This document shows positions 1 through 64,000 of a stretch of DNA of 64,000 nucleotides, one piece after another. Numbering within the stretch: position 1 is the stretch's first letter; every line of letters begins with the position of its first letter. Source of the DNA: Pseudomonas sp. R28(2017) (GTDB lineage: Bacteria; Pseudomonadota; Gammaproteobacteria; Pseudomonadales; Pseudomonadaceae); NCBI RefSeq assembly GCF_002112505.1, contig NZ_NEHW01000002.1, positions 186,001 to 250,000 on the forward strand, written 5' to 3'. The notes under the pieces were generated by a model. That model saw nothing but the letters and a program-made list of their open reading frames with translations. It was not told where the DNA came from and did no database searches. The translations under genes were made by a program, and so were the position numbers.

Positions 1-1
1 C

Positions 2-301
2 GGTGAAATCACCCTGCGTGGCCAGGTATTGGCCATCGGCGGGTTGAAGGAAAAGCTGCTGGCTGCACACCGTGGCGGGATCAAGACGGTGATCATTCCC
101 GAGGAGAATGTTCGCGATCTGAAGGAAATTCCGGAAAATATCAAACAGGATCTGCAGATCAAACCGGTCAAATGGATTGACGAAGTCCTGCAAATTGCGC
201 TGCAATACGCCCCGGAGCCCTTGCCAGATGTGGCTCCGGAGATTGTCGCGAAAGAAGACAAACGCGACGGCGATGCTAAGGAAAGAATCAGCACGCATTA
301 G
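2..301 (+). CDS. lon: ATP-dependent protease Lon, C-terminal end (5' truncated by window)
   Basis: This is the last 99 codons of Lon, the ATP-dependent cytoplasmic serine protease that degrades misfolded and regulatory proteins. The reading frame is open from the window edge and ends with TAG at 299-301. The visible part is the end of the proteolytic domain: the stretch [20 protein letters not shown] includes the [14 protein letters not shown] segment with the lysine of the Ser-Lys dyad, followed by a [12 protein letters not shown] helix region. The acidic tail after about residue 75 is typical of pseudomonad Lon. The ATPase domain and the catalytic serine lie upstream, outside the window. 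hupB follows on the same strand after a 152 bp gap with its own promoter, the conserved lon-hupB order. Confidence 0.95.
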
Positions 302-325
302 TAGTTTTTGGCTGGGGGGCTTTCC

Positions 326-355
326 TTGACAGTTTTTTCGGGGCCTTGCTATAAA
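326..355 (+). promoter_or_regulatory. Sigma-70 promoter of hupB
   Basis: There is a perfect -35 hexamer TTGACA at 326-331 and a near-perfect -10 TATAAA at 350-355, with an 18 bp spacer. It lies about 100 bp upstream of the hupB start and gives hupB expression independent of lon. The match is seen directly; activity is inferred. Confidence 0.8.
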
Positions 356-453
356 GCGGCACGCTATTGTCAAGTTGCCACCTGGCGCACGTTTCATAAG
401 CTTTCCATTACATACTTAGAAACAAACTCAATAGAGAAATAAGGGGACTTAGA

Positions 454-726
454 GTGAACAAGTCGGAACTGATTGACGCTATCGCCGCATCTGCTGACAT
501 CCCGAAAGCTGTAGCCGGCCGCGCGCTGGACGCAGTCATTGACTCCGTTACCGGTGCCCTGAAGCAAGGTGACGATGTGGTACTGGTTGGCTTCGGTACC
601 TTCTCGGTCAAGGAGCGCGCCGAGCGCACCGGCCGCAACCCGCAAACCGGCAAGGCGATCAAGATCGCGGCCGCCAAGGTTCCAGGCTTCAAGGCTGGCA
701 AAGGCCTGAAAGACGCCGTCAACTAA
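454..726 (+). CDS. hupB: DNA-binding protein HU, beta type
   Basis: HU is a small histone-like protein that binds and bends DNA non-specifically as a dimer and compacts the nucleoid. The product is 90 aa, the normal HU length. It has the N-terminal helical dimerisation region ([11 protein letters not shown]) and the DNA-binding beta arm with the signature [12 protein letters not shown] at about residues 60-71. Translation starts at GTG, with AAGGGG about 7 bases upstream at 441-446. A strong sigma-70 promoter precedes it and a hairpin terminator lies about 90 bp downstream, so it is probably monocistronic. The position between lon and ppiD is the usual gamma-proteobacterial arrangement. Confidence 0.97.
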
Positions 727-815
727 GTCGTCTCTTTCAGCCGGACCTGGCCTGGCCGGGTCCGAGCACGCTGATGGCGGGCCGCAAACGTTCCCGCCTG
801 ACACGTTTGCTAAGA

Positions 816-845
816 AAAGGCGCATCCTCGGATGCGCCTTTCTTT
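816..845 (+). terminator. Rho-independent terminator after hupB
   Basis: A 12 bp GC-rich stem (816-827 with 830-841) is followed by TCTTTT. It separates hupB from ppiD. A second, weaker hairpin without a T-run (742-764) lies just after the hupB stop. Confidence 0.8.
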
Positions 846-909
846 TATCAGGATTCTACCCACGCTCCGCGGTTGTCGACGCAGTGGTACAGCCGTTTCT
901 GGGGGACGC

Positions 910-2781
910 ATGCTGCAAAATATCAGGGACAATTCACAAGGTTGGATTGCCAAGACCATCATCGGCCTTATCGTCGTGTTGATGGCGTTGACCGGCTTTG
1001 AAGCCATTTTCAAGGCCGCCACCCACAGCCAGGACGCGGCTAAGGTAAACGGCGACACCATCAGCCAGAATGAGCTGAGCCAGGCCGCCGACATGCAGCG
1101 CCGCCAGCTGATGCAACAGCTGGGCAAGGATTTTGACCCAGCGGTGCTGGATGACAAGCGCCTGCGCGATGCCGCGCTCAAAGGCCTGATCGATCGCAAA
1201 CTGCTGCTGCAGGGCGCCAAAGATGCCAAGTTCGCCTTCTCTGAAGCCGCGCTGGATCAGGTGATTCTGCAGACGCCGGAATTCCAGGTCGATGGCAAGT
1301 TCAGCGCTGATCGTTTCGACCAGGTCATCCGCCAGCTGGGCTATGGCCGCATGCAGTTCCGCGACATGCTCGCGGAAGAGATGCTGATCGGCCAGCTGCG
1401 TACCGGTATTGCCGGCAGCAGCTTCGTCACCGACCAGCAGGTCGACGCCTTTGCCCGCCTGGAAAACCAGACCCGCGATTTCGCTTCCATGACCTTCAAG
1501 GCCAACCCGGCTGCGGTCAAGGTCAGCGATGATGAAGTCAAGGCGCATTACGACCAGCACGCCAAGGAGTTCATGACCCCGGACCAGGTGGTCATCGACT
1601 ACATCGAGCTGAAGAAGTCGGCGTTCTTCGACCAGGTCAAGGTCACCGACGAGGAGCTCAAGGCTCAATATGAGAAGGAAGTCGCCAACCTCGCCGAGCA
1701 GCGCCATGCCGCGCACATCCTCATCGAGGTCAACGACAAGGTGACCGACGCCCAGGCCAAGGCCCGAGCCGAAGAAATCGAACAGCGCCTGGCCAAGGGT
1801 GAAGACTTCGCCAAGCTGGCCAAGGAGTTCTCCCAGGATCCAGGTTCGGCCAGCAATGGCGGCGACCTCGGCTTCGCGGGCCCGGGCGTGTATGACCCGG
1901 CCTTCGAGGACGCCCTGTACAAGCTCAACGACGGCCAGGTCTCGGCCCCGGTGCGCACCGAGTTCGGTTACCACCTGATCAAGCTGCTGGGCAAGCAGGC
2001 GCCGGAAGTGCCGAGCTTCGCCAGCCTGAAGGACAAGCTGACCCGCGACCTGAAGACCCCGCTGGTCGAGCAGCGCTACGTCGATGCCAGCAAGCAGCTG
2101 CAGGATGCTGCCTACGAGGCCTCCGACCTGGCCCAGCCGGCCCAGGACCTGAACCTCAAGGTGCAGACCTCCGCCGCGTTCGGCCGCGAAGGCGGCGAGG
2201 GCATCACGGCCAACCGTGGCGTGATCCAGGCAGCGTTCTCCGAAGAGGTGATGGATGAAGGTGCCAACAGCACCGCCATCGAGCTCGACCCGGAAACCAC
2301 CGTGGTGCTGCGCGTCAAGGAGCACCGCAAGCCGGAGCAACTGCCGCTGCAGGCCGTGGCCCAGAACATCAGCGAACACCTGGCCAAGGAGAAGGCGACT
2401 GCCGAACTCAAGACCAAGGCGGACAAACTGATTGCTGGCCTGCGTGACGGCTCCATCGCTGCTGCCGGCGCTCACGACGGTCAGGAGTGGAAGGCACACG
2501 AAGCGGTGACCCGTGGTCAGGACGGTATCGACCCGGCCGAGCTGCAGGCGCTGTTCCGCCTGGCCAAGCCGCAAGCCAAGGACAAGCCGGTCTACGGCAG
2601 TGTGGTCCTGGCCGATGGCAGCCTGGTCGTGCTGCAGCTCAAGGGCGTCAATGAAGGCGCTGCGGCCAGCGACGACGAGAAGCAGCAGATCCGCCGCTAC
2701 CTCGCATCGCGTGCTGGCCAGCAGGACTTCGCGGCTTACCGCAAGCAGCTGGAAGGCACTGCCGACATCACCCGCTACTGA
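910..2781 (+). CDS. ppiD: Periplasmic folding chaperone PpiD (SurA-N/PpiC domains)
   Basis: PpiD is an inner-membrane-anchored chaperone at the exit of the Sec translocon, helping newly exported proteins. The 623 aa product has a short cytoplasmic N-terminus, one transmembrane anchor at about residues 15-35 (WIAKTIIGLIVVLMALTGF), a SurA-like N-terminal helical region, and one parvulin/PpiC domain at about residues 262-362 containing HAAHILIEV, GGDLGF and FGYHLIKLL. The length matches the family (about 620 aa). I chose ATG 910 because GGGGGA lies 5 bases upstream and the frame before it is not conserved-looking. A 12 bp hairpin terminator follows the stop. Confidence 0.95.
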   Translation: MLQNIRDNSQGWIAKTIIGLIVVLMALTGFEAIFKAATHSQDAAKVNGDTISQNELSQAADMQRRQLMQQLGKDFDPAVLDDKRLRDAALKGLIDRKLLLQGAKDAKFAFSEAALDQVILQTPEFQVDGKFSADRFDQVIRQLGYGRMQFRDMLAEEMLIGQLRTGIAGSSFVTDQQVDAFARLENQTRDFASMTFKANPAAVKVSDDEVKAHYDQHAKEFMTPDQVVIDYIELKKSAFFDQVKVTDEELKAQYEKEVANLAEQRHAAHILIEVNDKVTDAQAKARAEEIEQRLAKGEDFAKLAKEFSQDPGSASNGGDLGFAGPGVYDPAFEDALYKLNDGQVSAPVRTEFGYHLIKLLGKQAPEVPSFASLKDKLTRDLKTPLVEQRYVDASKQLQDAAYEASDLAQPAQDLNLKVQTSAAFGREGGEGITANRGVIQAAFSEEVMDEGANSTAIELDPETTVVLRVKEHRKPEQLPLQAVAQNISEHLAKEKATAELKTKADKLIAGLRDGSIAAAGAHDGQEWKAHEAVTRGQDGIDPAELQALFRLAKPQAKDKPVYGSVVLADGSLVVLQLKGVNEGAAASDDEKQQIRRYLASRAGQQDFAAYRKQLEGTADITRY

Positions 2782-2797
2782 GTGATGGATGCATGAT

Positions 2798-2830
2798 GAA
2801 ACAGGCCGCTCGATGCGGCCTGTTTCATTT
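2798..2830 (+). terminator. Terminator after ppiD
   Basis: A 12 bp perfect stem (2798-2809 with 2815-2826) with a 5-base loop is followed by ATTT. It sits 16 bp after the ppiD stop codon. Confidence 0.7.
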
Positions 2831-2836
2831 CTGCCA

Positions 2837-2928
2837 CCTGTGCCGGCCTGTTCGCGGGCTTGCCCGCTCCCACAGGTACTGCGCAGTACCTGTGGGAGCG
2901 GGCAAGCCCGCGAAGAGGCCGGCACAGG
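2837..2928. repeat. REP pair forming a 92 bp near-perfect palindrome
   Basis: Two REP units face each other. The arms 2837-2882 and 2883-2928 are reverse complements over 46 bp with a single mismatch and no spacer. Each contains the core GCGGGCTTGCCCGCTCCCAC or its complement. It lies between the convergent genes ppiD and the patatin gene, a usual REP location, and could also block read-through from both sides. Confidence 0.92.
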
Positions 2929-2934
2929 CCATAC

Positions 2935-3975
2935 CTAGCGCTTGATCCCTTCGTAATTGTCCAGCGTATCCCGCGCAATCTCCCGCCCCAGGGCAATCAG
3001 CTCCGGCGCCTTGTAGAACTCGAAGAAGCGGCACACCCGCTTGGGCACGTTGATCAGCACATCCGGCGGATACCCGGCAATCTTGTACTGCGCCAGCGAC
3101 GTCTGCATCACCTCGAAACTCTGGTTGATCAGGTCGAGCAGCGAGGCTGGCCCGACGTTGTCGATGATGAACGAACCGGTTGCCGACTTCGGCGCACCTT
3201 CGCGCTCGGGCGCGGCGGCGGGTTGCTGGGCCTCGGGGTCGGCCGTGTCGGCCAGCCACGGGTTGGGAGGCGCCAGCCCTTCGGCGACGATCTCCTGTTC
3301 GATGCGGACCAGCTCTTCGGCAGGCTTGCGCCGGAACGGCAGGCGCGATCCCAGTGAGCTGAGCAGGGCGTCGAAGCGCATCTTGAAGGCTGCCGGGCGT
3401 TCGATCACCGGCAGTTGGTATTGCTTCTGGTTGGTGGCGTTGAGGTTGACCGCGATGATCAGGTCACAGTGGCTGGACACCACCGGTACGATCGGCAGGG
3501 GGTTGAGGATGCCGCCGTCGACCAGCATGCGGTTGCCCTGCATCACCGGCGTGAACAAGCTCGGAATCGCCGCCGAAGCCCGCATGGCCTGATGCAGGCA
3601 GCCTTCCTGGAACCAGATTTCCTGCTGGTTGGTCAGGTCGGCCGCGACCGCCGTGTAGGGGATGCGCAACTGCTCGATGTTCATGTCACCGACGATCTTG
3701 CGGATCTGGCCGAACACCTTGTCACCGCGGATGGCGCCCAGGCGGAAGCTGACGTCGACCAGGCGCAGCACATCCAGGTAGTCCAGGCTTTCGATCCAGT
3801 TGCGGTATTCGTCGAGTTTGCCTGCCGCGTAGATGCCGCCAATCACCGCGCCCATGGAGCAGCCGGCGATGCAGGCGATGTCGTAGCCGCGCCGCTCGAT
3901 TTCCTCGATCACGCCGATATGGGCATACCCCCGCGCGCCTCCCGATCCCAACACCAGTGCCACACGTTTGCTCAT
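2935..3975 (-). CDS. Patatin-like phospholipase, RssA family
   Basis: This is a patatin-fold serine hydrolase, predicted to hydrolyse lipid acyl esters with a Ser-Asp dyad. The 346 aa product opens with VALVLGSGGARGYAHIGV (oxyanion-hole glycines), has the nucleophile motif GCSMG with Ser40, and the DGG motif with Asp153 in MLVDGGILNPLPI. These are the RssA/YchK-type features. The C-terminal 80 residues or so, including an Ala/Pro/Glu-rich stretch, are less conserved. There is no signal peptide, so it is probably cytoplasmic or peripheral. The start is ATG with GGGGAAAG upstream. It is transcribed alone towards the REP palindrome. The substrate is unknown. Confidence 0.88.
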   Translation of the reverse strand: MSKRVALVLGSGGARGYAHIGVIEEIERRGYDIACIAGCSMGAVIGGIYAAGKLDEYRNWIESLDYLDVLRLVDVSFRLGAIRGDKVFGQIRKIVGDMNIEQLRIPYTAVAADLTNQQEIWFQEGCLHQAMRASAAIPSLFTPVMQGNRMLVDGGILNPLPIVPVVSSHCDLIIAVNLNATNQKQYQLPVIERPAAFKMRFDALLSSLGSRLPFRRKPAEELVRIEQEIVAEGLAPPNPWLADTADPEAQQPAAAPEREGAPKSATGSFIIDNVGPASLLDLINQSFEVMQTSLAQYKIAGYPPDVLINVPKRVCRFFEFYKAPELIALGREIARDTLDNYEGIKR

Positions 3976-4140
3976 GAACTTTCCCCGACTGGTACGACCA
4001 TGGCCCTACAATGCACTCTTCGCTGCCTGTGCTTCAATCCACAGCGTGCTGAACTACGCTAAGCAAAGCACATCGAACCGGGCACTTTTCAGTTGCGCGG
4101 GCGTCGAACAGCCACTCTTTTGACCTTTGAGGTATTACCG

Positions 4141-4419
4141 ATGAAAGCCTGGATCTGCCTTCCACTGATCGCCCTGGCCCTTGCCGGCTGCGCGGGCAAG
4201 ACGGCCTACCGCGAGAGCTGCGCGACTCAGCTGGATGCCGCCTGGAAGGAGCTTGACCTGGCCAAGGCCGAAGGGTTCGCTGGTACCGTCAGCTATTCCA
4301 AGGCCCTGTCGCTGTTGACCGGTGCCAAGACGCAGCAGCAGTTCGAAGGCTACGAAGGGTGTACCCACAAAGCCGAAAAGGCCCGCTTCTACATTCGTGA
4401 GTCGCGCGCCGGGCGCTGA
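4141..4419 (+). CDS. Small predicted lipoprotein
   Basis: A 92 aa protein with a clear lipoprotein signal: MKAWICLPLIALALAGC, with a consensus lipobox (LAGC) and the modified cysteine at residue 17. The mature part is about 75 residues, mostly helical, with two further cysteines that could form a disulphide (in RESCAT and YEGCTH). I know no function. It resembles the small conserved lipoproteins annotated as hypothetical in pseudomonads. Residue 2 after the lipid Cys is Ala, not Asp, so outer-membrane sorting is expected. The start was chosen because an upstream in-frame extension would bury the signal peptide. The CHAD-domain gene starts 14 bp downstream and is probably co-transcribed. Confidence 0.75.
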   Translation: MKAWICLPLIALALAGCAGKTAYRESCATQLDAAWKELDLAKAEGFAGTVSYSKALSLLTGAKTQQQFEGYEGCTHKAEKARFYIRESRAGR

Positions 4420-4433
4420 CCAAGGAGCGTCAC

Positions 4434-5201
4434 ATGTCCGCCATGCTCGATCATGTGGTTGCCCAGCTGCTGGCCTTGCAGGTGCGCCTGCTGGCCTGTC
4501 GCGAGCGCCTGGCTGCCGATACCGACAGCGAGGCCCTGCACGACCTGCGCACCACCCTGCGGCGCCTGCGCAGCCTGTTGCGGCCATTGCGGGGGCTGCC
4601 GGGGGTCGAGCAACTGGAGGCGGCGGCCAAGGCATTGGGCACGTTGACCACGCCCCTGCGTGATCGTGAGGTACTGGCGGCCGAGCTGATCGGGCGCGGT
4701 CATGCCGAGGCCGGGCAGCGGCGCCTGGCAGGGCGGGACAGGACATTCGCCAGCGTTGCCGCCAGCCCGCAACTGAGCCGGGTGCTGGCGATTGTCGATG
4801 CGTTTCCGCTGTTCTTGCGAGCGGCGGATCGCGAGGGGCTGACCCGGTCGCTGGGCAAGCGCATCGACAAACGCCTGGTCAAGCAGTGGCACAAGCTGCG
4901 CAAGGCCCTGCAGGACCCCGCCCATGATCGCCATCGCTTGCGCCTGCTGATCAAGCGTGCGCGCTACGGCGACGAGGCTTATCCGCAGCTCGATCATGCC
5001 GGCAGGAAACTGCAGCGCCTGCTGAAGAAGGCCCAGGGCGATCTGGGTGATTGGCATGACCGCGTGCAGTGGTTGCTGCAGACCAGGGATCACGCCGACC
5101 TGGCACCCTGCAGGATCGACTGGGAGCAGGAACTGCACGAGGCCGAGCGCAAGTCCGATGTCACGCTGGACGCGCTGCAGGCGGCGCTCAAGCGGCATTA
5201 G
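4434..5201 (+). CDS. CHAD domain-containing protein
   Basis: The 255 aa product is a CHAD domain (conserved histidine alpha-helical domain), a helical bundle rich in basic and histidine residues. CHAD proteins are known to bind inorganic polyphosphate or nucleotides and often localise to polyphosphate granules. Visible features are the opening repeat with EALHDLRTTLRRLRSLLR (about residues 37-54), a second similar repeat with DRHRLRLLIKRARYGDEA (about residues 164-181), and the closing LGDWHDRVQWL. There is no CYTH domain, so this is a stand-alone CHAD. Start ATG 4434 is preceded by AAGGAGCG. It probably shares a transcript with the lipoprotein gene. Polyphosphate binding is family knowledge, not shown here. 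Confidence 0.85.
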   Translation: MSAMLDHVVAQLLALQVRLLACRERLAADTDSEALHDLRTTLRRLRSLLRPLRGLPGVEQLEAAAKALGTLTTPLRDREVLAAELIGRGHAEAGQRRLAGRDRTFASVAASPQLSRVLAIVDAFPLFLRAADREGLTRSLGKRIDKRLVKQWHKLRKALQDPAHDRHRLRLLIKRARYGDEAYPQLDHAGRKLQRLLKKAQGDLGDWHDRVQWLLQTRDHADLAPCRIDWEQELHEAERKSDVTLDALQAALKRH

Positions 5202-5297
5202 CCCGGCAAATGACCGATATGCGGGCTGATCGGTCGAGGTTTGCTGGCTAGTATGGGCGGACCTTTCGCTCTATAGCCAGCAGCCAGGAGCCGGCCG

Positions 5298-6095
5298 ATG
5301 AATTTCAATCAATTGCTCGACGCCGTGCGGGCGAACCCCGACGCGGTCAGCATTCCGCCCAGCTGGGCCCAGGGGCGTGCCGTGTTCGGTGGCCTGATGG
5401 CAGCGATGGTTCACGAAAGCATGCGCCTGAAACTCTCCGATGATCGCCCCGTGCGCTCGCTGGCCATCAGTTTCGTCGGCCCGGCGGCGGCGGATGTGCC
5501 CATTCGCTTCGAGGTCGAGGTGCTGCGCGAGGGCAAGGCGGTCAGCACGTTGCTGGGGCGGGCCATTCAGGATGGCCAGGTGGTGACGTTGGTGCAGGGC
5601 AATTTCGGCGCGGGCCGGCCATCGGTGGTCGATGTTGCGGCTGCACCTGCGGTGGAAATCAAACCACTGGAACAGGCGGCGCCGGAGTTGCCCTACATCA
5701 AGGGCGTCACCCCGGAGTTCATGCGCCATGTCGCCTTGCGCTGGGCGGTGGGAGGCCTGCCATTCAGCGGCAACCCGTCCCGCCACATGGGCGGCTGGGT
5801 ACGCTTGCGCGATGTGGCCGAAGAGCAGGTCAACGAGGCGCACCTGCTGGCGCTGGTGGATGCCTGGCCTCCGAGCCTGATGCCCTTCCTCAAGCAGCCG
5901 GCGGCAGGCAGTACGCTGACCTGGACCATCGAGTTCATCCAGCCGACGGCGAAACTGTCGACGCTGGACTGGTGCCGCTACCGTGTCGAGACCGAGCATG
6001 CGCGTGATGGCTACGGGCACGCGGCGGCGGCGTTGTGGAGCGCGCAAGGGGAGTTGCTGGCCTTGAGCCGGCAGACGGTGACGGTGTTCGCCTGA
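5298..6095 (+). CDS. Acyl-CoA thioesterase family protein (TesB-like hotdog)
   Basis: The 265 aa product has the two-hotdog architecture of TesB-like thioesterases. The N-terminal half starts with a substrate-entry segment (PSWAQGRAVFGGLMAAMVHE, about residues 22-41), where FGG begins the long hotdog helix. The second half includes HMGGWVRLRD and the closing GYGHAAAALWSAQGELLALSRQ. The latter resembles the family's usual C-terminus, in which a last beta strand precedes a short tail. It is predicted to hydrolyse acyl-CoA to free acid and CoA in the cytoplasm. The start is ATG with GGAGCCGG upstream. It stands alone, convergent with the next gene, and its substrate is not known. Confidence 0.8.
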   Translation: MNFNQLLDAVRANPDAVSIPPSWAQGRAVFGGLMAAMVHESMRLKLSDDRPVRSLAISFVGPAAADVPIRFEVEVLREGKAVSTLLGRAIQDGQVVTLVQGNFGAGRPSVVDVAAAPAVEIKPLEQAAPELPYIKGVTPEFMRHVALRWAVGGLPFSGNPSRHMGGWVRLRDVAEEQVNEAHLLALVDAWPPSLMPFLKQPAAGSTLTWTIEFIQPTAKLSTLDWCRYRVETEHARDGYGHAAAALWSAQGELLALSRQTVTVFA

Positions 6096-6098
6096 TCA

Positions 6099-6467
6099 TC
6101 AGCGCCGGTGCTTGTGCCGTTCGCGCCAGGCCTTCCACCAGGCACCGCTGAGCACGAAACGCGGGAAGGTGATGAACTGCTCGGTCAGCAGCCGCTGCAC
6201 GGCGTCCTTGCGGTTGGCGAACGGTTCGGGTTGCTCGGCTTCCAGGCGATGCCCGTGGCGCTGCAGTCCCAGGCCGGCGATCAGGGCAATGACGCCGACG
6301 GCGATCTGGCCCAGGTCCAGGGCAAACAGGCCCGACAGCACCAGCAGGGCACCGAGGATGAACAGCGGCACGGCGATCAGGTGCAACACCAGGTTGGTCG
6401 GGTGCCGGTGATTGTGGTGGTAGCCACGCCATTGCCAGGCGTGCAGGTTGGGCAGTCGTTTGCTCAT
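6099..6467 (-). CDS. Mpo1-like (DUF962) small membrane protein
   Basis: A 122 aa protein with two hydrophobic helices at about residues 25-65 separated by a short turn, and a conserved His/Asn pattern: WQWRGYHHNHRHPTNLVLH at the N-terminus and GHRLEAEQPEPF after the second helix. This matches the Mpo1-like/DUF962 family; the yeast member is an Fe(II)-dependent dioxygenase that shortens 2-hydroxy fatty acids. The bacterial role is unproven. I chose the ATG at 6467 because GAGGAA lies 6 bases upstream. A GTG 18 bases further out has no ribosome-binding site. The basic tail ends in RERHKHRR. Confidence 0.7.
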   Translation of the reverse strand: MSKRLPNLHAWQWRGYHHNHRHPTNLVLHLIAVPLFILGALLVLSGLFALDLGQIAVGVIALIAGLGLQRHGHRLEAEQPEPFANRKDAVQRLLTEQFITFPRFVLSGAWWKAWRERHKHRR

Positions 6468-6565
6468 GGGCGGTTCCTCGCGCACTTCGTCGCGCGCTTC
6501 GTTGAATCATGCCCAAAGCCTAGTGCGGCCCCGGGGGCGGGGCCAATCGAGGCTGGCTATGGCGA

Positions 6566-8044
6566 TTATAGCTTGAGCTGGCCAATGGCCTTGCTCAGCT
6601 CGCCGGCAAGGGTCGCCAGTTGGCTGCTGGTGGTGGCCGAGCCGACGGTCTGCTGCACGGTCTCTTCGGTGACATCGCGGATGCTCACCACCGCGCGGTT
6701 CATCTCTTCGGCCACCTGGCTCTGCTGCTCGGCGGCGACGGCAATCTGCGTGTTGCTCTCGCGCATCTGCGCGACCGCGCCGGTAATCTCGGCCAGTGCC
6801 GCGCCGGCTTCCTGAGCCTGCCGGACACAGTCGTCGGCCTTGTACGAACTCTCCTGCATGAACTCCACGGCATCGCGGGTGCCGGCTTGCAGGTCGGCGA
6901 CCATGCGGGTGATTTCATCGGTGGACGTCTGCACGCGCTTGGCCAGGTTGCGCACCTCGTCGGCGACCACGGCAAAGCCGCGGCCCAGGTCGCCTGCACG
7001 GGCGGCTTCGATGGCAGCGTTGAGTGCCAGCAGGTTGGTCTGCTCGGCAATGCTGTGAATGACCCCGACCACGCTGTTGATCTTCTGGCTGTCATCGGCG
7101 AGCTGGCGAATCATTTCGGCAGTTTGCTGCACGCCGCTGGAAAGCCCGGCGATCGAATCCTGCACCCGGCTGACCACTTCCTTGCCGCTGCCGGCGAGGG
7201 TATCGGCGGTTTGCGACAAGTCCCGGGTGGCGCCGGCATGCTGGGCGATATGGTGCACGGTGGCCGACATCTCGTTGATCGCCGTGGCGGCCTGGTCGGT
7301 CTCGCTCTGTTGGCCGAGCATGCCATGGCGCACTTCGTTCATGCTCGCGGCCAGGCGCGCGGCCCCGGAGTCCAGCTGTGCGGCAGTCTGGGCGACAGTG
7401 CTGACCACACGGTGGTAGGTGGCCTGCATGGCGTTGAACGCACCGGCCATCTGGCCGACTTCGTCACCGCAGGCCAGGGGGACGCGGGCCGACAGGTCGC
7501 CGGTCTTTTCCACGTGCAGCATCACGTCCTTGAGGGTATTGAGCTGGCTCAGCAGGAAGCGGATCAGCAGCTGCGAGGCAGCGAGCATCGCCAGCATCAG
7601 GATCAGCACGCAGACCGCGTAGTTGCTGAAGCGCTCGAGGAACACCTGGCGCAGGCTTGGGGCGGCAGCCAGCACGGCCAGTTGCTGGTCGCCATGGCGC
7701 AGCACCTGGGCGCCGTGCAACGGGTTGTCGCCGAGGATCGAGGCCGCTGGCAACGCGACCCAGCCTTGCCCATTGGCCAAGGCTTCGAGGTTTTCACCTG
7801 CGTAGGTCGGAGTCTGGCCCGCTTGCCAGGTAATCAGGTTGCCCTGGCGCGGCAGGGGCTGCCCGGCAGGCCAGGCGGCCAGCAGTTCGGCCTGGGCTTG
7901 CGCCTGGGCCTGCGCGGCATCGGCGCGGGCGCGTTGCTCCAGGTGCACCGCATACAGCACCAGCAGCAAGGTTGTGACGAAGGCCACCGCGTTGACGGCC
8001 CAGAACTTGTACTTCAGGGAAATATTGCTAAGCCAGGCACCCAT
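6566..8044 (-). CDS. Methyl-accepting chemotaxis protein
   Basis: A transmembrane chemoreceptor that signals to CheA/CheW. The 492 aa product has TM1 at about residues 14-34, a small periplasmic sensor region of about 105 residues, TM2 at about 141-165, a HAMP linker (to about 217), and a cytoplasmic four-helix signalling domain. The hairpin tip has the invariant [19 protein letters not shown] and [15 protein letters not shown]. The periplasmic region is too short for a dCache domain and is not recognisable as a known ligand class, so the attractant cannot be named. No pentapeptide CheR tether is seen; the protein ends AIGQLKL. It is monocistronic. Confidence 0.93.
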
Positions 8045-8132
8045 GTGTAGGTCTTCTCTGAGTTGAGCGGAAACATTATTGGCAAGGTGCCATCATTGTG
8101 CCCGCGCACTCGAGAAGCAGTCATGACATGTG

Positions 8133-8930
8133 TCAAGGAAGCTGGAAGAAGGCTTTGGCCGTGGCGCTGGTGTGCTGGGCGCAGTGCTCGTGGCTCTCGT
8201 TGCGATGCAGCGCCACTTCGCGCAGCACTTCGGTCAGGAACGCCGGCTCGTTGCGGCCGTTTTTCGGCTTAGGCCGCAGGCTGCGTGGCAGCAGGTACGG
8301 CGCATCGCTCTCCAGCATCAGCCGGCCCTCGGCAATGTTGCCCACCAGCGGATGCAGGTGGGTGCCGCGCCGCTCGTCACAGATCCAGCCGGTGATGCCG
8401 ATGTGCAGGTCCATGTCCAGGTAGGCGAACAAGGCATCGCGCTCACCCGTGAAGCAATGCACCACGGCGGCTGGCAGGTGGTCGCGGTAATCCTTGAGGA
8501 TCGCCAGCAGGCGCTCGCTGGCATCGCGCTCGTGCAGGAACACCGGCAGGTGCAGTTCGGCCGCCATGGCCAGCTGGGCCTCCAGGGCCTTCTCCTGCAG
8601 TGGGCGAGGGGAGAAGTCGCGGTTGAAATCCAGCCCGCATTCCCCCACGGCGCGTACGCGTGCTTCAGCCAGCAGCTGGCGCAGTCGCCGCTCGCTGTTG
8701 CCGTCCCACGACTTGGCGTCGTGCGGGTGCACGCCAGCGGTGGCGAACAGGTGCTGGCCGTCGCCATCGAGCTGCTGGCACAGCTCCAGTGCCTGCTCGC
8801 TGACCTCCAGGCTGGTGCCGGTCAGGACCATCTGCACGACGCCGGCCTCGATGGCGCGCTCGACGATGGCGGCCTGCTGGTCGTGGAAACTGCTGTTGGT
8901 CAGGTTGACGCCGATATCGATCAGTTGCAT
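8133..8930 (-). CDS. tatD: TatD-family metal-dependent deoxyribonuclease
   Basis: TatD is a cytoplasmic Mg-dependent 3'-5' exodeoxyribonuclease of the amidohydrolase (TIM barrel) superfamily, linked to DNA repair. The 265 aa product carries the family landmarks: [11 protein letters not shown] at the N-terminus, AGVHPHD, the metal-ligand motif [24 protein letters not shown] and [27 protein letters not shown] is characteristic of TatD itself rather than the YcfH or YjjV paralogues. The start ATG 8930 has GAGGT about 8 bases upstream. An upstream in-frame extension lacks homology. It diverges from the transglycosylase gene. Confidence 0.92.
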
Positions 8931-9088
8931 GGTGCTACCTCGTGCCGCGGGGCGGCCAGCATAGCAAAAAGCGTGATATACGGAAAAAGCCAAGAACTTC
9001 AGGCGCTTGCCGTGGTCTTTTATCGTCATTTCTCACGATTGCGCGTACCACGATGGCTGCCGCCCACCGACCACGGACACAATTTCGC

Positions 9089-10495
9089 ATGCTGCGATAC
9101 TTGCTGACCCTGTTGCTGATGCTCGGGCTGACAACGGTCGGCCCGGCCTACGCACGCCTGCCGGGGCCGCAGCAGAACGTACCGGTGAACACTTCCCGTG
9201 ACCTGCAGCAGATTCGCAGCAGCAAGGTGCTGCGGGTGCTGGTCAACCAGAGCCGCAACAGTTCGGGCGAGATCAAGGGCGAGCCGGTGGGGATCGAGTA
9301 TTACCGCCTGCGCGGGCTCGAGCATTACCTCAATGCCCGGGCCGGGGATGGCCAACAGATCCGCCTGAAGATCATTCCGCGGGCCAAGGAGCAACTGCTG
9401 GGCGCCCTGCAGCGTGGTGAAGGTGACCTGGCCGCACCGGGTGAGCTGCTCGACCCGGCGCTGACGGGCGGGGTCAACAGCAGTGCGCCGGTAGTGGACC
9501 AGGTGCCGCTGTTGCTGGTCGGGCGCAAGGGCGAGCGCAGCTACACCCGCGCCGAGCAGCTGTCGGGGCGTACGGTGGCATTGACCAGCGCCAGTGCGGC
9601 AGGGGCGGTGATCCAGCAGCTCAACCAGCAACTGGCCCTGCGCAAGCGGCCGCCGATCAAGATCGAATGGGTCGATTCGACCCTGGCTGTGGAGGATGTG
9701 CTGGAGATGGTCCAGGCCGGCATCTACCCATTGACCATGGTGGAGCGCCCGATTGCCCAGCGCTGGGCCCGGGTCATGCCGAACCTGCGCCTGGACAGCC
9801 GCGTGCAACTGGGGCAAGCGCAGGCCATGCACTGGTATGTGCGGCGTGATGCGACGATGCTGCTGGCCACGGTCGATCGCTTTCTCCAGGGTTACCGCGC
9901 ACCGGAGAACCAGGATGCGGCCTTCGAGCGCATCTACCGGCGCCAGTATCGCGTGCACAACCCGCTGGCGCGCAAGGACCGCCAACGCCTGAATGCACTG
10001 CGCCCGGTGTTGCAGAAGCATGGCGAGGCACAGCAGATCGACTGGCTGAACCTGGCCGCCCTGGCGTTCAAGGAATCGACCCTGAACCCGGCGGCGCGCG
10101 GCAGTGGTGGGGCACACGGGCTGATGCAGATCACCCCGTCGGCAGCGCAACGGGTGGGGGTCAGCGACACCGGTTCGGTCGATGGCAATGTCCAGGCCAG
10201 TGCGCGCTACCTGGCGCTGATCCGCCGCAAGTTCTTCGCCAGCCCGCAGATCAACGAGCGCGAGCGCATGGCGTTTGTGCTGGCGGCCTACAACCTTGGC
10301 CCGGAACGGGTGCAGGCCATGCGCGCCGAGGCTCGCAAGCGCGGCCTCAATGGGAACCAGTGGTTCTTCCAGACCGAACGCATCGCCATGGAGCAGGTCG
10401 GCATGGGGCCGGTCAACTTCGTCAATAGCGTCAACAAGTACTTCCTGGCGTTCAACCGCGAACGCACGGCACTGGAGCGGGTGGTCAGCCGCTAA
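9089..10495 (+). CDS. MltF-like lytic transglycosylase with solute-binding domain
   Basis: The product (468 aa from this start) has a signal peptide ending in GPAYA, then a periplasmic solute-binding-protein type 3 domain (about residues 35-270), then an SLT lytic transglycosylase domain. The latter shows LAFKESTLNPAA with the catalytic Glu at about residue 329, GGAHGLMQITPSAA and AAYNLGPERV. This is the MltF architecture: cleavage of peptidoglycan glycan strands with anhydro-muropeptide release, controlled by the binding domain. The start is uncertain. ATG 9053 is also in frame and neither has a good ribosome-binding site; I prefer 9089 because it places the signal peptide at the N-terminus. 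The true MltF gene may be elsewhere in the genome, so no symbol is given. Confidence 0.85.
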   Translation: MLRYLLTLLLMLGLTTVGPAYARLPGPQQNVPVNTSRDLQQIRSSKVLRVLVNQSRNSSGEIKGEPVGIEYYRLRGLEHYLNARAGDGQQIRLKIIPRAKEQLLGALQRGEGDLAAPGELLDPALTGGVNSSAPVVDQVPLLLVGRKGERSYTRAEQLSGRTVALTSASAAGAVIQQLNQQLALRKRPPIKIEWVDSTLAVEDVLEMVQAGIYPLTMVERPIAQRWARVMPNLRLDSRVQLGQAQAMHWYVRRDATMLLATVDRFLQGYRAPENQDAAFERIYRRQYRVHNPLARKDRQRLNALRPVLQKHGEAQQIDWLNLAALAFKESTLNPAARGSGGAHGLMQITPSAAQRVGVSDTGSVDGNVQASARYLALIRRKFFASPQINERERMAFVLAAYNLGPERVQAMRAEARKRGLNGNQWFFQTERIAMEQVGMGPVNFVNSVNKYFLAFNRERTALERVVSR

Positions 10496-10694
10496 GGGGA
10501 GGCAGGCTTCTTTCGGCTGGGGGCTTGCAGCTTGCGGCGTGTCGCTCTAGCATACCGCCTGCGCCGATTTAAACAGCTACTTGCGGGGCGCAGGACTGGC
10601 CCCTCTCCGGGTTATCCGAAATACCGCTAAAGCGCTGGTTCGGTGACGCCTCCCACCGCTGCCCAGCGGGATTCGCGAGGCGGAGAGAAACTCC

Positions 10695-11003
10695 ATGAGT
10701 TGCCCACGTACCAGTGTCTGTTTGAGCCCATTGCCTGCCAGCCAGGCGTCCCGCACACCGCGCATCCTGCTCGGTGGCCAGCATCAGCCCACGCTCTTGC
10801 GTCATCTTGAAGGCTTGTCCCGCCGCAAGGGTCAGGCTCGCGCCTTTCTCATCCAGTTCGCCGAAGATGCCTGCCGCCTGGAGCAATTCGGCAGTGACCG
10901 CTTCGACCTGGCGGTGATTCAGGCGCCCGCCCGCGAAGACGCAGCCCAAGTCATTGGCGAGCTTACCCGCATTGCGCGCCAGGGCCTGATTACCCGACGC
11001 TGA
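10695..11003 (+). CDS. Hypothetical protein upstream of greB
   Basis: A 102 aa predicted protein that I do not recognise. It starts with ATG behind a good GGAGAG site (10682-10687) and ends 5 bp before the GTG that opens the greB region, which supports real translation and an operon with greB. The segment RILLGGQHQPTLLRHLEGL followed by RFDLAVIQAP looks like alternating beta-alpha units of a small Rossmann-type fold, such as a reduced methyltransferase-like domain. The first 22 residues are low in predicted structure. It could be a shortened version of a longer family. Function unknown. Confidence 0.5.
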   Translation: MSCPRTSVCLSPLPASQASRTPRILLGGQHQPTLLRHLEGLSRRKGQARAFLIQFAEDACRLEQFGSDRFDLAVIQAPAREDAAQVIGELTRIARQGLITRR

Positions 11004-11014
11004 GGAACGTGCCG

Positions 11015-11488
11015 TTGAGTACCAACATCATCACCACGGAAGGTCACGAGGCCCTGAAAAAGGAGCTGGACCATCTGTGGCGGGTGTATCGCCCGGAAAT
11101 CACCCAGAAAGTGACCTGGGCCGCTTCGCTGGGCGATCGCAGCGAGAATGCCGACTATCAGTACAACAAGAAGCTGCTGCGCGAGATCGACCGCCGGGTA
11201 CGCTATCTGCGCAAGCGCCTTGAAGACGTGAAGGTGGTCGCCTATTCGCCGCAGCAGGAAGGCAAGGTGTTCTTCGGTGCCTGGGTCGAGATCGAGAACG
11301 ATGACGGCGAGACTCTGAAGTTTCGCATTGTCGGGTATGACGAGATCTATGGCCGCAACGACTACATCTCGATCGACTCGCCGATGGCCCGAGCCCTGCT
11401 CAAGAAAGAGGAGGGCGACGAAGTGGTGGTGAATACACCAACCGGCCAAGCGACCTGGTATGTGAACAACATCCATTACGGGCATTAA
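11015..11488 (+). CDS. greB: Transcript cleavage factor GreB
   Basis: GreB inserts its coiled coil into the RNA polymerase secondary channel and stimulates cleavage of backtracked RNA. The 157 aa product has the N-terminal coiled coil with the tip acidic motif in GDRSENADYQYNKK (Asp and Glu that coordinate Mg) and the C-terminal FKBP-like domain (EGKVFFGAWVEIEN, SPMARALLKKEEGDEV, GQATWYV). I chose TTG 11015: GAGGAA at 11002-11007 has ideal 7-base spacing to it, and the resulting N-terminus MSTNIITTEGHEAL matches what I know of the family. GTG 11009 is in frame but only 1-3 bases from the SD. Confidence 0.93.
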   Translation: MSTNIITTEGHEALKKELDHLWRVYRPEITQKVTWAASLGDRSENADYQYNKKLLREIDRRVRYLRKRLEDVKVVAYSPQQEGKVFFGAWVEIENDDGETLKFRIVGYDEIYGRNDYISIDSPMARALLKKEEGDEVVVNTPTGQATWYVNNIHYGH

Positions 11489-11501
11489 ATCGATATTACC
11501 T

Positions 11502-11543
11502 GCTTCGGCCTCTTCGCGGGTTTACCCGCGAAGAGGCCGAAGC
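11502..11543. repeat. REP-like perfect hairpin, possible bidirectional terminator
   Basis: A perfect 19 bp stem (11502-11520 with 11525-11543) with loop TTTA. The arm contains CTCTTCGCGGG, the outer half of the local REP units, but lacks the CCGCTCCCACAGG half. It sits between convergent greB and the ABC permease gene, where no other terminator is visible. Confidence 0.8.
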
Positions 11544-11551
11544 AGTCGACA

Positions 11552-14059
11552 TCAACTTTCCCGCAGCACCGCCAGCGGGCTGGCATTCAGTGCTCGCCGC
11601 GTTCCCAATACTCCCGCCCCACCCACCAGCAGCGCCCCGGCCACTGGCAACACCAGCAACCACGGATGTGGGCTCCACTGCAGGTCGAACGCATAGCGAT
11701 ACAGCACCAGGGTGATCAGCTCGCACCCCAGTGCCGACAAGGCCCCACTGGCCGCCCCCAGCAAACCGAACTCGATGCGCCGGGCCCTGACCAGCAAGGG
11801 GCGCGCCGCCCCCAGTGCGCGCAGCAAGGCGCCTTGGCGAATCCGCTCGTCCAATGTCGCCTGCAGCCCGGCGAACAACACCGCAAGCCCCGCCGCCAGC
11901 ACGAACAGCAACACATATTCGACCGCCAGCGTGACCTGGGCGAGGATGCTGCGCAGCTGTTCGAGCAAGGCATCCACCTGCAGGATGGTCACCGCAGGAA
12001 ACGCCCGGGACAGTGCCACCACGTCCAGGTCATGGCCCGGGGCCAGGTAGAAACTGGTCAGGTAGGTGGTGGGCAGCCCCTGCAGGGTGCCCGGCTGGAA
12101 GATCATGTAGAAGTTCGGCTGGAAGCTGTCCCAGTGCACACTGCGCAGGCTGCTGACCCGTGCCTGCCGCTGCTCGCCGCCGATGTCGAAGGTCAGCAGG
12201 TCGCCCAGTTGCAGCTTGAGGCTGGCTGCCAGCTCGGCCTCGACCGACACACCGGGGGTTTCATCGCCGCTTGGCAGCGCCTGCCACCAATTGCCCGCGC
12301 TCAGCGCATTGCCCTCAGGCAGGTCGGCGGCCCAGGTCAGGCTGAGGTCGCGTTGTACCGCCCGCTCGCCGGAAGAGTCCTTGCTGACGACCTGCCGCAC
12401 CGGTTGATCGTTGATCTGAATCAGCCGACCGGGTGTCACCGGGTAGAGCGGTGCCGAGCTGGCATTCACCTCGCGCAGGCGCTGGGCGAACGGTTCGCGG
12501 TCAGCGGGCAGGATATTCAGGGCAAAGTGGTTGGGTGCGTCCTTGGGCAGCTGTGCCTGCCAGGTGTCGAGCAGCTCTGCCCGCAGCAGTGCGACCAGGG
12601 CCATGGCCAGCAGGATCAGGCCGAAGGCCAGGGCTTGCCCGGCAGCCGCCATCGGGTGGCGCAGCAGCTGGCCCAGGCCCAGGCGCCAGGTCAGCGGTGC
12701 GCCGGCGAGCGCCTTGCGCAGGCTTTGCAGGCCGAGCAACAGCAGCCCGCCCAGCAGCAGCGCGGCGATCAGGCCACCGCCCAGCAGGGCGAAAGTCAGC
12801 AGCAGGTCAAGGCTCAGGCGCCACATGATCAGGCCCAGGGCGAGCAGGGCGGCGCCGTACACCAGCCAGCTGCTCGGTGGCACGGGCAGCAGATCACGGC
12901 GCAGCACCCGCAACGGTGGCACCTGGCCCAGCGCGGCGAGTGGCGGCAAGGCAAAGCCGGCCAGGGCCACCAGGCCGGTGGCGATGCCGGCCAGTGCCGG
13001 AAGCATGCCCCCGGCCGGCACCACGCTGGGCAGCAGGCCGTGCAGCAGGTGGAACAGGCCCAGTTGCGCGAGCCAGCCAAGCAGGGCACCGGCCAGGGCC
13101 GCGACCAGGCCGAGCATCGCCAGTTGCAGGCAATACAAGCCCAGCGCCTGGTGCCGCGACAGCCCCAGGCAGCGCAGCAAGGCGCTGGCGTCCAGGCGGC
13201 GCGCAGCGTAGCGGCTGGCCGAGAGCGCCACGGCCACGCCTGCCAGCAGCACTGCGACCAGGCTGGCCATGTTCAGGTAGCGCTCGGCTTTGCCCAGGGC
13301 GCCGCCGATCTGCCGGTTGCCGTCGCGGGTGTCGAGCAGGCGCTGGCTGGCAGCAAGGTTGTTTTCCACGGCCTGGCGATACTGCGCGAGGGCTTCGGCA
13401 TCGCCGCGCCACAGGTCACGGTAGGAAACCCGGCTGCCGGGCTGGATGACCCCGGTGGCCGGCAGGTCAGCCAGGTTCATCATCACGCGGGGCGTCAGGC
13501 TGTAGAAGTTGTTGGCGCGATCGGGTTCGTAGGTCAGCACACGGCTCATGCGCAAGGTTTTCATGCCGACGTCGATGCTGTCGCCGACCTTCAGCCCCAA
13601 GGCTGCCAGCAGGCGAGGTTCGACCCAGGCTTCCCCGGGTGCCGGGACACCCCCTGGGGTTTCTTCGCCATAGGGCGTGGCGGCACTGCGCACCTGGCCG
13701 CGCAACGGGTAGGCACTCTCGACCGCCTTGATGCTCGATAGCTGGATGCCCGCATCGCCACCGACCACGCTGGTGAATTCCACGACCCGGGCGTGCTGCA
13801 GCCCCAATGCCTGGCCGCTGCCGAGCTGCTCGTCACGGGCCGGCGCACTGCCTTGCAGTACCAGGTCGGCGCCGAGGAACTCACTGGCACGCAACTGCAT
13901 GGCGCCATTCAGGCGAGCGCCGAAATAGCCGATGGCGGTGCTCGCGGCGACCGCCACCAGCAGGGCAAAGAACAGCACGCGCACTTCGCTGGCGCGGAGG
14001 TCGCGCAGCAACTGGCGCAAGGCCAGGCCGCACAGGCGGGACAGCGGCATGTGCTTCAT
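11552..14059 (-). CDS. ABC transporter permease, YbbP/FtsX family
   Basis: An 835 aa integral membrane protein. It has an N-terminal TM helix (about residues 28-48), a large periplasmic MacB-like region, a block of helices around residues 255-490 rich in Leu/Ala/Gly, a second periplasmic region, and three C-terminal helices with the FtsX signature near EYVLLFVLAAGLAVLFAGLQ. Two FtsX cores in one chain are typical of YbbP. With the YbbA-like ATPase it is expected to form a mechanotransmission-type complex rather than a classical importer. The neighbouring tesA, transcribed divergently, is the partner gene in many proteobacteria. Its start overlaps the ATPase stop by one base (TGATG), implying translational coupling. 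Confidence 0.88.
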   Translation of the reverse strand: MKHMPLSRLCGLALRQLLRDLRASEVRVLFFALLVAVAASTAIGYFGARLNGAMQLRASEFLGADLVLQGSAPARDEQLGSGQALGLQHARVVEFTSVVGGDAGIQLSSIKAVESAYPLRGQVRSAATPYGEETPGGVPAPGEAWVEPRLLAALGLKVGDSIDVGMKTLRMSRVLTYEPDRANNFYSLTPRVMMNLADLPATGVIQPGSRVSYRDLWRGDAEALAQYRQAVENNLAASQRLLDTRDGNRQIGGALGKAERYLNMASLVAVLLAGVAVALSASRYAARRLDASALLRCLGLSRHQALGLYCLQLAMLGLVAALAGALLGWLAQLGLFHLLHGLLPSVVPAGGMLPALAGIATGLVALAGFALPPLAALGQVPPLRVLRRDLLPVPPSSWLVYGAALLALGLIMWRLSLDLLLTFALLGGGLIAALLLGGLLLLGLQSLRKALAGAPLTWRLGLGQLLRHPMAAAGQALAFGLILLAMALVALLRAELLDTWQAQLPKDAPNHFALNILPADREPFAQRLREVNASSAPLYPVTPGRLIQINDQPVRQVVSKDSSGERAVQRDLSLTWAADLPEGNALSAGNWWQALPSGDETPGVSVEAELAASLKLQLGDLLTFDIGGEQRQARVSSLRSVHWDSFQPNFYMIFQPGTLQGLPTTYLTSFYLAPGHDLDVVALSRAFPAVTILQVDALLEQLRSILAQVTLAVEYVLLFVLAAGLAVLFAGLQATLDERIRQGALLRALGAARPLLVRARRIEFGLLGAASGALSALGCELITLVLYRYAFDLQWSPHPWLLVLPVAGALLVGGAGVLGTRRALNASPLAVLRES

Positions 14060-14742
14060 CAGGCCTCCACCGGCGCCACCAGGCGGCCTGCTTCCAGGCG
14101 GATCTGGCGCCGGCAGCGGCGGGCCAGGCGCTCGTCATGGGTGACCAGTACCAGGGTGGTGCCGCGTTCCTTGTTCAACTCGAACAAAAGGTCGCTGATG
14201 CGCTCGCCGGTGTGGCTGTCGAGGTTGCCGGTGGGCTCGTCGGCGAACAGCACGGCAGGTTGTGCGGCGAAGGCGCGGGCAATGGCGACCCGTTGCTGCT
14301 CGCCACCGGAAAGCTGGCGTGGGGTGTGGGCCAGGCGCTTGCCCAGGCCAACCCGCTCAAGCAGGGTGCGGGCGTGCTCGCGGGCGTCGCGCCTGCCGTC
14401 GAGCTCCAACGGCAGCATCACGTTTTCCAGGGCGTTGAGGCTGTCGAGCAACTGGAACGACTGAAAGACGAAACCGACATGCTCGGCACGCACCCTGGCG
14501 CGCTGGTCTTCGTCCAGTGGGCCGAGGTCGTGCCCGGCGAGGATGACCTGGCCGGCGCTGGGCCGGTCGAGGCCGGCGAGCAGGCCGAGCAGGGTCGACT
14601 TGCCCGAGCCCGAGGCACCGACGATGGCCAGGCTGTCGCCCCGGGCAAGGTCGAGGGAGAGGGCATGCAGGATGGTCAGGTCACCTTCCGCGCTGGGGAC
14701 CACTTTGCTAAGGTGCTGAGCAACGAGAATGCTGGGGCCCAT
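14059..14742 (-). CDS. ABC transporter ATP-binding protein, YbbA family
   Basis: A 227 aa ATPase of the LolD/MacB-like class. Visible motifs are Walker A GASGSGKST (about residue 40), Q-loop FVFQSFQLLDSLNALENV, signature LSGGEQQRVAIARAFA, Walker B VLFADEPTGNLD and the H-loop LVLVTHDERLA. It pairs with the permease encoded immediately downstream. I chose ATG 14742, which yields MGPSILVAQHLSKVV. In-frame sequence further upstream would overlap tesA and lacks homology. This places its start codon 10 bp from the tesA start codon on the other strand, so the promoters of the two genes must overlap each other's coding sequence. Confidence 0.9.
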   Translation of the reverse strand: MGPSILVAQHLSKVVPSAEGDLTILHALSLDLARGDSLAIVGASGSGKSTLLGLLAGLDRPSAGQVILAGHDLGPLDEDQRARVRAEHVGFVFQSFQLLDSLNALENVMLPLELDGRRDAREHARTLLERVGLGKRLAHTPRQLSGGEQQRVAIARAFAAQPAVLFADEPTGNLDSHTGERISDLLFELNKERGTTLVLVTHDERLARRCRRQIRLEAGRLVAPVEA

Positions 14743-14752
14743 GGAGAATCCA

Positions 14753-15358
14753 ATGCGAGTGTGGTGGTTGAGTGCCGGTCTGGCCCTGTATTGCCTGGCC
14801 CAGAGCGCGGCGGCGGGAACACTGCTGGTTGTCGGCGATAGTATCAGCGCCGGCGCTGGCCTGGATATCCGCCAGGGTTGGGTCTCTCTGTTGCAGACCC
14901 GGCTCAAGGACGAAGGTTTCGACGATCAGGTGGTCAATGCGTCGATCAGTGGTGACACCAGTGCAGGTGGCCAGGCGCGGCTGCCGGCGCTGCTTGCAGC
15001 GCACAAGCCGAGCCTGGTGGTGCTGGAGCTTGGGGGCAACGACGGGCTGCGTGGGCAGCCTCCAGAGCAATTGCAACAAAATCTTGCCTCGATGATCGAG
15101 CATGCCCGCGAGGCGGGGGCCAAGGTGGTGCTGCTGGGCATGCGCCTGCCGCCGAACTATGGCGTGCGTTACAACACCGCCTTCGCCAAGGTCTATGCAC
15201 AGCTGGCAGAGCAGGAAAAGGTGGCGCTGGTACCGTTTTTCCTCGAAGGGGTGGGTGGCGTGCCGGGAATGATGCAGGCAGACGGCATCCATCCGGCGCA
15301 GGTTGCCCAGCAGCGCTTGCTGGAAAATGCCTGGCCGACGATAAAACCCTTGCTGTGA
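14753..15358 (+). CDS. tesA: Multifunctional acyl-CoA thioesterase I / protease I / lysophospholipase L1
   Basis: TesA is a periplasmic SGNH/GDSL hydrolase that cleaves acyl-CoA, lysophospholipid and ester substrates. The 201 aa product has a signal peptide (residues 1 to about 21, ending AQSAAAG), block I GDSIS with the nucleophile Ser30, the block III motif GGND, and the catalytic Asp/His in DGIHP near the C-terminus. Length matches the family (about 200 aa). ATG 14753 is preceded by GGAG 6 bases away. Upstream in-frame ATGs would disrupt the signal peptide. It is divergent from the YbbA/YbbP pair. Confidence 0.93.
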   Translation: MRVWWLSAGLALYCLAQSAAAGTLLVVGDSISAGAGLDIRQGWVSLLQTRLKDEGFDDQVVNASISGDTSAGGQARLPALLAAHKPSLVVLELGGNDGLRGQPPEQLQQNLASMIEHAREAGAKVVLLGMRLPPNYGVRYNTAFAKVYAQLAEQEKVALVPFFLEGVGGVPGMMQADGIHPAQVAQQRLLENAWPTIKPLL

Positions 15359-15416
15359 CGCTTTAAACGGGGGCGGCTTTCGGCTAATGTTGCGCCCCCC
15401 GTTTCGAGAGCCCCCG

Positions 15417-15698
15417 ATGCCGCGCCCTGCCTGGTCCTTGTTTGCCTACCAACTGATCGAGCCCGATGAACAGCTCGACCTGTTCGCTTGCCAGGAAATC
15501 CGCGTCCACCTCGTGGCCCGTCAGCTCGAACTCGGCGTGCCGGTCGACCGAACCTTGTGTGGCGGCCTGCTGCCTGCGCAGCCGCGCTGGTCCGGTGTGC
15601 CTCGCAGCATCTACCGCGACGGGCGCCTGTGCGACCTGTGCCGGGCGATTCTCGATGCCCAGCGCCGCGGCATGCGGCCGGTCTGGCCCGAGCTCTGA
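15417..15698 (+). CDS. Conserved-looking hypothetical protein with CxxC
   Basis: A 93 aa soluble protein I do not recognise. Notable residues are four cysteines, two of them in a CDLC pair near the C-terminus (LCDLCRAILDAQRRG) that could bind metal or form a disulphide. There is no signal peptide or transmembrane helix. The start is ATG after a weak GAGAG site; an ATG 30 bases upstream has none. It lies alone between tesA and the L,D-transpeptidase gene. Codon usage looks like that of its neighbours, so it is probably real. Confidence 0.6.
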   Translation: MPRPAWSLFAYQLIEPDEQLDLFACQEIRVHLVARQLELGVPVDRTLCGGLLPAQPRWSGVPRSIYRDGRLCDLCRAILDAQRRGMRPVWPEL

Positions 15699-15828
15699 AG
15701 TGAACACAGCTGCGCAACTGCGCGCACCTTTCATCATCTGAAACGCTTGTAAGGCGCCAATGCCTCCCGCTTGCAGCGAGGCGGGTGTACAATCGTGCTT
15801 CTTGACCACCTTTCGAAGGATTTACCGG

Positions 15829-16806
15829 ATGTTGCCGCGCTTTCCCGCCGTCACCCGTTGCCTGTCCCTGGCCGCCCTGCTGGTAGCGGGTCGCGCTGTT
15901 GCGCTGGAACTGCCACTGCCACCACCCGGTGAAGACGTCGTTGGCCAGGTACAGACGATCAAGGCCAAGTACGAAGACACCTTCGCCGACATCGGCACCG
16001 CCAACGACCTTGGCTACCTGGAAATGATCGCCGCCAACCCCGGCGTCGACCCGTGGCTGCCGGGCGCCGGCACCGAGATCATCCTGCCGACCCGTTACAT
16101 CCTCCCACCGGGGCCGCGTGAAGGCATCGTCATTAACCTGGCCGAGTACCGCCTGTACTACTTCCCGAAAGGGCAGAACGTGGTGCACACCTTCCCGCTG
16201 GGTATCGGCCGTGAGGGCTGGGGCTCGCCGATCGCCATGACCAAGATCACCGCAAAGACGCCGAACCCGACCTGGACGCCCCCCGCCTCGATTCGTGCCG
16301 AGCACGCCGCAGACGGTGACATCCTGCCGACCGTCGTGCCTGCCGGCCCGGACAACCCGCTGGGGCCGTTCAAGTTCACCCTGGGTGTGCCGGGCTACCT
16401 GATCCACGGTTCGAACAAGAAGTTCGGTATCGGCATGCGCACCAGCCATGGTTGCTTCCGCATGCTCAACAACAACGTGCTGGAACTGTCGAAGATGGTC
16501 CCGGTAGGCACACCGGTGCGCATCATCAACGAGCCGTACAAGTTCGGCAGAAGTGGTGGCAAGGTATATCTGGAGGCGCACACGCCGCTCGACGATCACG
16601 GCAACCCTTCTGTGGTCGACAAGCATACCGCGGTCATCAATGCCTTGCTCAAGCGTGAAGACCTGGCCAACAACCTGCGCATGAACTGGGACATGGTGCG
16701 TGACGTGGTGGCGGCGGAAGACGGCATGCCAGTGGAAATTGCCGTGCCGACCAACAACCAGGGTGCCGAACCAATGGTTACCAGTATCCCGCCAGAACTG
16801 CAGTAA
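15829..16806 (+). CDS. L,D-transpeptidase (ErfK/YbiS/YkuD family)
   Basis: A 325 aa periplasmic enzyme predicted to make 3-3 peptidoglycan cross-links or attach proteins to peptidoglycan. It has a signal peptide (residues 1 to about 25), a LysM-like region (about 40-90: DDLGYLEMIAANPGVDPWLPG type), and a YkuD domain (about 98-245) with the catalytic motif SHGCFRM: His207 and Cys209, plus an upstream HG (YLIHGSN). It could act on the major lipoprotein OprI encoded just downstream on the other strand, as ErfK-type enzymes do for Lpp in E. coli; that is an inference. Start ATG 15829 has AAGGA upstream. Confidence 0.9.
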   Translation: MLPRFPAVTRCLSLAALLVAGRAVALELPLPPPGEDVVGQVQTIKAKYEDTFADIGTANDLGYLEMIAANPGVDPWLPGAGTEIILPTRYILPPGPREGIVINLAEYRLYYFPKGQNVVHTFPLGIGREGWGSPIAMTKITAKTPNPTWTPPASIRAEHAADGDILPTVVPAGPDNPLGPFKFTLGVPGYLIHGSNKKFGIGMRTSHGCFRMLNNNVLELSKMVPVGTPVRIINEPYKFGRSGGKVYLEAHTPLDDHGNPSVVDKHTAVINALLKREDLANNLRMNWDMVRDVVAAEDGMPVEIAVPTNNQGAEPMVTSIPPELQ

Positions 16807-16839
16807 CGTTTTTGCAACACCCGAGGCCCGCTCAGGTTA

Positions 16840-16862
16840 AAGCCTGCTGCGGGCTTCTTCGT
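16840..16862 (+). terminator. Weak terminator after L,D-transpeptidase gene
   Basis: A short stem AAGCC (16840-16844) with GGGCTT (16851-16856) is followed by CTTCGTTT. It is a modest hairpin 34 bp after the stop codon. Confidence 0.45.
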
Positions 16863-16891
16863 TTCCGGGGGAGGGGTTGCGTACAGGCAAT

Positions 16892-16921
16892 AAAAAAGCC
16901 GACCCACAAGTGGGTCGGCTT
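16892..16921 (-). terminator. Strong terminator of oprI
   Basis: A perfect 11 bp stem (16896-16906 with 16911-16921) has a 4-base loop. On the minus strand it is followed by a run of T (16892-16897 read in reverse). It lies 21 bp beyond the oprI stop. Confidence 0.9.
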
Positions 16922-16942
16922 CTCAACAATCCGTGAGGATTA

Positions 16943-17194
16943 TTACTTGCGGCTGGCTTTGTCCAGCATACGCAGAGCGCGCTCGTTGGCTTCGTCAGCG
17001 GTCTGCTGAGCCTTCTGAGCGGCTGCCAGAGCGTCGTCAGCCTTACGGTAGGCTTCGTCAGCACGGGCTTGAGCGCGAGCTGCTGCGTCTTCAGTCGCAG
17101 TCAGACGAGCTTCGGTTTCTTTGGATACGCTGCTGCAACCGGTAGCCAGAACTGCGGCCAGAGCCAGAGCAGAGAATTTCAGAACGTTGTTCAT
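16943..17194 (-). CDS. oprI: Major outer membrane lipoprotein OprI (Lpp homologue)
   Basis: OprI is the abundant Lpp-type lipoprotein of Pseudomonas, trimeric and anchored in the outer membrane. The product is 83 aa, the usual length. The signal peptide ends in the lipobox ATGC followed by SSVSKE. The mature part is one continuous Ala-rich coiled coil with heptad spacing ([20 protein letters not shown]). It ends in SRK, the C-terminal lysine being the possible site for peptidoglycan attachment. The start ATG has AAGGGG 8 bases upstream. Its strong terminator and compact monocistronic layout fit very high expression. Confidence 0.97.
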
Positions 17195-17261
17195 CGTGTT
17201 CCCCTTCAAGGACTTTCTATTAAATAGCCATCTCTCGGAAAAGAGAAACTGGCCGGCGTAC

Positions 17262-17289
17262 ATAGTACCCATTACTTGTAGTAAGTAAA
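17262..17289 (-). promoter_or_regulatory. Possible oprI promoter
   Basis: On the minus strand TTTACT (17284-17289) and TACTAT (17262-17267) are separated by 16 bp and lie about 68 bp before the oprI start codon. The match to sigma-70 hexamers is moderate and no other candidate is better. Confidence 0.4.
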
Positions 17290-17703
17290 CTGACAGAGCG
17301 CAAGAACTGCAAAAAAAATGTTGCTCGGGGTGACGCCGACAAGATTTCCGGGGCTTTTGTGAAAAAACCGTGTAGCGGGCGCAAGCGTTTGTAGTACGGG
17401 AACTTTTTTGTTGAACTAACGGTGACTTTAACTGTCCTTCAGCGTCTTAAGCACAACAACATCCGGTTGCTGTTGCAGGACGTGCCAGGGCGTGGTCCCG
17501 GCGCGGGTTCCTGCCACTTTTTAACGCTGCCCACCTTGAGCAATCCCGCTTGCGGCGCCTACTATTTGGGAGTGCCCGCCCCGGTCGAACGATTGCTGTT
17601 GGCCCAGGGTCCAAGGGGCAAGAGGTGGCGTAGAGGTTCCTCCGCCGGATAAACCCCATCGGTTAAGGTAAGGGTCTGCCAGAAAGGCCTGCGAGGAGTA
17701 GTG
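17290..17703. other. Long gap between oprI and the GNAT gene, no gene supported
   Basis: This 414 bp stretch contains short ORFs on both strands, but none has a ribosome-binding site or recognisable product. GAACTT at 17400-17405, with TGACT 17 bases on, resembles half of an AlgU/ECF-type promoter. The region could hold a long leader or a small RNA. The last part carries the GAGGAG site of the next gene. Confidence 0.4.
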
Positions 17704-17985
17704 ATGAGTGAAGCGCTGACCATCCACCATGACCAGGCCGGTCATCAGTTCGAAACCAACGTGGACGGTCATCGTGCCTACCTGACGTACATGGACCTGG
17801 GCAAGCAGACGCTGGATATCTATCGCACCTTCGTGCCCAATGCCCTGCGTGGTCGCGGGATTGCCGCAGCGCTGACCGAGAAGGCCCTCGAGTACGCCGA
17901 CCAGATGGGTTATACGGTGATCCCTTCCTGCTCGTACGTGGAACGCTACATGGAGCGCCAGCAGCGCCATTCGAGCAAGGTCTGA
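17704..17985 (+). CDS. GNAT-like N-acetyltransferase (YjdJ type)
   Basis: A 93 aa compact acetyltransferase of the short GNAT class (YjdJ/GTLF3B-like). It contains the acetyl-CoA-binding region VPNALRGRGIAAALTEKALEYA (pattern RGxGxA) at about residues 47-68, followed by VIPSCSYVERYMER, a signature of this subgroup. The substrate is unknown. ATG 17704 was chosen over the adjacent GTG 17701 because GAGGAG at 17693-17698 then has a 5-base spacing. It is convergent with DAHP synthase across a shared bidirectional hairpin terminator. Confidence 0.8.
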   Translation: MSEALTIHHDQAGHQFETNVDGHRAYLTYMDLGKQTLDIYRTFVPNALRGRGIAAALTEKALEYADQMGYTVIPSCSYVERYMERQQRHSSKV

Positions 17986-18010
17986 GCGGGCGTCTGCACG
18001 CCAGAGACGA

Positions 18011-18038
18011 AAACGCCGGGCAATGCCCGGCGTTTTTC
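18011..18038. terminator. Bidirectional terminator between GNAT gene and aroF
   Basis: A perfect 11 bp stem (18011-18021 with 18025-18035) has an AAT loop. TTTTT follows on the plus side and the complementary A-rich flank serves the minus strand, so it can stop both convergent transcripts. Confidence 0.88.
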
Positions 18039-18051
18039 ATTACAGCAATGT

Positions 18052-19128
18052 TCAGCCGCGCTTGCGCTGTGGCAGCACGTCCTTGAGCTTGGCGTGCATG
18101 CTGCGCAGGGTCTTCTCGGTGGCCGACCAGTCGATGCAGGCATCGGTGATCGACACGCCGTACTGCAGTTCGTCGAGGTTTTTCGGGATCGACTGGCAGC
18201 CCCAGTTCAGGTGGCTTTCGACCATCAGGCCGATGATCGACTGGTTGCCTTCGAGGATCTGGTTGGCGACGTTCTCCATGACCAGTGGCTGCAGGGCCGG
18301 GTCCTTGTTGGAGTTGGCGTGGCTGCAGTCGACCATGATGTTGGCCTTGATCTTGGCCTTGGCCAGGTCCTGTTCGCACAGGGCGACACTGACCGAGTCG
18401 TAGTTCGGCTTGCCGTTGCCGCCGCGCAGGACCACGTGGCCATACGGGTTGCCCTTGGTGGTGACGATCGACACGCCGCCTTCCTGGTTGATGCCGAGGA
18501 AGCGGTGCGGCTTGGAGACCGACTGCAGGGCGTTGATGGCCACGGTCAGGCCACCGTCGGTGCCGTTCTTGAAGCCGACTGCCGAGGACAGGCCGGAGGC
18601 CATTTCGCGGTGCGTCTGCGATTCGGTGGTGCGGGCGCCGATGGCCGACCAGCTGATCAGGTCCTGCAGGTACTGCGGGGAGATCGGGTCGAGCGCTTCG
18701 GTGGCGGTCGGCAGGCCCATTTCGGCCAGGTCCAGCAGCAGCTGGCGACCGATGTGCAGGCCGTCCTGGATCTTGAACGAGTCATCCAGGTACGGGTCGT
18801 TGATCAGGCCTTTCCAGCCAACGGTGGTGCGTGGCTTTTCGAAGTAAACACGCATGACCAGGTACAGCGTATCGGACACTTCCTCGGCCAGCACCTTGAG
18901 GCGCTCGGCGTATTCGTGGGCGGCCTTGATGTCATGGATGGAGCAGGGGCCGACCACCACGAACAGGCGATGGTCCTTGCCGTCGAGGATATTGCGCACC
19001 ACTTCGCGGCCGGCAGTTACGGTCTGCAGGGCCTTGGCGCTGAGGGGGATTTCCTTCTTGAGCTGATCAGGGGTGATCAAGGTCTCGTTGGAGGCAACGT
19101 TAAGGTCGTCGATCGGTAAATCAGCCAT
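18052..19128 (-). CDS. aroF: 3-deoxy-7-phosphoheptulonate (DAHP) synthase, AroFGH class
   Basis: It catalyses the first step of the shikimate pathway, condensing phosphoenolpyruvate and erythrose 4-phosphate to DAHP. The 358 aa product is the short class I alpha enzyme: VVVGPCSIHD (metal-binding Cys), RVYFEKPRTTVGWKG, ATEALDPISPQY, WSAIGARTTESQTHRE, VSIVTTKGNPYGHVVLRGG and VDCSHANSNKDP are all present. Which aromatic amino acid inhibits it cannot be read safely from the sequence. The start ATG 19128 gives MADLPIDDLNV; an upstream extension would not fit the family length. It is monocistronic and ends at a bidirectional terminator. Confidence 0.95.
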   Translation of the reverse strand: MADLPIDDLNVASNETLITPDQLKKEIPLSAKALQTVTAGREVVRNILDGKDHRLFVVVGPCSIHDIKAAHEYAERLKVLAEEVSDTLYLVMRVYFEKPRTTVGWKGLINDPYLDDSFKIQDGLHIGRQLLLDLAEMGLPTATEALDPISPQYLQDLISWSAIGARTTESQTHREMASGLSSAVGFKNGTDGGLTVAINALQSVSKPHRFLGINQEGGVSIVTTKGNPYGHVVLRGGNGKPNYDSVSVALCEQDLAKAKIKANIMVDCSHANSNKDPALQPLVMENVANQILEGNQSIIGLMVESHLNWGCQSIPKNLDELQYGVSITDACIDWSATEKTLRSMHAKLKDVLPQRKRG

Positions 19129-19329
19129 CGTGTTACTCGTCAGGTCACGGGTGCCGGCCGCCAGCAATCCCCGTGCGGCCCAGCAGCAATAATGTTCGCA
19201 GCGGGGAGCCGAACCTTAGCGCGTTACAGGGGGCGCGACAATGGGATTTGGCGCGGGTTGGCACACTTGTGTGTGCCTGGCTGGCCCGGAAGGTGTAAAA
19301 AAGCAGATCAACTTGTCCAGGAGAATTAC

Positions 19330-20277
19330 ATGGCTTCTCGCAATCCACGCATTGGCATCATCGGCAGCGGTGCTATCGGCGGCTTCTACGGCCTGATGCT
19401 GGCGCGCGCCGGTTTCGATGTGCATTTCCTGCTGCGCAGCGAATATGACGTGGTCCGCGAACAGGGCCTGAAGCTTGACCATGCCGTGCATGGCGCGTTG
19501 CAGATGCCGGTCAATGCCTACGCCTGCGCTGCCGACATGCCGCCCTGCGACTGGCTGCTGGTGGGCGCCAAGGCCACCAGCAATGCCGAGCTTGCACCGC
19601 TGATCGTCCAGGCCGCCGCTGCCGATGCCAAGGTGGTGCTGTTGCAGAACGGGCTGGGCGTGGAGGAGCAGTTGAGGGTGGCCTTGCCGGGCAACCTGCA
19701 CCTGCTCGGCGGCCTGTGTTTCATCTGCGTCAATCGCCAGGCCCCGGGGGTAATTCGCCACCAGGCGCTGGGTGCGGTCAACCTTGGCTACCACAGCGGG
19801 CCGGCCGAGGATGGCGGTGCGGCGATCGTCGAAGCGGGCGCCGGGTTGTTCCGTGCGGCGGGCATCGACTCCCAGGCCATGGCCAACCTGGGCCAGGCGC
19901 GCTGGCAGAAACTGGTGTGGAACGTGCCGTACAACGGCCTGTCGGTGTTGCTGGGGGCCAGTACCACGCCATTGATGGCTGATGCCGACAGCCGCGCGCT
20001 GATCCAGGCGTTGATGGCGGAAGTGGTGCAGGGCGCCGCCGCGTGCGGGCATGAGCTGCCCGCTGGCTACGCCGAGCAGCTGTTTCGCATGACCGAGCAG
20101 ATGCCTGATTACTGGCCGAGCATGTACCACGACCATGCCCAGCAACGCCCACTGGAGTTGCAGGCAATCTACGCCGAGCCGATTGCCCGCGCGCAGGCGG
20201 CCGGCTGCAACCTGCCGCAGATGCGCATGCTGCATCAGGCCCTGGCGTTCATCGACCGCGCCAACCGGGCTGGCTGA
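19330..20277 (+). CDS. Putative 2-dehydropantoate 2-reductase (ketopantoate reductase family)
   Basis: A 315 aa NADPH-dependent dehydrogenase of the PanE/ApbA family. The N-terminal Rossmann motif is GIIGSGAIGGFYGLMLARAG; the C-terminal helical domain has the catalytic lysine region ARWQKLVWNVPYNGLSVLLG. If true PanE, it reduces ketopantoate to pantoate for coenzyme A synthesis. Pseudomonads carry several paralogues and this one is not with panB or panC, so the substrate is uncertain and no symbol is given. ATG 19330 is preceded by AGGAGA 7 bases away. A hairpin separates it from the following stress-protein gene. Confidence 0.8.
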   Translation: MASRNPRIGIIGSGAIGGFYGLMLARAGFDVHFLLRSEYDVVREQGLKLDHAVHGALQMPVNAYACAADMPPCDWLLVGAKATSNAELAPLIVQAAAADAKVVLLQNGLGVEEQLRVALPGNLHLLGGLCFICVNRQAPGVIRHQALGAVNLGYHSGPAEDGGAAIVEAGAGLFRAAGIDSQAMANLGQARWQKLVWNVPYNGLSVLLGASTTPLMADADSRALIQALMAEVVQGAAACGHELPAGYAEQLFRMTEQMPDYWPSMYHDHAQQRPLELQAIYAEPIARAQAAGCNLPQMRMLHQALAFIDRANRAG

Positions 20278-20297
20278 AACCTCTGCAGGCCGCAGCA

Positions 20298-20337
20298 GCA
20301 GTGCGCCGGACGGCAAAGCGTGGGTCCGGCGCACTGC
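20298..20337 (+). terminator. Hairpin between the reductase and stress-protein genes
   Basis: A perfect 14 bp GC-rich stem (20298-20311 with 20324-20337) lies 20 bp after the reductase stop. No T-run follows, so it may stabilise the 3' end or act as a partial terminator rather than a full one. Confidence 0.5.
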
Positions 20338-20381
20338 TAAGCTGAAGCTTGCTCTGCCGCTACGGCAGTCGAGGAGGTCGA

Positions 20382-20879
20382 ATGATCCGCTCCATGCTGT
20401 ACGCCACCGACCTCGGTGTCTACGCGCCTTTTGTCATGCAGCACGCCCTGACCCTGGCTCGCGCCTTCAGCGCAGAGCTCTACGTGATTCACGCGGTGGA
20501 GCCCATGGGGCAGTTCGCCGAGTCCCTGCTGCAGAGTTACCTCGATGAGCAGACGCTGGATGAATTGCACAGCGAAGGCGTCAACACGGTAATGGCCAAT
20601 ATTGAGCAGCGGGTGCTGGAAAACTTTCGTGACGAATTGGGCGAGGACGCTGACCTGGCGCTGATCAAGGCTGTGCGGGTGCGTCAGGGGGATCCGGCGC
20701 AGGTCATTCTCGACCAGGCGCAGCGGCTCAGCGTCGACCTGCTGATCTTCGGTAGCCACACGGCCGGTGCCGGGGTGGATGTACCAATAGGGCGGACAGC
20801 GGTGCGCTTGCTGCAACTGTCACCGGTGCCGGTGTACATGGTGCCGCTCTCACAGCACCTTGGGCGTAGGAAATTGTGA
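20382..20879 (+). CDS. Universal stress protein (UspA family)
   Basis: A 165 aa single-domain Usp fold. It opens with SMLYATDLGVYAPFVMQHA (strand 1 with the conserved Asp), and has YVIHAVEPM, a central helix pair with EQRVLENF, and the C-terminal DLLIFGSHTAGAG...GRTAVRLLQLSPVPVYMVP. The latter approximates the ATP-binding G-2x-G-9x-G(S/T) signature, though GSH/TAGAG deviates from the usual GSHG. The role is inferred from family membership as stress-related. A very strong GAGGAGGT site lies just upstream, with a short spacing to the ATG. Confidence 0.85.
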   Translation: MIRSMLYATDLGVYAPFVMQHALTLARAFSAELYVIHAVEPMGQFAESLLQSYLDEQTLDELHSEGVNTVMANIEQRVLENFRDELGEDADLALIKAVRVRQGDPAQVILDQAQRLSVDLLIFGSHTAGAGVDVPIGRTAVRLLQLSPVPVYMVPLSQHLGRRKL

Positions 20880-20914
20880 AGCTGGCGGTAGGCTAGTTCG
20901 GAGTCGCGTGTAAC

Positions 20915-21983
<1,069 letters not shown>

Positions 21984-22000
21984 GTGCGCCAAGAATGAAC

Positions 22001-22026
22001 AAACCGGCCCTTGGGCCGGTTTTTCT
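22001..22026. terminator. Terminator between cysB and cysH
   Basis: A perfect 10 bp stem (22001-22010 with 22013-22022) with a T-run on the plus side, 17 bp after the cysB stop. The symmetric AAA/TTT arms also allow termination of cysH. Confidence 0.85.
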
Positions 22027-22037
22027 TTGCCTGCGAA

Positions 22038-22772
22038 TCAGGCCTTGCTGATCAGGTTGCCGGCGTGCAGCCCGCATTCCTTCTGGGTCGACTCTTCCCA
22101 CCACCAGCGGCCTTCGCGCTCGTGCTGGTTCGGCAACACCGGGCGCGTGCAAGGCTCGCAACCGATGCTGATGAAGCCGCGTTCATGCAGGCTGTTGTAC
22201 GGCAGCTCGAGCATGCGGATGTAGCCCCAGACTTCCTCACTGGTCATCTGGGCCAGCGGGTTGAACTTGTACAGGGTGCGCTCGGGTGTGGAGAAGGCGC
22301 CGTCGATTTCCAGTGCGGCCACCTGGCTGCGGGTGCCCGGGCTCTGGTCGCGGCGCTGGCCGGTGGCCCAGGCGCTGACGGTGGCGAGCTTGCGCCGCAG
22401 CGGTTCGATCTTGCGGATGCCGCAGCATTCGCCATGGCCGTCCTTGTAGAAGCTGAACAGGCCCTTTTCCTTGACGAACGGGTCGAGCTTGTCGCGATCC
22501 GGGCTGAGGACCTCGATCGGCAGGTTGTAATGCTCGCGCACCTGATCGATGAAACGGTAGGTCTCCGGGTGCAGGCGGCCAGTATCGAGGCTGAACACCT
22601 TGACCTGCTTGTTCAGCTTCCAGGCCATGTCGACCAGCACCACATCCTCGGCGCCGCTGAAGGAGATCCACAGGTCATCACCGAAGTGCTCGAAAGCAAG
22701 CTTGAGGATGTCCTGCGGGGACTTGTTGGCATAGGTCGCGGCCAGGGCGGCGACGTCGAAGGGTTGGCTCAT
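22038..22772 (-). CDS. cysH: Phosphoadenylyl/adenylyl-sulfate reductase
   Basis: It reduces activated sulfate to sulfite in assimilation. The 244 aa product carries the PAPS-reductase fold ([28 protein letters not shown]). It also has the paired cysteines CC in GECCGIRK and CEPC in [10 protein letters not shown] that ligate a [4Fe-4S] cluster, plus the redox Cys in the C-terminal KECGLH. The Fe-S cysteines place it with the bacterial/plant APS reductases rather than the E. coli cluster-free PAPS reductase. It is regulated most probably by the neighbouring CysB. Confidence 0.94.
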
Positions 22773-22862
22773 CAGGCGGTTTCCATCTTGGCTGTGGCGC
22801 TGTGCGCTCGTAATGGAGTGATGGTAACAAAAAATCGCGGGCTAGACGCCTGGCGATGAGCC

Positions 22863-24206
22863 TCAAAGGCTCTGCAGCGTTTCCATCAGCACCCGCACTT
22901 TGGCAATCGATTCCTCGTATTCGGCCTGCCAGTTCGAGTCGGCCACCACGGCGCCGCCGCCCCAGCAACTCACCTGGCCATCCTTGACCAGCAGGCTGCG
23001 GATGGCGATGGAGCTGTCCATCTCGCCGCGCACGTCCACGTACAGCAGCGAGCCGCAGTACAGCGCGCGGCGGGTGGGCTCCAGCTCGTCGATGATCTGC
23101 ATGGCGCGGATCTTCGGCGCGCCGGTGATCGAGCCGCCAGGGAAGCTGTCACCGATCAGGTCCAGGGCGTCCTTGTCGCGGGCCAGCTGGCCGGTGACGC
23201 TGCTGACCAAGTGATGGACGTTGGGGTAGCTTTCCAGGCTGAACAGCTCCGGCACCTTCACTGAGCCGATTTCGCAGGTCCGCCCCAGGTCGTTGCGCAG
23301 CAGATCGACGATCATCAGGTTTTCCGAGCGGTCTTTGGCGCTGTGGCGCAGCTCTTCGGCATTGCGTGCGTCCTCGGTGGGGTTGGCCGAGCGCGGGCGG
23401 GTGCCCTTGATCGGGCGGGTTTCCACCTGGCCCTGGCTGACACGGATGAAGCGCTCCGGGGAGAAGCTCAGCAGTGCGCTGCCGTCAGCCAGTTGCTGGT
23501 ACCCGGAAAATGGCGTCGGGCAGGCTTTGCGCAAGGCCTGGTAGGCTTGCCACGGGTCACCCTGGCAGGGGGCGCGGAAGCGCTGGGTGAGGTTGATCTG
23601 GTAGCAGTCGCCGGCCTGGATGTAGCGCTGCACCTGGTCGAAGGCGGCCTCGTACTGCTCCGGCTGCAGGTCGCCCTGCATGGGGGCGAGCAGCTGGAAA
23701 TCGCCGCACGTCGACGTGTCGACAGTTTCGAACAGTGCCGTCAGGCGAGCCCGCTCTTCCAGCGCCAGGCTCGGGTGGAACACCAGTTGGCTGGTGCCAC
23801 GCTGGTGGTCGGTCACCATTGCCCAGGCATACAGGCCCAGCTGCGCATCGGGTAATCCGAGATCGTCACTCGACAGTTGCGGCAACTGTTCCAGGCGGCG
23901 GCCGAAGTCGTAGCTCAAGTAACCGATCAGGCCACCGGCGAAGGGTAGTTCGATGCCGGCGGGCAGCTGAGCGTCACCCAGTTGCGCCAGGCTGGCGCGC
24001 AGGCGCTCTAGGAAAGCGCGGCCGTCCTCGCCGGGGTGGGCCTGCAGGTGTTGCACGGGCCAGGCGCTGAGCAGGTCGAAGCGGCCGCGTTCGGCACCGG
24101 GGCGGGCGCTGTCGAGCAGGATCGCGCCGGGGGCCTGGCGCAGGCGGGCGAAGTAGGCGGCGGGGTCAGGCTGGTAGGGCAGGGGGTGAAGCGTACAGGT
24201 CGGCAT
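22863..24206 (-). CDS. pabB: Aminodeoxychorismate synthase component I
   Basis: PabB converts chorismate plus ammonia (from PabA) to aminodeoxychorismate, the precursor of p-aminobenzoate and folate. The 447 aa product has the TrpE/PabB N-terminal domain and a chorismate-binding domain with YQINLTQRFRA, SPERFIRVSQGQVETRPIKGTRPR, DRSENLMIVDLLRNDLGR, SFPGGSITGAPKIRAM and a final CWGGGAVVADS. The PIKGT lysine and lack of the TrpE tryptophan-binding pattern favour PabB over TrpE. The ribosome-binding site is weak. It is separated from cysH by about 90 bp and may share its transcript. Confidence 0.92.
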   Translation of the reverse strand: MPTCTLHPLPYQPDPAAYFARLRQAPGAILLDSARPGAERGRFDLLSAWPVQHLQAHPGEDGRAFLERLRASLAQLGDAQLPAGIELPFAGGLIGYLSYDFGRRLEQLPQLSSDDLGLPDAQLGLYAWAMVTDHQRGTSQLVFHPSLALEERARLTALFETVDTSTCGDFQLLAPMQGDLQPEQYEAAFDQVQRYIQAGDCYQINLTQRFRAPCQGDPWQAYQALRKACPTPFSGYQQLADGSALLSFSPERFIRVSQGQVETRPIKGTRPRSANPTEDARNAEELRHSAKDRSENLMIVDLLRNDLGRTCEIGSVKVPELFSLESYPNVHHLVSSVTGQLARDKDALDLIGDSFPGGSITGAPKIRAMQIIDELEPTRRALYCGSLLYVDVRGEMDSSIAIRSLLVKDGQVSCWGGGAVVADSNWQAEYEESIAKVRVLMETLQSL

Positions 24207-24316
24207 CAGTGTGGACGGCGATGTAAAAGCGAGGAGGGCGATTGTAGACCTGTGTAAGAAATGCGCCTAGCTTTGGCGCGACATTAAACTCCCTGTTTTC
24301 CCCGGGGCCGCTTTGC

Positions 24317-24408
24317 GGCCCATTCGCGGGCAAGCCCGCTCCCACAGGTATCGTACTTGCCTCAGGGTCTACGATCCCTGTGGGAGCGGGCTTGCCCGCG
24401 AATGGGCC
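24317..24408. repeat. REP inverted pair between pabB and the ATP-grasp gene
   Basis: Two perfect 32 bp arms (24317-24348 and 24377-24408) in opposite orientation, with a 28 bp spacer, contain the core GCGGGCAAGCCCGCTCCCAC. It is just beyond the stop of the ATP-grasp gene at 24418 and may protect the 3' end of that operon mRNA. Confidence 0.92.
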
Positions 24409-24417
24409 GGGACAGGC

Positions 24418-25398
24418 TTACTGCGGATGCACATGCCCGAACAGGTTCTGGGTCACTCGCACCCGCTGCTCGGCATCTTCGGTGATCCCTTCCTTGGCCA
24501 GCGCTTCGATATGCGCCTCGATGGCATGGGTGCGCTGGGTCAGGCCGGTGTCGTTGGCGATCTGGATATTCAGGCCGGGGCGGGCGTTGAGTTCGAGAAT
24601 CAGCGGTCCCTTGTCCTGATCCAGCACCATGTCCACGCCAATGTAGCCCAGCCCGCACAGCTCGTAGCAGCCGGCGGCGAGCTTCATGAAGCCGTCCCAG
24701 TTCGGCAGCTGCACGCCGTCCACCGCGTTGGTGGTGTCCGGGTGCTTGCTGATGATGTTGTTCAGCCAGGTGCCGCGCAGGGTCACACCGGTGGCCAGGT
24801 CCACGCCCACGCCAATGGCGCCCTGGTGCAGGTTGGCCTTGCCGCCGGACTGACGCGTCGGCAGGCGCAGCATGGCCATCACCGGGTAGCCCATCAGCAC
24901 GATGATGCGGATGTCCGGCACACCCTCGTAGCTGATGCTCTTGAAGATCTGGTCCGGGGTCACCCGGTACTCGATCAGCGCACGGTCGCGGTGGCCGCCG
25001 AGCGAGTACAGGCCGGTGAGGATGCTCGACACCTGGTGCTCGATTTCCTCATGGCTGATGATCTTGCCCGACACCGTGCGGTAGCGGTCCTCGAAACGGT
25101 CGGCGATCACCAGGATGCCGTCACCGCCAGCGCCCTGCGCCGGCTTGATGACGAAGTCGTTGCGCCCGCCGATGATCTCGTGAAGCTTTTCGATCTGCTT
25201 CTCGGTCTCGATGATGCCGTACATCTCCGGCACATGGATGCCGGCCGCCAGGGCGCGCTCCTTGGTGATGATCTTGTCGTCGACGATCGGGTACAGGTGG
25301 CGCTTGTTGTACTTCAACACGTAGTCCGCGTTGCGCCGGTTGATCCCCATGATGCCCCGGGCCTCCAGGGCTTTCCACGTCTTGATCAGGCCAAACAT
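24418..25398 (-). CDS. RimK-related ATP-grasp ligase (alpha-L-glutamate ligase-like)
   Basis: A 326 aa ATP-grasp enzyme predicted to form an amide bond between an amino acid (glutamate in RimK) and a carboxylate on a protein or peptide. Visible motifs are the nucleotide-binding loop FVIKPAQGAGGDGI (about residues 82-95) and the metal site LILELNARPGLNIQIAN (about 268-284). It lacks the N-terminal RimK domain pattern and matches the subgroup found with transglutaminase-like membrane proteins. It is the last gene of a tight three-gene operon; its ATG overlaps the previous stop by one base (TGATG). No signal peptide, so it acts in the cytoplasm. Substrate unknown. Confidence 0.88.
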   Translation of the reverse strand: MFGLIKTWKALEARGIMGINRRNADYVLKYNKRHLYPIVDDKIITKERALAAGIHVPEMYGIIETEKQIEKLHEIIGGRNDFVIKPAQGAGGDGILVIADRFEDRYRTVSGKIISHEEIEHQVSSILTGLYSLGGHRDRALIEYRVTPDQIFKSISYEGVPDIRIIVLMGYPVMAMLRLPTRQSGGKANLHQGAIGVGVDLATGVTLRGTWLNNIISKHPDTTNAVDGVQLPNWDGFMKLAAGCYELCGLGYIGVDMVLDQDKGPLILELNARPGLNIQIANDTGLTQRTHAIEAHIEALAKEGITEDAEQRVRVTQNLFGHVHPQ

Positions 25399-26933
25399 CA
25401 GGCGTCAGCCTTCTTCAGGAATGCCTTGAAACGCACGAGCTCGGTCAGGCGGTAGCCGCGGTAGCGGCCCATCGCCAGCATGAAGCCCACCAGGATCAGC
25501 AGCACGGCCGGGAAGGTGAAGACGAAGTACACCAGCTCCGGCACCATCATCAGCAGGTGCGCCAGGGAGGCGGCGAACAGGGTGCCGATCGCCACTTTCA
25601 TGGCATGGCCACCGCCGCGTTCTTCCCAGGTGATCGACAGGCGCTCGATGGTCATGGTCAGGATCACCATCGGGAACAGCGCCACCGACAGGCCGCGCTC
25701 CAGGCCCAGCTTGTGGCTGAACAGGCTGATGGCGGCGATCAAGACCACGACGAAGGTCAGCACCACCGACAGGCGCGGCAACATCTGCAGCTTCAGGTGT
25801 TCCAGGTACGAGCGTAGCGACAGGCCCAGTGCGGTGATCACGGTGAACAGCACGATACCGAAGCCCAGCTGGGTCTCGCGGAAGGCCAGGGCGATCAGTA
25901 CCGGGGTGAAGGTACCCAGGGTCTGGATGCCGATCAGGTTGCGCAGGATCAGGATCACCAGCACGCCGATCGGGATCATCACCATGATCATGAAGGTCTG
26001 CTGAGTCTGCAGCGGCAGGCCGTACAGCGAGTATTCGAGGAAGTCGGCGTCGGTGTTCTCGTCGGTCAGCTTGGCCAGGCGGATGGCGTTCATCTCGCTG
26101 TTGTTCATGCTGAAGGTGACGTTGGCCTTCTTGCCGCCATCGACGGTGATCAGGTTGTCGTCACCGGTCCACCACAGCAGGCGATCGGCCGGCAGGCCCT
26201 GCTCGCCGGTGTCCGGGTTGAAGTACAGCCAGTCGTTGCCGTTGAAGCTGCGCAGCCATAGCTCCGGGGTCTGCGGTGTATCGGCAACGAGGCGGATGGT
26301 GTGGACCTTTTCCATCGGCACGTGGGCGATCGACAGCAGCAGGTCGATGACCTGGGCCTTTTTCATCGGCGAGGTGTCGCCGGCCAGCAGCAGCTTGACG
26401 TTGTCGTCGTTGAGGTTGTTGACCCGCTTGATGGTCTCGCTGACGAAGGTCTCGACGTCGGCCGAGTGCTGGCGGATCGGTGCCATCAGGGCTTCGGCGG
26501 CGATCTTCTCCGGGCCGTCGATGGCCAGGCTGTCACGGAAGGTCGGGCCCTTGATGGCGGACTTTTCGTTGCTGTAGCGCTTGGTCAGCACCAGGCGGTA
26601 GTACAGGGTCTGGTTGCCGCTGACACGGCGCGCCGACCAGGTCACCTTGCGGTTGCCATCGGCGCGGTTGACGCTCACCCCATAATTGTTGGAGATGAAG
26701 CTCTCGTTGAGGCTGACGTAGTCACGGTTCAGCGGCGGCACGAACATCTGGATCTTGACCGGGTCCTTGGAGCTGGCGACGAACTCGACCTTGGCGTCGA
26801 TGTTCCACAGGTCGTCGGTTTCGTCTTCGGTCACCGGGATGCCGAGCACGAAGATCTGATAGGCCGTGACCGCCACGCCGAGCAGCACCAGCACGGTGAT
26901 CAGGACTTTCAGATGGAGGGTAAGAGAGCGCAT
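25398..26933 (-). CDS. Membrane protein with inactive transglutaminase-like domain and 7 TM helices
   Basis: The 511 aa product has one N-terminal TM helix (about residues 7-30), a periplasmic region ending in a transglutaminase-like fold (about 170-270), and a C-terminal block of about seven hydrophobic helices (313-500). The transglutaminase catalytic residues are gone. Where active enzymes have a GxC motif this protein has GDTS (185-188), and the expected His position reads NGNDW, while the last motif FNPDTGE is kept. This is the known inactive-transglutaminase/7TM family. It probably binds a peptide or tethers partners rather than catalysing. It is co-transcribed with a secreted protease upstream and an ATP-grasp ligase downstream. 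Confidence 0.87.
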   Translation of the reverse strand: MRSLTLHLKVLITVLVLLGVAVTAYQIFVLGIPVTEDETDDLWNIDAKVEFVASSKDPVKIQMFVPPLNRDYVSLNESFISNNYGVSVNRADGNRKVTWSARRVSGNQTLYYRLVLTKRYSNEKSAIKGPTFRDSLAIDGPEKIAAEALMAPIRQHSADVETFVSETIKRVNNLNDDNVKLLLAGDTSPMKKAQVIDLLLSIAHVPMEKVHTIRLVADTPQTPELWLRSFNGNDWLYFNPDTGEQGLPADRLLWWTGDDNLITVDGGKKANVTFSMNNSEMNAIRLAKLTDENTDADFLEYSLYGLPLQTQQTFMIMVMIPIGVLVILILRNLIGIQTLGTFTPVLIALAFRETQLGFGIVLFTVITALGLSLRSYLEHLKLQMLPRLSVVLTFVVVLIAAISLFSHKLGLERGLSVALFPMVILTMTIERLSITWEERGGGHAMKVAIGTLFAASLAHLLMMVPELVYFVFTFPAVLLILVGFMLAMGRYRGYRLTELVRFKAFLKKADA

Positions 26934-26938
26934 CGGGA

Positions 26939-27475
26939 TTACTCTGCTTTGGGAGCGTCGGTGGCACAGGCAGGTTTGCCGGCCGCGTATTTAAGGCTTG
27001 GGTCGACCAGCGCGTCGAAGTGCTTGAGCGCCTCGGAGCCGATCAGCAGCGGGAACTGGAAGGCGCTGCGGTCGGTGAGGTTGACTTCGATGGTGCGCCG
27101 GGCCTGGCCCATGCAGATTTCAAGTTCGATGACCGGGCGGGCGGTATAGGCCTTGCCGGATTCCGCATCATAGTCGCCGGCGCGGCGCTTGATCTTGCTC
27201 ACGCGCGCCAGGGGGCGTTCGATGGGGTGCGAATGGGCGGCGTCGATGGCCAGGTAGAAGCGCACCCAGCTTTCGCCGTTGCGCTTGAAACGCTTGATGT
27301 CACGGGCACTGAGCGACGCGGTCTTGGCCCCGGTGTCGAGCTTGGCGGCCACCTCCAGGTCAAGGTCGCCGAGCCGGGCGTATTCGTTCAGACCGTACAC
27401 GGTCTTGCCCGCCGCCTGGCCAAGGGCCGGCAGCAGGGTGAGGCATAACAGCAATAATACGGGTGTAAGTCTCAT
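26939..27475 (-). CDS. Secreted retropepsin-like protease (RimB/ATP-dependent zinc protease family)
   Basis: A 178 aa protein with a clean signal peptide (about residues 1-22, ending GQAAG) and an aspartic-protease-like core. KLDTGAKTASLSA carries the catalytic DTGA (Asp47), and FPLLIGSEALKHFDALVDP resembles the closing retropepsin segment. Such proteins are labelled ATP-dependent zinc protease or RimB-like in databases; the name is historical and I see no ATPase or zinc motif. It probably works as a dimer in the periplasm. As first gene of the operon, with a 5 bp gap to the next start, it may process the product of the ATP-grasp ligase. Function inferred. Confidence 0.82.
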   Translation of the reverse strand: MRLTPVLLLLCLTLLPALGQAAGKTVYGLNEYARLGDLDLEVAAKLDTGAKTASLSARDIKRFKRNGESWVRFYLAIDAAHSHPIERPLARVSKIKRRAGDYDAESGKAYTARPVIELEICMGQARRTIEVNLTDRSAFQFPLLIGSEALKHFDALVDPSLKYAAGKPACATDAPKAE

Positions 27476-27689
27476 AATCCTGGCGCGGTGCTGAGCTGTG
27501 CGGGGTTCGGGGAAAAGGTGACCGGCAACGACTGCACAAGCTTCCTCGTTCGTCTGTCAACAACATGAATTGATGACAAACACACTATCGATACTCCGTT
27601 GGAGGCGCGGCATTCTATCACGCCGACGTCTTGACGCCAGCGTGCCGCGATCTGACAACGCCATCACTGGGTAAGTTCGCTCTTAGACA

Positions 27690-27701
27690 ATTGTCGACAA
27701 T
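27690..27701. promoter_or_regulatory. Distal operator of the methylcitrate regulator
   Basis: A perfect 12 bp palindrome ATTGTCGACAAT, of the size and symmetry expected for a GntR/FCD dimer. It lies 13 bp upstream of the predicted -35 box. A second copy of its core overlaps the regulator's start region, 73 bp away centre to centre, about seven DNA turns. Confidence 0.7.
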
Positions 27702-27714
27702 GTTGAATTTGTCT

Positions 27715-27743
27715 TTGACTGCGAGCCGCTGATTCGCTAGTTT
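27715..27743 (+). promoter_or_regulatory. Predicted promoter of the prp cluster
   Basis: TTGACT (27715-27720) and TAGTTT (27738-27743) are spaced 17 bp, between the two palindromes. The -10 is poor, which fits a repressor- or activator-controlled promoter. Confidence 0.5.
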
Positions 27744-27762
27744 CTGCTCAATCGATTAGCAA

Positions 27763-27774
27763 GGTGTCGACAAT
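27763..27774. promoter_or_regulatory. Proximal operator overlapping the regulator's ribosome-binding region
   Basis: TGTCGACA (27765-27772) inside GGTGTCGACAAT matches the distal palindrome at 10 of 12 positions and ends at the base before the ATG at 27775. Binding here would block early transcription, so autorepression is likely. Confidence 0.65.
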
Positions 27775-28491
27775 ATGCTGGACCTCACCACCCCAAGCCC
27801 TGCCGAGACAGACGAAACGGAAACCTTGTCCGAGAATGTCTTCCGGCGCATCCAGGCGGCGATCGTCAAGGGCGACATCGCCCCGGGCAGCAAGATCTCC
27901 GAACCGGAGCTGGCGCGTACCTATGGCATCAGCCGCGGCCCGCTGCGCGAGGCCATCCACCGGCTGGAGGGGCAGCGCCTGCTGGTGCGCGTGCCGCATG
28001 TCGGCGCGCGGGTGGTGTCGCTCAACCACGCCGAGCTGATCGAACTGTACGAAATCCGCGAATCGCTGGAAGGCATGGCCTGCCGCCTGGCGGCCGAGCG
28101 CATGAGCCAGGCCGACATCGACGAGCTGCGCCGGGTGCTCGATACCCATGAGCGCGATGCCGCGTTCCAGGCCGGGCTTGGCTATTACCAGCAGGAAGGC
28201 GACTACGACTTCCACTACCGGATCATCCAGGGCAGCGGCAACCAGACCCTGGTCAAGATGCTCTGCGGCGAGCTGTATCAACTGGTGCGCATGTACCGCA
28301 TCCAGTTTTCCGCCGCGCCCAACCGGCCGCGCCAGGCCTTTGCCGAACACCACCGCATTCTCGATGCCATCGAAGGCCGTGACGGCGAACTGGCCGAACT
28401 CCTGATGCGCCGCCACATCGGCGCGTCCAAGCGCAACATCGAGCGTCACTACCTGGACGCCAACAACAACAGCCCACGAGGTGAGAAATGA
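27775..28491 (+). CDS. GntR-family (FCD) regulator of the methylcitrate cluster
   Basis: A 238 aa regulator with an N-terminal winged helix-turn-helix (about residues 20-85: [33 protein letters not shown]) and a C-terminal all-helical FCD effector domain. The FCD domain usually binds metal and a small organic acid; here histidines in [18 protein letters not shown] and [10 protein letters not shown] fit metal ligands. In pseudomonads such a GntR protein replaces the sigma-54 activator PrpR of enterics. It overlaps prpB by 4 bp (ATGA), so regulator and enzymes are co-transcribed. Likely effector: 2-methylcitrate or a relative (inference). Confidence 0.9.
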
Positions 28492-29378
28492 CTGTGAAGA
28501 GCACCCCCGGTCAGCGTTTCCGCGACGCCGTTGCCGCCGAACACCCCCTGCAAGTGGTCGGCGCGATCAATGCCAACCATGCGCTGCTGGCCAAGCGTGC
28601 CGGTTTCAAGGCCATCTACCTGTCCGGTGGCGGCGTCGCCGCCGGCTCCCTGGGCTTGCCAGACCTGGGTATCAGTGGCCTGGATGACGTGCTGACCGAT
28701 GTGCGCCGCATCACCGACGTCTGCGACGTGCCTTTGTTGGTGGATGTCGACACCGGCTTCGGCGCTTCGGCCTTCAACGTCGCCCGCACCGTGCGCTCGA
28801 TGTGCAAGTTCGGAGCCGCCGCCATCCACATCGAGGACCAGGTCGGCGCCAAGCGCTGCGGCCACCGCCCGAACAAGGAAATCGTCACCCAGCAGGAGAT
28901 GGTCGACCGTATCAAGGCTGCAGTGGATGCCCGCACCGATGACAGCTTCGTGATCATGGCGCGCACCGACGCCCTGGCGGTGGAAGGCCTGAACGCTGCC
29001 CTGGACCGCGCTGCCGCCTGCATCGAGGCTGGCGCCGACATGATCTTCCCGGAAGCCATCACCGAACTTTCGATGTACAAGACCTTCGCCGACCGGGTGC
29101 AGGCACCGATCCTGGCCAACATCACCGAGTTCGGCGCCACGCCGCTGTACACCACCGAAGAACTGGCCTCGGTCGACGTGTCGCTGGTGCTGTACCCGCT
29201 GTCGGCGTTCCGCGCCATGAACAAGGCGGCGGAGAACGTCTATACCGCATTGCGCCGCGACGGCACGCAGAAGAACGTGATCGACACCATGCAGACCCGC
29301 ATGGAGCTCTACGATGCCATTGGTTACCACGCCTTCGAGCAGAGCCTCGACGCGTTGTTTGCCCAGAAGAAGGGCTGA
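28488..29378 (+). CDS. prpB: 2-methylisocitrate lyase
   Basis: The last enzyme of the methylcitrate cycle, cleaving 2-methylisocitrate to pyruvate and succinate. The 296 aa product belongs to the isocitrate-lyase/PEP-mutase superfamily: [17 protein letters not shown], the Mg-binding region [15 protein letters not shown], the catalytic loop KRCGHRPNK with its cysteine, and [12 protein letters not shown] are all present. It starts at the ATG overlapping the regulator stop. A single REP unit follows before prpC. Confidence 0.95.
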
Positions 29379-29398
29379 AGGCTTTTGTTGGAGCGGCT

Positions 29399-29430
29399 GG
29401 CCTCTTCGCGGGCGCGTCCGCTCCCACAGG
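29399..29430. repeat. Single, diverged REP unit between prpB and prpC
   Basis: The unit reads CTCTTCGCGGGCGCGTCCGC followed by TCCCACAGG. The central GCCCGC is altered to GTCCGC relative to other copies. No inverted partner is seen. It lies inside the prp operon. Confidence 0.75.
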
Positions 29431-29495
29431 GGCCCCACAGGCAAACTGATTAGCCAGTTAGATTTCCATAACAAATTCAAGAAAGGAGAAACACC

Positions 29496-30623
29496 ATGGC
29501 CGAAGCAAAAGTACTCAGTGGCGCTGGCCTGCGTGGCCAGGTGGCCGGCCAGACCGCGCTGTCGACCGTGGGCCAGGCCGGTGCCGGCCTGACCTACCGT
29601 GGCTATGACGTCCGTGACCTGGCCGCCGGTGCCGAATTCGAAGAAGTCGCCTACCTGCTGCTGTACGGCGAGCTGCCGAGCAAGGCGGAACTGGCCGACT
29701 ACAAGCGCAAGCTCAAGGGCCTGCGTGACCTGCCGCAGGCATTGAAGGAAGTGCTCGAGCGCATCCCGCGCGATGCCCACCCTATGGATGTGATGCGCAC
29801 CGGTTGCTCGGTGCTGGGTACCCTGGAGCCGGAGCTGACCTTCGAAGCCCAGCGCGAGAAGACCGACCGCCTGCTGGCGCTGTTCCCGGCGGTGATGTGC
29901 TACTGGTACCGCTTCACCCACGACGGTGTGCGCATCGACTGCACCAGCGACGAGGACACCCTGGGCGGCCATTTCCTGCACCTGCTGCACGGCAAGAAAC
30001 CGAGCGAGCTGCACGTCAAGGTGATGAACGTGTCGCTGATCCTCTACGCCGAGCACGAGTTCAACGCTTCGACCTTCACCGCGCGGGTCTGCGCCTCGAC
30101 CCTGTCCGACCTGTATTCCTGCGTCACCGCTGCCATCGGCTCGCTGCGCGGCCCGCTGCACGGGGGCGCCAACGAAGCGGCGATGGAGCTGATCGAGCGC
30201 TTCCAGAGCCCCCAGGAAGCCACTGCCGAGCTGCTGCGCATGCTCGAGCGCAAGGACAAGATCATGGGCTTTGGCCACGCGATCTACAAAGAGTCCGACC
30301 CACGCAACGAGGTGATCAAGGGCTGGTCGAAGCAGCTTGCCGACCAGGTCGGTGACACGGTCCTGTACCCGGTTTCCGAAGCCATCGACAAGACCATGTG
30401 GGAGCAGAAGCGCCTGTTCCCCAACGCCGACTTCTACCATGCCTCGGCGTACCACTTCATGGGCATCCCGACCAAGCTGTTCACCCCGATCTTCGTCTGC
30501 TCGCGCCTGACCGGCTGGGCCGCGCACGTGTTCGAACAGCGCGCCAACAACCGCATCATCCGCCCGAGCGCCGAGTATGTCGGCGTCGAGCAGCGCCAGT
30601 TCGTGCCGATCGAACAGCGCTGA
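29496..30623 (+). CDS. prpC: 2-methylcitrate synthase
   Basis: It condenses propionyl-CoA and oxaloacetate to 2-methylcitrate. The 375 aa product is a short type II citrate-synthase-family enzyme: AGAGLTYRGYDVRDLA, HDGVRIDCTSDEDTLGGHFLHLLHG, GPLHGGANEAAMEL with the catalytic His, and GFGHAIYKESDPRNEVIKGWS with the second His and substrate Arg. Length and the GYDVRDL motif fit PrpC, not GltA. Start ATG follows AAAGGAGAA. A REP pair sits in the 160 bp gap before acnD. Confidence 0.95.
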   Translation: MAEAKVLSGAGLRGQVAGQTALSTVGQAGAGLTYRGYDVRDLAAGAEFEEVAYLLLYGELPSKAELADYKRKLKGLRDLPQALKEVLERIPRDAHPMDVMRTGCSVLGTLEPELTFEAQREKTDRLLALFPAVMCYWYRFTHDGVRIDCTSDEDTLGGHFLHLLHGKKPSELHVKVMNVSLILYAEHEFNASTFTARVCASTLSDLYSCVTAAIGSLRGPLHGGANEAAMELIERFQSPQEATAELLRMLERKDKIMGFGHAIYKESDPRNEVIKGWSKQLADQVGDTVLYPVSEAIDKTMWEQKRLFPNADFYHASAYHFMGIPTKLFTPIFVCSRLTGWAAHVFEQRANNRIIRPSAEYVGVEQRQFVPIEQR

Positions 30624-30650
30624 AATAGATAAAGAGAGGCAACCCGTTTC

Positions 30651-30743
30651 CCCTGTGGGAGCGGGCTTGCCCGCGAATGCGCCCGGCGGGGCAGCCCATG
30701 TGTACCTGCTGACGCATTCGCGGGCAAGCCCGCTCCCACAGGG
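30651..30743. repeat. REP inverted pair between prpC and acnD
   Basis: Two perfect 30 bp arms (30651-30680 and 30714-30743) with a 33 bp spacer contain the core GCGGGCTTGCCCGC and its complement. It lies inside the operon and can form a large hairpin in the mRNA. Confidence 0.92.
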
Positions 30744-30782
30744 ACGGTGGAACCTTCCGAACCCTGTGACCGAGCCCGAATG

Positions 30783-33371
30783 ATGAACACTGCATACCGC
30801 AAGAACCTGCCAGGCACCGCCCTGGACTACTTCGATGCCCGCGCCGCCGTCGAGGCCATCAAGCCCGGTGCCTACGACAGCCTGCCTTACACCTCCCGCG
30901 TACTGGCCGAAAACCTCGTGCGCCGCTGCGACCCGGCCACCCTCGACGCGTCGCTGGGCCAGCTGATCGAGCGCAAGCGCGACCTTGACTTCCCGTGGTT
31001 CCCGGCCCGCGTGGTGTGCCATGACATCCTTGGCCAGACCGCCCTGGTCGACCTCGCCGGCTTGCGCGATGCCATCGCCGACAAAGGCGGCGACCCGGCC
31101 CAGGTCAACCCGGTGGTGCCGGTGCAGCTGATCGTCGACCACTCCCTGGCCGTGGAGTGCGGTGGTTTCGACCCGCAGGCGTTCGAGAAGAACCGCGCCA
31201 TCGAAGACCGCCGTAACGAAGACCGCTTCCATTTCATCAACTGGACCAAGAAGGCGTTCAAGAACGTCGACGTGATCCAGCCTGGCAACGGCATCATGCA
31301 CCAGATCAACCTGGAGAAGATGTCGCCGGTCATCCACAGCGACCGCGGCGTGGCCTACCCGGATACCTGCGTCGGCACCGACAGCCACACCCCGCATGTC
31401 GACGCGCTGGGCGTGATCGCCATTGGTGTCGGTGGCCTGGAAGCCGAGAACGTCATGCTCGGCCGTGCCTCGTGGATGCGCCTGCCGGAAATCGTCGGCG
31501 TCGAGCTGACCGGCAAGCTGGCGCCGAACATCACCGCCACCGACCTGGTGCTGGCCCTCACCGAGTTCCTGCGCAAGCAGAAGGTCGTCGGCGCCTACCT
31601 CGAGTTCCATGGCGAAGGTGCGCGCGCGCTGACCCTGGGCGACCGCGCCACCATCTCCAACATGGCCCCGGAATACGGCGCCACCGCCGCGATGTTCGCC
31701 ATCGACCAGCAGACCATCGACTACCTCAAGCTGACCGGCCGTGATGACCAGCAGGTGCAGTTGGTGGAGACCTACGCCAAGGTCGCCGGCCTGTGGGCCG
31801 ACAGCCTGGCCAAGGCCCAATACGAGCGTACCCTGAGCTTCGACCTGTCGAGCGTGGTGCGCAACATGGCCGGGCCGTCCAACCCGCATGCCCGCGTCGC
31901 CACCAGCGACCTGGCGGCCAAGGGCATCGCCGGCGCCTGGGAAGACGTGCCGGGGCAGATGCCCGACGGCGCGGTGATCATTGCCGCCATCACCAGCTGC
32001 ACCAACACCAGCAACCCGCGTAACGTGATTGCCGCGGGCCTGCTGGCGCGCAATGCCAACAAGCTTGGCCTCAGCCGCAAGCCGTGGGTCAAGTCGTCGC
32101 TGGCACCCGGTTCCAAGGCCGTGCAGCTGTACCTGGAAGAGGCAGGGCTGGAAAAGGAACTGGAGCAACTGGGCTTCGGCATCGTCGCCTTCGCCTGCAC
32201 CACCTGCAACGGCATGTCCGGTGCGCTGGACCCGGTGATCCAGCAGGAAATCATCGACCGCGACCTGTACGCCACTGCCGTGCTGTCGGGTAACCGCAAC
32301 TTCGACGGGCGCATCCACCCTTACGCCAAGCAGGCGTTCCTGGCTTCGCCGCCGCTGGTGGTGGCCTACGCGATTGCCGGCACCATCCGCTTCGACATCG
32401 AAAAGGATGTGCTGGGCGTGGTCGATGGCAAGGAAATCCGCCTCAAGGACATCTGGCCAAGCGACGAGGAAATCGACGCGGTGGTGCGTGCGGCGGTCAA
32501 GCCGGAGCAGTTCCGCAAGGTCTATATCCCGATGTTCGCCATCGAGGAAGACCGTGGGCCGAAAGTCGCGCCGCTGTACGACTGGCGCCCGATGAGCACC
32601 TATATCCGCCGCCCGCCTTACTGGGAAGGTGCCCTGGCTGGCGAACGCACCCTGCGTGGCATGCGCCCGCTGGCGGTGCTGCCGGACAACATCACCACTG
32701 ACCACCTGTCGCCGTCCAACGCCATCCTGCTCGACAGCGCCGCGGGCGAATACCTGGCGAAGATGGGCCTGCCGGAAGAGGACTTCAACTCCTATGCCAC
32801 GCACCGCGGCGACCACCTGACCGCCCAGCGCGCCACCTTCGCCAACCCCAAGCTGTTCAACGAAATGGTGCGCAAGGATGACGGCAGCGTGAAGCAGGGC
32901 TCGCTGGCGCGCATCGAGCCGGAAGGCAAGGTGACGCGCATGTGGGAGGCCATCGAGACCTACATGGCGCGCAAGCAGCCGCTGATCATCGTCGCCGGTG
33001 GCGACTATGGCCAGGGTTCGTCCCGTGACTGGGCGGCCAAGGGGGTGCGCCTGGCCGGTGTCGAGGCGATCGTCGCCGAGGGCTTCGAGCGCATTCACCG
33101 CACCAACCTGGTGGGCATGGGCGTGTTGCCGCTGGAGTTCAAGCCGGGCACCGACCGTAAGACCCTGGGCCTGGACGGCAGCGAGACCTATGACGTGCTC
33201 GGCGAGCGCAAGCCACGGGCGACGCTGACCCTGGTGGTGACGCGACGCAATGGCGAGCGTGTCGAAGTGCCGGTGACCTGCCGCCTGGACACTGCCGAGG
33301 AAGTGTCGATCTATGAGGCGGGCGGGGTGCTGCAGCGCTTTGCCCAGGATTTCCTCGAAGCGACCGCTTGA
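30783..33371 (+). CDS. acnD: 2-methylcitrate dehydratase AcnD (Fe-S dependent aconitase family)
   Basis: AcnD dehydrates 2-methylcitrate to trans-2-methylaconitate, which PrpF then isomerises. The 862 aa product is an aconitase A-type protein: VDHSLAVEC, TDSHTPHVDALGVIAIGVGG, AAITSCTNTSNPRNVIAAG (first Fe-S Cys), FACTTCNGMSG (other two Cys), and the swivelling domain with GDYGQGSSRDWAAKGV. Identification as AcnD rather than AcnA rests on its place between prpC and prpF. ATG 30783 is preceded directly by another ATG; both are preceded by a weak site. Confidence 0.94.
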   Translation: MNTAYRKNLPGTALDYFDARAAVEAIKPGAYDSLPYTSRVLAENLVRRCDPATLDASLGQLIERKRDLDFPWFPARVVCHDILGQTALVDLAGLRDAIADKGGDPAQVNPVVPVQLIVDHSLAVECGGFDPQAFEKNRAIEDRRNEDRFHFINWTKKAFKNVDVIQPGNGIMHQINLEKMSPVIHSDRGVAYPDTCVGTDSHTPHVDALGVIAIGVGGLEAENVMLGRASWMRLPEIVGVELTGKLAPNITATDLVLALTEFLRKQKVVGAYLEFHGEGARALTLGDRATISNMAPEYGATAAMFAIDQQTIDYLKLTGRDDQQVQLVETYAKVAGLWADSLAKAQYERTLSFDLSSVVRNMAGPSNPHARVATSDLAAKGIAGAWEDVPGQMPDGAVIIAAITSCTNTSNPRNVIAAGLLARNANKLGLSRKPWVKSSLAPGSKAVQLYLEEAGLEKELEQLGFGIVAFACTTCNGMSGALDPVIQQEIIDRDLYATAVLSGNRNFDGRIHPYAKQAFLASPPLVVAYAIAGTIRFDIEKDVLGVVDGKEIRLKDIWPSDEEIDAVVRAAVKPEQFRKVYIPMFAIEEDRGPKVAPLYDWRPMSTYIRRPPYWEGALAGERTLRGMRPLAVLPDNITTDHLSPSNAILLDSAAGEYLAKMGLPEEDFNSYATHRGDHLTAQRATFANPKLFNEMVRKDDGSVKQGSLARIEPEGKVTRMWEAIETYMARKQPLIIVAGGDYGQGSSRDWAAKGVRLAGVEAIVAEGFERIHRTNLVGMGVLPLEFKPGTDRKTLGLDGSETYDVLGERKPRATLTLVVTRRNGERVEVPVTCRLDTAEEVSIYEAGGVLQRFAQDFLEATA

Positions 33372-33384
33372 ACAGGACGTGAAC

Positions 33385-34575
33385 ATGGCACATGTAGCGC
33401 AAGTGAAAATCCCCGCCACGTACATCCGTGGCGGCACCAGCAAGGGCGTGTTCTTCCGCCTGCAGGACTTGCCGGAAACGGCCCAGGTCCCAGGCCCGGC
33501 CCGCGACGCCTTGCTGTTGCGGGTCATCGGTAGCCCCGACCCTTATGCCAAGCAGATCGACGGCATGGGCGGCGCCACTTCGAGCACCAGCAAGACGGTC
33601 ATCCTGTCGAAGAGCATCAAGCCCGGGCACGATGTTGATTACCTGTTCGGCCAGGTCGCCATCGACAAGGCTTTCGTCGACTGGAGCGGCAACTGCGGCA
33701 ACCTGTCTGCGGCGGTCGGCTCGTTCGCCATCAGCAATGGCCTGGTCGACCCGGCGCGCATTCCGCGCAATGGCCTCGCCACCGTGCGCATCTGGCAGGC
33801 CAACATTGGCAAGACCATCATCGCCCATGTGCCGATCACCGAAGGTGAAGTGCAGGAAACCGGTGACTTCGAGCTCGATGGCGTGACTTTCCCAGCCGCC
33901 GAAGTGCAGCTGGAGTTCCTTGATCCGGCTGCCGACGAGGACGGCGACGGCGGGGCGATGTTCCCTACCGGCAACCTGGTGGATGATTTGGAGGTGCCGG
34001 GTGTCGGTACCTTCAAGGCGACCTTGATCAATGCTGGCATCCCGACCGTGTTCGTCAATGCCGCCGACATCGGTTACACCGGCACTGAACTGCAGGACGC
34101 GATCAACGGCGACCCTCAAGCGCTGCAACGTTTCGAGACCATTCGCGCCTACGGCGCCGTGCGCATGGGCCTGATCGAGCATGTCGACCAGGCTGCCGGG
34201 CGTCAGCACACGCCAAAGGTGGCTTTCGTTGCGCCGCCGAGCACCTACACTGCGTCCAGTGGCAAGGCGGTTGCGGCCGGTGACATCGACCTGCTGGTGC
34301 GTGCACTGTCCATGGGCAAGCTGCACCACGCGATGATGGGGACCGCAGCCGTGGCCATCGGCACTGCTGCAGCCATTCCGGGCACGCTGGTCAACCTCGC
34401 CGCTGGCGGGGGCGAGCGCAGTGCCGTGCGTTTCGGTCATCCGTCCGGCACCTTGCGGGTCGGGGCCGAGGCGCGCCAGGTGGATGGCGAGTGGACGGTG
34501 ACCAAGGCAATCATGAGCCGCAGTGCTCGCGTGCTGATGGAGGGCTGGGTGCGCGTACCTGGCGATAGCTTCTAA
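33385..34575 (+). CDS. prpF: 2-methylaconitate isomerase
   Basis: PrpF, a diaminopimelate-epimerase-like fold protein, converts trans-2-methylaconitate to the cis form so that aconitase can hydrate it. The 396 aa product has the family opening YIRGGTSKGVFFRLQDLP, GMGGATSSTSKTV, WSGNCGNLSAAVG with the conserved Cys, and the C-terminal FGHPSGTLRVG. It begins 13 bp after acnD, preceded by GGAC. The pair acnD-prpF is functionally inseparable in known organisms. A REP pair follows before prpD. Confidence 0.95.
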   Translation: MAHVAQVKIPATYIRGGTSKGVFFRLQDLPETAQVPGPARDALLLRVIGSPDPYAKQIDGMGGATSSTSKTVILSKSIKPGHDVDYLFGQVAIDKAFVDWSGNCGNLSAAVGSFAISNGLVDPARIPRNGLATVRIWQANIGKTIIAHVPITEGEVQETGDFELDGVTFPAAEVQLEFLDPAADEDGDGGAMFPTGNLVDDLEVPGVGTFKATLINAGIPTVFVNAADIGYTGTELQDAINGDPQALQRFETIRAYGAVRMGLIEHVDQAAGRQHTPKVAFVAPPSTYTASSGKAVAAGDIDLLVRALSMGKLHHAMMGTAAVAIGTAAAIPGTLVNLAAGGGERSAVRFGHPSGTLRVGAEARQVDGEWTVTKAIMSRSARVLMEGWVRVPGDSF

Positions 34576-34620
34576 CGCACCACTGGCGCTCGGCTTGGGA
34601 TGAGTAGGGCCGCTTTGCGG

Positions 34621-34708
34621 CCCTTCGCGGGCTCGCCCGCTCCCACAGGTACTTCACAGCATTCAAAAACTGTGATGTCCCTGTGGGAGCGGGCGAGCCC
34701 GCGAAGGG
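34621..34708. repeat. REP inverted pair between prpF and prpD
   Basis: Arms 34621-34649 and 34680-34708 are perfect 29 bp inverted copies, extending imperfectly outward to GCTTTGC and GCAAAGC. Its centre reads GCGGGCTCGCCCGC, a variant shared only within this pair and kept complementary in both arms. Confidence 0.9.
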
Positions 34709-34742
34709 CTGCAAAGCAGCCCCAACTTCACAGGAGCTGGCT

Positions 34743-36227
34743 ATGAGCGCCAATGTGGACCTGAACGACCGCCCGGACTACGACCGGGTCCTGCAAACCC
34801 TCGCCGACTATGCCCTCGGCTACCGGGTCGAATCCCCTGAAGCCCTGGACACCGCGCGCAACTGCCTGATGGACACCCTCGGTTGTGGCCTGCTGGCCTT
34901 GCGATTCCCCGAATGCACCAAGCTCCTCGGCCCGCTGGTGGAAGGCACCGTGGTGCCCAATGGCGCGCGCGTCCCCGGTACCGCCTACCGCCTCGACCCG
35001 GTCAAGGCGGCCTGGGACATCGGCTGCACCGTGCGCTGGCTGGACTACAACGACACCTGGCTGGCCGCCGAGTGGGCACATCCTTCGGACAACCTTGGCG
35101 GCATCCTGGCGGTTGCCGATCACCTGTCACAGAAGCGTGTGGCCAGCGGCGAAGCACCGTTGCTGATGCGCGACGTGCTCGAGGCCATGGTCATGGCCCA
35201 CGAGATCCAGGGCGTGCTGGCACTGGAAAACTCGTTCAATCGCGTCGGCCTCGATCACGTGATACTGGTCAAGGTGGCCTCGACCGCCGTGTGCGCCCGG
35301 CTGATGGGGGCCAATCGCGAGCAGATGCTCTCGGCCCTGTCCCATGCCTTCGTCGATGGTCAGGCACTGCGCACTTACCGCCATGCGCCCAATGCCGGTT
35401 CGCGCAAGTCCTGGGCAGCCGGCGATGCCTCCAGCCGTGGCGTGCGCCTGGCGGATATCGCGCTGCGTGGCGAAATGGGCGTGCCAGGGGTGCTGACGGC
35501 GCCGCAGTGGGGGTTCCATGACGTCTCGTTCAGCCATACCAACAAGGACCTGGCGGTAAAGCCGGCCGGCCAGTATGCGCTGCGCCTGCCGCAACCCTTG
35601 GCCAGTTATGTGATGGAGAACGTGCTGTTCAAGGTCAGCTTCCCCGCCGAGTTCCACGCCCAGACGGCCTGCGAAGCGGCGGTGACCCTGCACCCGCTGG
35701 TGCGTAACCGCCTGCATGAGATCGACCGCATCGTCATCACCACCCAGGAGTCGGCGATCCGCATCATTTCCAAGCAAGGCCCGCTGGCCAACGCCGCCGA
35801 CCGCGACCACTGCCTGCAGTACATGGTGGCGGTGCCGCTGATCTTCGGCCACCTGGTGGCCGAGCATTATGAAGATGCCTTCCACGCCAATCATCCGAGC
35901 ATCGATCGCCTGCGCGAGAAGATGGAGGTGGTCGAAGACCCACGCTTCAGCCGCGAGTACCTGGAGGCAGACAAGCGTTCGATTGCCAATGCCGTGCAAG
36001 TGTTCTTCAAGGATGGCAGCAGCACCGAGCAGGTGCTGGTGGAGTACCCGGTCGGCCATCGGCGGCGGCGCGAGGAGGGGATACCGTTGCTGGAGGCCAA
36101 GTTCCGGGAGAACCTGGCGACGCGCTTTGTGCGCCAGCGTTGTGAGCAGATCATCGAGCTGTGCAAGGATCAGCAAAGGCTGGAGCAGATGGCGGTGCAC
36201 AGGTTTGTGGATCTATTCGTGATTTGA
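34743..36227 (+). CDS. prpD: 2-methylcitrate dehydratase PrpD
   Basis: A MmgE/PrpD-fold, iron-independent dehydratase of 2-methylcitrate. The product is 494 aa, the family length, with [69 protein letters not shown]-type and [18 protein letters not shown] motifs. Because AcnD/PrpF already make methylaconitate, PrpD here may be redundant or act on a different stereoisomer. ATG 34743 is preceded by CAGGAGCTGG. It is the last gene of the cluster, followed by a REP pair and a bidirectional terminator. Confidence 0.95.
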
Positions 36228-36231
36228 GGTT

Positions 36232-36343
36232 GCCTGTGCCGGCCTCTTCGCGGGCAAGCCCGCTCCCACAGGTCCTCCACAAATCTTGAAAACTGTGGGG
36301 CTCCTGTGGGAGCGGGCTTGCCCGCGAAGAGGCCGGCACAGGC
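36232..36343. repeat. REP inverted pair after prpD
   Basis: Perfect 41 bp arms (36232-36272 and 36303-36343) with a 30 bp spacer contain the core GCGGGCAAGCCCGCTCCCAC. It lies 5 bp after the prpD stop and just before the shared terminator. Confidence 0.93.
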
Positions 36344-36351
36344 GGAAACAA

Positions 36352-36384
36352 AAAGCCCCGGCATCGCTGCCGGGGCTTTCTTTT
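36352..36384. terminator. Bidirectional terminator between prpD and acnB
   Basis: A perfect 12 bp stem (36352-36363 with 36368-36379) has loop TCGC; TCTTTT follows on the plus side and an A-run on the other, serving both convergent genes. Confidence 0.88.
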
Positions 36385-36401
36385 ACTGCATGTAACTCAG
36401 C

Positions 36402-39011
36402 TTACGCCTGAACCACCGGGATCTTGGCGTTGGCAGCCGCTTCGCGGAACTCGGCGATCTGGTCGAAGCTCAGGTAGCGGTAGACGTCGGCAGCCATGCT
36501 GTCGATGTCCTTGGCGTACTGCATGTACTCTTCGACGGTCGGCAGCTTGCCGATGATCGAAGCGACCGCAGCCAGTTCGGCCGAGGCCAGGTACACGTTG
36601 GTAGCGTCGCCCAGACGGTTCGGGAAGTTACGGGTCGAAGTGGAGACCACGGTCGAACCGGTCTGCACACGTGCCTGGTTACCCATGCACAGCGAGCAGC
36701 CTGGCATTTCCATGCGCGCGCCGGCCTTGCCGTAGATGCCGTAGTAGCCTTCTTCGGTCAGCTGGTGGGCGTCCATCTTGGTTGGCGGGGCCAGCCACAG
36801 ACGGGTCGGGATACCGCCCTTGACCTTGTCCAGCAGCTTGCCGGCAGCACGGAAGTGACCGATGTTGGTCATGCACGAACCGATGAACACTTCGTCGATC
36901 TTCTCGCCCTGTACCGAAGACAGCAGGCGGGCATCGTCCGGGTCGTTCGGCGCGCAGAGCACAGGCTCCTTGACGTCGGCCAGGTCGATTTCGATGATTT
37001 CGGCGTATTCGGCATCGGCGTCGGCCGACAGCAGCTCAGGCTTGGCCAGCCAGGCTTCCATGGCCTGGGCGCGGCGCTCCAGGGTGCGGGCATCGCCGTA
37101 GCCTTCGCCGATCATCCAGCGCAGCAGGGTGATGTTGGACTGCAGGTACTCGGCGATGGCCTTTTCCGGCAGCTTGATGGTGCAGCCTGCAGCGGAACGC
37201 TCGGCCGAGGCGTCGGACAGCTCGAAGGCTTGCTCGACGGTCAGGTCGTTCAGGCCTTCGATTTCCAGGATGCGGCCGGAGAAGGCGTTTTTCTTGCCTT
37301 TCTTCTCGACGGTCAGCAGGCCCTTCTGGATGGCGTAGTAAGGGATGGCATGAACCAGGTCACGCAGGGTGATGCCAGGTTGCAGCTTGCCCTTGAAGCG
37401 CACCAGGATCGACTCTGGCATGTCCAGCGGCATGACGCCGGTGGCGGCGGCAAAGGCCACCAGGCCGGAACCGGCCGGGAACGAGATGCCGATCGGGAAG
37501 CGGGTGTGCGAGTCGCCACCGGTACCCACGGTGTCAGGCATCAGCATGCGGTTCAGCCAGCTGTGGATGATGCCGTCGCCCGGGCGCAGCGACACGCCGC
37601 CACGGGTGCGGATGAAGTCTGGCAGGGTGTGGTGGGTGGTGACGTCGATCGGCTTCGGATAGGCCGCGGTGTGGCAGAACGACTGCATCACCAGGTCAGC
37701 GGAGAAGCCCAGGCACGCCAGGTCTTTCAGCTCGTCGCGGGTCATCGGGCCAGTGGTGTCCTGGGAACCGACGGTGGTCATCTTCGGCTCGCAGTAGGCA
37801 CCTGGGCGCACGCCCTGGCCTTCTGGCAGGCCGCAGGCACGGCCGACCATCTTCTGGGCCAGGGTGAAGCCCTTGCCGGAGTCGGCAGGCTGCTCTGGCT
37901 TCTTGAACAGGTCGGAGGCACCCAGGCCCAGCTCGGCGCGGGCTTTTTCGGTCAGGCCACGGCCGACGATCAGCGGGATACGGCCGCCAGCGCGGACTTC
38001 GTCCAGCAGCACTTCGGTTTTCAGCGCGAACTCGGTGACCAGCTCGTCGCTGCCGTGACGGCGCACTTCACCTTTGAACGGGTAGACGTCGATGACGTCG
38101 CCCATGGCCAGGTTGGTGCAGTCGAATTCGATCGGCAGGGCGCCGGCGTCTTCCATGGTGTTGTAGAAGATCGGGGCGATCTTGGTGCCGAAGCAGAAAC
38201 CACCGGCGCGCTTGTTCGGCACGTACGGGATGTCGTCGCCGAAGAACCACAGCACCGAGTTGGTGGCGGATTTACGCGAGGAACCGGTACCGACCACGTC
38301 ACCGACGTAGGCAACCGGGAAGCCCTTGGCCTTGACCGCTTCGATCTGTGCCAGCGGGCCGACCGAACCAGGCTGCTGCGGCTCGATGCCGTCACGGGCC
38401 ATTTTCAGCATGGCCAGGGCGTGCAGCGGGATGTCAGGGCGCGACCAGGCGTCCGGAGCAGGGGACAGGTCGTCGGTGTTGGTTTCGCCAGGCACCTTGA
38501 ACACGGTCAGGGTGTACTTGTCGGCGATGGCCGGACGCGAGGTGAACCACTCGCCGGCAGCCCAGGAGTCCAGCACGGCCTTGGCGTGAACGTTGCCGGC
38601 CTTGGCCTTTTCGGCCACGTCGTGGAAGGCATCGAACATCAGCAGGGTGTGCTTGAGCTGTTCGGCCGCGACGGCGCCCAGTTCGGCGTCGTCGAGCAGC
38701 GCGACCAGCGTTTCGATGTTGTAGCCGCCCTGCATGGTGCCCAGCAGTTCAGCAGCGTGCTTGCGGTCGATCAGTGGCGACTTGGCTTCGCCCTTGGCCA
38801 CGGCGGAGAGGAAAGCGGCCTTGACGTAGGCAGCTTCGTCGACCCCTGGCGGAACGCGGTTGGTGATCAGGTCTACGAGGAAGGCTTCTTCGCCGGCTGG
38901 CGGGTTTTTCAGCAGCTCGACCAGGCCTGCAGTTTGTTCGGCGTTCAGCGGCTGGGGCACGATACCCAGGGCGGCACGCTCTTCGATGTGTTTGCGGTAG
39001 GCTTCAAGCAC
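36402..39011 (-). CDS. acnB: Bifunctional aconitate hydratase 2 / 2-methylisocitrate dehydratase
   Basis: AcnB is the main TCA-cycle aconitase and also hydrates cis-2-methylaconitate to 2-methylisocitrate, the step between PrpF and PrpB. From GTG 39011 the product is 869 aa, as I know for pseudomonad AcnB. It has the N-terminal HEAT-like and swivelling domains, then [29 protein letters not shown] (Fe-S cysteines) and [18 protein letters not shown] lies 9 bases before the GTG. An in-frame ATG at 39026 would add 5 residues and also has a passable site (AGGGA), so the start is not certain. Its convergence with the prp cluster completes the methylcitrate pathway in one place. Confidence 0.95.
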
Positions 39012-39131
39012 AGTTATTACCCTCATCAGTGGTCCCTAAAGGGAGTCCGGGACGCTCATCCAGCATTCGATGCACCCATGCGCTGCCACGGCTTTGTGGG
39101 CCGCCCAGCCAGAGTCGCAAAGAATCCTTAC

Positions 39132-39269
39132 AGAAGCTGCTTTCAAAGTTTTACGCCTGCAGAACGGGAGCTGATGAGGGCTGGCGCGGGCATGCGAGGG
39201 GTGCATGGCCCGGGCCAACGCCGTTCTACCGGATGAACTGTGCTCGTGACGCTTTGAAAACAGCTTCCA
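39132..39269. repeat. Long nested inverted repeat upstream of acnB
   Basis: The outer arms 39132-39147 and 39254-39269 are complementary at 15 of 16 positions. Inside, AGAACGG pairs with CCGTTCT and a GC-rich hairpin around GGGCATGC/GCATGGCCC forms the apex. The whole 138 bp stretch can fold into one long interrupted stem. It lies within the 405 bp non-coding gap between acnB and the DUF1289 gene, 120 bp upstream of acnB. No ORF here is convincing. Confidence 0.6.
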
Positions 39270-39416
39270 ACGGACATGGTTGCCTTGAAAAGGCGGGATG
39301 ATTCTACGGCAAATTGTCGCGGAAGGTAAGGCGGCGATCATGACTTTAACGAGTGACCGTGGTTAGACAAAGGGCTAACATGGGCCCGTGTTCCACCGCC
39401 AAGCCGTTGTTTTTCC

Positions 39417-39896
39417 ATGTCCAACCAGTCCATCAAGACCCCTTGCGTCGGCCTTTGCTCCACGGTGTATGGAGACACGGTGTGCCGTGGCTGCAAGCGT
39501 TTCCACCACGAAGTGATCAACTGGAACGGGTACGACGACGAGCAGAAGCGCGCCGTCTGGCTGCGCCTGGAACAGCTGCTGGTGCAGGTGATGATGGCCA
39601 AGCTGGAAGTGTTCGACAAAGGCTTGCTGCGCCAGCAGTTGCAGCAGCGTTCGATCCGCTTCGTCGAGCAGCAGTCGGAATATTGCTGGGCGTATCAGTT
39701 GATCGCGCGCGGGGCGCGGATGATCCGCGATCTTGAGGCCTACGGCATGGTCCTGCTGCCAGAGTTTCGCGACTGGGAACTGCCGCAACTGCGCGATGCC
39801 ATCGATCGCGAGTTCTTCCTGCTTTCGGAAGCCCATTACCAGCGCTATATCGCGCCGAGCTTCCTGCGCGATGCGGTGGGCGACGGGCAGGGCTGA
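39417..39896 (+). CDS. DUF1289 domain-containing protein
   Basis: A 159 aa protein whose first 60 residues form the DUF1289 module, with four conserved cysteines: TPCVGLCSTVYGDTVCRGCKRF. These probably bind a zinc ion or Fe-S cluster. The rest is helical, with no membrane segment or signal peptide. Some database entries connect DUF1289 proteins to Fe-S chemistry, but no role is established. The start ATG has no strong ribosome-binding site. It is convergent with queD, with a 21 bp gap. Confidence 0.8.
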   Translation: MSNQSIKTPCVGLCSTVYGDTVCRGCKRFHHEVINWNGYDDEQKRAVWLRLEQLLVQVMMAKLEVFDKGLLRQQLQQRSIRFVEQQSEYCWAYQLIARGARMIRDLEAYGMVLLPEFRDWELPQLRDAIDREFFLLSEAHYQRYIAPSFLRDAVGDGQG

Positions 39897-39917
39897 GGCC
39901 CTGCCCGCAACGGCGAA

Positions 39918-40274
39918 TCAGTCGCCGGTGTATTCGCAACCGCTGGTGCAGGTTTCGTGGATGCGCACTTTCGACAGCTCCGGCATCAACGGCTTGACTT
40001 GGTCCCAGATCCACTTGGCGATCACTTCGCTGGTGGGGTTTTCCAGGCCCGGGATGTCGTTCAGGTAGTTGTGGTCCAGTTGCTCGTAGATCGGCTTGAA
40101 GATCGCCTTGACCTCGGCGAAGTCACGAATCCAGCCGGTATGCGGGTCGAGCGGGCCGGTCAGGTGCAGGCCGACCTTGAACGAGTGGCCATGCAGGCGG
40201 CCACATTTGTGCCCTTCAGGGACGTGGGGCAGGCGGTGGGCCGATTCGAAAGTGAATTCCTTGAAGATTTCCAC
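39918..40274 (-). CDS. queD: 6-carboxy-5,6,7,8-tetrahydropterin synthase
   Basis: QueD converts 7,8-dihydroneopterin triphosphate to carboxytetrahydropterin in queuosine (7-deazaguanine) synthesis. The 118 aa product has the zinc-binding and catalytic pattern [24 protein letters not shown]: three His ligands and the catalytic Cys. It also has LDHNYLNDI and the ending [13 protein letters not shown] with a conserved Glu. The length is right for the QueD-2-like short form. It is monocistronic and its stop is close to the DUF1289 stop. Confidence 0.94.
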
Positions 40275-40327
40275 GCTGTCATAACTCTGTGTGAATCAAT
40301 AATGCGCGCAGTCTACCAGCATGGCCG

Positions 40328-41407
40328 CTACAAGGCTTGCAGGCGTTCGTGCAACCGCCCGGTGGCGATCAGTTCCAGCAACTCGTCGCCCAAACGCTGG
40401 CTTTCGGCGATCGCCTTGTACCAGTAACGCTTGCGGCTCGGCGCATCGCCCATGAAGCGCTTGAAGTCGTTGCGGTCGGGCAGCTTGCCGTAGGGCAGGG
40501 CGGCCAGGTATTGCGGCGACGGGGTCATCAGCAGCACGTTCTGCAGGCGCGTGGCATCGCCCTTGCGCCAGGGCAGGGCCTTGTCGAACCAGCCGGGCAC
40601 CACCTTGTCGGTGAAATGCGGGTACAGCACCAGGTCGTCACCGCGGTAGGGCAGGTCGAGGTGGTAGTCGAGCAGGCCGCCGTCGCGGTAGGTGCCGGCG
40701 CCAGCGCCGGGAATGTCACGCACACCTTCCATCACCATCGGGATCGAGCCCGAGGCGAGCAGGGCCTGGCGCAGGTTGGCCAGGTTCAGTGGCAGGCAGC
40801 GCGAGGGGAAGTCGGTCAGCGCATCGAGCGGCGGCACGCTGCGCGCATCATGCAGGATGACCCGTTCGAAGTGCCGGGCCAGGCGCGAGCGCCCCAGCAG
40901 GTTGCTGGCGATCACCGAGCCCAGGCCCACGCCCAGGCGGCCACGGTGGTCGTGGGCCAGCTGGCCGTGGCTCTTCACCACCAGGATGTTCAGGCGATAG
41001 TGCGGGTTGGCGAGGATCTGCCCGTCGCGGCCCTGCAGCAGGTCGTCGAGCATGCGCTGGCAGCTGCGGCTGATCTCGGCGGGGGTAACGCCCTTGGCGA
41101 AGTCCTGCTCGGTGTACAGCTCGCCCAGGCGACGGATGCCGGCAACCGGGTCGTCGAGGCAGGCACTGGCGAAGCGCCACGAGCCGATCGAGGCGCCGAT
41201 CAGTGCGCGTTGCCGCGCTGCCGAGGGCAGCCATTCGCCAAACAACGCCAGGTCCAGGCCCTGGATGCCCAGCGGCTTGGGCCCGCCGGCCGCCCCTGGC
41301 AACACGCCCACATCGGCCGCCTGCAGGCCACGTTCGCGAATCTGCTGCAGTGCGCGCTGGCCAGCCTTGAAGGTGAGTGCAGGGAATTTGATGTGAATGG
41401 CGCTCAT
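40328..41407 (-). CDS. Patatin-like phospholipase family protein
   Basis: A 359 aa patatin-fold hydrolase distinct from the RssA-type gene at 2935-3975. The nucleophile motif is GASIGSW with Ser73; the DGG motif with the catalytic Asp is in TYRDGGLLDYHLDLPYRG near residue 240. The glycine-rich oxyanion segment GAAGGPKPLG (about residues 38-47) differs from the usual GGGxxG. There is no signal peptide. ATG 41407 is chosen because the upstream in-frame ATG at 41437 has no ribosome-binding site and would add a divergent tail. Substrate unknown. Confidence 0.8.
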   Translation of the reverse strand: MSAIHIKFPALTFKAGQRALQQIRERGLQAADVGVLPGAAGGPKPLGIQGLDLALFGEWLPSAARQRALIGASIGSWRFASACLDDPVAGIRRLGELYTEQDFAKGVTPAEISRSCQRMLDDLLQGRDGQILANPHYRLNILVVKSHGQLAHDHRGRLGVGLGSVIASNLLGRSRLARHFERVILHDARSVPPLDALTDFPSRCLPLNLANLRQALLASGSIPMVMEGVRDIPGAGAGTYRDGGLLDYHLDLPYRGDDLVLYPHFTDKVVPGWFDKALPWRKGDATRLQNVLLMTPSPQYLAALPYGKLPDRNDFKRFMGDAPSRKRYWYKAIAESQRLGDELLELIATGRLHERLQAL

Positions 41408-41559
41408 GACGGATCTCACGGGTAACAAGGCGGTCATTATAGGGGCTTGATACCGCTACAGCTGCGCTATCATGGCGCCAGCTGTTTTCAGGTTGAATTA
41501 AGGACCGCTGGTTAGTCTTAACCCCGTAGACAACTTGAACGTCGCTCAGGAGAGCCACC

Positions 41560-41868
41560 ATGAAAACCTTGACTGCCCTGTTCACCGCCGCCGCCCTTGC
41601 CCTGGGCGCCAATGCTGCCTTCGCCAAGGACGTCCAGCCTGACGAAGTGGTCAAGCTGGTCAACGCCAAGACCATCAAGTCGCTGGACGAACTCAAGGCC
41701 GCCGCCGTGGCCAAGCACCCAGGCGCCACCGTCACCGATTCGGAGCTGGAAGACGAATACGGCCGCTACATCTACAAGGTCGAACTGCGCGACACGCAGA
41801 ACGTCGAGTGGGATGTCGACCTGGATGCCAAGACCGGTGAAGTGCTGAAGGACGCGCGGGACAGCTGA
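41560..41868 (+). CDS. Secreted PepSY-domain protein (first of pair)
   Basis: A 102 aa protein with a signal peptide (residues 1 to about 22, ending ANAAFA) and one PepSY domain covering most of the mature chain (EVVKLVNAKTIKSLDEL, HPGATVTDSELEDEYGRYIYKVEL, NVEWDVDLDAKTGEVLKD). PepSY domains are small periplasmic modules thought to inhibit peptidases or modulate sensors. AGGAG lies 8 bases before the ATG. It overlaps the next PepSY gene by one base (TGATG), and the two-component genes follow directly, so it probably shares their operon and may modulate the kinase (inference). Confidence 0.88.
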   Translation: MKTLTALFTAAALALGANAAFAKDVQPDEVVKLVNAKTIKSLDELKAAAVAKHPGATVTDSELEDEYGRYIYKVELRDTQNVEWDVDLDAKTGEVLKDARDS

Positions 41869-42182
41869 TGATCCACTTACCCCGGTCGGCGCGATACCTG
41901 GCGCTGTCGTTGCTGGCCGTGTGTTCCCTGGCCGTTGCCCGCGACCTGGACCAGGACGAAGCCCTGAAGCTGCGCCAGAAGGGCATCATCCTGCCGCTCG
42001 AGCAACTGCTGGCAACCGCCCTGGGGCGTTACCCCGGGGCGCGCCTGCTGGAGGCCGAGCTGGAAGAAGACGACGGCCGTTACGAATATGAAGTCGAACT
42101 GCTGACCCAGGAGGGCGTGGTGCGCGAGATCAAGCTCGATGCCAGCAGCGGTGCCCTGCTCAAAGACGAGGAAGACGACTGA
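41868..42182 (+). CDS. Secreted PepSY-domain protein (second of pair)
   Basis: A 104 aa paralogue of the preceding protein, with a hydrophobic signal segment ([15 protein letters not shown]) and the same domain: [62 protein letters not shown]. The tail is highly acidic, which could bind metal or polycations. It is translationally coupled to its neighbour upstream; the response regulator starts one base after its stop codon. The pair looks like a tandem duplication within the operon. Confidence 0.88.
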
Positions 42183-42183
42183 C

Positions 42184-42852
42184 ATGCGCCTGCTGCTTGT
42201 CGAAGACAACGTGCCCCTGGCCGACGAACTGACCACAAGCCTGCAGCGCCAGGGCTATGCCGTGGACTGGCTGGCCGATGGCCGCGATGCGGTGTACCAG
42301 GGCCAGAGCGAACCTTACGACCTGATCATCCTCGACCTCGGCCTGCCAGGCTTGCCGGGCCTGGAGGTGTTGGCGCAGTGGCGTGCCGGCGGCCTGGTCA
42401 CGCCGGTGCTGATCCTCACCGCGCGGGGTTCGTGGGCGGAACGCATCGAGGGCCTGAAAGCCGGGGCCGACGATTACCTGAGCAAGCCATTCCACCCCGA
42501 GGAACTGCAGCTGCGCATCCAGGCGCTGCTGCGCCGCGCCCGCGGCCTGGCCAACCAGCCAACCCTGGAAGCGGCGGGCCTGCACTTGGATGAAAGCCGC
42601 CAGTGCGTGAGCCGCGACGGCGTCGACATCCAGCTCACGGCGGCGGAATTTCGCCTGTTGCGCTACTTCATGCTGCACCCGCAGCAGATCCTGTCCAAGA
42701 GCCACCTGGCCGAGCACCTGTACGACGGTGAGACCGAGCGCGATTCCAACGTGCTGGAGGTGCACGTCAACCACCTGCGGCGCAAGCTGGGGCGCAGCGT
42801 CATCGAGACCCGTCGCGGGCAAGGCTACATCTATGCCGGGAGCGGCGGATGA
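42184..42852 (+). CDS. OmpR/PhoB-family response regulator
   Basis: A 222 aa transcriptional regulator with a receiver domain (MRLLLVEDN start, acceptor Asp51 in [10 protein letters not shown], Lys in [11 protein letters not shown]) and a winged-helix output domain ([54 protein letters not shown]). It overlaps the kinase gene by 4 bp (ATGA). The order PepSY-PepSY-regulator-kinase resembles QseB/PmrA/BqsR-like systems, which often respond to cations, but the signal here is not determinable. Confidence 0.92.
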
Positions 42853-44168
42853 AGTCGATCCAGGCGCGCCTGAGCCTGGGCCTGATCGCGGTGCTGGTGG
42901 TGGTCGGGGTAGTGCTCGCGCAGTTGACCCTGTGGTTGTTCGAAGCGGGTTTGCAGCGCTACCTGGAAAACGGCCTGCGCAAGGAGAGCGAGAACCTGCT
43001 GGTGGCGTTGGTGCGCGGGCCGAATGGCCTGCAGCTGGATGAGCGGCGCATTTCTGCGGCTTATCAGCGGCCGTTTTCGGGTTACTACTTCCGTATCGAT
43101 TTCGACCAGGGCACCTGGCGCTCGCGCTCGCTGTGGGACCTGGACATGCCCAAGCCGGCCGAGCCGGGGTTGTCCGATAGCCACGAGCTGGGCCCGGAAG
43201 GCCAGCAACTGCTGGCCTTGCGCGCCGATTACCGGCGCCTGGGCCAGAACATCTCGATCAGCGTGGCGCAGGACTACTCGCCGGTGCGCGAGGGCTTTCG
43301 TCGGCTGCAGCAGCTTGGCCTGGGCATGGGCCTGGTGGCGTTGCTGATCGTGCTGGTGCTGCAGCGCATCACCGTCACCCGCTCGCTGCGCCCGCTGGAG
43401 CGCGCGCGCCAGCAGATCGCCCAGCTGCAGCAAGGCCAGCGCTCGCAGCTCGATGCCCAGGTGCCCAGCGAGCTGGCGCCGCTGGTGGGCCAGATCAACC
43501 ACTTGCTCAGCCACACCGAAGACAGTCTGCGCCGCTCGCGCAATGCCCTGGGCAACCTTGGCCATGCACTGAAGACCCCGCTGGCGGTGCTGCTCAGCCT
43601 GGCGTCCAGCGAGCGCTTGAAAGGCCTGCCAGAGGTGCAGGCGCAACTGCGTGAACAGCTCGAGCAGATCCAGCAGCGCCTGGCCCGTGAGCTGAACCGG
43701 GCGCGCCTGGCCGGCGATGCCTTGCCCGGGGCGCAGTTCGATTGCGATGCCGAGCTGCCGGGCTTGCTCGCGACCTTGGGCATGATCCATGGCGAAGGCC
43801 TGCGGCTCGAGCGCGATGTGCCGCCGGGGCTGCTGTTGCCGTGGGACCGTGAAGACGTGCTTGAACTGCTTGGCAACCTGCTGGACAACGCCTGCAAGTG
43901 GGCCGACGGCGAAGTGCAGCTGGGGATTGCACCGACCACCGAGGGCTATCAGTTGTGGGTCGATGATGACGGCCCCGGGATTCCCGAAAGCCAGCGGTTG
44001 CAGGTGCTGGAGCGCGGCTCGCGGCTGGACGAGCAGGTCGACGGGCATGGGCTGGGGCTGGGGATCGTGCGCGATATCGTCGAGGCTTGGGGTGGGCAGC
44101 TGGCATTGCTTGAAAGCACCCTGGGCGGATTGCGGGTAAGCATCGAGTTACCGCGTAAGGCTCGGTAG
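42849..44168 (+). CDS. Sensor histidine kinase
   Basis: The partner of the regulator just upstream. The 439 aa product has TM1 (about residues 9-30), a periplasmic sensor of about 125 residues, TM2 (about 156-174), HAMP (to about 225), the H-box [14 protein letters not shown] with His239, and a HATPase domain with [11 protein letters not shown] (N-box), DDDGPGIP and [11 protein letters not shown]. The periplasmic domain has many acidic residues but I see no RExxE iron motif. Its dimerisation helix [14 protein letters not shown] is of the PhoQ/QseC-like type. Confidence 0.92.
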
Positions 44169-44283
44169 TGCCGGGGCCGCTTCGCGCCCCCAACGACCAG
44201 ATCAGCACTGCAAAAAAATTGCAGTACAGCCGCATTTTTTTGAATTAGCCCAATCTTCCGCCGGCCGGCACAATCCCCCTCAC

Positions 44284-44348
44284 GAAACCCTGCGGTTTCC
44301 ATCTCTCCATGGACGGAGCCCCTTGTGATATTGCATCCGCAATACGAG
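44284..44348 (+). ncRNA. Candidate structured RNA or leader upstream of the HPP gene
   Basis: Three consecutive hairpins precede a terminator. GAAACC/GGTTTC is at 44284-44289/44294-44299, CTCC/GGAG at 44305-44308/44315-44318, and TATTGC/GCAATA at 44329-44334/44339-44344. A further palindrome ACTGCAA/TTGCAGT lies upstream, around 44206-44224. It could be a free-standing small RNA or an attenuating leader for the gene at 44412. I do not recognise a known riboswitch class. Confidence 0.4.
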
Positions 44349-44379
44349 GCCCAGGCCACTTCGGCTGGGCTTTCTTTTT
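44349..44379 (+). terminator. Terminator upstream of the HPP gene
   Basis: The stem GCCCAG (44349-44354) with CTGGGC (44365-44370), extended inward by CC/GG, is followed by TTTCTTTTT. It lies 33 bp before the next start codon, so it ends something transcribed upstream or acts as an attenuator. Confidence 0.7.
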
Positions 44380-44411
44380 AATCAAAAAAACCACAGATCC
44401 TGATTACCTAA

Positions 44412-45569
44412 ATGTCTGCCATGCGTTCCGAAAGTCGTCTGCAGCGGCTGTTGCCGGCGCCCCTGAACATCCCCCCCAAAGAATGGTTGCGTGCCGGTGT
44501 CGGCGCGTTGCTCGGTTTGTTGCTCGCCGGCTGGCTGACCAGCCTGGCCTATGGCCCAGGCATTGCCTTGCACCTGCTTGGCCCGTTGGCCGCCACGGCG
44601 GTGCTGGTGTTTGCCGTGCATTCCGGGCCGTTGGCGCAGCCGTGGCCAGTGCTCGGCAGCTATGCGCTGGCCGGTGCGGTCGGCCTGGGCATGCGCCAGG
44701 GCTTGGGCGCCGAATTGTGGGTGGCCGCTGCCGCCCTGGGCCTCTCGATCCTGGTGATGTGCCTGCTGCGCTGCCTGCACCCGCCGGGCGGCGGCGTGGC
44801 GGTGAGCGCGGTGCTGGCCGACCCGGGGCTGACGGCCATGGGCGACCACCTGCTGGAGCCGGTGTTGCTCAATGCGCTGATCCTGGTAGCCGTGGCGGTG
44901 ATCTACAACCGCCTGACCGGAGTGCGCTACCCGAAGGGCGCGGTGCCGCGCAAGGACCTGCACCACACGCACGACCCGCTGCCCAGCGAGCGCGTGGGCA
45001 TCAGTGGCGCCGACCTGGACCAGGCGCTGGAAGAGTTGGGGGAGTTTGTCGACGTTACCCGTGACGAGCTGGAACGCATCATCCTTGCCACCGAGCAGCA
45101 TGCGCTGCAACGCAGCCTCGGCGGCATCACGGCCGGGGCGGTGATGTCCCGTGACGTGCAGTTCGCCTCGCCGCAGACCACCCTGGAGCAGGCCTGGAAA
45201 ATGCTCGCCAGCCACCACCTGAAAACCCTGCCGGTGCTGCAGCAGGGCAAGCTGGTGGGTATGGTCAGCCTCAGCGACCTGGTCGGCCCGGCCATGCAGC
45301 GCGGCCAGTTCAGCTGGCGCGGCCTGTTCGGTCGCAAGGCGGTGCGCATGGAGCAGGTGATGAGCCGGCGAGTGGTCAGCGTCAGCAGCCAGCATCCACT
45401 GGAGCGCCTGTTGCCGCTGCTGTGCGAGCAGGGCCTGCACTGCCTGCCGGTACTCGACGGTGACCAGCTGGTGGGTGTGGTCACCCAGACCGACCTGGTC
45501 GCCGGGCTCAAGCGCCAGTTGCTCAGCGCCGCCGGCCGTGCTTCAGATAACCGGGTCCCAGCGTTGTGA
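44412..45569 (+). CDS. HPP-family membrane protein with CBS pair
   Basis: The 385 aa product has an N-terminal HPP domain of four or five TM helices (about residues 25-165) with the signature LRCLHPPGGGVAVSA, then a soluble C-terminal half with two CBS motifs (about 235-290 and 310-375: VMSRDVQFASPQTTLEQAWK and VMSRRVVSVSSQHPLERLL). HPP proteins include plastid nitrite transporters; bacterial fusions to CBS suggest adenosine-nucleotide-regulated transport. The transported ion is unknown. The gene is preceded by a terminator-ended RNA structure. It ends convergent with the LysR gene, overlapping its 3' end by 27 bp. Confidence 0.85.
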   Translation: MSAMRSESRLQRLLPAPLNIPPKEWLRAGVGALLGLLLAGWLTSLAYGPGIALHLLGPLAATAVLVFAVHSGPLAQPWPVLGSYALAGAVGLGMRQGLGAELWVAAAALGLSILVMCLLRCLHPPGGGVAVSAVLADPGLTAMGDHLLEPVLLNALILVAVAVIYNRLTGVRYPKGAVPRKDLHHTHDPLPSERVGISGADLDQALEELGEFVDVTRDELERIILATEQHALQRSLGGITAGAVMSRDVQFASPQTTLEQAWKMLASHHLKTLPVLQQGKLVGMVSLSDLVGPAMQRGQFSWRGLFGRKAVRMEQVMSRRVVSVSSQHPLERLLPLLCEQGLHCLPVLDGDQLVGVVTQTDLVAGLKRQLLSAAGRASDNRVPAL

Positions 45570-46409
45570 CCAATCGCTGGCGCCAGCTGCCACCAGCCGG
45601 CGCAGCACCGCGATGGCCTGCTGCAGGGCGTCGCTGTCGCGCTTGCGCGGGTAGACCAGGTAGGTCGGGTAGGTGAATTCCGGCGCTTGTGGCACCCGCT
45701 CGAACACGCCGCTTTCCAGGTAGGCCTGCACCACGCGGGTTCGGAAGTACCCACTACCGCCCTGGTCGAGGATGAACTGCAGGGCCAATGGCCCGAGGTT
45801 GAAGCTTAGCGCCGGGCGCGCGCAGTCGGGCAGGGCGGCATCATGCTGGCGGCGGAAGGCTTCGCCCCAGTCGATGTAGATGTACGGCTCGGGCTGCTCG
45901 ACCCGGCGCACGCGGATCAGCTTTTCTTCCATCAACTGCTCCACCTGCAGCCCTGGGCCGTAGGTTGGCTGGTACACCAGTGCGGCGTCGAGCAGGCCCA
46001 TCTCCACCTTGCGCAGCAACGACTCGCCATCGCTCACCTCGCTGCGGATGGCATGGCTGGGCAGCTCGCGGTACAGGGCGCCGACCCAGTCGAGCAGCAT
46101 CGGGTTACCCAGGCTCACTTCCGCGCCCACGTGCAGCACCTGCTGGCAGCCTTCAGGCAGCGGCAGGTCGCGGCGTGCCGCTTCCCAGGTCTGCACCAGC
46201 TGGTTGGCGTAGCTGACGAAGGCTTCGCCGTCACTGGTCAGGCTGGCGCCGTTGCGGCTGCGCACGAACAGCTGACAGCCCAGCTGTTGCTCCAGGCGTT
46301 GCACGCGGGCGGTGATGGCCGTCTGCGACACGAACAGGCGTTCGGCGGCGGCGACCAGGCTGCCGCAACGCACGATTTCCAGAAAGGTTCGGGCCTGATC
46401 GATATCCAT
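45543..46409 (-). CDS. LysR-family transcriptional regulator
   Basis: A 288 aa regulator with N-terminal HTH (MDIDQARTFLEIVRCGSLVAAAERLFVSQTAITARVQRLEQQLG region) and a periplasmic-binding-like effector domain. It lies divergent from the propionyl/acetyl-CoA synthetase gene with a 180 bp spacer and is a candidate regulator of it. Its 3' end overlaps that of the HPP-CBS gene. No specific effector can be named. Atypical for LysR proteins, the effector domain begins with VLHVGAEVSLGNPMLLDW, which deviates from common subfamilies. Confidence 0.9.
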   Translation of the reverse strand: MDIDQARTFLEIVRCGSLVAAAERLFVSQTAITARVQRLEQQLGCQLFVRSRNGASLTSDGEAFVSYANQLVQTWEAARRDLPLPEGCQQVLHVGAEVSLGNPMLLDWVGALYRELPSHAIRSEVSDGESLLRKVEMGLLDAALVYQPTYGPGLQVEQLMEEKLIRVRRVEQPEPYIYIDWGEAFRRQHDAALPDCARPALSFNLGPLALQFILDQGGSGYFRTRVVQAYLESGVFERVPQAPEFTYPTYLVYPRKRDSDALQQAIAVLRRLVAAGASDWSQRWDPVI

Positions 46410-46589
46410 GGGCTGCTCTGTGGCGGTAAGGGGCGCCTATTCTAAAACCTTTGCACTGTTTTGGGGCGCATAAGCGCTCCCTGCAAATGTGCATATGCGT
46501 TGTGACTTTAGTCCCATGGCGGGCCGGGCGTGTCGGTCCATACTCAAGATTCGCCCTTCAATAACAACAAGTACCGGGTTGCCCTCGAC

Positions 46590-48479
46590 ATGACTTATCA
46601 GCACAGCTACGCCCACTCCATTGCCGACCCTGCCGCCTTCTGGGCCGAACAGGCCGATCATTTGGCCTGGTACCGCAAACCTTCCCTGACCCTGCAGGAA
46701 AACCCCGACGGCACCCACCAGTGGTTTGCCGATGGCCGCCTGAACAGTTGCTACCTGGCCCTTGATCGGCAAATCGAGCTGGGCCGTGGCGAGCAGACGG
46801 CGTTGCTCTACGACTCGCCCGTGACCGGCGTGCAGCAAGCGTTCACCTATGACCAGCTGCGCGACGAAGTAGCGCGCCTGGCCGGGCTGTTGCGCCAGTT
46901 GGGTGTGGGCAAAGGGGATGGGGTGATCATCTACATGCCGATGGTGCCCCAGGCAGCCATGGCCATGCTCGCCTGTGCGCGGATCGGTGCGGTGCATTCG
47001 GTGGTGTTCGGCGGTTTTGCCGCCAATGAGCTGGCCCTGCGGATCGACGATGCGCGGCCAACGCTGCTGCTGACGGCATCCTGCGGCCTGGAGTTCGACC
47101 GGGTGATCGAGTACAAGCCGCTGGTCGATCGTGCCCTGCAACTGGCCTGCCACCAGCCGCGTCATGTGCTGGTGCTGCAGCGGCCCCAGGCCCGCGCCGC
47201 GTTGCAGCCTGGCCGCGACCTGGACTGGCAGGAGGCGCTGGCGAGTGCCGAGCCGGTCCCCCCCGTGGCGCTGGCTGCCGCAGACCCGCTGTACATCATG
47301 TACACCTCTGGTACCACCGGCAAACCCAAGGGCATCGTCCGCGAAAACGGCGGTAACGCGGTCGCACTCTGTTATGCGATGCGGCACATCTATGGCATGC
47401 AGGCTGGCGATGTATGGTGGGGCATTTCCGATGTCGGCTGGGTCGTGGGCCATTCGCTGATCGTCTACGGGCCGCTGATGAGCGGCTGCACCACGGTGTT
47501 CTATGAGGGCAAGCCGATCCGCACGCCGGACGCCTCGGCGTACTGGCGGGTGGTCGAACAATACAAGGTCAACGCGTTGTTCTGCGCGCCGACTGCGATG
47601 CGTGCAATTCGCAAGGAAGACCCGGAGGGTGAGCTGATCCGCAAGCATGACCTGAGCTCGCTGCGCCAGCTGTTCCTGGCCGGGGAAAAGCTCGATACCA
47701 GCACCCATCAGTGGCTGGAGCGGGTCACAGGCAAACCGGTGCACGACCATTGGTGGCAGACCGAAACCGGCTGGCCGGTGACGGCGCCCTGCGTGGGCCT
47801 GGACGGCAGCGCGGCGCGGCCAGGTTCGAGCAACCGCGCGGTCCCGGGCTACCACGTGCGCGTGCTGGATGACGACGGGCACCTGCTGGGCCCTGACCAG
47901 CAAGGCGCCATTGTCATCGCCCTGCCGCTGCCGCCAGGCTGCAGCCAGACCTTGTGGGGCGACCATGAGCGCTACCTGCAGGCCTACCTGCAGACTTACC
48001 CGGGCTATTACCACACCGGTGACGGCGGCTACCTCGACGAAGAGGGCTTTGTCTACATCATGGGCCGCACCGATGACGTGATAAACGTCTCTGGGCACCG
48101 TCTGTCCACGGGCGAGATGGAAGACCTGGTCGCACGCCACCCGGCGGTGGCCGAGTGCGCGGTGATTGGTGTGCATGACGAGATCAAGGGCCAGGTGCCG
48201 TTGGCGCTGGTGGTGCTCAAGGATGGTGAGGGCATTGCCGAGGCGCAGTTGCTGGTGGATCTGGTGGGCAGTGTGCGTGAGGCGATCGGTGCGCTGGCAT
48301 GCTTCAACCGGGTGCGCCTGGTGAAGCGCTTGCCCAAGACCCGCTCGGGGAAAATCCTGCGGGCGGTGCTGCGCAAGATTGCCGACGGGCAGGCTTATGT
48401 GCCGCCTTCGACCCTGGATGACCCGGCGGTGCTGGGGGAGATCGAGGCGGTGCTGGCGGACCTGCCCAGGGCTGGCTGA
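46590..48479 (+). CDS. prpE: Propionyl-CoA/acetyl-CoA synthetase (PrpE-like)
   Basis: An adenylate-forming acyl-CoA synthetase of 629 aa, the length of PrpE (Acs is about 650). Motifs: YTSGTTGKPKGIVRENGG (phosphate loop), WWQTETGWP, GDGGYLDEEGF, MGRTDDVINVSGHRLSTGEME and the C-terminal PKTRSGKILR with the acetylatable catalytic lysine. It would activate propionate to propionyl-CoA, the feed for the prp cluster some 10 kb upstream. Substrate preference versus acetate is uncertain. The chosen ATG has no good ribosome-binding site; a GTG at 46530 in frame would add 20 residues. Confidence 0.85.
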   Translation: MTYQHSYAHSIADPAAFWAEQADHLAWYRKPSLTLQENPDGTHQWFADGRLNSCYLALDRQIELGRGEQTALLYDSPVTGVQQAFTYDQLRDEVARLAGLLRQLGVGKGDGVIIYMPMVPQAAMAMLACARIGAVHSVVFGGFAANELALRIDDARPTLLLTASCGLEFDRVIEYKPLVDRALQLACHQPRHVLVLQRPQARAALQPGRDLDWQEALASAEPVPPVALAAADPLYIMYTSGTTGKPKGIVRENGGNAVALCYAMRHIYGMQAGDVWWGISDVGWVVGHSLIVYGPLMSGCTTVFYEGKPIRTPDASAYWRVVEQYKVNALFCAPTAMRAIRKEDPEGELIRKHDLSSLRQLFLAGEKLDTSTHQWLERVTGKPVHDHWWQTETGWPVTAPCVGLDGSAARPGSSNRAVPGYHVRVLDDDGHLLGPDQQGAIVIALPLPPGCSQTLWGDHERYLQAYLQTYPGYYHTGDGGYLDEEGFVYIMGRTDDVINVSGHRLSTGEMEDLVARHPAVAECAVIGVHDEIKGQVPLALVVLKDGEGIAEAQLLVDLVGSVREAIGALACFNRVRLVKRLPKTRSGKILRAVLRKIADGQAYVPPSTLDDPAVLGEIEAVLADLPRAG

Positions 48480-48495
48480 TGGGTTGACCTGTTCC

Positions 48496-48571
48496 GGCCT
48501 CTTCGCGGCTAAAGCCGCTCCTATAAGGGCAGCGCTGTACCTGCAGGAGCGGCTTTAGCCGCGAAGAGGCC
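48496..48571. repeat. REP-like inverted pair, second subfamily
   Basis: Perfect 27 bp arms (48496-48522 and 48545-48571) contain CTTCGCGGCTAAAGCCGCTC. It shares CCTCTTCGCGG with the common REP but has GGCTAAAGCC in place of GGGCAAGCCC. It lies between convergent prpE and zapE, the only hairpin there. Confidence 0.88.
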
Positions 48572-48573
48572 GA

Positions 48574-49659
48574 TCAGGCAATAGCGTTATCAGGCCCGAT
48601 CTGGTGCAACTGCCCCAACCGGCTACGGGTACGCATCAGGTCGGCCAGCGGCCCGCCGAGGCTTTCTTCCAGCGGCCGCCTGCCGATCACGGTCACTTGC
48701 CGATCCTGGTCATACAGCACATCCACCAGGTTGACGAAGCGCTGCTGCGCCGCCAGCGAGCATTCCGCCAGGTCATCCAGCCCATCGATGATCCACTCGT
48801 CGTACTGCCCGGCCAGTACCAGGTAGTCGATCACCGCCGTGGCCTTCTCGCAAAGGTCGTCAAAGGCCAGCAGTACCTGCCGGCCATCGATGGCCAGGGC
48901 GCGCAGCGGGCGTTTGTTCACCTCCAGCATCACCGGCTGCTCATCCGGCACCTTCAGCGCCTGGCGCTGCGCCGCAGTGCCCGGCCACACATAGTGCCCC
49001 TGGGTAAAGCGCTGGTGCTCGCGGTTGGCCGGCAGGCTGCGAAAATCGGTGTCGCCGCCGACTTCAAGCACATCCATCGCAGTGTTGATCAGGCGGATCA
49101 CCGGCAGGAAACGTTCGTGGTACAGCGGGTTGGGCAGCAACCCTTCTGGCGCGTAGTTGGACGTCACCAGCAGGAAGATGCCGCGGGCGAACAGGGCATT
49201 GAACAGCCGGGTCAGCAGCATCGCATCGCCGATGTCATGCACATGGAATTCGTCGAAGCACAGCACCTGGCAGTCGCCCAGCAGCTCGTCGAGGGTCGCG
49301 CCCAGCGCATCGTCCAGCAGGCGGTGCTGGTGCATGCCCTGGTGCAGGCGGGCGAAAAAGTCGTGGAAGTGCAGGCGCCGCTTGGCTGCTACGGGTACTG
49401 CCTGGAAAAAGCCATCCAGCAGCCAGCTTTTGCCGCGGCCGACCGAGCCGTACAGGTAGAGGCTGCGAGGCTGCCCACCTTCCAGTTGCGCAAGCTGTGC
49501 GGCCATGCTGTCGATGACCCGGCGCTGGCCCTCACTGAGCTGATAGCCGCGGCTGCGCGCCTTGTCCTCGAACCAGCTGAGCAGCTCGCTCTGGTGGGGC
49601 GGCGCGCCGCGCAGGCGCTGGCCGAGCTGGCGCAGCGGGGAAGGGATCCAGGCAGACAA
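48574..49659 (-). CDS. zapE: Cell division ATPase ZapE (AFG1 family)
   Basis: An AAA-type P-loop ATPase. E. coli ZapE binds FtsZ and is needed for division under stress. The 361 aa product has Walker A YGSVGRGKSWLLDGF, Walker B VLCFDEFHVHDIGDAM, sensor VTSNYAPEGLLPNPLYHERFLP and C-terminal VDVLYDQDRQVTV. I set the start at TTG 49659 because AAGGAG lies exactly 8 bases upstream and the N-terminus becomes MSAWIPSPLRQLGQRL. There is a much longer upstream frame, but it overlaps the divergent DUF1810 gene and shows no homology. Confidence 0.88.
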   Translation of the reverse strand: MSAWIPSPLRQLGQRLRGAPPHQSELLSWFEDKARSRGYQLSEGQRRVIDSMAAQLAQLEGGQPRSLYLYGSVGRGKSWLLDGFFQAVPVAAKRRLHFHDFFARLHQGMHQHRLLDDALGATLDELLGDCQVLCFDEFHVHDIGDAMLLTRLFNALFARGIFLLVTSNYAPEGLLPNPLYHERFLPVIRLINTAMDVLEVGGDTDFRSLPANREHQRFTQGHYVWPGTAAQRQALKVPDEQPVMLEVNKRPLRALAIDGRQVLLAFDDLCEKATAVIDYLVLAGQYDEWIIDGLDDLAECSLAAQQRFVNLVDVLYDQDRQVTVIGRRPLEESLGGPLADLMRTRSRLGQLHQIGPDNAIA

Positions 49660-49815
49660 AAGCTGAGCTCCTTGGGCAAAGGCAGGGCAGCATGCAGCTT
49701 GCCCGAGGGCGGCCATTTTGACCAATAGATAAAGTGCCGGGCAATGATCGGCTGGCGAGATAGGTCGAGCGAACAGGCGTAGGCTAGGGGAAAACCAGAC
49801 AGAGGAGGCGCGGGC

Positions 49816-50241
49816 ATGCCTGCCGATTACGAGCTCGAGCGTTTCGTCGACGCACAGGACCGGGTATACGACCAGGTCATGCAGGAACTGCAGGCCGGGC
49901 GCAAGCGCAGCCACTGGATGTGGTACGTGTTCCCGCAGCTTGACGGCCTGGGCCACAGCATCATGGCCGAGCGCTATGCCTTGTCCGGCATCGACGAGGC
50001 TCGCGCCTATCTTGCTCATCCATTGCTGGGGCCAAGGCTGGAAGCCTGTGTGACCGCCCTCGTGCAGCACAGTGACAAGAGTGCCCGCGAGATCCTCGGC
50101 AGCCCCGACGACCTCAAGCTGCGCTCTTGCCTGACGCTGTTCAGCCAGGCCGCGCCAGGCAATCCACTGTTCCAGCTTGTCCTGCTGCAGTTCTACGGCG
50201 CTGAACCGGACGTGCGCACCCTGGCGCTGCTGGGGCGTTAG
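49816..50241 (+). CDS. DUF1810 family protein
   Basis: A 141 aa all-helical cytoplasmic protein with the DUF1810 landmarks ELERFVDAQDRVYDQVMQEL, KRSHWMWYVFPQLDGLGHS, YALSGIDEARAYLAHPLLGPRL and KLRSCLTLFSQAAP. The family is widespread with no established biochemical role. ATG 49816 is preceded by GAGGAGGCGCGGGC. It runs divergent from zapE and converges on the YdcH-like gene with a 1 bp gap. Confidence 0.85.
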   Translation: MPADYELERFVDAQDRVYDQVMQELQAGRKRSHWMWYVFPQLDGLGHSIMAERYALSGIDEARAYLAHPLLGPRLEACVTALVQHSDKSAREILGSPDDLKLRSCLTLFSQAAPGNPLFQLVLLQFYGAEPDVRTLALLGR

Positions 50242-50242
50242 C

Positions 50243-50485
50243 TCAGGCCTTGCGCTGCAGCTGACGCTCGATCATGTACTTCACCGTCAACCTGCGCTCC
50301 TTGAGGTGGCGAAGGTCCTCGTCCTCGAAATTGCCTGCCGAAATCGATTCGGCGGCGAGCACCTGGTTGTCGATGTCCATGTACTCGTCGAGCAGGCGGT
50401 CGAGGGTCTTGTCCTGCTGGCGCCGCTGCTGAACGATTTCGCGCGGGTAGTGCAGGTCCTGGTAGAGGTCGTGGGAAACGGGCAT
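50243..50485 (-). CDS. YdcH/DUF465-family small protein
   Basis: An 80 aa basic-acidic coiled-coil protein of the DUF465 type: HYPREIVQQRRQQDKTLDRLLDEYMDIDNQVL then LRHLKERRLTVKYMIERQL. The function of the family is unknown. ATG 50485 has a strong GGAGG site 6 bases upstream; an upstream in-frame ATG (50503) would precede that site. It is probably monocistronic, with about 270 bp to the tRNA gene on the other side. Confidence 0.82.
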   Translation of the reverse strand: MPVSHDLYQDLHYPREIVQQRRQQDKTLDRLLDEYMDIDNQVLAAESISAGNFEDEDLRHLKERRLTVKYMIERQLQRKA

Positions 50486-50756
50486 GGGGTCCTCCTTGGT
50501 CAATGCAGTTCGCTTAACTGATTGGAAGGGAGGAATGCGATTGTGTTGAAGCGCAGCGGTGGAAAAACGACGGGTGGTCGCCCTGATGGCCCATGAAAAT
50601 GGCTAGGGAACACTAACTTGCTGTTTTAAAGCATTTTTTTTCACGTAGGGGGTTCACAGACCGAAACTTTGTTGGTAAAGTGCCGCGCATTCCAAGACAA
50701 CAACCCAGTTGTCACCTAGTTGGAATTGTCAGGGCAGCATCAGCTGCATCCGATAC

Positions 50757-50831
50757 AGGGGCGTCGCCAAGCGGTAAGGCAGCAGGTTTTGATCCTGCCA
50801 TGCGTTGGTTCGAATCCAGCCGCCCCTGCCA
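50757..50831 (+). tRNA. tRNA-Gln (anticodon TTG)
   Basis: A 75-base cloverleaf with encoded CCA (50829-50831). The acceptor AGGGGCG pairs with CGCCCCT, the anticodon stem is GCAGG/CCTGC with loop TTTTGAT giving anticodon TTG, and the T-arm is GGTTCGAATCC. The start has A opposite the final T of the acceptor, as in other tRNA-Gln genes. It is a single tRNA. No intact IS or phage integrase gene is beside it. Confidence 0.96.
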
Positions 50832-50913
50832 TTTTCTCTCTTCAAATACCAAATTCCTTTTTCAGTGCAGATTAATGTCGGCGCTGGATTTTGCCGTTTC
50901 TGTTTCCTGCGCT

Positions 50914-51096
50914 GGCCTCTTCGCGGGCAAGCCCGCTCCCACAGGGTAAAGCGGCGCATGCTGAGGCTTTGTTCTCTGCGCGACAGCGCAGCCCAAAGGG
51001 CTGGGTGATCTCCCACAGGGAAATCACCGCCCTTGAGGGCAGTGCAGTACCTGTGGGAGCGGCGGTTCGGCGACCCGATTTACCCGCGAAGAGGCC
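50914..51096. repeat. REP pair, widely spaced
   Basis: One unit (50914-50946, core GCGGGCAAGCCCGCTCCCAC) and an inverted, diverged unit (51050-51096) whose centre is expanded to GGCGGTTCGGCGACCCGATTTACCC-type sequence, about 100 bp apart. It sits between the tRNA gene and the hybrid kinase stop at 51115. Confidence 0.8.
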
Positions 51097-51114
51097 AGGG
51101 CAGGTAAAGCAAAT

Positions 51115-53502
51115 CTATCCAGCTACCCGCAGCAGTTCATTCAACACCCTGGCCAGCTCATCGGCCTGCACCGGCTTCTGCATCACCAGGCTCCCTGGCA
51201 ATTCCAGCCCTTCCAGCTCCGCATACCCGGTCAGAAATACCACCGGCAAGCGCGGGTGCCGTTCGCGTGCCGCCAATGCCAGCTGCGCGCCGTTGAATTC
51301 CGGCATGGCAAAGTCGGTCAGCAGCAGGTCGATACCATCGTCCAGCAGTGCCAGCGCCTGCTCGCCGCTGTGCGCCTGGCGCACCTGGTAGCCATATTGG
51401 CGCAGTACGTCACCGAGCATGTCGCGCACCAGATGATCGTCATCCACCAGCAATACCGTGCGGTCCCGGCCACTGTCATCGATCGACAGGGGGGCGGGCG
51501 GCTGGGCAGGGTCGACGGCGACTTCCTGCTTCACCGCCGGCAGGTACACCGCCACCTGGGTGCCATGCCCTGGCTCGGTGTCGATGCGCACACCGCCACC
51601 GGACTGCTTGGCGAAGCCGAACACCTGGGCCAGGCCCAGGCCGGAGCCCTTGCCGATGTCCTTGGTGGTGAAGAACGGCTCGAACACCTTGGCCAGCACC
51701 TCTTCACTCATGCCGCAGCCGGTGTCGCGGATGCTCAGCATCACGTACTCGCCGGGCTCGGGGTCTTCCGGGCGCTGCGGGCGGGCCCTGATGCGTGTGT
51801 TGCGGGTCGACAGGGTCAGCTGGCCGCCTTCGGGCATGGCGTCGCGGGCGTTGATCGCCAGGTTGAGGATGATCATCTCGGTCTGGGTCGGGTCGGTCAG
51901 CGCCTGCCACAGGCTGTGGTCCAGGTCCAGGCGCACCAGGATGTTGCCGCCAAGGGTGCGGCGCAGCAGTTCTTCCAGGCCGGTGAGGGTACGGTTGAGG
52001 TTCAGCGGCACCGGCTCCAGGCGTTGGCGGCGGGAGAAGGCGAGCAGCTGCGAGGTCAGCTTGGCGCCGCGTTCACCGGCTTCGCGGATGTGCGTCAGGC
52101 GGCTGCGGGCCTTGTCCAGGTCTCCCTTGGCCAGGTCGCGCTCAAGGAAGCTGGCGCCGGTGAGGATGACCGTGAGCAGATTGTTGAAGTCGTGGGCGAC
52201 CCCGGCGGTGAGCTGGCCGACGGCCTCCAGCCGCTGCATCTGCTGCAGCGCCGCCTCGATGCGTTCACGCTCGGTGATCTGCTCACGCAGGCGGGTATTG
52301 GCTTCGGCCAGGCCGAGGGCGGTTTCCCGCTCGCTGGTGATATCCCGCGCCACCACGTAAAGCAAGGTGTCTTCCGGCACCACCACCCACGACAACCAGC
52401 GCAACTGGCCGCTGGCGTGCTGGATGCGGCCGACGAAGCGTGCACTGGTGCGGCCGTGGGCGAGGGCGGCCAGCTCGGTGAGCAGGGCTTCCTGATCCGC
52501 CTCGGGTAGCAGATGCAGCAGCGAAGTCTGGCTCAGGCGCTCGCGGGAAAAGCCCAGGCTGGCCTCCCAGGCCGGGTTGAGGGCCACCGGGGTCAGGTCC
52601 TTGTTGAGCACCGCGAGCAAGTCCTGGGACAACTCCCAGGCACGGTCGCGCTCACGGGTACGGCGTTCGACCCGTTCGCCGAGCATCTCGTTGAGCTGCC
52701 TGAGCGCCTGGGTCGCCTGGCGCTGGGCATGGATGTCCTGCAGCACACCGGAAAACCGCGTGCACTGGCCGTCGACGAACTGGCACTGGCCGCTGCTGAG
52801 CAGCCAGCGCGGTTCCAGGCCGTTGGGCTGGGCGATGCGGAATTCGACCCGGTACAGCCCGTCGCTGTCCGGGCGCATGGCGTGCTCGACGGCCTCGCGT
52901 ACCTTGGTCTGGTCTTCGGGGTAGATGCCGGCGTAGAACACCTGCATGTTCATCTCGGTCTCGACCGGCAGGCCGAACAAGGCCTTGCAGCGGTCGTCCC
53001 AGATCAGCTCGCCCTGTTGCGGGCGCAAATCCCAGGTGCCCATGCCGGCGGCATCGATGGCAATGCGCGCGCGTGCCTCGACATCGGCCAGGGCTTCCTC
53101 CGCACGGCGCCGGCGCTGGCGCTCCTGCACTTCGGTAAGGGCCCGGCGCACGGCCTTGGGCAACAGCGGCAGGTTCTTCTTCAGCACATAATCGGTGGCG
53201 CCCAGGCGGATCATTTCTACCGCATGTTCTTCGCCATAGATGCCCGAGAGAAAGATGAACGGCGTGTCGGGCGCCAGGCGCTGGGCGATGGCCAGCACGT
53301 CGGTGCCGGAAGAGCCGGGCAGCACGCAGTCGCACAGGATCAGGTCGAAACTGCCCTGGTGCAGCGCGTGCTCGAACCCGACGTGGTCGAACACCAGCTG
53401 CGACTGCACCTGCAACCCGCTGCGCTCCAGGCACATCAGGGTCAGCTCGGCGTCCATCGAGCTATCTTCGACCATCAATAATTTGAGCGGTGTCGGCAAC
53501 AT
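51115..53502 (-). CDS. Hybrid sensor histidine kinase with N- and C-terminal receivers
   Basis: The 795 aa soluble product has an N-terminal receiver (Asp58 in LILCDCVLPG), a PAS/PAC domain (about residues 140-265), a second PAS-like domain (about 285-400), HisKA with H-box GVAHDFNNLLTVIL (about 425), HATPase with NLAINARDAMPEGG and GSGLGLAQVFGF, and a C-terminal receiver (LLLTDFAMPEFNG). There is no transmembrane segment. Third gene in a series with the bacteriophytochrome and a single-domain response regulator, it probably receives or relays the light signal by phosphotransfer. The order receiver first and kinase later is typical of relay hubs. Confidence 0.9.
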   Translation of the reverse strand: MLPTPLKLLMVEDSSMDAELTLMCLERSGLQVQSQLVFDHVGFEHALHQGSFDLILCDCVLPGSSGTDVLAIAQRLAPDTPFIFLSGIYGEEHAVEMIRLGATDYVLKKNLPLLPKAVRRALTEVQERQRRRRAEEALADVEARARIAIDAAGMGTWDLRPQQGELIWDDRCKALFGLPVETEMNMQVFYAGIYPEDQTKVREAVEHAMRPDSDGLYRVEFRIAQPNGLEPRWLLSSGQCQFVDGQCTRFSGVLQDIHAQRQATQALRQLNEMLGERVERRTRERDRAWELSQDLLAVLNKDLTPVALNPAWEASLGFSRERLSQTSLLHLLPEADQEALLTELAALAHGRTSARFVGRIQHASGQLRWLSWVVVPEDTLLYVVARDITSERETALGLAEANTRLREQITERERIEAALQQMQRLEAVGQLTAGVAHDFNNLLTVILTGASFLERDLAKGDLDKARSRLTHIREAGERGAKLTSQLLAFSRRQRLEPVPLNLNRTLTGLEELLRRTLGGNILVRLDLDHSLWQALTDPTQTEMIILNLAINARDAMPEGGQLTLSTRNTRIRARPQRPEDPEPGEYVMLSIRDTGCGMSEEVLAKVFEPFFTTKDIGKGSGLGLAQVFGFAKQSGGGVRIDTEPGHGTQVAVYLPAVKQEVAVDPAQPPAPLSIDDSGRDRTVLLVDDDHLVRDMLGDVLRQYGYQVRQAHSGEQALALLDDGIDLLLTDFAMPEFNGAQLALAARERHPRLPVVFLTGYAELEGLELPGSLVMQKPVQADELARVLNELLRVAG

Positions 53503-53515
53503 CTTTGCGCGGGCC

Positions 53516-53977
53516 TCAGTTGCTACCGCGCCGGTTCAGGCGCAGCGAGCCGGGTGGCGGCTCGTTGAGCACCGCCCAGAACACGCCCAGGTCGGAAATT
53601 GCGGCGACGAACTCCTTGAACTCCACGGGCTTGACCACGTAGGCATTGACCCCCAGTTCATAGGCGCGCAGCAGGTCAGGCTCTTCACGCGAAGAGGTCA
53701 ACATCACCGTCGGGATGCTGCGCAGCTCTGCAGTGGCGCGTACTTCCTTGAGCACTTCCAGGCCGTCGACCTTGGGCAGCTTGAGATCCAGTAACAGGAC
53801 CGCAGGATTGCCATCGTCGCGGTCGGCGTAAGCGTTGCGGCGCAGCAGGTAGTCGAGGGCGTCGGCGCCGTCGCGCAATACGATGACTTCATTGGCCAAC
53901 TGGCTGCGTTCCAGGGCCAGGAGCGTCAACTCCAGGTCCCGGGGGTTGTCTTCGACCAGCAGGATGGGCTTGAGCAT
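53516..53977 (-). CDS. Single-domain response regulator (Rcp1-like)
   Basis: A 153 aa receiver without output domain. Residues: acidic pair at the N-terminus (VEDNPRD), acceptor Asp64 in VLLLDLKLPKVDG, Thr/Ser in VMLTSSREEPD and Lys in YVVKPVEFKEF. The insert between strands, RRNAYADRDDGN, is typical of the Rcp1/CheY-like regulators that pair with phytochrome kinases. It starts 15 bp after the phytochrome stop and ends 13 bp before the hybrid-kinase start, so all three are one operon. Confidence 0.92.
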   Translation of the reverse strand: MLKPILLVEDNPRDLELTLLALERSQLANEVIVLRDGADALDYLLRRNAYADRDDGNPAVLLLDLKLPKVDGLEVLKEVRATAELRSIPTVMLTSSREEPDLLRAYELGVNAYVVKPVEFKEFVAAISDLGVFWAVLNEPPPGSLRLNRRGSN

Positions 53978-53992
53978 GGTGATACGGGTACC

Positions 53993-56242
53993 TCAGGTAG
54001 TTGTCGGGTGACGCGGCAGGGTGAAGTGGAAGCTGGCGCCCTGGTCGACCTGGCCTTCGGCCCAGACGCGCCCGTCATGGCGCTCGATGATCCGCCGCAC
54101 GCTGGCCAGGCCGATCCCGGTGCCTTCGAACTCTTCCATGCGGTGCAGGCGCTGGAACACCCCGAACAGCTTGTTGGCGTAGGCCATGTCGAAGCCTACA
54201 CCATTGTCGCGGATGTACACCTCGGTCTCACCCCGGTGCTGGTGGGCGCGGATCGTGATGTGGGCGGGTTCACGGCCACGGGTATATTTGATGGCATTGG
54301 CGATCAGGTTGTGCAAGGCCATGTTGATGAACGCCGGGTCGGCGATCACCTTCGGCAGCGGCGCGATGTCCCAGACGATTTCGCGGCCCTCGTAGTCGGG
54401 CGCCAGTTCCTGGCGGATGGCCTCGACCAACGCGTTGAGGTCGACATCCGACAGGCGCAGCGCCGAGCGGCCCATCTGCGAGAAATTGAGCAGGTTGTCG
54501 ACCAGGCTACCGGCGAAACTTGCGGCCTCTTCGATGTGCTGGAGGAAGCGTCGGCCGCGCTCGCTCAGGCCGTGCCCTTCGATTTCGCCAAGCAGCTCGG
54601 AGTAGCCGGCGATGTGCCGCAGGGGCGCACGCAGGTCGTGGGACACACTGTAGGAAAAGGCTTCAAGTTCCTTGTTCGAGCGGCGCAGCTCGTTGGCCAG
54701 CTCTGCCAGCTCCTCGGCCTTGCGCAGCACGATACCCAGCACGGCCGTGCGCAGTTCGAACACACCCTCGATGAGCAGCGGGTCCCACGGTTTGCAGTAG
54801 CCGCTGATCTGTTCCTGCCAGCGATCAAAGCTGTGTCGAGGGTCGAGCGCACCGTGGGCGCCGATCTGCTTGTCGGGGCGCCCGGCCCAGTCGACCGTGC
54901 GCACTTGCTCGGGGCGGAACCACAGCAGGTAGTGCGAGTGGATCTGCGAGATGGCCACTGCCAGCACGCCGCCGGCATGGGCCGCCAGCTCTGGCAGCTC
55001 ATCGATGTCACGGCGCAGATTGTCGCTGTGGAACACCGTCTCTTCGCCGCGTTGCTCCAGCCAGTGCACCAGGGCCGTGACCTGCGCCACAGGCGGGGTC
55101 TGGCCGATCAGGTCGCAGCGCTCGGCGGAGATGACCGCTGCACCGCTGGCCCCGGCGAACGCCAGCAGCACCTCGGGCAAATCGCGCAGGCCATCGCCGA
55201 CGCTGTCGTGGTCGGCCATCGAGGAGATCATGCGCACGATGTGCTGGCGCAGGTCGAGCAGCTGGCGGGTCCTGGCGTGCGACTCGCGGCTCTCGATCTG
55301 CAGCGACAGCACGCTGGCCAGCAGTTCGCAGGCCGTGCGGGTGCGGAACTCGACCGCGCGCGGCTGGGCGTGGTGGCAGGAAATCAGGCCCCAGAGCTGG
55401 CCATCGACCACGATCGACAACGACATAGACGCCAGGGTGCCCATGTTGCGCATGTATTGCAGGTGCACCGGCGACACGCTGCGCAAGGCGACGAAACTCA
55501 TGTCCAGGGGCTTGCCCGTGCGCGGATTGACGGCTGGGTGCAGGGGGGACGGCTGGTAATTGGCATCCTCGATCACGCGGATGCGGTTGACGCGGTACAG
55601 GTCGCGGGCCTGGCGCGGGATGTCGGCAGCGGGAAAGCGCAGGCCCAGGTAACGCGGGTAACCGGCATCGGCCAGCTCGGCGAGCACCTCGCCATTGCCT
55701 TCGGCGTCGAAGCGGTAGGCCTTGACCCGGCCGAAGCCGGTGATGCGCTTGACCTGGACCACGCACTGCTGCAACAGCTCTTCAAGGCTGTCGGCATTGT
55801 GCAGGCTGCTGACGAAGCCGCGCACCAGCGGGTAGTAGTCGCCCTGCTCGGCCAGGTCCGCAGGCAGGCGGAAGGGCTCGAATTCGGCGATCAGCACCTG
55901 GTCGTGGCGGTGCGTCAGCAGGCGCAGCGTGCCCGTGCAGGGCGCCCCCTGGCGCAGGCGTACGTCACCGATATGGAACGGGAAGGCTTCGTCACTGGGC
56001 AGGCGTTCGAGCTGGGCGCGCAGGTCGAAGCTTTCGCTGACCACATCGGCGAAGGTGCAGCCGATCAGCTCTGTGGCGGGTACGCCCAGCCAGCGTTCGA
56101 CGTTCTCGCTGGCCTGCAGGATGCGCAGGTCGTGTTCATCCAGCACCAGCATGAAGCCGTGTGGCTGGATGCTGCCGGGTATCTGGATCGGCTCCTCGGC
56201 GCAGCGCTCCACGGCGGCGGCGAGCGCGTTGTCTGCAGTCAT
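53993..56242 (-). CDS. bphP: Bacteriophytochrome histidine kinase
   Basis: A red/far-red photoreceptor kinase. The 749 aa product has the PAS-GAF-PHY photosensory core and a HisKA-HATPase output. The biliverdin-attaching Cys is Cys14 (ERCAEEPIQIPGSIQPHG); the GAF signature FPAADIPRQARDLYRVN fits the conserved PxSDIP motif with a change to AAD; the PHY domain has the WFRPE tongue segment; the H-box is SHDLRAPLRHIAGYSELL. ATG 56242 is 11 bases from AGGAG; a TTG directly before it (56245) would have an 8-base spacing, so the start may be one codon earlier. No heme oxygenase gene is adjacent. Confidence 0.93.
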   Translation of the reverse strand: MTADNALAAAVERCAEEPIQIPGSIQPHGFMLVLDEHDLRILQASENVERWLGVPATELIGCTFADVVSESFDLRAQLERLPSDEAFPFHIGDVRLRQGAPCTGTLRLLTHRHDQVLIAEFEPFRLPADLAEQGDYYPLVRGFVSSLHNADSLEELLQQCVVQVKRITGFGRVKAYRFDAEGNGEVLAELADAGYPRYLGLRFPAADIPRQARDLYRVNRIRVIEDANYQPSPLHPAVNPRTGKPLDMSFVALRSVSPVHLQYMRNMGTLASMSLSIVVDGQLWGLISCHHAQPRAVEFRTRTACELLASVLSLQIESRESHARTRQLLDLRQHIVRMISSMADHDSVGDGLRDLPEVLLAFAGASGAAVISAERCDLIGQTPPVAQVTALVHWLEQRGEETVFHSDNLRRDIDELPELAAHAGGVLAVAISQIHSHYLLWFRPEQVRTVDWAGRPDKQIGAHGALDPRHSFDRWQEQISGYCKPWDPLLIEGVFELRTAVLGIVLRKAEELAELANELRRSNKELEAFSYSVSHDLRAPLRHIAGYSELLGEIEGHGLSERGRRFLQHIEEAASFAGSLVDNLLNFSQMGRSALRLSDVDLNALVEAIRQELAPDYEGREIVWDIAPLPKVIADPAFINMALHNLIANAIKYTRGREPAHITIRAHQHRGETEVYIRDNGVGFDMAYANKLFGVFQRLHRMEEFEGTGIGLASVRRIIERHDGRVWAEGQVDQGASFHFTLPRHPTTT

Positions 56243-56284
56243 CAATGGAAAGGCTCCTGTGATGTTCTTCCATGCATGCCGCAT

Positions 56285-56512
56285 GCGTCTGGTGCCGGCT
56301 GTCGGCTACCGAACACCGTAACAGAATGTCGATCGCTTTGCCGGCCCATGGCCATTGGAGGCGTGGGATGCCCAGGGGTTCGCCTGGGTTGGTAAATTTC
56401 TTGCCGGTTCGCTAGCGCTTTGTCGTTATCACAAAAGAATGGCACCCCGCCATCACGGTTCTGCCACCTGCTGCTACGCTCAACGTCACAAGAGAGGAAC
56501 AAGGAACATCCA
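56285..56512. other. Divergent control region of phytochrome and pilus operons
   Basis: About 230 bp between the divergent bphP and pilus operon. I see no clear sigma-70 or sigma-54 promoter. It has a GC-rich left half and contains the AAGGAA ribosome-binding site (56501-56506) of the first pilus gene at its right end. Regulation of the pilus operon cannot be read here. Confidence 0.5.
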
Positions 56513-57040
56513 GTGACGGAACGCTTTGTGGCCGCGCTGTTTGGCCTGTTGTTGAGCGGCAGTGCCGTAGCAGCGGACTTCCTGGTCGAGGTGCGGGTGC
56601 TGGTGCAGCGTGGTTGCATGCTGGTCACCCAGCAGCGTGATGCGGGCGCCCAGGCCCTGGGTCGGATCGACCTGGGCGCGGCTGCGCGTCTGGACGGCCC
56701 GGATGCGCCGTTGAGTGGCGTATTGCTCAGCCAGCGCCCGCCACGCCTCGAATGCAACCCCGACACGCCGTATCAGGTGCGTGTCGACGGCGGCCAGCAC
56801 GGTGGTGTCGGCGAACTGCGTTTTCTCGCCAGCGATGACGGCAAGGCCAGGCCGATTCCTTATCGCCTGTTCCGGGATGCTGCATGGCGTGAGCCGGTGG
56901 TTGTCGGTGAGCCGCATGCCGCACGGGTGCCGGACAGCGGCTCGGTTGACCTGCCGCTGTACGCCCGGATCGACAAGCTGGCCTGGGTGCCCCGCGCCGG
57001 GTATTACGCCGACCTGGTCAAAATCACGGTCACCTGGTAG
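56513..57040 (+). CDS. Spore coat U-domain (SCPU) pilin subunit 1 of Csu-type pilus
   Basis: The 175 aa product has a signal peptide (about residues 1-20, ending SAVAA) and one SCPU domain, the archaic chaperone-usher pilin fold. It shows the first conserved Cys in RGCMLV, the second in RLECNPD and the C-terminal GYYADLVKITVTW, the donor/receptor beta strand. GTG start is chosen because AAGGAA is 6 bases upstream and it opens directly with the signal peptide. The following gene begins 30 bp downstream. Its mature part is more divergent than the other subunits. Confidence 0.85.
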   Translation: MTERFVAALFGLLLSGSAVAADFLVEVRVLVQRGCMLVTQQRDAGAQALGRIDLGAAARLDGPDAPLSGVLLSQRPPRLECNPDTPYQVRVDGGQHGGVGELRFLASDDGKARPIPYRLFRDAAWREPVVVGEPHAARVPDSGSVDLPLYARIDKLAWVPRAGYYADLVKITVTW

Positions 57041-57070
57041 CGAGGCCGCCATGCACAAGGACGTCACGCC

Positions 57071-57607
57071 ATGAACCGCACATCGATCCTGCTGCTCAGC
57101 CTCGGCCCGCTGCTGTTGCCCAGTGGCGCGGTGCATGGCACCACCACCGGGTTCATCCAGGCGCGCCTGGTGATCAGCGCCGCCTGCCAGATCAACAGCG
57201 GCGACCAACCGCCCGCCACCTTGGGCAACCCTGGCCTGATGGACTTCGGCGAGCGCGGTCCGAACTGGGACACGCCACTGCGCACCCGGGTCGACGAGGC
57301 GGGCGGCGAGGGCAGCCTGCAGATCAGCTGCACGCCCGAAGTGCGTGCATTCAACGTGCGCATCAACGGTGGCCTGAATGGCGACGATGGTGTGCGCCGG
57401 CTGAGCAACGGCCGCGAGATGATCCCTTATCAACTGGCGGTCGACCCGGGCGGCAACAGCCGCTACGGCATCGGCCAGGCCCGAGCCTTCACCATCAGCA
57501 GTACTGCGCAGATTCCCATCCCCATCTACGGCGTGGTCGTGGCGCAACCGCGCGCGCTGCCGGCCGGGCTGTACCGCGACACCCTGAGAGTGACCCTGGA
57601 CTGGTAA
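57071..57607 (+). CDS. SCPU pilin subunit 2
   Basis: A 178 aa SCPU-domain protein with signal peptide (about 1-24, ending AVHGT), conserved cysteines in SAACQIN and ISCTPEV, the domain body FTISSTAQIPIPIYGVVVAQ, and the final AGLYRDTLRVTLDW. It is the second of four tandem pilin subunits in the operon, which suggests a major and several minor subunits in the fibre. ATG 57071 follows the previous stop by 30 bp. Confidence 0.88.
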   Translation: MNRTSILLLSLGPLLLPSGAVHGTTTGFIQARLVISAACQINSGDQPPATLGNPGLMDFGERGPNWDTPLRTRVDEAGGEGSLQISCTPEVRAFNVRINGGLNGDDGVRRLSNGREMIPYQLAVDPGGNSRYGIGQARAFTISSTAQIPIPIYGVVVAQPRALPAGLYRDTLRVTLDW

Positions 57608-57626
57608 ACGACGCAAGGAGATTCCG

Positions 57627-58160
57627 ATGCGAACGACTTTCACCCGTTGCATGCTCGCCGGCCTCGGCCTGGCCATGGCAGCTCACGCCCAGGCCGCCAC
57701 GGTGACCGGGACCATCACTTCGACCCTGACCCTGTCTTCGGCGTGCCAGGTCAACGGCAGCGGCGGCACCACTGGGCTGAACTTCGGTACCCTGAACTTC
57801 GGCACCCAGGAGGCCCTGTTCACCACGGCCAACGCCCAGGTGCTGGGCGGTGGCGGTGGCGCCATGAGCATCCTCTGCTCGGCCGGCACGGTACCGGCGA
57901 TCCGCGTGCGCGCCGGGTCCCACGACGGCCAGTCGGCTGGCGGCACGCGTGCGCTGGCCGACGGCGCCGGCAATTTCGTGCCGTATGACTTCTACACCGA
58001 TGCCGGGCACACCACGCTGCTGGCGATTGACGGCACCATCACCCTGCCGACCAGTACCGGCGTGGCGCAGACCGTCAACCTGTATGGCCAGGCGCGTGGC
58101 AAGGCTGGCCTGCCGGCCGGGACGTACACCGACACGGTGGCTGTCGAGTTGTCGTTCTGA
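57627..58160 (+). CDS. SCPU pilin subunit 3 (probable major subunit)
   Basis: A 177 aa SCPU protein with signal peptide (about 1-23, ending AHAQA), a Gly/Thr/Ala-rich mature chain, Cys in SSACQVN and ILCSAG, YGQARGKAGLPAGTYTDTVAVELSF at the C-terminus. Small uncharged composition and AAGGAG directly upstream (spacing 6) fit an abundant rod subunit like CsuA/B; that assignment is inferred. It ends 3 bp before the next subunit. Confidence 0.88.
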   Translation: MRTTFTRCMLAGLGLAMAAHAQAATVTGTITSTLTLSSACQVNGSGGTTGLNFGTLNFGTQEALFTTANAQVLGGGGGAMSILCSAGTVPAIRVRAGSHDGQSAGGTRALADGAGNFVPYDFYTDAGHTTLLAIDGTITLPTSTGVAQTVNLYGQARGKAGLPAGTYTDTVAVELSF

Positions 58161-58163
58161 GCC

Positions 58164-58667
58164 ATGCGCAACGGGCTCGGCGGGTGCCTGATCGGCGCTG
58201 GCATGCTGCTGGTCGCACCCCTCGATGCGGCGACCACCAGCACCTTCCAGGTGAGCGCGCAGATTGTCGCTGGCTGCCTGGTGGTAGGGGGCGTGACCAG
58301 CTATGGCGCGCTGAACTACGGCACCCAGTCGGCGCTGTCCACCGGCATTCTCAGTACCTCGCTGGGCGGCACCACGGTGACCTTCCAGTGCACCCCGGGT
58401 GTGGCCTTGAGCATGAGCCTGGACGGTGGCCAGAACAGCGCCAGCGGTACGCGCAACCTCAAGCGCGGCGGGGGTACCCAGGTGCTTGCCTATCAGTTGT
58501 ACCAGGACGCGGCCTACAGCCAGGTCCTGGGCATCGGCCAGAGCGTGACGGTGAGCTACACCGACGCCACGGCCATCAAGTTGCCGGTGTATGGCCGTAC
58601 CCAGTTGCCCGGCAACCTGCCGGCCGGGACCTACACCGATGTCGTGCAAGTGACGGTGACCTGGTGA
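58164..58667 (+). CDS. SCPU pilin subunit 4
   Basis: A 167 aa SCPU protein with signal peptide (about 1-24, ending PLDAA), Cys in VAGCLVVG and FQCTPG, and the ending LPAGTYTDVVQVTVTW. It is the closest relative of subunit 3 in pattern. It starts right after the previous stop without a good ribosome-binding site, so translation is probably coupled. A short 39 bp gap with AAGGAG precedes the chaperone gene. Confidence 0.88.
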   Translation: MRNGLGGCLIGAGMLLVAPLDAATTSTFQVSAQIVAGCLVVGGVTSYGALNYGTQSALSTGILSTSLGGTTVTFQCTPGVALSMSLDGGQNSASGTRNLKRGGGTQVLAYQLYQDAAYSQVLGIGQSVTVSYTDATAIKLPVYGRTQLPGNLPAGTYTDVVQVTVTW

Positions 58668-58706
58668 ACGCACCGGCACACAGAAAAATACATTAAGGAG
58701 AGTTGC

Positions 58707-59483
58707 ATGGGGGCATGCGCGAAGTGGGCGCACGGTTTGATCGGGCTGACACTGCTGGCGAGCGTCCCGGCCGGGGCGGCCACCTCGGTGCTGATCTGGC
58801 CGATCGACCCCGTACTGGAGGCTGACCAGAAGGCCGGCGCACTGTGGCTGGAAAACCGCGGCACGGCCCCGGCCAGCTTGCAGGTGCGGGTGTTCGCCTG
58901 GCGCCAGGGCGACTACCAGGAACAGTTCCAGGCCCAACGCGAAATCATCGGCAGCCCGCCGGTGGCCAACATTCCCCCCGGGCAGAAGCAACTGATCCGC
59001 CTGACCCGCACTGGCAGCTCGCCGGTCGGCCAGGAGCAGGCCTACCGCATCATCATCGACGAAATCCCCTCGCCATTGCCGGCAGATACCGGCAGCCAGG
59101 GCACCACGGCGGCGATCCGCCTGCAGATGCGCTATTCGGTGCCGCTGTTCGTCTATGGCGAAGGGCTGTGGGGCAAGGCCGACCCGCAAGGCAAGCGCAG
59201 TGCCGACGGCGTCGGCAAGCCGCAACTCAGCTGGCGCCCGGTGACGGTGCAGGGCAAGCCCTATGTGGAAATGCGCAATACCGGCCCGGTGCATGCGCGC
59301 CTGACCGATGTGGTGGTGCAACAGGGTGGCCAGGCCAAGCCATTGGCCGAAGGCTTGCTCGGCTATGTGTTGCCCGGTGCCAGCATGCGCTGGCCGGCAC
59401 CGGTGGCGCCGAACGCTGGCAGCGTGATCAAGGGGAGGGTGAACGGCCAGGAAGCGGCCGAAGCGATCCGGCAAGGGCAATGA
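58707..59483 (+). CDS. Periplasmic fimbrial chaperone (Csu/archaic type)
   Basis: A 258 aa PapD-like chaperone with signal peptide (about 1-24), an N-terminal Ig domain (LIWPIDPVLEADQKAGALWLENRG, VANIPPGQKQLIRLTR) and the conserved hydrophobic G1 strand (TAAIRLQMRYSVPLFVYG) that donates to subunits. The C-terminal domain contains VEMRNTGPVHARLTDV and ends GRVNGQEAAEAIRQGQ. It captures SCPU subunits in the periplasm and hands them to the usher encoded next. ATG 58707 has AAGGAG 7 bases upstream. Confidence 0.92.
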   Translation: MGACAKWAHGLIGLTLLASVPAGAATSVLIWPIDPVLEADQKAGALWLENRGTAPASLQVRVFAWRQGDYQEQFQAQREIIGSPPVANIPPGQKQLIRLTRTGSSPVGQEQAYRIIIDEIPSPLPADTGSQGTTAAIRLQMRYSVPLFVYGEGLWGKADPQGKRSADGVGKPQLSWRPVTVQGKPYVEMRNTGPVHARLTDVVVQQGGQAKPLAEGLLGYVLPGASMRWPAPVAPNAGSVIKGRVNGQEAAEAIRQGQ

Positions 59484-59543
59484 GCCCGCCGCTGAATGAG
59501 GGGCAAAGGCCATGGAGGACCTGGCAATGGTCGGAATCCGTGT

Positions 59544-61889
59544 GTGAGAGGGCTGTCGCGGGCTTCGCGCCGCTGGTGCCTGGGACTGACCTTGTGCGGC
59601 CCCTGCCTTGTGCTGGCCGACGACCTGCCGCCGCCGCCCAGCGAGTCAATGGCCATCGCCGACGCCACGCTGTACCTCGACCTGCTGGTGAACCAGATGC
59701 CCAGGGCTGAGCTGGTGCCGGTGCAGCAGCGGGCCGGGCGCTTGTTCCTGGACAGCGAAGTGCTGCGCGGTCTGGGCGTCAAGTTGCCAGGCGACCCGCG
59801 AGGTGAAGTGGCACTGGACGATGTGGCGGGCTTGCACGCCGATTACGACAGCCAGAACCAGCGCCTGCTGCTGCAAGTACCCCCGGCCTGGCTGCCGGAC
59901 CAGCAGGTCGGCGACCGCGGCCTGTACCCTGCCAGCGAGGCGCGCAGCAGTTTCGGCGCCTTGTTCAACTACGACCTGTACCTGAACGACACCGATGATG
60001 GCGGCTCCTACCTGGCGGCCTGGAACGAGCTGCGCCTGTTCGACAGCTGGGGCACGTTCTCGAGCACCGGCCAGTGGCGCCAGTCGTTCAATGGTGCGCA
60101 GCGCGATGACAGCCGCCAGGGCTTCCTGCGCTACGACACCACCTGGCGGTTCACTGACGAGCAACGCCTGCTGACCTACGAGGCCGGCGACTTCGTTACC
60201 GGGGCCTTGCCTTGGACCGGCTCGGTGCGGGTCGGCGGCCTTCAGCTGTCGCGTGACTTTGGCGCACGTCCCGACCTGGTGACCTACCCCTTGCCGGCGT
60301 TTGCCGGCGAAGCGGCAGTGCCAACTTCGCTGGACCTGTTCATCAACGGCTACAAATCCAGTACCACCGAACTGCAGCCAGGCCCGTACACCCTGACCAA
60401 CGTGCCATTCATCAACGGTGCCGGCGAGGCGGTGGTGGTGACCACCGACGCCCTTGGCCGGCAGGTGTCCACCACCTTGCCGTTCTACGTCACCAGCAGC
60501 CTGCTGCAAAAGGGCCTGTCGGACTTTTCGGTGGCCGCCGGCAGCCTGCGCCGCGACTATGCCGTGGAAGATTTCAGCTACGGTCCCGGTGTGGCCTCGG
60601 CCAGCCTGCGCCACGGCATCAGCGACGACTTCACCCTGGAGACCCATGCTGAGACTGCCGAATCGCTGCTGCTGGGTGGCCTGGGCGGCAACATGCGCCT
60701 GGGCACGTTCGGCGTGCTCAATGCGGCCTTGGCGCAGAGCCAGTTCGAAGGCGAGAAGGGCCACCAGGTCGCCCTCGGCTACCAGTACAACAGCCAGCGT
60801 TTCGGCTTCAACTATCAGCGCCTGCAGCGTCACGGCGAGTATGCCGACCTGACCCGGGTCGACACGCCCGACATGCAGCTGAGCCAGCGTAGCGAGCAGG
60901 TGACCCTGAGCGTCAACCTCAACCAGTACGGCAGCCTGGGCGCCGGCTATTTCGATGTACGCGCCGGCGACGGCAGCCGCACCCGGCTCATCAACCTGAG
61001 CTGGAGCAAGCCGCTGTGGGGCAACAGCAGCCTGTACCTGTCGGCCAACCGTGAGGTCGGCGACAGCAACTGGGCGGTGCAGGCACAGGTGGTGATGCCG
61101 TTCGACTTCGGCAGCACCCTGGCGGTGAGCAGCGAACGCAGCAAGGACGGCGAGAGCCTGCAACGGGTCAACTACAGCCGCGCCGTGCCGGTGGGCGGCG
61201 GCGTCGGCTACAACCTGGGCTATGCCGGCGGCGGCGACCGCGATGCCTACCAACAGGCCGACGTGACCTGGCGCCTGCAGTCGGTGCAGTTGCAGGCTGG
61301 CGTGTACGGCAGCAGCGGCGAGATGACCCGCTGGGCCGACGCCAGTGGCTCGCTGGTGTGGATGGATTCCGGCGTCTACGCCGCCAACCGCATCGACGAC
61401 GCCTTCGTGGTGGTCAGCACCAGCGGCTACGCCGACGTGCCGGTGCGCTACGAAAACCAGGAAATCGGCCGCACCGACCGCAGCGGCCACTTGCTGGTGC
61501 CGTACAGCAGCGGCTACTACCGCGGCAAATATGAAATCGACCCGATGAACTTGCCGCCTGATGTGCTGGCGGCGGAGGTCGAGCAGCGCGTGGCAGTGCG
61601 CCGTGGCAGCGGCTACCTGCTGGAGTTCCCGCTCAAGCGGGTGCTGGCGGCGAGCATCGAACTGGTCGACGCCAATCAGCAGCCATTGAAGCTCGGTAGC
61701 CAGGTCACCCATCAGGAAAGCGGCAGCCAGGCCGTGGTGGGCTGGGATGGGCTGGTGTACCTGGAGAACCTCTCGCCACATAACCGCCTGCAAGTCATGG
61801 TGGAAGGAGGCGGGCAATGCCAGGTCGAATTCGATATGCCCGATGCCCAAGGGACCGTCCCGCTGATCGGCCCACTGGTGTGCCGATGA
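59544..61889 (+). CDS. Outer-membrane usher (Csu/archaic type)
   Basis: The product (781 aa from this start) is a FimD/PapC-family usher: a signal peptide (about residues 1-26, ending CLVLA), an N-terminal periplasmic domain with cysteine-free SCPU-type binding, a 24-strand beta-barrel, plug region (SLDLFINGYKSSTTELQPGPYTLTNVPF around residue 260) and C-terminal plug-like domains ending GTVPLIGPLVCR. The start is uncertain: GTG 59544 gives a clean signal peptide, but ATG 59496 is also in frame. It overlaps the tip-subunit gene by 4 bp (ATGA). Confidence 0.9.
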   Translation: MRGLSRASRRWCLGLTLCGPCLVLADDLPPPPSESMAIADATLYLDLLVNQMPRAELVPVQQRAGRLFLDSEVLRGLGVKLPGDPRGEVALDDVAGLHADYDSQNQRLLLQVPPAWLPDQQVGDRGLYPASEARSSFGALFNYDLYLNDTDDGGSYLAAWNELRLFDSWGTFSSTGQWRQSFNGAQRDDSRQGFLRYDTTWRFTDEQRLLTYEAGDFVTGALPWTGSVRVGGLQLSRDFGARPDLVTYPLPAFAGEAAVPTSLDLFINGYKSSTTELQPGPYTLTNVPFINGAGEAVVVTTDALGRQVSTTLPFYVTSSLLQKGLSDFSVAAGSLRRDYAVEDFSYGPGVASASLRHGISDDFTLETHAETAESLLLGGLGGNMRLGTFGVLNAALAQSQFEGEKGHQVALGYQYNSQRFGFNYQRLQRHGEYADLTRVDTPDMQLSQRSEQVTLSVNLNQYGSLGAGYFDVRAGDGSRTRLINLSWSKPLWGNSSLYLSANREVGDSNWAVQAQVVMPFDFGSTLAVSSERSKDGESLQRVNYSRAVPVGGGVGYNLGYAGGGDRDAYQQADVTWRLQSVQLQAGVYGSSGEMTRWADASGSLVWMDSGVYAANRIDDAFVVVSTSGYADVPVRYENQEIGRTDRSGHLLVPYSSGYYRGKYEIDPMNLPPDVLAAEVEQRVAVRRGSGYLLEFPLKRVLAASIELVDANQQPLKLGSQVTHQESGSQAVVGWDGLVYLENLSPHNRLQVMVEGGGQCQVEFDMPDAQGTVPLIGPLVCR

Positions 61890-62851
61890 GGCGCCTGGTG
61901 TGTGGCCTTCTACTGTTGCTGCTGCCGGCAGGTTGCACCTGGGCGTTGTGCTCGTCGGTGGCAACCACGCCGGCGGCATTCGGCGCGATCAACTCGACCC
62001 TGGTGCGTACCACGGTACAGAGCGCTTCGAGCACCAATTCCGGGCTGCAATGCACCGGTTCGCTGCTGAGCCTGCTCACCTCCACCGACCACTTCTATGT
62101 GACCATTACCTCAAGCAGCACCGGACTGGTTGGCCCGACGGGCGACGTCATACCGTACACCGTGTATGGCGACGCGACGACCAACTACCCGGTTGCCCGT
62201 GGCGTTGCCTACGACTTCGCCCGCACCGGCATCCTCGATCTGCTGGGATTACTCGGCGGTACCACGCCCAAGGCAGTGCCGCTCTATTTTCGCACTCAGG
62301 TCGGCAGCAACGTCGCGGCAGGGGTCTACCAGGAAACCCTGAACGTGGCCTGGAACTGGAACTACTGCTCGGGGATCGGCATCGGTTCCATCTGCCTCGG
62401 GCGTGATATCGGCAGCGGCACGCAGACGCTACTGGTGACGATGACCGTGACCAACGACTGCCAGATCACCACGCCCAGCATCAGCTTCGGCAGTGCGCCG
62501 GTGGTGGCCGGGTTCGGCACGGTGAGCCAGAGCGTGACCTTGTCGTGCACCAAGGGCAGCGCCTACACGGTGGGCTTGAATGATGGGGAGAACGTGTCGG
62601 GCGGGCGGCGGCGGATGAAGTCTGCGGCCGGCAACTTCCTGGCCTACGAAATCTTCAAGAGTGCCGGTGCCGTGCGCTGGGGCTCGCTGACCACCGCCCG
62701 GCGCTCGAGCAGCGATGCCGATGTGAACCCCGGCAACGGCACCGGGACGGGTAGCCAGGTGTTCAACTACAACGCCAAGGTCTACACCGACCAGGCCACG
62801 CCGCCAGCGGCGAGTTACCTCGACAATGTGATCCTGGATGTGCAGTTCTGA
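61886..62851 (+). CDS. Two-domain SCPU tip-like subunit (CsuE-like)
   Basis: A 321 aa protein with a signal peptide (about 1-19, Leu-rich) and two SCPU-like domains: the first to about residue 185, the second from about 195 (TNDCQITTPSISFGSAPVV) to the end, with donor strand ASYLDNVILDVQF. Two-domain subunits cap archaic pili; CsuE tips bind hydrophobic surfaces. LLPAGC in the signal resembles but does not match a lipobox (Pro at -3), so lipidation is unlikely. It is the last gene of the pilus operon, coupled to the usher, with a REP pair 20 bp after it. Confidence 0.88.
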   Translation: MRRLVCGLLLLLLPAGCTWALCSSVATTPAAFGAINSTLVRTTVQSASSTNSGLQCTGSLLSLLTSTDHFYVTITSSSTGLVGPTGDVIPYTVYGDATTNYPVARGVAYDFARTGILDLLGLLGGTTPKAVPLYFRTQVGSNVAAGVYQETLNVAWNWNYCSGIGIGSICLGRDIGSGTQTLLVTMTVTNDCQITTPSISFGSAPVVAGFGTVSQSVTLSCTKGSAYTVGLNDGENVSGGRRRMKSAAGNFLAYEIFKSAGAVRWGSLTTARRSSSDADVNPGNGTGTGSQVFNYNAKVYTDQATPPAASYLDNVILDVQF

Positions 62852-62868
62852 CAGTGCAATCCTGTATC

Positions 62869-62961
62869 GGCCCTTTCGCGGGCAAGCCCGCTCCCACAGG
62901 GATTGCACAATGTTCGAGGCTGTGGCGATCCTGTGGGAGCGGGCTTGCCCGCGAAGAGGCC
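62869..62961. repeat. REP inverted pair after the pilus operon
   Basis: Arms 62869-62900 and 62930-62961 are inverted copies over 32 bp with one or two mismatches and contain the core GCGGGCAAGCCCGCTCCCAC. It lies between the convergent tip-subunit and carboxypeptidase genes, 8 bp from the carboxypeptidase stop. Confidence 0.9.
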
Positions 62962-62969
62962 GGACCTGC

Positions 62970-64000
62970 TCAGCGCAAGTCGTCGACCATCTTCAGCAAG
63001 GTCTCCAGCACCGCCCCGGCCAACGCCTTGGACCGCGCCCCCGACCACTCGGCCACTGGCTCCGGCGCATCGTCATGGTCCTTGAACGGCATCTCCAGGG
63101 TCAGCGACAGGCAGTCATACGCCATCCCCACCGCATTGCACGCCAGCGTGGTATTCGCCTGGCCTGGTTCGTCCCGCGTGTAGCCATGCACCGTCTGGAA
63201 GTCTTTGGTCACACTGCACAAAGTCGTGCGGAACTGTTCTTCCAGCTTCGCCAGCCGCGGCGTATACCCCGGGTTGCCTTCACAGGCTGCCGTGAACACA
63301 TGGGGGATTTCCTCATCCCCATGCACATCGATGAACGCATCCACCCCGTACTGCTTCATCTGCGCCTGGGCAAAGAACACCTCCGGGCTGAGTTCGACAC
63401 TGGCATCCTGCCAGGCCCGGTTCAGGTCCTTGCCCTTGAAGTTGGTGCGCAGGTGGCCAAGGAAGGCACCGTCCGGGTTCATGTTCGGAATCAGGTACAG
63501 GTCGGCCTTTTCCAGCAGTTTCTGAACCGTCGGGTCATTGCCTTGCAGCCGGTCGATCACCCCTTCCATGAACCACTCGGCCATGTGCTCGCCGGGGTGT
63601 TGCTGGGCGATCAGCCACAGCTTGCGCTTGCCCGCAGCGCCATCGCCGGCACGCAGCAGCGGAATATCCCGGCCTTGCACGCTGCGCCCGTGGGCCAGCA
63701 ACTCGACGCCCGGGATTTGCTGGGCGCGTTCGATCAGCTGGTTGTGGCGCGCGCGGGGGTAGGGCTCGAAGTAGGCGAACCAGACTTGCTCCTGCTCGGC
63801 CTTGAGTTCGAACGACAGCGCCTTGCCATCGAACTGGCTCGGCACGCGGAACCAGCGCTGCTGGTCGTAGGAGGCCACGGCGTTGTAGCCGCTCCAGGCA
63901 TTCTTGTAGGAAGACTCGCTGGCGTTGTCCAGGCTGAAGCGATGGACCTGACCCGGCGTGAGGCCGCTGACCTTGAAGTGGAACCACTGGAAGTGGCCGC
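62970..64000 (-). CDS. M14-family zinc carboxypeptidase, 5' end beyond window
   Basis: Partial gene of at least 343 codons; the frame stays open to the window edge, so the true start lies outside. The N-terminal beta domain (GHFQWFHFKVSGLTPG, NAWSGYNAVASYDQQRW) and the peptidase domain are visible. The zinc ligands are in HPGEHMAEW and FIDVHGDEEIP and the catalytic Glu is in LTLEMPFKD. This is the cytosolic-carboxypeptidase-like (CCP/AGBL) bacterial subfamily, acting on C-terminal acidic residues in eukaryotes. A GTG at 63878 is not the start, because conserved sequence continues upstream. Substrate in bacteria unknown. Confidence 0.9.
   Translation of the reverse strand, partial: GHFQWFHFKVSGLTPGQVHRFSLDNASESSYKNAWSGYNAVASYDQQRWFRVPSQFDGKALSFELKAEQEQVWFAYFEPYPRARHNQLIERAQQIPGVELLAHGRSVQGRDIPLLRAGDGAAGKRKLWLIAQQHPGEHMAEWFMEGVIDRLQGNDPTVQKLLEKADLYLIPNMNPDGAFLGHLRTNFKGKDLNRAWQDASVELSPEVFFAQAQMKQYGVDAFIDVHGDEEIPHVFTAACEGNPGYTPRLAKLEEQFRTTLCSVTKDFQTVHGYTRDEPGQANTTLACNAVGMAYDCLSLTLEMPFKDHDDAPEPVAEWSGARSKALAGAVLETLLKMVDDLR

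Follow-up and report, generated by a model that had tools for sequence, protein, structure and literature searches.

The window analysed here, a stretch of 64,000 nucleotides from Pseudomonas sp. R28(2017) (contig NZ_NEHW01000002.1, positions 186,001 to 250,000), contains three genes in the order rloA-rloB-rloC, which lie on the minus strand and are tightly packed, with a 5-bp gap followed by a 1-bp overlap (Table 1). All three products pass the cut-offs of curated family models (Pfam, NCBIfam/TIGR), and the trio is almost certainly the rlo operon, with PA14_41690/41710/41730 of Pseudomonas aeruginosa as its orthologues. An initial annotation had proposed an undescribed system, a reading that we have dropped, since the operon (rloA-rloB-rloC) was named and studied in P. 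aeruginosa in 2025 (Lormand et al. 2025, PMC12239564) and NCBIfam models named RloA and RloB exist. The layout, domains and most motifs of that annotation stand, but its reading of the transglutaminase His does not, and its count of transmembrane (TM) helices was incomplete. The rlo system is already known; what is new here is the comparison of 128 RloB-like loci.

The narrow gap and the overlap exclude a precursor-peptide gene inside the operon. The nearest scanned genes on its flanks belong to the chorismate-binding, PAPS-reductase and GntR families, and none of them encodes a TPR protein or an outer-membrane barrel. A genome search with PF05618, its matches typed by family models, returned three genes, RloA, RloA2 and RimB, and no RloA3. 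RloA2 is encoded apart from the rlo operon, and the genome also contains a separate RimB-RimK pair. The P. aeruginosa family set comprises RloA, RloA2, RloA3 and RimB, and there RloA2 and RloA3 are redundant with RloA though encoded elsewhere (PMC12239564).

Table 1. Features of the rlo operon, in positions of the window
Feature	Positions	Strand	Basis
rloA, secreted retropepsin-like aspartic peptidase, 178 aa	26939..27475	-	NF052262, PF05618, solved relatives
RloA hydrophobic signal-peptide-like N-terminus, ~residues 1-21	27413..27475	-	hydropathy peak residues 3-21
RloA catalytic motif DTGA, residues 47-50	27326..27337	-	equivalent to D48 of P. aeruginosa RloA
rloB, inner-membrane protein, inactive transglutaminase + 7 TM helices, 511 aa	25398..26933	-	NF052267, PF14400, PF14402
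RloB N-terminal membrane helix, residues 6-28	26850..26918	-	helix in model; hydropathy peak 14-32
RloB Pro189 (transglutaminase Cys column)	26367..26369	-	alignment, 110 RloB-like proteins
RloB Glu224 (transglutaminase His column)	26262..26264	-	alignment, 110 RloB-like proteins
RloB Asn239 (transglutaminase Asp column)	26217..26219	-	alignment, 110 RloB-like proteins
RloB C-terminal helical membrane domain, residues 283-510	25404..26087	-	PF14402; helices in model
rloC, cytoplasmic RimK-like ATP-grasp ligase (predicted), 326 aa	24418..25398	-	TIGR02291, PF14397, residues common with RimK
RloC motif ELNARPG, residues 269-275	24574..24594	-	E269, N271 unchanged across an alignment of 15 sequences, RimK among them

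Features of the three products

RloA scores 343.8 bits against NF052262 (cut-off 280), matches PF05618 at E 2.5e-45 and has solved relatives in 9g58 (E 5.7e-87), 9g59 and 2pma; its score against the RimB model NF052261 is 80.7 bits, below the cut-off of 200. The first product had been annotated as a signal-peptide protease with DTGA, and both the hydrophobic N-terminus and the motif are borne out. D48 of the P. aeruginosa protein is needed in vivo (PMC12239564). Window RloA has two cysteines, Cys121 and Cys170, and keeps all eight residues that contact polyglutamate (polyE) in the P. aeruginosa model, numbered one lower (K45, R91, K94, K96, R98, K108, R113 and R136). Judged from its sequence, the protein appears to carry the published features of RloA, namely DTG(A), two Cys, the basic channel residues and a signal-peptide-like N-terminus.

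RloB scores 1073.4 bits against NF052267 (cut-off 900) and matches PF14400 (E 7e-48) and, over residues 260-505, PF14402 (E 4.6e-98); its structure is predicted with a pLDDT of 90.1. The seven C-terminal TM helices of the initial annotation are present, but an additional N-terminal helix brings the total to about eight. A fold search with the predicted model shows a transglutaminase-like fold in the periplasmic domain (3isr_A, aligned over 220 residues with Z 15.3 and an rmsd of 3.8). The triad columns were set by aligning window RloB with relatives that keep the transglutaminase triad. GDTS does lie at residues 185-188 and the catalytic Cys is lost, as had been claimed, but the Cys column itself falls on Pro189, directly after GDTS; the His, read earlier as replaced by Asn, is Glu224, and Asn239 occupies the Asp column. 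With this triad, RloB was rejected as an active transglutaminase or transglutaminase-like Cys protease. PF01841 gives no match in window RloB at E values up to 0.1, and the same model matches five of five scanned relatives that have TPR/barrel partners. No clear transporter match emerged for the 7TM domain, which was folded and searched as part of the whole protein; the best rows over it, halves of AcrB with Z up to 7.0, fall within the tool's "common arrangement" range.

RloC scores 564.8 bits against TIGR02291 (cut-off 314.2) and matches PF14397 at E 1.3e-98, in keeping with the earlier call of a RimK-like ATP-grasp protein with an intact ExNxRPG motif, here ELNARPG, whose E and N we take to be metal-binding. 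It has K85, D162, R164, R178, N189-H191, D256, E269 and N271 in common with the RimK of the same genome. RloC exceeds the Pfam cut-off of PF08443 (41.3 against 21) and lies below the RimK family cut-off (TIGR00768, 52.7 bits against 143.4). With both TIGR00768 and NF052261 below cut-off, and the genome's own RimB-RimK pair elsewhere, the trio was rejected as a RimB-RimK system.

A constant core and its partners

In a draw of 114 genomes from the class, RloB passed the cut-off in 17. RloC adjoins it in 16 of these 17, three times with RloC below its cut-off, and RloA adjoins it in 14; none of the 13 RloC genes over cut-off was found apart from RloB. The linkage of the rlo genes is more than chance, and the outcome named in the initial annotation as refuting it, genes standing apart in most genomes, was not observed.

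The 128 RloB-like loci fall into 70 with an RloA partner, 14 with a secreted HExxH protein, 29 with a TPR protein and/or a barrel, and 15 with none of these. In this count L079 and L080, which have the 7TM domain without the transglutaminase, were set apart; L141 was placed in the HExxH class by hand; and L120 was left out as a copy of L198. The RloB-RloC core stays the same, and it is the partner that changes among three types. RloA occurred together with a TPR protein or barrel at none of 110 loci, HExxH profile matches among 118 loci were confined to L120 and L141, both of that class, and the RloA profile had no match in 20 loci of the Myxococcota draw. L079, L081 and L082 had been taken to be without an RloA-like gene, a view discarded when a full-frame search gave a PF05618-like gene in all three. 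In L079 about 2 kb separate it from the gene for the 7TM protein, and it adjoins a weak RloC-like frame; given this position and frame the locus was read as RimB-RimK, and the RloA class is accordingly 70 without L079 (71 with it).

The transglutaminase Cys and His are both intact at 28 of the 29 TPR/barrel loci, the other being truncated; they are intact at none of the 70 RloA loci and none of the 13 readable HExxH loci. Eight loci have a dead triad and none of the three partners adjacent (two at a contig edge, one without RloC), and no HExxH or AstE profile match was obtained at these eight. A quick tree built from 106 RloB rows has a single change in Cys intactness, and likewise a single one between RloA and TPR/barrel when rows with neither are left out, so that the correlation between Cys and partner rests on few evolutionary events.

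A gene for an AstE/AspA-type hydrolase stands beside the core at 10 of the 14 HExxH loci. Such a gene was rejected as a marker of that class alone, since it is also found near five RloA loci (L036, L041, L042, L043 and L122; a sixth match, at L158, is weak and far). A sodium:dicarboxylate symporter, seen by L141, had no match in the 20 Myxococcota-draw stretches.

In two relatives, L116 and L117, RloB and RloC are naturally fused, and the 811-aa protein of L117 unites a transglutaminase core, the 7TM domain and ATP-grasp. Sixteen strands are predicted for the partner barrel, which resembles porins and AlgE. No description of this export-type layout, RloB-RloC with TPR/barrel, was found among the listed titles and abstract openings of the openly licensed literature. 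A survey of amidoligases published by Iyer et al. in 2009 probably covers the trio and may cover variants of it.

The AlgE likeness, found among that to many porins, would fit a role of RloB-RloC in polysaccharide or cell-wall assembly, with RloC decorating a sugar polymer with amino acids, as would the name of PF14397, "sugar-transfer associated ATP-grasp", and the β-lactam and cell-shape phenotypes of rlo in P. aeruginosa (PMC12239564). We nevertheless regard this role as improbable. Polysaccharide biosynthesis near the export-type loci was rejected: no recurrent glycosyltransferase was present among the families matched by at least two of 97 neighbour proteins (best 25 of 110 families, which take in every family with two or more members and part of the single matches). 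The 97 come from 99 listed proteins; ORFs truncated at contig ends had been omitted from that list, as had L074, L076 and L077, which are near-copies. Moreover, P. aeruginosa RloA cuts plain polyE (PMC12239564).

A possible route for an acidic chain

On balance we think it slightly more likely than not that RloC builds an acidic peptide-type chain, RloB delivers it to the periplasm and RloA cuts it there. In the cytoplasm, RloC would use ATP to make the chain, most likely of alpha-linked glutamate. RloB, functionally tied to RloC, would hand it through or across the inner membrane, and its dead transglutaminase domain in the periplasm may hold it. RloA, together with RloA2, would cut the chain and prevent a pile-up; in the absence of the proteases it would accumulate and make low-salt medium hard for the cells to withstand, and in the absence of RloB or RloC none would arrive and cells would survive. 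The published data agree with this outline. P. aeruginosa RloA cuts 8E and 10E in vitro, but not 6E or shorter, and hypo-osmotic growth of a triple protease mutant is fully restored by deletion of rloB or rloC (PMC12239564). The initial annotation, in which a ligase modifies a protein or peptide, a membrane protein binds or exports it and a periplasmic protease trims it, came close to both results. Against the outline stand a published search in P. aeruginosa that found no genome-encoded substrate (PMC12239564), the score of RloC below the RimK cut-off, the absence of a clear transporter match for the 7TM domain, the eight dead-triad loci with no partner adjacent and the location of RloA2 and RloA3 away from the operon. 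We infer that RloC is the maker of the chain, that the chain is glutamate and free rather than attached to a protein, and that its translocation is the work of RloB.

RloC could instead glutamylate one envelope protein, possibly RloB, which RloB would hold or flip; the tail would be removed by RloA on the periplasmic side, much as RimB acts on RpsF in the cytoplasm. RimK indeed polyglutamylates RpsF, whose tail RimB trims, and RpsF-8E, a RimB substrate, is also cut by RloA in vitro (PMC12239564). Cutting of this substrate too speaks against the free-chain reading, since a preference for polyE may be common to the family at large. Within the window operon the 5-bp gap and 1-bp overlap leave no room for a substrate gene; the survey of ORFs elsewhere covered those of at least 60 aa. 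The barrel and TPR partners of the relatives suit an exported chain better than a single membrane protein. We therefore consider protein modification somewhat unlikely, and the comparison of loci leans towards a free polymer as the RloC product.

The published phenotypes are pleiotropic, spanning biofilm, β-lactam sensitivity and cell shape besides osmotic tolerance, and the V. cholerae rloABC orthologues are under VxrB control (PMC12239564). Both observations would suit an envelope-stress sensor or regulator in which ATP-grasp serves signalling and RloA cuts part of RloB. Such a sensor is quite unlikely in our judgement, since RloC keeps the residues common to RimK, the swapped partners are hydrolase-like proteins or an export-like pore, and the window RloB sequence has no long Glu run.

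Returning to a chain delivered to the periplasm, we tentatively suggest that RloB-RloC could be the central part of a kind of peptide-polymer machine not described before, in which the ATP-grasp ligase produces a poly-amino-acid chain that the 7TM protein hands over to the periplasm. One of three interchangeable modules would then act on the chain. The first is a retropepsin, and the second is a secreted HExxH peptidase, in most cases accompanied by an AstE/AspA-type hydrolase. The third, a 16-strand outer-membrane barrel with a TPR protein, would export the chain in the manner of the export arm of alginate or PNAG systems, but with no sugar synthase. In the export type the intact transglutaminase site would cut or attach the chain, and where the site is dead a separate peptidase would have taken over. 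Should the core indeed produce a peptide polymer, relatives of the export type would be expected to place it outside the cell, where it could be collected and identified; it would be a polymer exported through TPR and barrel by a route other than the polysaccharide synthases.

Comparison with known systems

Synthase-dependent exopolysaccharide export is exemplified by AlgK-AlgE for alginate, PgaA and BcsC. A likeness to it, in the inner-membrane core, TPR protein and outer-membrane barrel, is confined to distant rloB-rloC relatives, and these differ in having an ATP-grasp ligase and no recurrent glycosyltransferase nearby; the window operon has neither TPR protein nor barrel. RimB-RimK, like the window trio, combines a retropepsin with a RimK-like ATP-grasp protein, but the window has a signal-peptide-like RloA, an added membrane protein and an RloC below the RimK cut-off. 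The closest counterpart is the rlo operon of P. aeruginosa. That species has RloA3, which was not detected in the window genome, but both genomes have RloA2 and RimB-RimK, and the operons agree in gene order and in all three families: a signal-peptide-type retropepsin, an inactive transglutaminase with 7 TM helices, and ATP-grasp.

The rlo operon of the window

The three tightly spaced genes on the minus strand (5-bp gap between rloA and rloB, 1-bp overlap between rloB and rloC) encode a secreted retropepsin (RloA; Zn_protease PF05618, E 2.5e-45), a membrane protein with an inactive transglutaminase domain (RloB; Transglut_i_TM PF14400, 7e-48, and 7TM_transglut PF14402, 4.6e-98) and a RimK-like ATP-grasp protein (RloC; ATPgrasp_ST PF14397, 1.3e-98). 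The NCBIfam models for RloA and RloB are exceeded (343.8 bits against a cut-off of 280, and 1073.4 against 900), and RloC is assigned by NCBIfam as an alpha-L-glutamate ligase-like protein (564.8 bits against 314.2). The layout is of the retropepsin type and is ordinary for Pseudomonas. The genome holds a single PF14402 gene and three PF05618 genes: rloA, an RloA2 (another RloA-type protease, 297.9 bits against a cut-off of 250) and a RimB (289.1 bits against 200) directly followed by a RimK (472.8 bits against 331). Two neighboring features of the window are included in the table; the repeat presumably resembles REP elements of Pseudomonas, and the long minus-strand open reading frame looks like a high-GC artefact opposite plus-strand ORFs that we take to resemble a methylcitrate cluster.

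Coordinates of features in the window and in the loci (L numbers) compared with it
Source	Feature	Position	Strand	Description
Window	rloA	27475-26939	minus	ORF, 178 codons
Window	rloB	26933-25398	minus	ORF, 511 codons
Window	rloC	25398-24418	minus	ORF, 326 codons
Window	repeat	24320-24415		GC-rich, palindromic, two facing copies, between rloC and next gene
Window	long ORF	28449-33527	minus	1692 codons
L080	7TM layout	6963-9958		7TM gene with no transglutaminase domain; precedes RloC
L079	7TM layout	7155-9922		7TM gene with no transglutaminase domain; precedes RloC
L082 (genome G183)	Anbu-like (by eye)	6794-7543		adjoins rloC; weak transglutaminase-like match beside
L031	RloB-like	7139-8761		lone; Cys lost
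L041	AstE/AspA-type	10311-11738		next to or near rloABC
L043	AstE/AspA-type	6348-7730		next to or near rloABC
L036	AstE/AspA-type	8984-9724		next to or near rloABC
L042	AstE/AspA-type	10536-11750		next to or near rloABC
L122	AstE/AspA-type	10443-11111		next to or near rloABC
L141	symporter	12821-15079		sodium:dicarboxylate symporter fused to solute-binding domain

The operon has already been described in P. aeruginosa (Lormand et al. 2025, PMC12239564). That article reports that three secreted proteases have redundant roles in hypo-osmotic tolerance, gives crystal structures of P. fluorescens RloA and P. aeruginosa RloA2, and shows that RloA cuts glutamate runs of 8 or 10 and leaves those of 6 or fewer uncut. 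Deletion of rloB, rloC or both fully restores low-salt growth to the triple protease mutant and partially rescues its other defects. Two further papers report increased vesiculation upon disruption of an rloB-type gene in Shewanella vesiculosa (PMC12096838) and a suppressor screen that includes PA1766, PA1767 and PA1768 (PMC7314104).

In the window's RloA, the DTGA motif occupies residues 47-50, the cysteines are Cys121 and Cys170, and all eight polyglutamate-contact residues named in PMC12239564 are present, numbered one below P. aeruginosa; its solved relatives are 9g58 (E 5.7e-87), 9g59 and 2pma. Residues K85, D162, R164, R178, N189-H191, D256, E269 and N271 of RloC also occur in the RimK of this genome and do not vary among 15 aligned sequences. 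The initial annotation had located the lost transglutaminase cysteine of RloB in GDTS (185-188), with an Asn standing in for the histidine; alignment with relatives possessing an intact triad moves these sites, the Cys column falling at Pro189, the His column at Glu224 and the Asp column at Asn239. In a model of RloB built from a 56-row alignment (mean pLDDT 90.1, pTM 0.75), the periplasmic part is predicted to be transglutaminase-like (3isr_A, Z 15.3 over 220 residues, rmsd 3.8), the TgpA periplasmic domain reaches a Z of only 6.5, and the membrane domain found no clear match in the fold search of the model.

Co-occurrence and alternative layouts

In a class-wide draw of 114 genomes, all counted for the three families, 17 exceeded the cut-off for RloB, 13 for RloC and 51 for PF05618. 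An RloC-like gene adjoins RloB in 16 of the 17 (the exception being G055), three of these scoring under the RloC cut-off, and no over-cut-off RloC was found away from RloB in this draw. RloA adjoins RloB in 14 of the 17 and is absent beside it in G071, G101 and G055. In a draw across the phylum, PF14402 was present in 48/299 genomes, including the window's and 11 others of its family; among the non-matching genomes listed (231 more are unlisted), the first appear only at the rank of order.

New layouts were found because the RloA-less exceptions were followed. In G101 and G071, and at an additional copy in G033, RloA is not found beside a divergent RloB-RloC pair. Downstream of the pair come a TPR protein of about 630-670 aa, whose N-terminus shows a membrane helix by eye, and a ~395-aa protein that looks secreted. 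Genome contigs were then scanned with a mixed RloB alignment headed by divergent sequences, and the neighborhoods of the best 80 of 561 relatives, together with 38 loci from two draws, were searched with profiles made in this work. By record titles and ranks, this export type spans Gammaproteobacteria, Ghiorsea, Mariprofundaceae, Nitrospirota, loci labelled Deltaproteobacteria, Spirochaetota, Krumholzibacteriota, Acidobacteriota, Zixibacteria and Bacteroidota. Structure prediction gives the ~395-aa protein as a 16-strand barrel (pLDDT 85.6). Its top matches are porins, followed by AlgE (E 8.2e-8) and by 4y25 (E 6.1e-7), an entry titled bacterial polysaccharide outer membrane secretin; TM-scores lie at about 0.4-0.6. 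These matches of the model show a barrel, not its cargo. RloB and RloC are a single protein in L116 and L117, with Pfam in agreement for L117. Both rloABC and export types occur in the G033 assembly (L044 and L030), which may derive from two organisms, since the draft has 6% contamination. A related TPR-type protein of ~490-610 aa, in some cases with a lipoprotein-like start, lies directly upstream of RloB at seven export-type loci (L028, L030, L094, L098, L107, L111, L112).

A further layout, of an AstE/AspA-type gene, RloB, RloC and an HExxH protein, is found at L141 (titled Deltaproteobacteria, ranked Myxococcota). PF14402 was present in 23/188 genomes drawn from this phylum, from which 20 neighborhoods were taken (G417 and G563 were left out, and G405 is L141, already included). 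The HExxH protein lies beside RloC in 13/20, all 13 with the motif, and nine of these also carry the AstE/AspA-type gene; wherever their starts could be placed clearly, both proteins begin, by eye, with a signal-peptide-like stretch. Five other loci of this draw have intact Cys and His, with a TPR gene adjoining in three. Three of four HExxH proteins scanned matched no peptidase family, so that calling them peptidases depends on the motif together with a weak Peptidase_M61 match of the fourth (E 4.1e-5). The same type of AstE/AspA gene stands at five rloABC loci (see table), and is possibly a further pathway member. The symporter beside the L141 cluster, a single occurrence, is suggestive of glutamate uptake.

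Partner class and the transglutaminase site

Each of 128 RloB-like loci was counted once, following removal of eight duplicate contigs and of L120, a copy of L198. The Cys-His pair is intact in none of the 70 loci of the RloA class, in 0/13 readable loci of the HExxH class (14 loci) and in 28 of the 29 with TPR and/or barrel, the remaining one being truncated; as the query was biased towards divergent members, these counts should not be read as natural frequencies. Thirteen loci have none of these partners (four with the pair intact, their contigs measuring 3.6 to 5.6 kb, eight dead, one unreadable), and in two more only the 7TM domain is present. In six export-type rows a Cys occupies the Asp column, and the triad is therefore non-standard there. 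Measured from the longest ORF start, genes lie within 60 bp of each other for A and B (64/69), B and C (103/105), C and TPR (26/26) and TPR and barrel (16/18).

In a rapid tree of 106 rows (four of 110 left out, and no loci from the Myxococcota draw), intactness of the Cys changes once; RloA versus TPR/barrel also changes once when 12 rows with neither are uncounted, and the TPR/barrel group changes three times when they are counted. The link between partner and triad thus rests on few events. L031, next to which no RloC was found, has the longest branch. The 7TM genes of L080 and L079 lie downstream of a gene for a ~315-aa protein, which in L080 looks by eye to be secreted and rich in beta structure, and with RloC constitute a possible fourth layout.

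A proposed delivery role for the RloB-RloC core

Because a constant core meets an aspartic peptidase, an HExxH protein with an AstE/AspA-type hydrolase, or an export-like pore, the layouts are most simply explained if RloB and RloC deliver a peptide-like chain to the periplasm. Modification of a protein, instead of synthesis of a free chain, is a serious rival. For the chain, glutamate is the first candidate constituent, given the published preference for polyglutamate. The operon itself is known, and the comparison of layouts is, within the limits of our literature search, the new part.
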